From a virus, in the IMG/VR virus record IMGVR_UViG_3300042327_000099, positions 1-25,615 of that record: DNA of 25,615 nt; one strand, 5' to 3'. The notes under the pieces were generated by a model that saw only the letters and a list, made by a program, of their open reading frames with translations, had not been told where the DNA came from and ran no database searches. Of this stretch, positions 1 through 25,615 are shown in pieces. The translations under genes were made by a program, and so were the position numbers. Position 1 is the stretch's first letter. Every line of letters starts with the position of its first letter.

Positions 1-272
1 CTCAGATACTAACAGGAGATCGAATTGACAATATCATCGGTATCAAGGGAATTGGTGCAGTTAAAGCGGAAAGGATTCTTAAAGAATGCAAAGACGAAAA
101 CGAAATGTATCTTGCTGTACTCGAAGCGTACAAAGGAGACTCGGAGCGAGTACTGGAAAACGGACAACTCCTGTGGCTACAAAGGGAAGTAAACCAAGTT
201 TGGCAACCGCCTCCATTGTCTACATCGAGTGGGTCGATGCAGTCTCAGACGGAGGATGGGAAGACGAAGTAA
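1..272 (+). CDS. 5'-3' exonuclease (flap-nuclease family), C-terminal fragment
   Basis: The reading frame is open from the window edge (first whole codon at base 3) to TAA at 270-272, giving about 89 residues. It opens with a helix-hairpin-helix (H3TH) motif: TGDRIDN followed by GIKGIGAVKA. This matches the GD-x-x-DN-I-x-G-I-x-G-I-G-x-K-(T/V)-A signature of T5/T7-type 5'-3' exonucleases and of the Pol I 5' nuclease domain, where it grips the DNA and the aspartates help bind metal. The catalytic N-terminal half lies outside the window. In related phages the enzyme removes primers or degrades host DNA for recycling, which fits the replication-type neighbours. The family call is firm; which substrate is preferred cannot be read here. 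Confidence 0.85.
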   Translation, partial: QILTGDRIDNIIGIKGIGAVKAERILKECKDENEMYLAVLEAYKGDSERVLENGQLLWLQREVNQVWQPPPLSTSSGSMQSQTEDGKTK

Positions 273-481
273 AGGTAGATATACATCCGGTTAGAACTAT
301 AGGCTACTTAGTATCAGAGACTAACGATGGCATCTGCCTAGCTTCTACTGTGTCCGGTGAGATGAGTAACGCAAGGATGCATATACCAAAGTCATGGATT
401 GTGAAACGAAAGGAAGTTAAACTTGAAACCCCAGTCAGCAAAAGCAAAAGGAAGAAACCTACAAAAGTGGGTCAGGGATAA
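200..481 (+). CDS. Small phage protein of unknown function (probable TTG start)
   Basis: A 93-residue protein if read from TTG at 200. An ATG at 86 is in frame, but it would overlap the exonuclease by 187 bases and give an Arg-rich, low-complexity leader, so it is less likely. From ATASIVYIEWVD onward the sequence looks like folded protein: a beta-rich segment with an IEWVDAVSDGGWED stretch, then a DNDG-type acidic middle and a basic tail (KSWIVKRKEVK, SKSKRKKPTK). Short proteins beginning with a V-x-I-E-W-x-D pattern are, from memory, common next to phage exonuclease genes, but I know of no assigned role. It overlaps the exonuclease end by 73 bases and the next gene by 59 bases, so translational coupling is likely. 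The start is uncertain. Confidence 0.6.
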   Translation: MATASIVYIEWVDAVSDGGWEDEVKVDIHPVRTIGYLVSETNDGICLASTVSGEMSNARMHIPKSWIVKRKEVKLETPVSKSKRKKPTKVGQG

Positions 482-755
482 GATACTAAGTACCTTCCCT
501 AGTCTACAGCAAGACGACGTACGCAGTACTAGTATGGGTGCAGGTGGTGAAGATGTACAGTTAAGTCCGGCAGCTAGAGAGTTCTTTCCTTACCAAGTGG
601 AGTGTAAGAACCTAGCAAAGATTGCTGTATATAACTACTACGAACAAGCTAAGGAACATGGGTATCATCAACCAGTAGTGTTCATTAAGCAGAATCAAAG
701 TAAACCACTAGCGATTATAGATGCAGAATATTTTTTTAAGATGGTGAGCAAATGA
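423..755 (+). CDS. Putative PDDEXK-type endonuclease / Holliday-junction resolvase-like protein
   Basis: A 110-residue protein from TTG at 423. AGGAAG at 411-416, six bases upstream, supports this start. The N terminus is basic (MKPQSAKAKGRNLQKWVRDK), as expected for DNA contact. The middle carries the acidic residue of GGEDVQ (D44) and then VECKN (E60 and K62), matching the D...E-x-K core of the PDDEXK nuclease fold, including small archaeal and phage resolvases. VRSTSMGAGGEDV is a pattern I associate with small phage endonucleases annotated as resolvase-like. A role in resolving branched replication intermediates or degrading DNA would fit its place between two exonucleases. The fold is a reasonable inference; the exact substrate is not shown. 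It ends in an ATGA overlap with the next gene. Confidence 0.65.
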   Translation: MKPQSAKAKGRNLQKWVRDKILSTFPSLQQDDVRSTSMGAGGEDVQLSPAAREFFPYQVECKNLAKIAVYNYYEQAKEHGYHQPVVFIKQNQSKPLAIIDAEYFFKMVSK

Positions 756-1006
756 GTTGTAACAATCATAGCTATGAGTCTCAACTTTCTGAACTTGCCG
801 ATGAGTTATATGATCGTGAGTGTGAGATTGAAACTCTAGAGGTTGAAACAAGGATGATGAGAGCAAGGATGGATCGTCTGTCAGAAGAGAACACATTGCT
901 TATCAAACAAGTTGATGCTCTCTTATTGATGGTTAAGAGTAACGATGCTGAACGACTTAAAGTAATTCAAGAAGTTTGGCAGAACACTATGGAGAAACGT
1001 GGATGA
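752..1006 (+). CDS. Small coiled-coil protein of unknown function
   Basis: An 84-residue protein whose ATG overlaps the previous stop codon (ATGA at 752-755), so it is probably translated by re-initiation. Residues from about 10 to 60 are rich in Glu, Leu, Met and Arg with heptad-like spacing (ELADELYDRECEIETLEVE, then RMDRLSEENTLLIKQVDALL), which predicts a long alpha-helical coiled coil. There is no signal peptide, membrane segment or metal motif. I do not recognise a family. Such proteins may act as oligomeric adaptors, but nothing here shows a partner. It overlaps the next gene by four bases. Confidence 0.7.
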   Translation: MSCNNHSYESQLSELADELYDRECEIETLEVETRMMRARMDRLSEENTLLIKQVDALLLMVKSNDAERLKVIQEVWQNTMEKRG

Positions 1007-1167
1007 ACGACGAATACATTTTAAACTTTAAGGATGCAAACCGTAACATTAGTCATTGCTTTGTTGTTAATGATTCAGACCCGCACTGGGAAGTACATCG
1101 ACAGTTTATTACTTTCTTAAGTGCAGTATACGGTTATGACTTACATGGAGAATACTCACAAGAATGA
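1003..1167 (+). CDS. Small acidic protein of unknown function
   Basis: A 54-residue protein from ATG at 1003, which overlaps the previous stop in an ATGA junction. An ATG at 976 is in frame but would overlap the upstream coding sequence by 31 bases, so the coupled start is preferred. The product starts MNDEYILNFKDANRN and contains HWEVHRQFITFLSAVYGYDL; it looks like a small alpha/beta soluble protein. No membrane segment, cysteine cluster or catalytic motif is visible and I do not recognise a family. It ends in another four-base overlap with the exonuclease gene that follows. Confidence 0.65.
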   Translation: MNDEYILNFKDANRNISHCFVVNDSDPHWEVHRQFITFLSAVYGYDLHGEYSQE

Positions 1168-1898
1168 AGATACTTTTACTTGACATTGAATCCAGTCCAA
1201 ACGTAGCACACGTGTGGGGAATCTGGCAGCAGAACGTAGGTATCAATCAGCTGATGGAGTCTTCTTATGTATTATGTTGGGCAGCAAAGTGGCTAGGCGA
1301 CGACGAGGTTATGTTTGATTCTGTTCACATCTCTAAACCAAAGAAGATGTTGAAACGAATTCATGACTTGATCTCTGAAGCTGATGCAGTAGTTCATTAT
1401 AACGGTACTAAGTTTGATATGCCTACGTTAAACAAGGAGTTCTTATTGCAAGACATGAATCCTCCCGCTCCTTACAAGCAGATTGATTTGTTAAGGCAAG
1501 TACGTAGTCAGTTCAGATTCCCTAGTAACAAGCTAGATTATGTAGCACAACGACTAGGTTTAGGTAGCAAGACTGCTCACGAAGGGCATGAGCTATGGGT
1601 TAAATGTATGAATAAGGATAAAGATGCTTGGTTTAGAATGGAAGAATACAATAAGCAAGACGTTATCTTGCTTGAGAAGTTATATGTTAGGTTGTTACCT
1701 TGGATTAAAAACCACCCTAATCATAATCATCAAGCAGATGGTGCTGTGTGTCCGAGCTGTGGTGGTACTCACTTACAGAAGCGTGGTATTTCTGTTACAA
1801 CTACCTCTACTTATCAGAGATATCAATGCAGAACGTGTGGCTCATGGAGTCAGGGAACGAAGCAAACAAAATCGTCAGTAGAGGTTAAGCCCTTATGA
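1164..1898 (+). CDS. DEDD-family 3'-5' exonuclease with C-terminal zinc ribbon
   Basis: A 244-residue protein in two parts. Residues 1-180 show an RNase H-like exonuclease: LLDIES supplies D7 and E9, VVHYNGTKFDMP supplies D85, and EYNKQDV supplies Y162 and D166. This is the DEDDy set of metal-binding residues of the DnaQ / DNA polymerase B exonuclease superfamily. Residues 196-225 form a separate zinc ribbon: C196-x2-C199, then C222-x2-C225 in CRTCGSW, with aromatic and basic residues suited to nucleic acid binding. No polymerase domain follows, so this is a free-standing exonuclease. It could trim replication intermediates, proofread in trans or degrade host nucleic acid; RNA is also possible. 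It is coupled on both sides by four-base overlaps. Confidence 0.85.
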   Translation: MKILLLDIESSPNVAHVWGIWQQNVGINQLMESSYVLCWAAKWLGDDEVMFDSVHISKPKKMLKRIHDLISEADAVVHYNGTKFDMPTLNKEFLLQDMNPPAPYKQIDLLRQVRSQFRFPSNKLDYVAQRLGLGSKTAHEGHELWVKCMNKDKDAWFRMEEYNKQDVILLEKLYVRLLPWIKNHPNHNHQADGAVCPSCGGTHLQKRGISVTTTSTYQRYQCRTCGSWSQGTKQTKSSVEVKPL

Positions 1899-2251
1899 GT
1901 GGAGACCATAACATGAATCAGATAAGAGAAGGCTATAGACACTATGATAGTCCAGTAGCTATGCCTGATCTAGGTCAACCTAAAGAGTTTACTCTTGATG
2001 AATATTTTGCCGGTTTATACAAACTTATGGAAGATACAGGCAAATCAGTTAAAGATCAACAGGTTGCAGGTAGTCACTATCAACGTGCTATCCAACCTTG
2101 GGATATTATTTCTGAATGGGAGCTTGACTTTTGGGAAGGAAATGTGTTAAAATATCTGTTACGTTGGAAACATAAAGACGGTGTACAGGATCTAAAGAAG
2201 GCAAAGCATTATTTAGAATACTTAATTGAAAGGGAATTAAATGACGACTAA
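1895..2251 (+). CDS. DUF3310 family protein
   Basis: A 118-residue protein. The C-terminal half carries the pattern of the DUF3310 family: GSHYQRAIQPWDIISEW, then GNVLKYLLRWKHKDG, then DLKKAKHYLEYLIE. The domain is widespread in phages, is often near replication genes and is sometimes labelled nucleotide kinase-like, but I know of no firmly proven activity. The N-terminal 50 residues are not conserved-looking. ATG at 1895 overlaps the previous stop (ATGA); an in-frame ATG at 1913 with GGAG upstream is an alternative start. A promoter-like sequence lies inside this gene at 2124-2153. It overlaps the next gene by 11 bases. Confidence 0.85.
   Translation: MSGDHNMNQIREGYRHYDSPVAMPDLGQPKEFTLDEYFAGLYKLMEDTGKSVKDQQVAGSHYQRAIQPWDIISEWELDFWEGNVLKYLLRWKHKDGVQDLKKAKHYLEYLIERELNDD
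2124..2153 (+). promoter_or_regulatory. Possible intragenic sigma70-type promoter
   Basis: TTGACT at 2124-2129, an 18-base spacer and TAAAAT at 2148-2153. The first 12 bases (TTGACTTTTGGG) are identical to those of the strong - strand promoter at 22923-22951, and both end in a similar ATGT(GT)TTA-rich segment. Transcription would start near 2160 and supply the genes from 2241 onward, including the ribonucleotide reductase. However, these bases also encode a conserved stretch of the DUF3310 domain, so the resemblance may be chance. Promoter function is an inference. Confidence 0.3.
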
Positions 2252-2570
2252 GAAACAAACAGTGAGCTTTAGTAAGTTCTTTCCGGAGGACAATGCATTC
2301 GTATCATTATCAGGAATGTTTAATCCAAATGCGAAAGACATCTTTGATGAAGAGTTCGATTTAGATCTTACGATTCAATCAGCAGGTGGACGCTTTGTGA
2401 ATCTTTACTCATGGCTAGACACTAACGAGTCTACATTGAAACAGATGAAAGCTATTCACGAAGCTACAGGTAAAGCAATCGAGTTCTACGAAGCAGCACG
2501 ACAAGCTAAGAAAGAAAAGAAAGCTAAGCCTATCAAAGTAGAACCACGAGTAACAAAGCAACGTAAGTAA
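2241..2570 (+). CDS. Hypothetical protein with lysine-rich tail
   Basis: A 109-residue protein from ATG at 2241, preceded by AAAGGGA and overlapping the previous gene by 11 bases. Residues 1-60 look beta-rich (VSFSKFFPEDNAFVSLSGMF, DLDLTIQSAGGRFVNLYSW). Residues 60-90 are predicted helical. The last 20 residues are strongly basic (KKEKKAKPIKVE, RVTKQRK), which suggests nucleic acid contact. I do not recognise the family; a small DNA-binding role in replication is a guess from composition and neighbours only. Confidence 0.65.
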   Translation: MTTKKQTVSFSKFFPEDNAFVSLSGMFNPNAKDIFDEEFDLDLTIQSAGGRFVNLYSWLDTNESTLKQMKAIHEATGKAIEFYEAARQAKKEKKAKPIKVEPRVTKQRK

Positions 2571-2571
2571 A

Positions 2572-2757
2572 ATGTATCCGTTGACGCTACAAGAATTACA
2601 AGAGAGGCTGAAACGTTTAGATGAACTATCTCTTCTAGAGTTATTAGATATAACTTCGGAGGAGATAGTCGAGATGTTTATAGACCGTATTGAAAATAAC
2701 TATGATCAACTGATGGATGAAGTTGACTATGATGGAGAAGAAGAAGACAATGAGTAG
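2572..2757 (+). CDS. Small acidic helical protein of unknown function
   Basis: A 61-residue, very acidic protein starting one base after the previous stop. It is predicted to be helical throughout (LTLQELQERLKRLDELSLL, EEIVEMFIDRIENNYDQL) and ends in an acidic tail, YDGEEEDNE. No cysteines or membrane segment are seen. The end overlaps the first eight bases of the reductase gene, and GGAGAAG near its end (2734-2740) serves as ribosome site for that gene. I do not recognise a family. Small acidic proteins of this kind can be DNA mimics or adaptors, but nothing here proves that. Confidence 0.6.
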   Translation: MYPLTLQELQERLKRLDELSLLELLDITSEEIVEMFIDRIENNYDQLMDEVDYDGEEEDNE

Positions 2758-4657
2758 ATATGAATTAACACCTTACAATACCTTCATTGCTAAGAGCAGA
2801 TACTCTCGCTACTTAGATGATAAAGGTAGACGTGAACACTGGGGTGAAACCGTAGCACGTTACTTTGATTTCATGACTAAGAACTTGAAAGAGAAGAATG
2901 GCTATACGTTAACATCTGAGTTACGTGCAGAGTTAGAAGATGCAGTAAAGCATTTAGATGTAGTACCAAGTATGAGAGCAGTGATGACAGCAGGAGCAGC
3001 ACTAGAGCGTCAGAACGTAGCAGCATTCAATTGTTCATACCTACCTATCGATGACCCTAAAGCATTCGATGAAGCTATGTACATCTTGTTATGTGGAACA
3101 GGTGTAGGATTCTCAGTGGAGCAACAATATGTTAAGCAATTACCTGAAGTACCGGATAAGTTGTATGATAGTGAAACTACTATTGTGGTGTCGGATTCTA
3201 AAGAAGGATGGGCTAAATCACTCAGGCAGTTACTGGCTTTATTGTACTCTGGCGAAGTTCCAAAGTTTGACTTGTCGAAGGTTAGACCTGCAGGTGCACG
3301 ACTTAAAACGTTTGGAGGAAGAGCTTCAGGAGCTAAGCCATTGGAGGATCTCTTCAAATTCGTTATTGCTAAGTTTAAAGGTGCAGTGGGACGGAAGCTT
3401 AGTTCATTGGAGTGTCATGACATTCTCTGCAAAATCGGGGAAGTTGTTGTCGTGGGCGGTGTACGCAGATCAGCGATGATTTCATTGTCTGACTTATCTG
3501 ATGATAAGATGGCTCATGCTAAAGCAGGTGCATGGTGGGATGGTCAAGGTCAACGTGCCTTAGCTAATAACTCAGCTACTTATTTAGAGAAGACGGGCAT
3601 CGGGCAGTTCATGCGTGAGTGGACAAGTATTTATGAGTCACATAGTGGCGAGAGAGGAATCTTTAATCGTGATGCATCACAGAAACAAGCAGCAAAGAAT
3701 GGCAGGAGAGACGCTACTTACGACTTTGGTACGAACCCTTGCTCTGAGATCATTCTTCGCCCTTATCAGTTCTGTAATCTATCCTCTTGCATTGTGCGTA
3801 GTACTGATACTGTGGAGTCTTTGGAGCGTAAGATTAGGTTGGCTACGATTCTTGGAACTTTTCAAGCAACGTTAACTAACTTCCCCTACCTACGTAAAGT
3901 ATGGCAGAAGAACACTGAAGAAGAAGCGTTGTTAGGGGTATCAATGACAGGCATTCTAGACAATGCTTTATTGAATAACCCTGATGATCCTGAATTACCT
4001 AAACGATTGGAGAGATTAAGAGATGTGGCAATCACAACGAATGCTGAACTGGCTGCAGCTGTTGGTATTAACCAGTCTGTTGCTGTTACTGCTGTTAAAC
4101 CTGAAGGGACAGTTTCTCAGTTATGCAGTACTGCAAGTGGTATCCATCCTCAGCATTCTAAGTTTTATATCAGACGTGTTAGGGCGGACAACAAAGATCC
4201 TTTAACACAGTTCATGATTCAGTCCGGCTTCGTAGCTGAACCATGTGTGATGAAACCTGAAAGTACTACAGTGTTTTCATTCCCTGTGAAGGTAGCTGAT
4301 GGTGCGTTGTTACGTGAAGAGTTGTCTGCTATTCAGCACTTGAAGTTATGGTTGTTATTCCAACGTCATTACTGTGAACATAAACCTTCAGTAACTATCT
4401 CTGTTAAAGAGCATGAGTGGATGGAAGTAGGAGCTTGGGTATATGAACACTTTGATGAAGTAACTGGAGTATCATTCCTACCTATGGATGGTGGCACATA
4501 TCGCCAAGCACCGTATGAAGAATGTACTGAAGAGCAATACAATCAGTTACGCTTGTTAGTTCCGGAAGAAGTAAACTGGGATAGCTTCAAAGAGTATGAT
4601 GATAACGTAGAAGGTGCTCAGACGTTGAGTTGTACTGCCGGAGGTTGTGAGATTTAA
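2750..4657 (+). CDS. nrdJ: Class II adenosylcobalamin-dependent ribonucleoside-triphosphate reductase
   Basis: A 635-residue enzyme that makes deoxyribonucleotides from ribonucleotides by radical chemistry. ATG at 2750 follows GGAGAAG at 2734-2740; an earlier in-frame ATG at 2717 would lie deep in the upstream gene. Visible elements are AFNCSYLPI (C95), the LLCGTGVGFSVE glycine loop, VRPAGARLKTFGG, the NPCSEIILRPYQFCNLSSC centre (N329, C331 as thiyl radical site, E333 and partner C342), AVKPEGTVSQL and a C-terminal redox pair C628-x4-C633 in SCTAGGCEI. These match the monomeric reductases related to Lactobacillus leichmannii RTPR, which is about 739 residues, so this copy is shorter. No intein is present. 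No thioredoxin, B12 gene or second subunit is nearby, so host cobalamin and reductant are presumably used. Confidence 0.93.
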   Translation: MSRYELTPYNTFIAKSRYSRYLDDKGRREHWGETVARYFDFMTKNLKEKNGYTLTSELRAELEDAVKHLDVVPSMRAVMTAGAALERQNVAAFNCSYLPIDDPKAFDEAMYILLCGTGVGFSVEQQYVKQLPEVPDKLYDSETTIVVSDSKEGWAKSLRQLLALLYSGEVPKFDLSKVRPAGARLKTFGGRASGAKPLEDLFKFVIAKFKGAVGRKLSSLECHDILCKIGEVVVVGGVRRSAMISLSDLSDDKMAHAKAGAWWDGQGQRALANNSATYLEKTGIGQFMREWTSIYESHSGERGIFNRDASQKQAAKNGRRDATYDFGTNPCSEIILRPYQFCNLSSCIVRSTDTVESLERKIRLATILGTFQATLTNFPYLRKVWQKNTEEEALLGVSMTGILDNALLNNPDDPELPKRLERLRDVAITTNAELAAAVGINQSVAVTAVKPEGTVSQLCSTASGIHPQHSKFYIRRVRADNKDPLTQFMIQSGFVAEPCVMKPESTTVFSFPVKVADGALLREELSAIQHLKLWLLFQRHYCEHKPSVTISVKEHEWMEVGAWVYEHFDEVTGVSFLPMDGGTYRQAPYEECTEEQYNQLRLLVPEEVNWDSFKEYDDNVEGAQTLSCTAGGCEI

Positions 4658-4676
4658 GTTTAAGAGGGGAAAGCGG

Positions 4677-4739
4677 ATGGTGGGTAAATGGATTGAGACT
4701 ACTTGGTCGACCACTGCAGCGAGTACCCTCACCTATTAG
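4677..4739 (+). CDS. Possible 20-aa leader peptide or micro-gene
   Basis: An ORF of 20 codons running from ATG at 4677 to TAG at 4737-4739 and encoding MVGKWIETTWSTTAASTLTY. AGAGGGGA at 4663-4670 lies at good spacing for a ribosome site. Its stop overlaps the strong AGGAGG used by the next gene, so the two could be translationally coupled. The peptide has two Trp and many Thr/Ser and no obvious transmembrane stretch. It fills most of the 90-base gap after the reductase. It could equally be chance, since a 20-codon frame with a ribosome site is not rare. Confidence 0.4.
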   Translation: MVGKWIETTWSTTAASTLTY

Positions 4740-4747
4740 GAGGTATA

Positions 4748-4897
4748 ATGAGCGTAGAGTTAAGTGTTATCCGAGGACTATCTCTCGGTATTGAGTACCT
4801 GAACGGTGAAGACGCAGGAGATGATGATGTATCAGTCTATGTTGTAGTTGACTTAGGCTTCTTACGATTGTTATTTACTACGTACAAGCCTATGTAA
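4748..4897 (+). CDS. Small hypothetical protein, last gene of the left arm
   Basis: A 49-residue protein from ATG at 4748, preceded by a textbook ribosome site TAGGAGGT at 4737-4744. An earlier in-frame start at 4703 has no such signal. The product (LSLGIEYLNGEDAGDDD, then VVVDLGFLRLLFT) looks like a tiny beta-meander with an acidic turn. I believe similar short proteins occur in other podoviruses, with no known function. The strong ribosome site suggests high expression. Its last eight bases overlap, tail to tail, the end of the lysis gene on the other strand. Confidence 0.65.
   Translation: MSVELSVIRGLSLGIEYLNGEDAGDDDVSVYVVVDLGFLRLLFTTYKPM
4855..4891. terminator. Weak inverted repeat at the convergent junction
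   Basis: AGGCTT at 4855-4860 pairs with AAGCCT at 4886-4891, with a further TACG/CGTA pairing inside and a 14-base AT-rich loop. It sits where the two arms converge, so a bidirectional terminator is conceivable. There is no good T-run on either side and the repeat lies within coding sequence, so the call is weak. Confidence 0.2.
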
Positions 4898-5318
4898 TTT
4901 GTATAGTGACAGGACTAGTAGAGTTGTTAATGATTGGCATCAGTGCACTCATAGCGACTTTACTAGATCCTATCCAATCTGATTTACCATCCCATGTCAT
5001 CCCAACGAGTATGCATCCTTCAGTATTCTCGGAAGAGTTACCGCTGTGTATTCGTATGCCTGTAAACCCATCGACATCATGGAGTAAAGGTAGTCTAACC
5101 TTAAATCTGTTGGACAAGGTAACAGAAACATTGTAAGTTCCTCTAGGGATTGCTGTTTCATTCTGTACTTTCCATGAACTAACCGGTTGACCTTCTACTT
5201 CTCTGACCTTATCTTCAAGTGTATAACAGATAGGAGATAATCCGTACTTACTCTCTTCGTATAACTGACCTACTGTGAATGTTTCACCTTCATGTATACG
5301 CTTGAGTACTAAGTTCAT
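4890..5318 (-). CDS. DUF5675 family protein, putative peptidoglycan-active lysis protein
   Basis: A 142-residue protein, the last gene of the virion/lysis arm. The pattern CYTLEDKVRE, NETAIPRGTY, SNRFKVRLPLL, then GFTGIRIHSGN and TEGCILVG matches the DUF5675 family. H91 and C102 in the H-S-G-N...E-G-C segment recall the His...Gly-Cys active site of L,D-transpeptidase (YkuD)-type enzymes, although the spacing is shorter. It lies directly downstream of a holin-type gene with a four-base overlap, and no classical lysozyme or amidase is visible in the window. It is therefore a candidate for the cell-wall lytic function; this is inference from context. No signal peptide is visible. Confidence 0.8.
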   Translation of the reverse strand: MNLVLKRIHEGETFTVGQLYEESKYGLSPICYTLEDKVREVEGQPVSSWKVQNETAIPRGTYNVSVTLSNRFKVRLPLLHDVDGFTGIRIHSGNSSENTEGCILVGMTWDGKSDWIGSSKVAMSALMPIINNSTSPVTIQIT

Positions 5319-5710
5319 TTAATCCCTTTGATCTTCTCAAATGTTCTTAAGCTACCTAAACCTAGCAATGCAAAGACTAACTCCATTAAGATGTTTGACA
5401 TCAATGCAGGAGGAGTGATAGGTAATTGGAATGTAGCTACAGCCCACAACAAGATGTTATATAGCACAAAGTTATAGAACAATCCAAACACACAGATCCA
5501 TCCAATAGCAGGTCTCCATCCGGACTTGAATAAGTTCTCTGACTTAGCTTCTTCTTCATTAACTTTAATCTGTGCTAATGCTAGTTGAAAGTCTTGGTCT
5601 TGAGCAGCTTTGTATAACTCTGCTTGTGCCTTCTCTCTAGCATCCTTGTCAGGAATTACTTTGTCTAGTAACTTAGCACCAATCTCTAGGATGGATAGAA
5701 CAGGTATCAT
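5315..5710 (-). CDS. Holin of the 3TM / gene-transfer-agent type
   Basis: A 131-residue membrane protein. An amphipathic N-terminal region (SILEIGAKLLDKVIP) is followed by a charged helix (residues 20-60, DKDAREKAQAELYKAA). Two clear hydrophobic segments follow at about 67-92 (GWRPAIGWICVFGLFYNFVL) and 102-122 (LMSNILMELVFALLGLG). The ending SLRTFEKIKGIK is typical of the 3TM holin family found in gene transfer agents and many phages. Holins form holes in the inner membrane at a set time to release or activate the lysis enzyme. It lies between the largest virion gene and the DUF5675 gene, overlapping each by four bases. Confidence 0.85.
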   Translation of the reverse strand: MIPVLSILEIGAKLLDKVIPDKDAREKAQAELYKAAQDQDFQLALAQIKVNEEEAKSENLFKSGWRPAIGWICVFGLFYNFVLYNILLWAVATFQLPITPPALMSNILMELVFALLGLGSLRTFEKIKGIK

Positions 5711-8583
5711 TTGTTTTTCTTCCTTGATTCTCTAGCTTCTTTATCCCACTGGTTAACTTGTACTAAGTACTCATCTAATGTCTTAAGCAGTTGCTTCTGC
5801 TGATCTGTTCTGCTATTAGCAGTAGCTGCATAGATTTGTTTCTTAGCGTCTTCTATGTCTTTCTTAATCAACACCCAGTTCTTAGCACTTACTTCAGCAG
5901 GATCAAACTTAATCTGTCTGATACCTGTAGCTGTTTGTAATCCACGTTCACCTTCAGGTGCGTCAGTACGTGACTCACGCATGTTACCAAAGATACTTGG
6001 AGTTGTAGTAATCTTACCAGTTACTTCATCTTTAGTACGAGTACCGAATATACCGTTAGGATTTAATCTGTCTACTTCGTTAGCCAAGATAAAGTTAGAG
6101 ATAGTGTGTGCTGTCTTAGCACCAATCTTCATACCTAAGAAGTCTACTTCCTGTCCTTCAAACTCTCTAATGTTTTTCTTACGGAAGAAGTCATAGTTAA
6201 GTAATAACTGTACTGGTTCTTTCAAGACAGGGTTCAAAGATCCTGTAGCTGTTGAAGCAGCTGAAGATATCTTACCCTTCTCAAACGGACTAGTAGGTCT
6301 GTTACCTGTGTTGAACGGATTAGTCAATAAGTTCAAGTCAGCAAACGGTATGATACCTGACAACGGAATAGCTGTTGACTTACCTGTAATAGGATTACTA
6401 ATGTAGATAGGCATCTGATCTTTAACGTAATCAGGTACATCTTCTGCAGCTGGTTTTTCAACACCTGCTTCTACGTTCTGTTTGAAGATATTAATCTTAT
6501 TGATCTTCTCAGGAGTAGTGACTAAAGCTTCTAACTGTAGAGGAATGTTCTTACGTGACCATGTGTAGAAAGGCATGGCTCTCTTCATCACGTTCTGCTC
6601 AAACGGGCTTAGTGAACCGTAGTCAAACAAATACTTCTGTACTGCCTTACCTGCGTCTTCGTATGATGCACCTTTCTTGACACGATCTAAGAATAAAGCA
6701 ACACGTGAGTTGTCTTCGATGGCAGCACCAGCAGCAAAACCTGCTTTAAGTAAAGGATTCTCTGTACCTACAGTCTTACTTGCTACTTGCTTTAAAGACT
6801 CAGTAGCTGAACGTAGATTCTTAAATGACAAAGGTTGACTTATTCCTAGTTTACTCTCAATAACCTGAGCTACATCAGCACCATATTGACCTTCTCCGAT
6901 TACACCACGCTTAGCCATCTCTTCATAAATTTCTTTAACTGGCTTACCGTAGATACTACCGTCTAAATTATTTTGTGCAATCTTGTATTGAATTACAGCA
7001 GCATCTTTGTAACGTAGTGGGTTATCAACACCGGCTAAGTAGTTATTCCATAAGTTACCAATAGTGTTCTTAACGTGATACGAAGGACGAACACCTAAAG
7101 ACCACATCTTCCACCAGTTAGTAGCACCGTCGAGTACTTTTAAGAACTGGTTTATTGCTTGATCGTTAGTAGCGATACCGTGAATACGTACAATACGGCT
7201 CTTAACTTCAGGAGGAAACTTAAGATTTGGAATCTCTGGAATAGTTACATAGTTCTTAGGTGCAGTTGCAGCATCAACACCAAACTCTCTTGATACATCA
7301 TCAAGAATCTTCTTACCTGCAATAGCATTAGCTGCTTTAAATGCATAGATACCTTGGACTACAGCAGGATCGTTTCTGAATCTAACAGCATCGTCACCGA
7401 ATAAAGCTTTAGCATTTATGTTCTGTACTGTGTCATCAATCTCACGAGTTAATGCTTGTGTATTCTTAGCAGAAGGACGTGATGAAATAGTCAATGCTTG
7501 ATTGTTGACAATGTTATCTAAATCTTTTGCTCTGATATGAGGGAAATAAGTCTCACCTAAGTCACCTATTTTAATACCAGCAGCAAGTTGATCTTCACGT
7601 AATTTCTTAAATGTGTCAATCATATTCTGTTCTATCGCACCTACAGCATCATCACCTAGCTGACCGATTTCAATGTCGTTAGCAATCTTAGCTCTTAAAT
7701 CATCAACAGATACACCTGTTTGCTTAGACAATACTTTGATTTCTTTGTTTACAGCTTTAGCGTCACGAATACCTTCGTTAACTGCCTTGTCTCTAGCGAA
7801 CCTAAAATTAGCATAGTATTCATCAGCCTTGTCAATGTTCTTAGAACGTAGCATGAAGGCTTTATATAGTTCATTGTCAGCAAGTTTACCCGGAACTGAT
7901 ACAGCACCTGCGATAGGCTTGATAACAGTTTCTTTTAATGCTTGGAACGGTGCACCAAGAGCAGCACGATCAACAATAGAGTCACCAGCAAATCCGATAA
8001 CAGAAGCAATGATAGGGTTCTGTTCTCTGAACTCTTGAGGTAAAGCTTCTAGTGTACCTGTCTTAGCCTCTCCTTTGAAACCTTTAAGAGCAGCTGCCTT
8101 AATACGTGCTTCATTCTCAGGAGTCATTGTATTCATAGTTTTTTGAAGCATAGCAAACGGAGAATTTAAATCAGCCTGAGTAGGTTGATTCTCACGTTCG
8201 ATCTGACGCATCTCTTTAGCACCGCCTAAAGCAGCTTGACCCGGACGGCTTAGATAATCTAAAGCATCCATCAAGAAGTTACCTGTCTTCTTTAAGCTTT
8301 GCTGTACAATCTCAGGTGATGCTCTATAGATAGTACCTGAAACATCAGCGACAGCACTACCTACATCTTTAACAACTTGAGGAGTAGCAGCAGATATCTT
8401 AGCACCTGCTTGTCTGTATGTTTCAATAGCAGGAACTTCTGCAGTCGCTGCTGAAGGAGCAGCTGGTGCAGGAGCTTTATATTGTGATTGAGCGTATGAA
8501 ATTGCTTGTGCTTCTGTAGCACCTTCTGGAGCATTAACCTCAATCACAGTTCCGTCTGGAGCTGTAACATTAAATATAGGCAT
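5707..8583 (-). CDS. Large putative internal virion / DNA-ejection protein
   Basis: A 958-residue protein, the largest in the window. The N terminus carries a short motif, VTAPDGTVIEVNAPEGAT followed by EAQAISYAQSQY, that is common at the start of large phage virion proteins. After an Ala/Pro linker the protein is mostly helical. Around residues 490-525 is WKMWSLGVRPSYHVKN followed by GNLWNNYLAG, and around 660-690 is MKRAMPFYTWSRKNIPLQ. I associate these signatures with very large phage ejection or polyvalent proteins. No lysozyme or transglycosylase catalytic motif is clear. Following two other ejection-type genes and preceding lysis, it matches the position of T7 gp16-like core proteins. 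AAGGA precedes the ATG. Confidence 0.7.
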   Translation of the reverse strand: MPIFNVTAPDGTVIEVNAPEGATEAQAISYAQSQYKAPAPAAPSAATAEVPAIETYRQAGAKISAATPQVVKDVGSAVADVSGTIYRASPEIVQQSLKKTGNFLMDALDYLSRPGQAALGGAKEMRQIERENQPTQADLNSPFAMLQKTMNTMTPENEARIKAAALKGFKGEAKTGTLEALPQEFREQNPIIASVIGFAGDSIVDRAALGAPFQALKETVIKPIAGAVSVPGKLADNELYKAFMLRSKNIDKADEYYANFRFARDKAVNEGIRDAKAVNKEIKVLSKQTGVSVDDLRAKIANDIEIGQLGDDAVGAIEQNMIDTFKKLREDQLAAGIKIGDLGETYFPHIRAKDLDNIVNNQALTISSRPSAKNTQALTREIDDTVQNINAKALFGDDAVRFRNDPAVVQGIYAFKAANAIAGKKILDDVSREFGVDAATAPKNYVTIPEIPNLKFPPEVKSRIVRIHGIATNDQAINQFLKVLDGATNWWKMWSLGVRPSYHVKNTIGNLWNNYLAGVDNPLRYKDAAVIQYKIAQNNLDGSIYGKPVKEIYEEMAKRGVIGEGQYGADVAQVIESKLGISQPLSFKNLRSATESLKQVASKTVGTENPLLKAGFAAGAAIEDNSRVALFLDRVKKGASYEDAGKAVQKYLFDYGSLSPFEQNVMKRAMPFYTWSRKNIPLQLEALVTTPEKINKINIFKQNVEAGVEKPAAEDVPDYVKDQMPIYISNPITGKSTAIPLSGIIPFADLNLLTNPFNTGNRPTSPFEKGKISSAASTATGSLNPVLKEPVQLLLNYDFFRKKNIREFEGQEVDFLGMKIGAKTAHTISNFILANEVDRLNPNGIFGTRTKDEVTGKITTTPSIFGNMRESRTDAPEGERGLQTATGIRQIKFDPAEVSAKNWVLIKKDIEDAKKQIYAATANSRTDQQKQLLKTLDEYLVQVNQWDKEARESRKKNK

Positions 8584-8591
8584 TTAGATCC

Positions 8592-9482
8592 TTACTTTTT
8601 AGCTGGTGCTGGTTTAACCGTTGCTGACCATCCGTCCGTAGCTGGAGGCACTGAGCTCTTACCGCCAGTCCAAGGTTGACGCAATGCAATTCTCTGAGCA
8701 CTTACTAAGGATGTGTTTAATTGATCAGCACCTTGTAGTTTAGCATTAGGATTAGTGTAACCGGCAGCAGCTAACGTATCGATAGCAGCTTGACGTTCGT
8801 AATTCCAACGAGTACCTGAATCAAAGTCATTACCAATCTTAGCAAGATCAGCTTTGTTTTTCTTGATAGTTGTTTCAAGACTTTCAATAGTAAGAGCTTC
8901 TTTCTTTTCTTTCTGTGCTTGATCTATCAAAGCAGTTTGACCTGCGTTTGATAACTGCATGATCTTTTTGTACTCAGAAGTCTTCTCTAGCTTAGCTTGA
9001 ATATCCGCAGGTACTTCACCTTCTCCTGTCCATCCGGCTAATTTAGCTTTGTTCTCTAAACGAGTTGTAAGTGTTGATAACTCAGTAGCTAACTGCTCTG
9101 GACGTTTAGATACAAACTCCACGTCTTCACGTGTCTGTTTAGTAGCAGCTGTCTCTAGCTTCTGTGCTTCTTGTAAAGCATAAGCTTTAGCATTAGTCAT
9201 GTCAGCAGGAAGTGCATCAGCAATAGCTTTAAAGTACTCAGGAGTATTAGGACTATACTGAGAACCTACCTCTTGAAGAACTTTGTTTAGAACACCAGCA
9301 CGTCCTTGCTCAGTAGTCTCACCGCCAAACAAAGAACCACCTAGTTGACCTAAAGCAATACCCATTCTTTCATAAGGAGAAGCAGCTTGACCGTACAAAC
9401 CAGCCCATAGTTTCTGCTGTTGTAGTTGTTGCTCACGAGGATCATATCCTAGTAAGTTTTTATATAAATCTACTGTAGCCAT
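8592..9482 (-). CDS. Putative internal virion protein (helical, second ejection protein)
   Basis: A 296-residue protein. The frame is open to 9524, but ATG at 9482 (MATVDLYKNLLGYDPREQQ) is preferred because AAGGAA lies just upstream and the longer form would overlap the previous gene by 32 bases. After a Gln-rich start (QQLQQQKLWAGLYGQAASPY) the protein is strongly helical and Lys/Glu/Ala-rich, with a Pro/Ala-rich end. A GIALGQLGGSLFGG segment could be membrane-active. I do not recognise a precise family. Its place between the 316-aa and 958-aa virion genes parallels T7 gp15, so a role in DNA ejection is inferred. Confidence 0.6.
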   Translation of the reverse strand: MATVDLYKNLLGYDPREQQLQQQKLWAGLYGQAASPYERMGIALGQLGGSLFGGETTEQGRAGVLNKVLQEVGSQYSPNTPEYFKAIADALPADMTNAKAYALQEAQKLETAATKQTREDVEFVSKRPEQLATELSTLTTRLENKAKLAGWTGEGEVPADIQAKLEKTSEYKKIMQLSNAGQTALIDQAQKEKKEALTIESLETTIKKNKADLAKIGNDFDSGTRWNYERQAAIDTLAAAGYTNPNAKLQGADQLNTSLVSAQRIALRQPWTGGKSSVPPATDGWSATVKPAPAKK

Positions 9483-9492
9483 TATGTATTCC

Positions 9493-10443
9493 TTATCTCT
9501 TATATGCAGCGTAAGCGTTTGCACCGCCAGTCATCAAGCCACTCCAGAATCCAGCGTTAGCAGCATTGGCAGCTTGAGCACCTTGGAAGGCTGTATTAGC
9601 AGCTTGTGATAGACCTTGTTGATACATTTGTGAACCAGCAGTCTGACCCGGTTGTTGAGCTTGACCAAGTTGAATACCCATTTGATAAGGCATCTGTGAT
9701 AAGTTTTCAACGTTACCTGACAAACCTAACAATGTTTGTAACGGTGAGTATGCACCAGCCAACGTAGCTTGTTGTGCTTGTTGTAGTTGTGTACCAGTAC
9801 CTAACAAACCTGCACCGAATGTTTGTTGTTGCTGTGCAGCTTGATCAGCACCTGCAGCAATCTGTGCATTCTGCTGAGCTAATGCGTTGTAGTACGCAGC
9901 CATCTCAGGGTTAGTAGCTTGCATGCCTGTAGTAGTACCACCTGTAGCTAAACCTTGACGACCTGTTTGGAATAGACGGTTACGAATACCTGACAAAGCT
10001 TGTTCATTTTGTCCGCCAACTAAACCTTGCTGCTGCGTAATGTAACGTTGTCTGGCTGCTTCCGGTGATTCAGATAAGTAACCAGCACCTAAGTTATACA
10101 ACTGAGTTGCTTGATCGCCTAAAGCACCAGCTTGTTGTTGCATTGTTTCAGCAGCAGTTAAGCCTTGTCCAAATGTATTAAACAATCTATTTTGTAGATT
10201 AGCTAACTCTGGAGCAGCTGTATAACTAGCACCAGATATATACGGCATACCTGTTTTAGGATCGAGTTCTCGTGTAAACTGAGACGAACCAAACCTACTA
10301 GTCATTCCTACAGGTCTGAACGCAGCAGAGTAAGCCGCATCTTTTGCAGCTTGAGACTGTTGAGCAGCTGCAGCATTAGCAGCGTCTCTTGTGTCATCAG
10401 CTCCAGTAAATATATTTGCTACTGAACTAATTAACTTACCCAT
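9493..10443 (-). CDS. Putative internal virion protein (Gln/Ala-rich, gp14-like position)
   Basis: A 316-residue protein of low complexity, very rich in Gln, Ala, Gly and Thr. It starts MGKLISSVANIFTGADDTRD, then AAQQSQAAKDAAYSA. The middle has many QQ-containing segments (DQAAQQQQTFGAGLLG, GTQLQQAQQATLAGAY). It ends FWSGLMTGGANAYAAYKR, which could contact membrane. This composition is typical of small ejection proteins that leave the capsid with the DNA and help cross the envelope, such as T7 gp14. AGGAG precedes the ATG, whose A is the last base of the upstream stop (TAATG at 10443). The function is inferred from composition and gene order. Confidence 0.6.
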   Translation of the reverse strand: MGKLISSVANIFTGADDTRDAANAAAAQQSQAAKDAAYSAAFRPVGMTSRFGSSQFTRELDPKTGMPYISGASYTAAPELANLQNRLFNTFGQGLTAAETMQQQAGALGDQATQLYNLGAGYLSESPEAARQRYITQQQGLVGGQNEQALSGIRNRLFQTGRQGLATGGTTTGMQATNPEMAAYYNALAQQNAQIAAGADQAAQQQQTFGAGLLGTGTQLQQAQQATLAGAYSPLQTLLGLSGNVENLSQMPYQMGIQLGQAQQPGQTAGSQMYQQGLSQAANTAFQGAQAANAANAGFWSGLMTGGANAYAAYKR

Positions 10444-10739
10444 TATAAACTCCTACTATAAATTTCATATGTTTCATTATTAGTACCTGTTAAAGGTTGT
10501 TCGTATTTAAATCCTATTGATCTTGCAAACTTAGCTAGTTTAGTATTGTCTATCATTGCAACTAAAGGAATACTAACAAGGGTTTGTAATGTATTTAAAT
10601 CTTTTATAAACTGTTTCTTTACTTCACTAGACCACTTACGTACATCTGTATGAAACCACAACATACCTGCAAAGTGTTCTAAGTACATTGTGTAGTCTTG
10701 TTTATTGACTACTGGTATTTTACCAAGAGAATGAGACAT
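10443..10739 (-). CDS. Small GNAT-like / gp13-position protein
   Basis: A 98-residue protein from ATG at 10739, with AGGTGG eight bases upstream. A GTG at 10751 is in frame but lacks as good a site. The C-terminal half (SIPLVAMIDNTKLAKFARSIGFKYE) resembles the last strands of GNAT acetyltransferases, where N-x-K-...-F-...-G-F binds acetyl-CoA. The protein is too short for a full GNAT fold, and the N-terminal part (FAGMLWFHTDVRKWSSEVKK) is different. Comparable small proteins stand just before the ejection genes in T7-like phages. It overlaps the adhesin gene by 20 bases and is translationally linked to the next gene. Catalysis is doubtful. Confidence 0.55.
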   Translation of the reverse strand: MSHSLGKIPVVNKQDYTMYLEHFAGMLWFHTDVRKWSSEVKKQFIKDLNTLQTLVSIPLVAMIDNTKLAKFARSIGFKYEQPLTGTNNETYEIYSRSL

Positions 10740-11433
10740 AGCCTGTACCACCTACTAAACCTGTACCGCCCTGTGCAGCTCCTCCAAGACTGTTACCGCC
10801 TAGACCACCAGCACCATATCCAGTACCGTTCTGTCCTTTACCGTCATATCCTTGACCGGCTGTGTTACGATTAACCATCCAAGAAGCAGTGTTAGAACCA
10901 GCGACACCCCCGGGAGAACCAGCAGCACCTCCAAAAGCAGGATTGTTATCACCTACAACACCTGCTCCACCGCCGCCACCAGTAGCTGAGAAAAGAGTTG
11001 TAGCTCCTCTCTTAAGTGTAGTAGTACCGCCTGTAGCTCCTGTACTACCGCTACCGTTACCAGCACCTCCAGCACCCACAGTAACTGTTAATGTTTCACC
11101 CGGTGTTACAGCAATAGTTTGATTAGAGTAATAACCACCTGAACCACCGTTAGCAGCTCCGTGTCCGTCACCAGAAAATATAGATCCACCACCGCCACCA
11201 CCTGCTCCAACTAACAAAGGCATTGATAAACTATAAATACCATTAGGTACTACAAAAGAATAAGTACCTGCAGTTGCGTAAGCTTGAGTGCCTGATTCAG
11301 GAAAAGCTTTCTTCCAAACACCAGCGTCCTTCACATAAATCTCTTTAGAAGCTTTCCAAACACCAGCATCATTAACATAAATCTCTTTAGGTTCTTTAAA
11401 GACACCGGCATCTTTAACAGATATAGTAGGCAT
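10720..11433 (-). CDS. Glycine-rich tail adhesin with triple N-terminal repeat
   Basis: A 237-residue protein. Residues 4-45 are three near-perfect copies of a 14-residue unit (IYVKDAGVWKASKE and variants), probably the anchor or stalk. Residues 47-75 form a beta segment (YATAGTYSFVVPNGIYSL). The rest is a glycine-rich domain with repeated G-G-x-G runs (VGAGGGGGGSIFSG, ATGGGGGAGVVG, GYGAGGLGGNSLGG) ending GTGYVSFSW. Such domains occur in phage tail tip adhesins, where polyglycine II helices pack into a lattice and loops carry host specificity. It is probably a receptor-binding or virion-decorating protein. It is in the same operon as tail tube and ejection genes. Confidence 0.7.
   Translation of the reverse strand: MPTISVKDAGVFKEPKEIYVNDAGVWKASKEIYVKDAGVWKKAFPESGTQAYATAGTYSFVVPNGIYSLSMPLLVGAGGGGGGSIFSGDGHGAANGGSGGYYSNQTIAVTPGETLTVTVGAGGAGNGSGSTGATGGTTTLKRGATTLFSATGGGGGAGVVGDNNPAFGGAAGSPGGVAGSNTASWMVNRNTAGQGYDGKGQNGTGYGAGGLGGNSLGGAAQGGTGLVGGTGYVSFSW
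11299..11424 (-). repeat. Three 42-base in-frame repeats in the adhesin gene
   Basis: Three direct copies of about 42 bases, each encoding a 14-residue unit with the core D-A-G-V-(W/F)-K and K-E-I-Y-V. The second and third copies are closest; the first differs at several residues (DAGVFKEPK). Such tandem units can change number by slippage or recombination. Confidence 0.85.
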
Positions 11434-11435
11434 TA

Positions 11436-11879
11436 TTAAACCTTATACCAAACATCACCGTTAGAACCACCTGTAGGAGAACTTGTTGATACTGTTCTAG
11501 CACCTACAGAGTTAGATCCAACAGAGTTTCCGTTAACAGTAGCACTTGTAATAGTTACACTTGCTAAAGTACCACCAGTAATTGCTACAGCATTTGCATT
11601 CTGAGAAGACAAAGTTCCTAAAGAACCTGTAGCTGTAGTAACTGCAGTGTTTACAAAAGCTGTGGTGGCTAACTGGGTTGTGTTAGCACCTGCTGTTGCT
11701 GTAGGAGCTGAAGGAGTTCCTGTAAATGTAGGAGATGCTAAGTCAGCTTTAGAACTAACAGCTCCTGAAATAGAATTAAACTCATTATCTAACTCTGTGC
11801 CTTTAACAATCTTGTTAGAGTCACCGGTAGGTAGTGTGTCTTTAGTTGTAAAGTTGGTTGCTTTTACATAATTACTCAT
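11436..11879 (-). CDS. Tail fibre-repeat protein
   Basis: A 147-residue protein. After an N-terminal segment (VKATNFTTKDTLPTGDSNK, IVKGTELDNEFNSIS), which resembles the start of other phage fibre-type proteins, it has the tail fibre repeat KADLASPTFTGTPSAP...QLATTAFV known from lambda Stf and P2-type fibres. The rest is Thr/Ser/Val-rich beta (GTLASVTITSATVNGNSVG) and ends GSNGDVWYKV. It is too short for a complete fibre with a receptor tip, so it is probably a fibre adaptor or a short collar fibre that works with the adhesin encoded next. Its ATG overlaps the previous stop (ATGA). Confidence 0.7.
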   Translation of the reverse strand: MSNYVKATNFTTKDTLPTGDSNKIVKGTELDNEFNSISGAVSSKADLASPTFTGTPSAPTATAGANTTQLATTAFVNTAVTTATGSLGTLSSQNANAVAITGGTLASVTITSATVNGNSVGSNSVGARTVSTSSPTGGSNGDVWYKV

Positions 11880-13477
11880 AGTAGTGTCTTTCCTGTCTTA
11901 ATAGCAAAGTCAATCTTTTGGATTGATAAAGGTGTTCCGTCAATGTCTGATTCAAATCCTAGTTGTAATACGTTACCTGAACCAGAAGCTGAGATGTTTG
12001 CAGAGTCTAAAGCAATACCGTTATTATAAGTAGCTAGTCCATACTCAGCAATACCGTATTCAAATACAAGTACTTGTGCTAAAGTAATACCACGAGAGAA
12101 GTAGTTACGTGTATAGTCATAACCCCACTTCATAACAATAGGTTGACCAGAACCACCAATAGCAACTACGTTGATCTTCTTTAGGATCTTAATGATAGTA
12201 GCTTGATCAAAGTCAAAGTAGTTAGTGAAGTAAGACATACGATACTTCTGTCCGTTATCTTCATACAAGTCATACTTACCGATGTATCCCGGCTTACCAA
12301 TATATAACTGTCTATCTTGTGTTACGCAGAATGCAGTAGGTTCAATCTGTTTCCAGATAGTTGTTCTTGCTGCACCGTTCTCTAACGTACCTCTAGTATC
12401 AAAGCAATAAGTAAATCCTGAACTAGGTAATGACAATAGATACATAGCATCTGTAGGATAGTACACAGCTTTAATATCTCTCAACTGTTCAGAAGCTACG
12501 AGTGCTAGTAACTCATCACGTACGTTCTTTGATACATCTCTGAACGGTAATGACTTCTCTTGAATAACACGTTGTAAAGACTGAACACCAGTACTAGATA
12601 AGAACAACAAGTCAGTACCAATAGATTGAACTGAATCTCTAGAAATACACCCAACACCTTCAATAGTATCTGATAATGTTAACTGTGATGGGTCAACTGG
12701 ATTAGCATATATGACAATATGTTTAGTACAGAATATAATTAAGAATCCATTGTGAGCAGCCAATGCTACAATAGGATCGTTATTAGGAACAACTTCACTG
12801 ATGTTTAAGTACCCTGAAGTACCTGTTTTCCATTCAGCTGGGTTAAGTAAATCACTAAAGTAAACTGTTTGTCTATCACCTGAGATATCAGCAACCCAGA
12901 CTCTACCGTAAGATGTCATAACACAGTTAGGAGTAAAGCTAGTTACAGTATGTCCGACAGGTAAATTAGTAGCAATATCTCCAAGTCTTTGTAATCCATA
13001 AGCACCTGTATGAGCATGTGCTGTAGCACCTAACTTGTGATATAGTAAAGCAGGATGACCTTCTTGTACTAAAATAGCATGACCTGATGGAGTAGCTCCT
13101 GTATCATAAGGCATACCACTAATCTGCCAGTTATCATTACTTATAGTGTATGATAAATTACCAGTGTCTGTACCGTTACGGATAACTCTTTCAGTTAAAG
13201 TTGTAGTACCTGTGTATAACTTATTGTTAGCTGCTGAAATAACTTCAATACCGTCATCTTTAACTAGCTCATAGATAGCTTTAAAGTCACCTGTAGACGC
13301 TGCAGTGGTATTCACTGGAGTCCACCCTTTACGTGCACCGATACGACCGTAGCGATCGATTACGCAGTTATTAGCCTCTAGTGCAAAACCAGACGACAAC
13401 TGAACTGACGAGTCTTGGGTATTTAAACCGAAGAAACCCGGAGCAGCGATTGATCCTGTTAGTAGTTGTTCAGCCAT
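11876..13477 (-). CDS. Tail tube / nozzle-like virion structural protein (T7 gp12 position)
   Basis: A 533-residue protein from ATG at 13477, in a TAATG junction with the upstream gene; a slightly earlier in-frame start would overlap more. The N terminus (APGFFGLNTQDSS, ANNCVIDRYGRIGARKGW) is a signature I associate with podovirus tail proteins. The rest is beta-rich, as expected for a beta-propeller nozzle (VWVADISGDRQTVYFSDL, NGFLIIFCTKHIVIYA, LLFLSSTGVQSL). It follows the adaptor-type gene, as gp12 follows gp11 in T7, so a nozzle closing the tail channel is inferred. Similarity to gp12 itself is positional, not proven. Confidence 0.7.
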   Translation of the reverse strand: MAEQLLTGSIAAPGFFGLNTQDSSVQLSSGFALEANNCVIDRYGRIGARKGWTPVNTTAASTGDFKAIYELVKDDGIEVISAANNKLYTGTTTLTERVIRNGTDTGNLSYTISNDNWQISGMPYDTGATPSGHAILVQEGHPALLYHKLGATAHAHTGAYGLQRLGDIATNLPVGHTVTSFTPNCVMTSYGRVWVADISGDRQTVYFSDLLNPAEWKTGTSGYLNISEVVPNNDPIVALAAHNGFLIIFCTKHIVIYANPVDPSQLTLSDTIEGVGCISRDSVQSIGTDLLFLSSTGVQSLQRVIQEKSLPFRDVSKNVRDELLALVASEQLRDIKAVYYPTDAMYLLSLPSSGFTYCFDTRGTLENGAARTTIWKQIEPTAFCVTQDRQLYIGKPGYIGKYDLYEDNGQKYRMSYFTNYFDFDQATIIKILKKINVVAIGGSGQPIVMKWGYDYTRNYFSRGITLAQVLVFEYGIAEYGLATYNNGIALDSANISASGSGNVLQLGFESDIDGTPLSIQKIDFAIKTGKTLL

Positions 13478-14124
13478 TAGCTTGCGAACCACTGACCTTC
13501 TTCTTCGTATCTGCTGCTTTCAATTGCAATAGCATCAGCCAAAGATTGATTATAGATTGCATACATTTCGTTAGACTGAATACCACCATCTTCACCACGT
13601 TCTGCAATAGCTCTTGCTGTAGCATTAAAGATAATAGGTTCTTCAGGTACTAATAGAATATCAGCGTCAGCTACTAGCTTAGGCTGTGGTTTAATTACGT
13701 TGAATCGTACGTTATAAACCTTATCAGGGATAGGGTAAATATCTACCTGAGTATCTCCGTTAACGTTTGTACCGTTAAAGTTATAGTATCTTGGTGATCC
13801 TGACTCGCTTGAACTCATCAAGAATAAACGGTTCATCTCCTGTACTGTTTGATATTTGAGATTAAAATCATCAGTATCGTTAATAACATCTACGATGCGG
13901 AAGCGTTGACCTGAGCCTACTAATACATAGTTAAAGATACCGTTAGATGTTACAGCTGTTAGAGTATCTGATAATGCATTCCAAGCATAAGCGTCTTCTA
14001 CTTGTCTCTTAGCATCATTAACAAACTCACCAATAAGCTTTGAATAAGCGTTATCTGCTACGGATGAAACCTCAGTTTCACGTAGTCTTCTTAGTACGTT
14101 GTTAACTAAACCGATATAATTCAT
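13477..14124 (-). CDS. Tail tubular protein A / adaptor-like protein
   Basis: A 215-residue protein beginning MNYIGLVNNVLRRLRETEVSS, then AYSKLIGEFVNDAKRQVED and AYAWNALSDTLTAV. This helical start followed by a beta region (GQRFRIVDVIND, GDTQVDIYPIPDKVYNVRF) and a final helical stretch (IIFNATARAIAERGEDGG, SLADAIAIESSRYEEEG) matches the pattern of T7 gp11-like tail tubular protein A / adaptor proteins that join portal and nozzle. It is the first gene after the strong promoter at 14148-14176 and so begins a tail transcription unit. The start codon follows a short leader containing CAGGAACACT as ribosome site. Confidence 0.75.
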   Translation of the reverse strand: MNYIGLVNNVLRRLRETEVSSVADNAYSKLIGEFVNDAKRQVEDAYAWNALSDTLTAVTSNGIFNYVLVGSGQRFRIVDVINDTDDFNLKYQTVQEMNRLFLMSSSESGSPRYYNFNGTNVNGDTQVDIYPIPDKVYNVRFNVIKPQPKLVADADILLVPEEPIIFNATARAIAERGEDGGIQSNEMYAIYNQSLADAIAIESSRYEEEGQWFAS

Positions 14125-14147
14125 AGTGTTCCTGTTTTTCTGTGTAT

Positions 14148-14176
14148 ATTATAACATACTTTATTTAAAAAGTCAA
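14148..14176 (-). promoter_or_regulatory. Strong sigma70-type promoter for the tail/ejection/lysis genes
   Basis: Read on the - strand: TTGACT (14176-14171), a 17-base spacer ending AAAGTATGT, then a perfect TATAAT (14153-14148). The start point would be near 14140, 16 bases before the adaptor gene. The same -35 and -10 boxes, spacer length and AAGTATGT segment recur at 22923-22951. It lies in one of the few real gaps of the arm. No operator is evident. Confidence 0.85.
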
Positions 14177-14184
14177 GCTTTATT

Positions 14185-14445
14185 TTACCATTTTACTTTA
14201 TCAGCCCAGTACGCAGCACTCATTTTACCCTTAGCTATGTTCTTAGCATGTCTATCTTTGAATGCTTTATTTCTAGCTGATCCGTCAGGACTACCTTTAA
14301 CACCTTGCTGACCGAATCTAATTGTCTTAACTTCATCACCGTCTTTAGCCACAACTACGTGTGACTTAGTGGGGTGGCTTGGTGTTTTCTTAGGTTTATT
14401 ATACCCAGCTACACCGGCACGTTCTAGTCTAGAGTCTTTTTTCAT
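14185..14445 (-). CDS. Small basic phage protein (DUF6321-like)
   Basis: An 86-residue basic protein: [40 protein letters not shown], then FKDRHAKNIAKGKMSAAYWA and a final DKVKW. This pattern is one I associate with a small phage family labelled DUF6321, found among virion genes; the label is from memory. It is the last of three small basic proteins encoded head to tail. Its ATG overlaps the stop of the 49-aa gene upstream. The composition suggests contact with DNA or RNA, perhaps inside the virion, but the function is unknown. It is followed by the promoter for the next unit. Confidence 0.7.
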   Translation of the reverse strand: MKKDSRLERAGVAGYNKPKKTPSHPTKSHVVVAKDGDEVKTIRFGQQGVKGSPDGSARNKAFKDRHAKNIAKGKMSAAYWADKVKW

Positions 14446-14591
14446 TTCTTTTTCTTAGCTGTCTTAGCAGCATCCTTAAAATCCTTAGCTGAAGGAGCAC
14501 CTTTAGAGCCTACCTTACGCATCTTCTCATTTGAGCCAGCCTTGATACGAGCTTTCTTGGCTGCGATGTTGGCATATAAACCTTGTTTCAT
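14442..14591 (-). CDS. Very small basic protein (49 aa)
   Basis: A 49-residue, strongly basic protein beginning [20 protein letters not shown], continuing [18 protein letters not shown] and ending in KTAKKKK. Both ends overlap neighbours by four bases (ATGA at 14445-14442 and 14591-14588), which argues that it is translated. I recall very similar short proteins in other phages next to capsid and tail genes. The function is unknown; a nucleic-acid-binding virion component fits the charge. No cysteines or membrane segment. Confidence 0.75.
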
Positions 14592-14755
14592 TTCTTAGCC
14601 TTATTCTTGGCAGTACGTCCGCCACGTTGAGGAAGTGATTTACCAGCTTTTTGCAGTGCAATAGCTACTGCTTGCTTCTGAGGACGACCTTCTTTAACTA
14701 TCATTCTAATGTTTTTACTAACTGTCTTGTCTGACTTACCTTTAGCTAGTGGCAT
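14588..14755 (-). CDS. Very small basic protein (55 aa, DUF6496-like)
   Basis: A 55-residue basic protein: [20 protein letters not shown], then [20 protein letters not shown], ending RTAKNKAKK. The segment S-x-x-x-x-K-N-I-...-G-(K/R)[10 protein letters not shown] is one I associate with a DUF6496-type family widespread in phages and bacteria (from memory). The stop overlaps the ATG of the 49-aa gene (ATGA). It starts two bases after the 114-aa gene ends. The function is unknown; the charge suggests nucleic acid binding. Confidence 0.75.
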
Positions 14756-14757
14756 AA

Positions 14758-15102
14758 TTATGATCCATTCTGATAAGATGTGTTTTGATGAATTTCCATA
14801 GTCAGTATAACTGAGAATGTTGAACCTGCTGCTGGAGTAACTGTTACGTAATCATACTCATCCATTACCATGCGTCCTTGATTGAACTGTAATACTTCAC
14901 CGCCTCCAACTGACTTAGCTCCAGAGATAACAATAGTAGCTGGTTGACTAACATCATGCCATCCTGATGATACCGATGCTGTAGAACCACCACCGTTAGC
15001 AATGAACAATAATGTAGCGATAGCTTTACAGCCTTTAGGTACTGTATACACAGTGTTACTTACACCTGCTGTTAAGTTCTTACCAACTGTTAGTTCTCTC
15101 AT
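14758..15102 (-). CDS. Putative small virion structural protein (beta-rich)
   Basis: A 114-residue protein: [20 protein letters not shown], then [20 protein letters not shown], and ending in a beta segment ([20 protein letters not shown]). The beta-sandwich-like pattern, lack of membrane segments and presence among virion genes suggest a tail or head decoration protein. VPKGCKA-x-...-L-x-I-A-N is a pattern I associate with small phage structural proteins, but no firm family can be named. The start overlaps the upstream stop (ATGA at 15099-15102). Confidence 0.6.
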
Positions 15103-15314
15103 TTAACTGTCCAATGACTTGTTATGTAAGTGATAATACCACCAACTCCAGAAGCAATGACCATACCCATCCAGAATCCGCCTTTAGACTTATTAGCTAA
15201 CTCTAGCAGTTCTTCCATCCCAGACTCTAGCTTGTCTATTTTCTTTTCCATAGCTTCTACCTGAGCAGTAAGCTTACCGTATTTGTAGAGGTCTACACCG
15301 TTTTCTGTTGTCAT
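15099..15314 (-). CDS. Coiled-coil plus single membrane segment protein, possible holin-like
   Basis: A 71-residue protein from ATG at 15314 (MTTENGVDLYKYGKLTAQ), which overlaps the upstream stop (ATGA). The longer in-frame start at 15344 overlaps the methyltransferase and is less likely. Residues 14-42 form a coiled coil (KLTAQVEAMEKKIDKLES). Residues 47-65 are one hydrophobic membrane segment (FWMGMVIASGVGGIITYI), followed by a short C-terminal tail, SHWTVK. The layout resembles XhlA-like lysis helpers and small phage membrane proteins often annotated as holins. A second holin-type gene lies at 5315-5710, so this may assist lysis, or it may have a virion or membrane role. Confidence 0.65.
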   Translation of the reverse strand: MTTENGVDLYKYGKLTAQVEAMEKKIDKLESGMEELLELANKSKGGFWMGMVIASGVGGIITYITSHWTVK

Positions 15315-15955
15315 AATGTGCCTGTAATAAATAATAATTGCCATGAAGCAGGTAAATCTAAAGTAGATACTTCTAAGCTGTTCAAATTAGCTTCTTGTAG
15401 TTGTTGTTCTACTTCTGAAACAGTAAAAGCAGCTTTCATAGAGTTATCAAAATCTATTCTAAACTGTTTAAACTTATCTGATGGAGCGTATTCATTCAGA
15501 ATAGCTGTTCTAGTTTCTAGATCTTCTACTCTGACCATATCCATTATTAATACTTTAGTACCTTCTTTGCCTACTTGTTTTACAGTATCCCAAAGAACAC
15601 TAGGGTTAGCTAATTGGTGCAGTAACATACTACTAATAATGCCATCATACTTCTGAGTAATAGTTAAGTCAGGTATGTTTCTATTTTCTAAAGTTACATT
15701 AGCTGTAATCTTGCTTTTAGCTTTTTCAAGCATGTTAATAGAAGCATCAATACCTGTAAACAATACGTTAGGATATGCAGTAGTTAGACTAGGGAAGTAG
15801 TCACCTGAGCCACATCCAATATCTAAAACAGAACCTTCTGAGTTAAGATTTAATTTTGATAAATAAATATTTATAATAGGAGTCTTATCAAACTCAGAGT
15901 AAGCATCTACTTGTAGAGGCTCATTCATTACCTCTGTTTCAAGCACTCTTGGCAT
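15311..15955 (-). CDS. Class I SAM-dependent methyltransferase
   Basis: A 214-residue protein. VLDIGCGSG at 43-51 is the SAM-binding glycine loop (motif I). FTGIDASINML supplies the acidic residue for the ribose (D70). IPDLTITQKYDGIISSMLLH forms the next strands of a Rossmann methyltransferase. No NPPY/DPPY or PC motif is present, so an ordinary adenine-N6, cytosine-N4 or cytosine-C5 DNA methyltransferase is unlikely. It looks more like the UbiE/Tam type acting on small molecules, sugars or proteins. It lies directly after a cupin-like gene, with a 17-base overlap, and between adhesin genes. GAGGA stands eight bases before the ATG. The substrate is unknown. Confidence 0.85.
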   Translation of the reverse strand: MPRVLETEVMNEPLQVDAYSEFDKTPIINIYLSKLNLNSEGSVLDIGCGSGDYFPSLTTAYPNVLFTGIDASINMLEKAKSKITANVTLENRNIPDLTITQKYDGIISSMLLHQLANPSVLWDTVKQVGKEGTKVLIMDMVRVEDLETRTAILNEYAPSDKFKQFRIDFDNSMKAAFTVSEVEQQLQEANLNSLEVSTLDLPASWQLLFITGTL

Positions 15956-16496
15956 TTTTAAGTTCCTCTAAATAGTCCATTGTTTTTGTTACGTCAGCAT
16001 ATCCATCAAGTACTAAAGCATTAGGGTAAAATCTTCGTATTAAGTTTTCTTGCAAATGACCAACAGTTTTGCCCTTCCATTGAGCAGCCACTGTTGTTGG
16101 TATTAAATTCTTTTTCCAATGTTGTACAGCAAATAATGGAAATCCTACAGCAGCTCCTTCAAGACGCATACCAGCTCCGTGAGATTGTCCATTATGGAGA
16201 ACTGGACTAGGCTCTAATAAATCTTCAGACGCTCTTACTTTAATTACTTCCACATTAGGATGCTCATGAATAGGTACTTTTGGTTGTGCATGAATTAAAT
16301 ACAATTCAATTTGAAACTGTCCTTTTCTAAAAACACAAACAGCTGTTGCATCATCTGACTTAAATACTTCAACATTCTTTGGAAATAAAAAAGGACAACC
16401 AGCTTGTACCCACCAATCATAAAAATCTTCTACGTTATTCCAAGATTCTGGTATTGAGGCAATGTCAAATTGTGTTTTAGTTAATAGATTTCGCAT
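15939..16496 (-). CDS. Cupin-like protein
   Basis: A 185-residue protein. VPIHEHPNVEVIKV contains H77-x-H79-x3-E83, and FAVQHWKKN contains H126-x3-N130. These match the two classical cupin motifs (HxHxxxE and HxxxN) that place metal-binding residues in a beta-barrel. The first 45 residues are Trp/Phe-rich (VEDFYDWWVQAGCPFLFP). Cupins include sugar epimerases, isomerases, dioxygenases and non-enzymatic sugar binders, so the reaction cannot be read. I recall cupin-like genes near tail fibre genes in some environmental phages. AGGGAG lies upstream of the start. Overlaps with both neighbours suggest one cassette with the methyltransferase. Confidence 0.65.
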   Translation of the reverse strand: MRNLLTKTQFDIASIPESWNNVEDFYDWWVQAGCPFLFPKNVEVFKSDDATAVCVFRKGQFQIELYLIHAQPKVPIHEHPNVEVIKVRASEDLLEPSPVLHNGQSHGAGMRLEGAAVGFPLFAVQHWKKNLIPTTVAAQWKGKTVGHLQENLIRRFYPNALVLDGYADVTKTMDYLEELKNAKSA

Positions 16497-16728
16497 CCTT
16501 AACTCCCTCTAATAAATATTCTACAGGTAACTCAGTACCGTTATCTATCCCTGACCAATGCTCAAATCCGTTTTCATCTATTAAAACTTTTATTAATGGT
16601 GTGTTGTGTGAATATTGTAAATAAATACTGGTAGCTAATTTACACATCTCAATTTTAGCTTCTTCTATATTTGCACAATCTGTATATTCGCCTGTTACAG
16701 GGTTTAATACTTTTATGATTTCTATCAC
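16477..16728 (-). CDS. Hypothetical protein (GTG start)
   Basis: An 83-residue protein starting with GTG at 16728; the GTGA junction overlaps the stop of the adhesin gene, which supports the start. It runs MIEIIKVLNPVTGEYTDCAN, IEEAKIEMCKLATSIYLQYS, and later HWSGIDNGTELPVEYLLEG. It is mixed alpha/beta, acidic and soluble. No recognised family. The overlap of 20 bases with the cupin-like gene and the GTGA overlap with the adhesin gene make it part of the same cassette, but a shared role is only an inference. Confidence 0.6.
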   Translation of the reverse strand: MIEIIKVLNPVTGEYTDCANIEEAKIEMCKLATSIYLQYSHNTPLIKVLIDENGFEHWSGIDNGTELPVEYLLEGVKDAKSIN

Positions 16729-17807
16729 GATATAGCTCCATATCTATTTCCAGTAGCTCCCCACGAAACACTATTTCCATTAAGAGCTACGGCTTTTCCA
16801 CCTGCTCCAAAAGGTGCAATATAAACAGCAGTTACATAAAGACCTACTGCATTATATCCTGAACCACCTGAAGCACCCCAACCACCTCCACCGCCACCAG
16901 TAACTCCTGCACTTGCACTTGCTGAAGAGCCAGCTTCTTGAGGTGCACCGCCATAAGTATCTGCTACTGCTTTTATTGTTGTACCACCACCAGAACCACC
17001 TAAACCCGGGTTAGCTCCAGTTGCTCTGGCATTGACTTGTGTTGTTCTAGAAGAAGGGAAAATCCTACCACCTCCTCCAGACCCGTGGTCAGTATAAGAT
17101 CCAACAGCAAAACTTCCATTAGCACCAGAAGCTCCTAAACCACCACCAGCACCGCCAGCTGTATATGGAGCACCAGTATTCAACGAATTGTAATTCGTAC
17201 CACCTGTACCACCACCAGCACCACCTGCTCCTCCTAGCGAATTAGATCCGTATTGACCAGTTTGACCTTCGCCTCCGCCGCCACCACCGCCTCCAGCAAT
17301 ATAACTATTGTTAAAAATGGTACAAGAAACACCAAGAGAAATACCAGCTCCTCCATTTTGTCCGCTAGATATGCTGTTATAAGCTGACCCAGTAGCAGAA
17401 GCACCATTTCCACCTTGACCCATAATATAACCATTATTGACTAAGGTTACACCATTAGGAAATGATCCATTAATAGTTAAAGCAGCTACGTTAATATCGG
17501 TAGAATAAATATAAATACCACTAGCAATAGTTGCAGTAACAGGTGACGATTGATTCCACCCAGCATTTACTGCAAGAGTTCTTAGGTTAGCTTGATTTTG
17601 ATGAGCTGAAATAGTAAAGTTAAAAGCAGGACTTGCTAATTGTTTACCATAGAAATCACTGAAGCTAATAGCTCCAGTAGGAAATGTACCTGAACCACCA
17701 GCAGCTGTGTACCAAGTAGTTCCACGATAAGAATTTAAGTCGTTTCCTCTACCGAACTCAGCATTAATCTGAGCCATTGTTAGAGAACCTGATGATGGTA
17801 ATGGCAT
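16725..17807 (-). CDS. Glycine-rich tail adhesin / receptor-binding protein
   Basis: A 360-residue protein. The N terminus, MPLPSSGSLTMAQINAEFG...FPTGAISFSDFYGK, matches a short domain I associate with the start of many phage tail and host-specificity proteins. Residues 60-140 form a beta-helix-like segment (TATIASGIYIYSTDINVAAL, LVNNGYIMGQGGNG). Residues 150-330 are rich in G-G-x-G runs (YIAGGGGGGGGEGQ, AGGAGGGLGASGANG), the composition of polyglycine adhesin domains. It follows the S74-type fibre by a TAATG junction and probably forms the fibre tip or a separate receptor binder. It shares composition but not its N terminus with the adhesin at 10720-11433. Confidence 0.75.
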   Translation of the reverse strand: MPLPSSGSLTMAQINAEFGRGNDLNSYRGTTWYTAAGGSGTFPTGAISFSDFYGKQLASPAFNFTISAHQNQANLRTLAVNAGWNQSSPVTATIASGIYIYSTDINVAALTINGSFPNGVTLVNNGYIMGQGGNGASATGSAYNSISSGQNGGAGISLGVSCTIFNNSYIAGGGGGGGGEGQTGQYGSNSLGGAGGAGGGTGGTNYNSLNTGAPYTAGGAGGGLGASGANGSFAVGSYTDHGSGGGGRIFPSSRTTQVNARATGANPGLGGSGGGTTIKAVADTYGGAPQEAGSSASASAGVTGGGGGGWGASGGSGYNAVGLYVTAVYIAPFGAGGKAVALNGNSVSWGATGNRYGAIS

Positions 17808-20356
17808 TACTTAGCCTTTAACAGTTCGATTTCTTTTCTCAATTCTACTACTTGCTTTGCTAATTCAATAGCAGCTACAAGAGCAGCGTTACCGTATGCT
17901 AATGATAAGTGTTCACCATCTAATACAGACTCAGGAAGAATCTTTTGCATATCCTGAGCAGAAGCACCTACCTGTCTTTCACCTAAATCAATACGAGTAT
18001 ATGTACCGTATTTAACTTTAGCTAAGTCTTCTAAGAATGTAGGAGATAAATCAGCCCAGTCTTTCTTTAAGCGTTCATCAGAGTAAGCTGTTATGTTGCC
18101 AGAAGCTGTTATACTTCCAGAGCATTTGATATTACCGCTTCCGTGATTTGTTCCACCAGCAGCAATACCAACAAGTAAAGAACCATTCATAATTTGGTAA
18201 TGCCAAGTAGCACTATCACCTAAATTCCAATATGGTCCATAACTTTCACTAAGTCTTGCACCTATTGAATTTGCTGTAGTTGCTCCGCTGCCTGCAAGTG
18301 CTAAAACACCAGTAAAGTTTAAACCTGTTTGATAAGCATTTGTTATTAATGTTGTAGCTGTTGTTGCAGTCGTAGCAGTAGCAGCATTACCAGTAGTATT
18401 CTGATTCCATGTAGGAACAGTACCCGATAAGTTAGCGTATGTGTAGCCTGTACAGTTAGTTAACGTACCGCTAGAAGGAGTACCTAAAGCACCGCCAGTA
18501 GAATACTTACCGTTAAATGTATTCCAGTCAGTAGAAGTTAAATAGCCATTAACTGATGTAGATGCAGCAGCCATGCTAATAACACCAGTAGATGATGAGT
18601 ATGAGACTGGAGCAGTAGCTGAGATAGCAGCTCTTGCGTTTGTATCAGTATACCCTGCTGGTACGTTCTGCCAAGAAGTTGAAGTACCGTTTGTTGATAA
18701 GTATTTACCTGAGTTACTTGTTTGAACAGGAAGTACTTTAGTCTCAGCAAGACTTGTTATCCAAGCTGGATCTGCATAAGAACCACTAGAGTAAACACCG
18801 TTAGTAACTGTACCTGCATTGCCTGATACGTTACCTGTTACGTTTCCTGTCACATTACCTACTAAAGCACCTCTAAAGTTTTCTGCTTGTATATCAGCTA
18901 AAGCAAAAGAAGCATGACTTGTATCGATAAACGCTGAAGCATCTGGCTCTAATGTATAGTTCTTATAAACTTTCCAATATCCATCAGTAGCATCTCTAAA
19001 GATACCTGCATGACGATATGTACCATCGTTATAGTTACCAGCAATACCTAAGTCTGGGTTTGATACAGCAGATCCATTGTTAAGATAAATCATATTATCT
19101 TCAATAGCTAAGTCTGTAGTATTAAGAGTTACAGTTGTGCCTGAAACAGTTAAGTTTCCATCAATCTGTACACCGTTATTGAATGTAGATAACCCAGTGA
19201 ATGTTGGTGTTGTAAACATTGTTGCTTTAGATTCATTTGTGACGTTACCTAAACCAATGTTTGTTCTTGCTGCTGCTGTATCCGATAAATCTGATAAGTT
19301 ATTAGAAGCAATTAACGCACCAGACAAGGATGCAAAAGCTGCTAACCAAGTTGATCCGTTATAAACTTTCATTAAACCAATACCTGTATTAAAATACAAA
19401 GCACCAGTAACTAAAGTATTCCCGTCATTATCTACTGTAGGATCTGATGTCTTTGCACCTAAGTAACGGTCATCAAAAGAATCATAAAGAGAAGCTGCAC
19501 TAGCTGCTGAAGAAGCAGCGTTAGTTTCTGATGTAGCAGCATTGCTTGCACTTGTTGAAGAATTAGATGCTGCAGTAGAAGCATTAGATGCTGATGTAGC
19601 AGCTAATTGAGCATTGTATTTAGCAGAGTATTCACCACCTGCTACAGTACCTGAAGTTTTAGTAGCCCAGTCTTGAGCTAATTCAGCAGAAACAATAGAG
19701 TTAGTCTCTGCTGTCTGTGCATCAGTAGCACTAGACGCTGCATTAGTAGCTTGAGTAGTAGCTATACCTGCTTGTGTTGTAGCAGTTGAGGCACTGTTAC
19801 TTGCATTTGTTGCACTTGTAGCAGCATTAGATGCGGAAGTGGCAGCTGCTGAAGCAGAAGATGATGCGTTGCTTGCTTGTGTACTCGCTGTTGAAGCTGA
19901 AGAAGCGGAAGCAGTAGCAGAATTACTTGCGTTAGTAGCTGATGTAGCAGCAGCAGAGGCAGAACTAGAAGCGTTGGTCTCACTAGTTGCAGCATTAGTA
20001 GCTGATGTATTAGCAGCACTAGCAGAGCTAGAGGCATTAGAAGCAGAAGTACTAGCAGCTGAAGCTGAACTAGCAGCGTTGAAAGCTTGAGTAATAGCAA
20101 CATCTTTAGATGCAATTGCAATAGCGGATGCCGCTTCTGCATTAGTCTCAGCAGTCTCAGCGTTAGTCTCTGCTGTTTCTGCATTAGTCTCTGCAAGTTC
20201 AGCATTGGTTTCAGCTAACTCTGCAGCAGCTTGAGCAGCAAGAGCAGCGTTTTTAGCAGCAATTGCCTCATCTCTAGCTGTGACTGTTATAACTGCTTCT
20301 GAAGAAGAATCATTAACAGCATCACCAGCACCACCTGCTCCACGATATATAGCCAT
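17807..20356 (-). CDS. Long tail fibre with C-terminal S74 self-cleaving chaperone domain
   Basis: An 849-residue protein. After an N-terminal MAIYRGAGGAGDAV segment, residues about 25-300 form a repetitive Ala/Ser/Thr/Asn stalk with four copies of a 7-residue AETNAE-type unit followed by S-A-S-N-A type repeats, probably a trimeric coiled coil. A beta-rich shaft follows (residues about 310-740), with V-T-G-N repeats (GNVTGNVTGNVSGN). The end, ITAYSDERLKKDWADL then QVGASAQDMQKILPE and a terminal helix, is a peptidase S74 intramolecular chaperone; S759 and K764 form its expected catalytic Ser-Lys pair. It trimerises the fibre and then cuts itself off. The fibre binds the host surface. Confidence 0.85.
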   Translation of the reverse strand: MAIYRGAGGAGDAVNDSSSEAVITVTARDEAIAAKNAALAAQAAAELAETNAELAETNAETAETNAETAETNAEAASAIAIASKDVAITQAFNAASSASAASTSASNASSSASAANTSATNAATSETNASSSASAAATSATNASNSATASASSASTASTQASNASSSASAAATSASNAATSATNASNSASTATTQAGIATTQATNAASSATDAQTAETNSIVSAELAQDWATKTSGTVAGGEYSAKYNAQLAATSASNASTAASNSSTSASNAATSETNAASSAASAASLYDSFDDRYLGAKTSDPTVDNDGNTLVTGALYFNTGIGLMKVYNGSTWLAAFASLSGALIASNNLSDLSDTAAARTNIGLGNVTNESKATMFTTPTFTGLSTFNNGVQIDGNLTVSGTTVTLNTTDLAIEDNMIYLNNGSAVSNPDLGIAGNYNDGTYRHAGIFRDATDGYWKVYKNYTLEPDASAFIDTSHASFALADIQAENFRGALVGNVTGNVTGNVSGNAGTVTNGVYSSGSYADPAWITSLAETKVLPVQTSNSGKYLSTNGTSTSWQNVPAGYTDTNARAAISATAPVSYSSSTGVISMAAASTSVNGYLTSTDWNTFNGKYSTGGALGTPSSGTLTNCTGYTYANLSGTVPTWNQNTTGNAATATTATTATTLITNAYQTGLNFTGVLALAGSGATTANSIGARLSESYGPYWNLGDSATWHYQIMNGSLLVGIAAGGTNHGSGNIKCSGSITASGNITAYSDERLKKDWADLSPTFLEDLAKVKYGTYTRIDLGERQVGASAQDMQKILPESVLDGEHLSLAYGNAALVAAIELAKQVVELRKEIELLKAK
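19682..20068 (-). repeat. Low-complexity Ser/Ala/Asn/Thr repeat region of the tail fibre stalk
   Basis: Residues about 97-225 of the fibre consist of imperfect units such as SASNASSSASAA and SATNAATSETNA. A second shorter run lies near 19490-19610. The degenerate units are probably a trimeric helical stalk. Confidence 0.7.
20135..20218 (-). repeat. Four 21-base tandem repeats in the tail fibre stalk
   Basis: Four in-frame copies encoding (L/T)-A-E-T-N-A-E, residues 47-74 of the fibre. The unit length of seven residues equals a coiled-coil heptad. DNA copies are close but not identical. Confidence 0.85.
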
Positions 20357-20509
20357 TTAAACTTCCTCTGGTTGCTTTGTTTTCTTAGATGTTTTTACTT
20401 CTTGTTCTTTAACTTCTGTATATTCAGGATGCTTACGCATTGTGTCGATGTCATGTTGGGATACAAACTCAAATACATTCCCAGTAGCATTATCTTTGAA
20501 CTTCGCCAT
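20357..20509 (-). CDS. Small phage protein (50 aa) after the major capsid gene
   Basis: A 50-residue protein from ATG at 20509 to TAA at 20359-20357: MAKFKDNATGNVFEFVSQHD, IDTMRKHPEYTEVKEQE, then a basic end, KTSKKTKQPEEV. AAGGAG stands at good spacing. It begins with a short beta-type F-K-D-N-A-T-G-N-V-F-E-F segment followed by a helix, a layout I associate with small phage proteins next to head genes. Possibly a head-decoration or joining protein; the function is unknown. It is the first gene after the terminator and directly abuts the tail fibre gene with no gap. Confidence 0.75.
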   Translation of the reverse strand: MAKFKDNATGNVFEFVSQHDIDTMRKHPEYTEVKEQEVKTSKKTKQPEEV

Positions 20510-20521
20510 TTGAAACTCCTT

Positions 20522-20547
20522 GTCTTTGTTAAAGACTCCGCAGAGCC
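20522..20547 (-). other. Two small hairpins in the leader of the 50-aa gene
   Basis: On the - strand, GTCTTTAACAAAGAC (20536-20522) forms a perfect 6-base-pair stem with a 3-base loop just before the ribosome site. Immediately upstream, GGCTC and GAGTC (within 20547-20534) can form a 5-base-pair stem with a G-T pair. They follow the terminator at 20551-20576, so they may protect or shape the 5' end of read-through or processed mRNA. Confidence 0.5.
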
Positions 20548-20550
20548 CTT

Positions 20551-20576
20551 AAGAAAGACCCCTCCGAAGAGGGATC
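20551..20576 (-). terminator. Rho-independent terminator after the major capsid gene
   Basis: On the - strand, GATCCCTC, a TTCG loop and GAGGGGTC form an 8-base-pair stem (one G-T pair, 20576-20557), followed by TTTCTT (20556-20551). UUCG is a very stable tetraloop and the position, 18 bases after the capsid stop, is that of a classic terminator. The T-run is short and interrupted, so partial read-through is likely, which would give much more capsid mRNA than downstream mRNA. Confidence 0.85.
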
Positions 20577-20593
20577 AATCAGACTACAACAAC

Positions 20594-21499
20594 TTAAGCT
20601 GGAACAGCCAAAGCTACTGCAGAACCGTCACGCAACTCTTTAACACCGAACAATGTATCGGCAGTGAACAAATCACCAAGATATTCTTGTTTGTATTGAG
20701 TTTGAGTACGTACGCCCATTTGCTCAACTAGAACTGCGAAGTCCTTGTGACCTAACAAGCAGATACGATCACCGTCAGTTGCAGCGTCAGCGTTGCTAGA
20801 AACGAATACTGGTACACCGTAAACGTTACCAACTTCACCTGAACGAATTGTGTTGCTTGAACCGGCTTCACCTACAAAAGCTTGCTCAGTGAAACGCTGA
20901 ATACCCATCAATGTGTTACGTGTTGATGGAGGAACGATCAAGAAACGACCGTCCATTGGTACATCGCTGTCATCCAAACGCTGAATAGAGCGACGGATAG
21001 CTGCGTCAGTCAATGCACCAGCAGTACCTGTGTAAGCAGTTGTACCGTCAGCACCTGAGTAAGCACCAGTGTAAGCAGCTGTACCGTCACCGCCGTTAAC
21101 ACCACGACCCAATTCAAGGATCAATGAGTCAACTTTACGAGCCAAAGCGTAACCAGCGTCGTCTGTGTAGAACTGACGCATAGAAGCCAAAGCTTGAGCA
21201 GCTACGATATCTTCGATCATGATTGAGAATTCCCAATGTTGATCGATGTTAACGATAACTTCAGTTGCTGTGTCTGTGTTTAATACAACTTGTGTGTTAG
21301 CTGCCTTAGCGTTAGCTGAGCCACGACCCGGTTTAGGAATGTGAACTGCGTCACCTTTCTTACCCTTGAAGCTCATCTTTTTGATAAGGTTTGCTGCTAC
21401 TAGTTGTTTCTTGTATGTTGCTACAACTTCGTCGCTCCAGACTTCTGGTACGAACTTAGCTGCAGTTGTTACTGTTTGATGTCCTGATCCTAATGCCAT
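20594..21499 (-). CDS. Major capsid protein
   Basis: A 301-residue protein beginning MALGSGHQTVTTAAKFVPEV and continuing WSDEVVATYKKQLVAANLIK and KKGDAVHIPKPG, a pattern of phage major capsid proteins with an HK97-type fold. DQHWEFSIMIEDIVAAQA and the MRQFYTDDAGYALARKVDSL helix correspond to the spine, and FLIVPPSTRNTLMGIQRF followed by GNVYGVPVFVSSN to the P and A domains. It lies directly after the scaffold gene, with an AGGAG ribosome site, and is followed by a terminator, as expected for the most abundant virion protein. Its codons look more host-like and GC-richer than its neighbours. An internal 13-residue duplication lies near residues 137-162. Confidence 0.88.
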   Translation of the reverse strand: MALGSGHQTVTTAAKFVPEVWSDEVVATYKKQLVAANLIKKMSFKGKKGDAVHIPKPGRGSANAKAANTQVVLNTDTATEVIVNIDQHWEFSIMIEDIVAAQALASMRQFYTDDAGYALARKVDSLILELGRGVNGGDGTAAYTGAYSGADGTTAYTGTAGALTDAAIRRSIQRLDDSDVPMDGRFLIVPPSTRNTLMGIQRFTEQAFVGEAGSSNTIRSGEVGNVYGVPVFVSSNADAATDGDRICLLGHKDFAVLVEQMGVRTQTQYKQEYLGDLFTADTLFGVKELRDGSAVALAVPA

Positions 21500-21518
21500 T
21501 TTTAAATCTCCTAGTTAA

Positions 21519-22340
21519 TTAATTTGGTCTACCTTTGATGCGACCTTCTTGGTACGCTTGTAAGAACTCATCGGCTCTTGCATTGTACTGTTCACGGTCA
21601 TACATCATTAGCTTCATAATATCTGCATATCTGTAAGTTGGCTTTGATGATTCTCCAGTACCGCCAGTTTGTACACCAGCTGCTTTAATAGCTTGTTTGC
21701 GTTGCTGCTCTCCAACTTGTTTAACACCTTCATCAGCTGACTGGATAGTCTGCTCTTTAATTCCTCGTAAGGATTTATAAGTGTCTAACAATTCTAAAGC
21801 TGCGTCAGCATCATAGTTATTAGCTGCATCATACAATTGCTTACGTACCTTTGAACCTTGAATCCATTCATTGAACTCATTGCTCTTTGCTACGTCAACA
21901 AAATCAGGGTGTTTCTTCTCAATCACTGCTAGTGCTTCTAGTTGCTTTTGGCGAGCTAGTTGCTCTTGCATCTGTTTGAGAACTGGGTTGTTCTCCACTG
22001 CCTGATTCACTGCTTGTTTTGGATCGTCAAAAAAATCAATCTCTTGAGCCACAGGCTGTTCTGTATCTTTAGGTTTTACCCTTGCTTCGAGTTGTTGCTT
22101 AATCAATTCATCAGCTAACTTCCTAACTTCACCAACTTCTTGGGCTTGTCTACCAATGAGCTTTTCAGCTTCTTGATGCATCTTAACAATTTCCTCTAGG
22201 GATTTGCCTTGATACTTACTTGGTATTACAACCTCTTCTTGTAGGTCTTGAGAGTTATCCTCTTGAGGAGTCTCATTGACACTAGTTGTGTCGTCTTGGT
22301 TAAATGATTCTTCGTCTTGCAGTTCGATTAGTTCAGCCAT
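21519..22340 (-). CDS. Capsid scaffolding protein
   Basis: A 273-residue, acidic, highly helical protein. It begins MAELIELQDEESFNQDDTTS, with an acidic, probably disordered N terminus. Then KYQGKSLEEIVKMHQEAEKL and GEVRKLADELIKQQLEA follow, signatures of phage scaffolds. The C-terminal region is basic (GRIKGRPN at the very end), as usual where scaffold binds coat protein. It lies directly upstream of the major capsid gene with an AGGAG site. It would form the internal core of the procapsid and be expelled or degraded before DNA packaging. No protease gene is visible nearby. Confidence 0.85.
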   Translation of the reverse strand: MAELIELQDEESFNQDDTTSVNETPQEDNSQDLQEEVVIPSKYQGKSLEEIVKMHQEAEKLIGRQAQEVGEVRKLADELIKQQLEARVKPKDTEQPVAQEIDFFDDPKQAVNQAVENNPVLKQMQEQLARQKQLEALAVIEKKHPDFVDVAKSNEFNEWIQGSKVRKQLYDAANNYDADAALELLDTYKSLRGIKEQTIQSADEGVKQVGEQQRKQAIKAAGVQTGGTGESSKPTYRYADIMKLMMYDREQYNARADEFLQAYQEGRIKGRPN

Positions 22341-22403
22341 TTGTATCTCCTGTCGCTATGCGATTCTAGGATTCTTAAAAATAACTCGGTGTCAAGAGCA
22401 CAC

Positions 22404-22637
22404 TTATGAGTTACGCTTCTTCTCTTGAGCCAGCTTCTCAGCACGAACACGATTCCACCGGTCATAACTCGATGGGTGATCCCCTGAAAAGGGTTCAAGA
22501 TAAATGCCACAACCTGTAATTACCTTACTAGCTGTGTCACCACATTCACTACACTCAACAACGGTTACCGTTTCATCCACGAATCGTTCAGTGTTGTGCT
22601 TGTCCTTGCATTGAAAGTCAAACAATCGTCTAGCCAT
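22404..22637 (-). CDS. FmdB-type small zinc ribbon protein
   Basis: A 77-residue protein from ATG at 22637 (MARRLFDFQCKDKHNTERFV), with AAGGAGAGG upstream. A longer frame start at 22682 lies deep in the upstream gene. C10 and H14, then C29-x2-C32 in VVECSECGDTASKVITG form a probable zinc site like that of the FmdB/CxxC regulatory zinc-ribbon family, common among phage head genes. The middle, YLEPFSGDHPSSYDRW, and the basic end are unassigned. It overlaps the upstream gene by eight bases. Its role in phage assembly is unknown; regulation or structural stabilisation is possible. Confidence 0.75.
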   Translation of the reverse strand: MARRLFDFQCKDKHNTERFVDETVTVVECSECGDTASKVITGCGIYLEPFSGDHPSSYDRWNRVRAEKLAQEKKRNS

Positions 22638-22875
22638 TATCAGCCTCTCCTTGAAGCTGGTCGTAGACTTCTCTGCTTGCACTTTCTAGGTTAAGTAACC
22701 AATTAATAATTGATAACTCACCCTTCTTAAAATGTAACTGCTCTAAAGTATTAGCACCTTTGATGCTTTCTACTTCAGGCTTCATTAGCTGAACATCTTC
22801 TATGAGTTGTTTCCAGCCTTGTGAAGAACACATTGAAAATCGTTCTTCGTAGTAATCTTGTAGTTCTCTATTCAT
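22630..22875 (-). CDS. Small helical protein of the head module, unknown function
   Basis: An 81-residue protein: MNRELQDYYEERFSMCSSQG, WKQLIEDVQLMKPEVESIKG, then LEQLHFKKGELSIINWLLNL. It is helical and acidic, with no membrane segment. I recall similar proteins between portal and scaffold genes in podoviruses but know of no assigned role. It is the first gene after the promoter at 22923-22951. The ribosome site is AAGGAAA, near the ATG at 22875. Confidence 0.7.
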   Translation of the reverse strand: MNRELQDYYEERFSMCSSQGWKQLIEDVQLMKPEVESIKGANTLEQLHFKKGELSIINWLLNLESASREVYDQLQGEADNG

Positions 22876-22886
22876 TAACTTTTTCC

Positions 22887-22915
22887 TTGACTTTGGAGTT
22901 AATATGTGTTATACG
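22887..22915 (+). promoter_or_regulatory. Promoter-like element facing the head promoter
   Basis: On the + strand: TTGACT at 22887-22892, a 17-base spacer ending ATATGTGT, and TATACG at 22910-22915. The -35 box and spacer are like those of the strong promoters, but the -10 matches only four of six bases. Transcription would begin near 22922, run antisense into the portal gene and cross the start region of the opposing promoter. Activity is uncertain. Confidence 0.35.
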
Positions 22916-22922
22916 TGTAACT

Positions 22923-22951
22923 ATTATAACATACTTTTCCCCAAAAGTCAA
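22923..22951 (-). promoter_or_regulatory. Strong sigma70-type promoter for the head assembly genes
   Basis: Read on the - strand: TTGACT (22951-22946), a 17-base spacer ending AAAAGTATGT, and a perfect TATAAT (22928-22923). The start point would be near 22916, about 40 bases before the 81-aa gene. It sits eight bases after the portal stop and shares both boxes, spacer length and the AAGTATGT segment with the promoter at 14148-14176. Confidence 0.85.
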
Positions 22952-22959
22952 GTACTTTG

Positions 22960-24933
22960 TTACATATTTACAACTTTATTTTTATTTTGTAACTCTGCGA
23001 TTCTTTCATTAGAAGCAATATCTTCTACCTTAATCACACGATCCATTAGCTTCATACGCTTCTCAAACTCATCAGCCATTGGATCAGAAGTATTCTTAGA
23101 AGCTGCAGCTAGTAACTTAGCTTGGGCTTCAGCAGGGATGTACTGAGTTTGTACACCAATCTTCTGAGTTTCAGCCATAGCTTTAGCAGCTTCTGCCTGA
23201 GCTTTCTGAACCATTGCTTCCTTAGCTGCCATATCAAGCATCTGAGATTGTTGAGCTTGTGGATCTGGCTGAGACATTGCTTGAAGTTGAGCAATAATCT
23301 CTTCACGATTTGATAAGCTTGAAGACTTGATGATACCTTGCAACAATACTGGAGTAATTGGGCTGTTGCCTAGAGTCTGCATCAAGCCAACCATCTGTTG
23401 TTGTTCGTATTCACGTGCGACCATACCCATAGAAGACACAGGTAAGAAGATAAAGTCTTGAACTGGGTATCTCTCAGGATCAAATTGCATGAATCTCCAA
23501 GCAGCTTTCTGAATAAATGGAATCAAGAAGTCTTCTTGGAAGTTAATCAAGGTACGCTTGTTTTTCTTCATCAATCCAGACAAAGCCATAGACAAACCTG
23601 CACCAGAAGCTTCACCACCAGCTACCTGTGAAGGCATAGATGCTGAGTCCATAGTACCTGTAGCTTGTAAAAGCATAGACTGGAATGTTTGAGCTGTCTG
23701 CATGTTAGCAGGATCAGTGTTACCAAACTTAAACGGCATCATAATCTCGTTAGGATTACCGTTAACTAGTAGGTTCTTACCTGCTTTAACTTCGTACTTC
23801 GCACCACGTGGTAGGCGAGTAGCGTCCATAGCCATCATTGGTGCAGTAGTTAGGGCTAAGCTGTCTAAGTGAGCACGAATCTGTGCGTCAACAGCCTTCT
23901 GCATGTTGTAGCCCTTCTCAGCTGTACCACGTCCCCAGAAACGACCGGGCATAGAGTCAGCTTGGTAGGCTACAATAGGACGATCTTTCATCATGTAAGG
24001 GTTAGCTTCAGCTTTAAGTAGGTGTGCATCGTCTGCAATCACTACAATAGCTTCAACTAAGTCAGCATAGTCATCCATTGCTGAGTCTTCAGGGAATAAA
24101 TCTACTACTTCACCTTCTTCATTCTCTAATTGCTCTAGGTATTCACGTGGAACTAGACCGTAGTAGCGAATAACACGTAGCTTACCGTCTTGATAGTTTA
24201 CATCTTCTTGTGTTCTTTCAAGATCTGTGGTAGAATAGCTAGGTTGTATGTCACATTTACGGTAGATTCCGTCTTCCATGCCCTTAACAATCGTATGGAA
24301 CGACATATATTCTTCTACTGCAACACCTAAAGCGTCGTCAACTGTACGTGCGTTAGGCTCAATAAGGAAGTTACGTGGGTGAATAGGGTTTAGTTCAACT
24401 AAGAACTGCTGCTTTTCTGTAACTCCGATAGCTGCTACGTTAGCACCGGGGATTGGTTGTGTAGCTGGAGCTAATACAGTCGTATCTTTGATAGTGATTT
24501 CACCAATACCTGTACCGAATAACTCACCAAGTAGGATGATATTATCTAATGATTTCTTAATCTTGCTACGCTTGAAGTCTTCGTGCATTTGTTGCTTGGT
24601 TAGTTCTACATCTGCTGGGTTGATATCTTGTTTGTCGTCAACAATATCAAAAAACTCACCACGTCCGAACACTGCTTCACTGATCTCAGCTTGTTTAGCT
24701 TCAATAGCTTGTTGCAATGCAGGAGTAACAATACGTGATCTTTCTGATTCACGCATCTTATCTTCAGCAGCCCAGATACCACGGAACAATCTTTCGTATT
24801 CGTCCCAATCGTCTAGGTAGTTTACATCACGATGATCTCGCCACTTATCACAGTGACCAACAACAAAGCTAACAATCTCTTTATCAGATTCTGTAACTTC
24901 GTATTCTTTATTATCTTCGTAGTTTTCTGCCAT
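22960..24933 (-). CDS. Portal (head-tail connector) protein
   Basis: A 657-residue protein. It begins MAENYEDNKEYEVTESDKE and carries SRIVTPALQQAIEAKQAEIS, a clip/stem-like start of podovirus portals. The middle has VELNPIHPRNFLIEPNA and PYMMKDRPIVAYQADSMPGR, then WGRGTAEKGYNMQKAVDAQ, which are typical of portals that form a 12-subunit ring. The C-terminal 120 residues are Gln/Ala/Lys/Glu helical (AKEAMVQKAQAEAAKAMAET), consistent with a long barrel helix reaching into the capsid. GAGGAAG lies just before the ATG. It is encoded right after terminase, 11 bases away, and before head genes. The call rests on these motifs and gene order. Confidence 0.85.
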   Translation of the reverse strand: MAENYEDNKEYEVTESDKEIVSFVVGHCDKWRDHRDVNYLDDWDEYERLFRGIWAAEDKMRESERSRIVTPALQQAIEAKQAEISEAVFGRGEFFDIVDDKQDINPADVELTKQQMHEDFKRSKIKKSLDNIILLGELFGTGIGEITIKDTTVLAPATQPIPGANVAAIGVTEKQQFLVELNPIHPRNFLIEPNARTVDDALGVAVEEYMSFHTIVKGMEDGIYRKCDIQPSYSTTDLERTQEDVNYQDGKLRVIRYYGLVPREYLEQLENEEGEVVDLFPEDSAMDDYADLVEAIVVIADDAHLLKAEANPYMMKDRPIVAYQADSMPGRFWGRGTAEKGYNMQKAVDAQIRAHLDSLALTTAPMMAMDATRLPRGAKYEVKAGKNLLVNGNPNEIMMPFKFGNTDPANMQTAQTFQSMLLQATGTMDSASMPSQVAGGEASGAGLSMALSGLMKKNKRTLINFQEDFLIPFIQKAAWRFMQFDPERYPVQDFIFLPVSSMGMVAREYEQQQMVGLMQTLGNSPITPVLLQGIIKSSSLSNREEIIAQLQAMSQPDPQAQQSQMLDMAAKEAMVQKAQAEAAKAMAETQKIGVQTQYIPAEAQAKLLAAASKNTSDPMADEFEKRMKLMDRVIKVEDIASNERIAELQNKNKVVNM

Positions 24934-24944
24934 GTCTTCCTCGT

Positions 24945-25615
24945 TTAATAACCGGATATCCAGTCGAGTGGTTCTAAATCTTCTTGATCATCATCAGCAA
25001 AGTAACTTGTTACAGCCAACTGATCAATATAACTTAAAGCATCTAGTAAGTCGTCATGAACACCAGTAGTAGGGAACATAACAAACTCGTCCCTAAAATG
25101 ATCCCAGTCTTCTTCTTCGTTTAGAATAACTTTACCGTGTTCAAAGCGTCCTTGCAAAGCCCAGATAACACGTTCAGTTTTCTTCTTGTTTCCGTGCGTC
25201 AAGTCTTCAATATGAGCATACACATTGTTAGACCTCATCAGATCGCTTAAATAGGGCAACACTGCGTTTTTAAGTGATCCTCGTTCTATACCTACACCAG
25301 CAGGTTGAAACGCTTTAATGTTCTTTATAATGCGTTGGCAAGTCTCTTTGATATCCCAACGTCCATGTTCGATTTTCCGAACAAACCATTTACCATCTTC
25401 TGTGGCTTTAACAACTGCAATAGCTGTCTGGTCAAGTCTTTTCTTAGCCTGAGCATTCATCGATAAGTTCTCGAATCCTGCTAAGTCGATAGCGATGTAG
25501 TAGTTACCATCGTTAGGTTCTTCACCGAACTTCAACCATTCTTCTTTGAAGGTGTCAGTACCAGCATTATCAAAGCTTGCTTCGTATTCTTGTTTAAATG
25601 CAAATGAACTTAGAG
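24945..25615 (-). CDS. Terminase large subunit, C-terminal part (nuclease domain)
   Basis: The frame is open from the right window edge to the stop at 24945, about 223 residues; the TTG at 25535 is an internal codon and not the true start. YYIAIDLAG provides the first catalytic aspartate. VGIERGSLKNAVLP provides the glutamate. VHDDLLDALSYIDQL provides the final acidic pair. Together these are the D...E...DD set of the RNase H-like nuclease domain of terminases, which cuts the concatemer during packaging. The N-terminal ATPase lies outside the window. It is the first virion-arm gene seen here and is followed directly by portal, as usual. Confidence 0.88.
   Translation of the reverse strand, partial: LSSFAFKQEYEASFDNAGTDTFKEEWLKFGEEPNDGNYYIAIDLAGFENLSMNAQAKKRLDQTAIAVVKATEDGKWFVRKIEHGRWDIKETCQRIIKNIKAFQPAGVGIERGSLKNAVLPYLSDLMRSNNVYAHIEDLTHGNKKKTERVIWALQGRFEHGKVILNEEEDWDHFRDEFVMFPTTGVHDDLLDALSYIDQLAVTSYFADDDQEDLEPLDWISGY

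Follow-up and report, generated by a model that had tools for sequence, protein, structure and literature searches.

A DUF5675 protein encoded next to a phage holin gene is a candidate endolysin with a predicted YkuD fold

The DNA analysed in this study (hereafter the window) is a 25.6-kb fragment (25,615 nucleotides) of an IMG/VR virus record that ends inside a large terminase gene. Its block of structural genes is followed, on the same strand, by a holin gene and by a gene encoding a protein of the DUF5675 family (Table 1). A preliminary description, made from the sequence alone, had placed a DUF5675 protein directly after a 3TM holin, and the profile searches bear out both statements. The DUF5675 assignment (PF18925) has an E value of 9.7e-28 and 96.8 bits, against a curated Pfam cut-off of 26.7, and covers residues 5-131 of the protein and positions 2-113 of the 114 in the profile. 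The holin gene lies directly upstream, and its end overlaps the start of the DUF5675 gene by 4 bases; an overlap of the same length joins the holin gene to the preceding gene for a 958-aa protein. The locus therefore has an endolysin candidate beside a holin, as in the canonical holin-endolysin cassette. PHROGs assigns the DUF5675 protein to phrog_1501, and both Pfam and PHROGs label the family as being of unknown function, while NCBIfam gives no match for either this protein or the holin. No signal peptide is visible by eye in the DUF5675 protein. For the 958-aa protein there was no Pfam match at E 1, and no lysozyme domain was found in it. A protein of about 49 aa, possibly a small membrane protein, resembles the product of the small convergent ORF and recurs beside DUF5675 in relatives.

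Table 1. Features of the lysis region of the window and lysozyme-like genes of four relatives
Feature	Position	Strand	Remarks
B12-dependent ribonucleotide reductase	2717-4657	+	left border of the lysis slot, common to relatives G018, G019 and G027
Small convergent ORF, 64 aa	4703-4897	+	8-base overlap with the DUF5675 ORF, 3' end to 3' end
DUF5675 protein ORF, 142 aa, ATG start	4890-5318	-	PF18925; predicted YkuD-fold Cys/His peptidoglycan peptidase, endolysin candidate
C102 codon, predicted nucleophile	5013-5015	-	invariant in alignments of 27 and 40 sequences
H91 codon, predicted catalytic base	5046-5048	-	invariant in alignments of 27 and 40 sequences
Holin, GTA_holin_3TM, 131 aa	5315-5710	-	PF11351 E 6.6e-20; phrog_3427 holin E 6.3e-31
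958-aa protein preceding the holin, at the end of the structural genes	5707-8583	-	weak PHROG tail match E 1.6e-6
Lysozyme-like genes (Phage_lysozyme2 or PHROG endolysin) upstream of the large terminase, four relatives	L047:9412-10085, L051:5337-6047, L044:700-1365, L048:20-859

The remainder of the phage genome could be read from a second IMG/VR record of 30.3 kb, IMGVR_UViG_3300042519_000223 (here G017; loci L144 and L145). This record is 100% identical to window positions 8887-25615 (16.7 kb, in two aligned stretches), and its other end overlaps positions 1-1865 at 98.4% identity, from which we infer that the two come from one phage or from near-identical phages. The window and the 11,740 bases of G017 lying outside it add up to about 37,355 bases, relatives measuring 37.4-38.4 kb, and together they probably cover the whole genome of about 37.4 kb. 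The part missing from the window encodes terminase subunits and replication genes. An additional gene within the structural block (15311-15955) appears by eye to be methyltransferase-like and forms, together with two genes without assigned function, the segment 15311-16728; Pfam methyltransferase families match one of the 55 window and G017 proteins.

The preliminary description had seen no lysozyme, amidase or transglycosylase in the window, and indeed no lysozyme, amidase, M15 or transglycosylase family occurs there among the Pfam and PHROG matches listed. It had also called for a classical endolysin to be sought elsewhere in the genome. Genome searches with M15_3, M15_4, GH24, Amidase_2, SLT and Phage_lysozyme2 found none in either the window or G017, and a Pfam scan of 55 ORFs from both (a subset of the ORFs of 60 aa, with full tables for 20 single proteins) gave none among the best 25 of 41 families. 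Amidase_2 had no match in any of the 35 records searched, and the GH108 search gave no match anywhere, controls included, and carries no weight. When 101 representative ORFs of the window and of six DUF5675-bearing records (G001-G006) were scanned, Phage_lysozyme2 was the only lysozyme-type Pfam family among the matches listed. The family scans of this study listed the best 25 of 53, 191, 30, 51 and 41 families.

Comparison with sister phages provided strong evidence for a role of DUF5675 in lysis. The M15 enzymes are zinc peptidases and those of the GH24 type are muramidases. DUF5675 was absent from all 18 terminase-sharing records searched. With G017 set aside (it belongs to the window's phage and lacks the slot in question), 13 of the remaining 17 encode Peptidase_M15_3 (eight records), M15_4 (one) or a GH24 lysozyme (four), none of these three being found in G025, G026, G033 and G034. 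By comparison, M15 or GH24 was present in 0/17 records with DUF5675 (the window and G001-G016; Fisher 5e-6), in a test that ignores phylogeny and contrasts sets chosen by different genes and containing many fragments or other phages. Within the records of this phage group of at least 33 kb, such enzymes were encoded by none of the six bearing DUF5675 (the window and G017 taken as one genome, plus G002-G006) versus 11 of the 12 lacking it (p 4e-4); three larger DUF5675 records from other phages, outside this test (G010, G013, G014), are also devoid of them.

The position of the genes is more telling than these counts. The slot following the reductase gene contains holin and DUF5675 genes in the window, and holin and M15 genes in G018 and G027 (likewise in G019, if its contig closes). 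A different slot, upstream of an adaptor gene, is filled by holin and DUF5675 in G006, by holin and M15 in G020, and in G022 and G023 by a GH24 gene, which adjoins apparent small membrane proteins. The holin next to the M15 gene in G018, G020 and G027 (and in G019, under the same proviso) falls into one BLAST cluster with that of the window. In G018, whose DNA is 83% identical to the window as far as the reductase gene ends, the alignment resumes in later genes, and the M15 protein belongs to a PHROG 'endolysin' family (E 1.5e-44). The M15 and GH24 enzymes of these six records thus occupy the genomic slots of DUF5675 but represent unrelated enzyme families.

Structure prediction against YkuD-like folds, the check named in the preliminary description, was performed for two members. 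The first model (AlphaFold2; pLDDT 93.1) was based on an alignment of 27 sequences, i.e. the window protein and 26 relatives from viral contigs, while the second (AlphaFold; pLDDT 95.4) represents the protein of locus L218, 49% identical to that of the window, and was built with 40 diverse sequences. The chains ranked highest by Foldseek (995 of 1000 for the first model) were realigned with VIA-align 2. Among the matches listed for the first model, 21 of 23 entries are YkuD-type L,D-transpeptidases or carboxypeptidases, the best being Pgp2 (Z 9.8, rmsd 2.6, 112 residues aligned); the other two are 4xxt, whose title names a fused Zn-dependent amidase/peptidase (Z 6.9), and an unrelated kinase (Z 2.0). 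Of the 33 rows listed for the second model, the best of which aligns 107 residues, 29 are YkuD-type (Z 7.4-9.8) and the four unrelated ones do not exceed 2.3. With the exception of 4xxt, all rows of Z at least 5 among the matches listed are YkuD-type, and they include LdtMt1/2, DpaA (8.4), Csd6 (8.3) and Tlde1a (8.0-8.4). Pgp2, Csd6, Bd1075 and 1zat are counted here among the YkuD-type enzymes. The predicted structures of both members therefore point to the YkuD fold.

This fold surfaced only after VIA-align 2 had realigned the top 1000 chains of Foldseek, as the best 50 PDB matches listed by Foldseek for either model contain no YkuD row. The Foldseek search of viral models gave 11 matches at E of 0.001 or below, comprising three DUF5675 proteins, one L,D-carboxypeptidase/transpeptidase and seven unnamed proteins; the matches to a Nodularia phage 'Endolysin' (E 0.11) and to a 'Lysin' (E 0.25) were too weak to use. 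At the level of sequence, PF18925 was the only Pfam family matched at E up to 1, with no match to the YkuD profile PF03734, and a PDB sequence-profile search gave no significant YkuD match. The best hhalign alignment with five E. coli YkuD proteins was non-significant (E 0.24, probability 0.25%), and it pairs H91 with H194 and C102 with C210 of LdtB. Since no profile match to PF03734 was obtained with Pfam, PDB profiles or hhalign, we rejected the view that DUF5675 is a plain member of that family.

The preliminary description had likened H91 and C102, in an H-S-G-N...E-G-C context, to a transpeptidase-type His/Cys pair. The complete context is H-S-G-N-S-S-E-N-T-E-G-C, and the motif R-I-H-x-G-N-x4-T-x-G-C is invariant in 40/40 diverse DUF5675 members, always with a His-Cys spacing of 11; the resemblance to a catalytic pair is therefore not due to chance. 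The His/Cys pair, together with the predicted fold, thus stands, whereas the residues around it favour hydrolysis over transpeptidation. According to the accessible text of PMC8263019, transpeptidating YkuD enzymes have an Arg two residues after the catalytic Cys, and DpaA-like proteins have another residue there. A residue scan with a slightly looser pattern, performed on 155 loci (75 viral and 80 bacterial, many of them close relatives), found the motif in 152, where the C+2 residue is L (144 loci) or I (8), and in no case R. The Tlde1/LD-transpeptidase catalytic motif, printed in the available part of PMC9638812 as HXX14-17(S/T)HGCh, also differs from that of DUF5675: the order His, T, G, C is kept in all 40 members but the spacing is shorter, and G-C is preceded by E (33 members), D (3), H (2), A (1) or Q (1). 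Since the C+2 Arg never occurs, DUF5675 is predicted to be a hydrolase and is, as far as its sequence can tell, quite likely not a transpeptidase.

DUF5675 shares with the YkuD L,D-transpeptidases and carboxypeptidases (e.g. LdtMt2, Pgp2 and Csd6) the predicted fold, the His-then-Cys order and a motif of the S/T-x-G-C type. It differs from them in the absence of a significant PF03734 match, of the C+2 Arg and of a visible signal peptide, and in consisting of a single short domain. Its His-Cys spacing lies between those of E. coli LdtB (16) and DpaA (8). DpaA (YafK), the YkuD enzyme that hydrolyses the linkage of mDAP to the C-terminal Lys of the lipoprotein Lpp, has the same predicted fold and likewise no C+2 Arg; it is, however, a chromosomal E. 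coli enzyme that is not linked to a holin, and its sequence is not detectably related to DUF5675.

Taking the models together with the gene arrangement, we consider that the DUF5675 protein probably serves as endolysin in a holin-endolysin cassette. When infection ends, the holin would, judging from its family, open the inner membrane, and the soluble, signal-less enzyme would then pass to the periplasm. There, C102 as the nucleophile and H91 as the base would hydrolyse an L,D-bond at meso-diaminopimelate in the peptidoglycan stems; the likeliest substrates would be mDAP-D-Ala bonds, those of 4-3 cross-links among them, and cutting of the cross-links would cause the cell to burst. In such a scheme DUF5675, which occupies slots that hold M15 peptidases or GH24 lysozymes in sister phages, would be needed for lysis. 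That it acts as an L,D-endopeptidase on cross-links, and not as a plain carboxypeptidase or in lipoprotein detachment, has a nearly even chance. The suggestion of the preliminary description that this could be an unusual peptidoglycan-active enzyme for release is thus supported by the predicted YkuD fold and by the searches of the window and G017, in which no classical endolysin was found.

The genes surrounding DUF5675 in other phages show a similar linkage. From 419 viral relatives 80 were kept, nine of them without a called DUF5675 ORF, and the remaining 71 were reduced to 38 representatives at 90% identity. A small membrane protein was encoded next to, and on the same strand as, 26 of these 38 DUF5675 genes, compared with 15 of 66 control genes from the same loci (p 5e-6), as judged by a simple hydropathy threshold that misses the small candidate beside DUF5675 in G003-G005. 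Among the best 25 of 51 families matched by 83 same-strand genes located no more than two genes from DUF5675 there are six holin and three Rz-like spanin PHROG families; L218 has three consecutive genes, for a membrane protein, for DUF5675 and for a protein that by eye resembles Rz. In a phage collection DUF5675 matches were found in 188 of 50,697 records (duplicates included), among them crAss-like phages, Vibrio and Campylobacter phages, and Microviridae, three genomes of which were examined (4.9, 6.2 and 6.8 kb). The partial record of Vibrio phage 1.122.B (host V. cyclitrophicus) contains an isolated minus-strand pair of DUF5675 and 3TM holin genes, and apart from DUF5675 just one of its 69 annotated proteins bears the name of a wall enzyme, an NlpC/P60 protein of the tail block. 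For Vibrio phage Virtus, the accessible text of PMC9229204 reports that ORF1 matches pfam18925 and that the next ORF encodes a 'TMhelix containing protein'. In Pseudomonas phage Cygsa01, DUF5675 adjoins the portal gene and not a holin. A PAAR-like protein is encoded directly upstream of DUF5675 in L240 (2614-2898), the PHROG PAAR family being matched by one DUF5675 neighbour, a hint that the domain may serve in injection or at the tail tip. A DUF5675 domain also lies within the model of a 1251-aa protein of Ralstonia phage RP31 (BFVD A0A1L7N1E2_2), and so occurs in large, perhaps virion, proteins as well.

The statement of the preliminary description that DUF5675 is the only visible lysis enzyme holds for the window and G017, but not for the family as a whole. 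In G002, G004 and G005 the terminase is immediately preceded by a Phage_lysozyme2 match (in G005 apparently split over two ORFs), and G006 has, besides DUF5675, a PHROG 'endolysin'-like gene upstream of the terminase. A second lysozyme-like candidate is therefore present in 4/6 near-complete DUF5675-bearing genomes, that of the window being one of the six, and a sole lysis enzyme is no rule of the family. The 1122-aa protein of G003 gave a sub-cut-off lysozyme match. The terminase-side gene could be the real endolysin of those relatives, or it may encode a virion lysozyme; Phage_lysozyme2 is the Pfam family named phage tail lysozyme. SLT domains were found in a large protein of G020 and G023, which bear M15 or GH24, and in one record together with DUF5675 (G011). 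A script extracted the ORFs of at least 90 aa that precede the large terminase in 33 of 80 terminase loci, and these ORFs were inspected visually. In 30 of the loci, G017 included, the last upstream ORF looks like the terminase small subunit, while L083 and L096 have an endonuclease-like ORF in between and L064 is too short. No Phage_lysozyme2-like ORF upstream of the terminase was seen by eye in the 33 loci or found by profile in 18 longer records. A lysozyme located upstream of the terminase, outside the window, was thus a real candidate in the four relatives, with none there in G017.

These genes raise an alternative in which another enzyme (a terminase-side, virion or divergent lysozyme) breaks the wall, and DUF5675 is an accessory factor that trims stems or, in the manner of DpaA, detaches an outer-membrane lipoprotein from the wall and thereby helps the outer membrane to fail, in a spanin-like role. 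Besides the four terminase-side genes, the structural match to DpaA, an enzyme equally devoid of the C+2 Arg in the available text of PMC8263019, is in keeping with it, and no spanin was recognised in the general family scans of the window proteins. We nevertheless consider it unlikely, as the searches of the window's own genome found no terminase-side lysozyme, and DUF5675 replaces M15 or GH24 in their slot and does not take an added place. Moreover, several loci encode Rz-like spanins no more than two genes away from DUF5675, so that it is no general replacement of spanins.

Alternatively, the protein might act as a poison resembling Tlde1, swapping D-amino acids or removing D-Ala4 so that new wall cannot be cross-linked and lysis follows from failed synthesis. 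Tlde1a, which has both activities according to the accessible part of PMC9638812, is among the structural matches; yet the Arg of transpeptidating enzymes is missing from 152/152 motif-bearing loci, the published spacing and the His before G-C are lost (E in 33/40), and slow action would fit poorly with holin-timed release, all of which makes such a poison improbable. It is more improbable still that DUF5675 has no role in lysis and serves in wall remodelling or entry, or is a gene of host origin carried along with the holin. Its occurrence in bacterial chromosomes, beside the PAAR-like gene of L240 and beside the portal gene of Cygsa01 would agree with this, but its recurrent association with unrelated families of holins and spanins, and its exchange in the same slot with known endolysin types, argue against it. 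We therefore retain the endolysin reading.

A transpeptidase-type name already exists in GenBank for crAss-like homologues. The gp30 protein of phage crAss001 ('L,D-carboxypeptidase/transpeptidase') is homologous to the window protein (45% identity over 75% of the query), and its gene lies near holin genes, two genes from one for a 'lysis regulatory protein/holin', which is akin to the holin linkage in the window; the surroundings of this lysis-region protein and the type of genome are, however, different. No activity test of the crAss-like homologue was found in the literature searched, and the accessible text of the crAss001 papers mentions lysis genes, holin and endolysin without naming the gp30 gene there. 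YkuD is also among the listed domains of phage lytic proteins, as a rare catalytic type with 10 PhaLP entries in the available part of PMC8310338. The YkuD enzymes met in the literature are transpeptidases, carboxypeptidases or a lipoprotein amidase, and no tested YkuD lysin was found among them. DUF5675 is named in PMC10671443 and PMC9229204; in the literature searched, mostly outside subscription journals, we found PF18925 not named by accession and no paper testing DUF5675 in lysis.

A broader proposal, which we put forward tentatively, is that DUF5675 represents a widespread and so far unrecognised class of endolysins: stand-alone YkuD-fold cysteine L,D-peptidases cutting mDAP-D-Ala of cross-links, trading places with M15 and GH24 enzymes among tailed phages, crAss-like ones included, and possibly the sole lysis enzyme of some Microviridae. 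In the latter, by analogy, DUF5675 may play the part for which Roux et al. proposed M15 peptidases as Microviridae endolysins (PMC3394797, in its available part). Should DUF5675 prove to be an endolysin of the YkuD fold, an enzyme with a testable active site could be assigned to lysis in many environmental phages, in some microviruses and in crAss-like phages, which the title of PMC6235969 calls the most abundant phage family in the human gut. Cross-links of the wall would then be broken by a fold best known for making them, and the lysin toolbox would acquire a small cysteine enzyme of about 140 aa.

In bacterial genomes we found 425 DUF5675 relatives, 80 of which were kept (the ORF being unmatched in 24), and some of their contexts are not phage-like. 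In Nitrosospira-type genomes (L271, L280, L290, L303 and L321) DUF5675 lies in a recurring, apparently chromosomal neighbourhood of non-phage character, and a housekeeping branch of the family may therefore exist.
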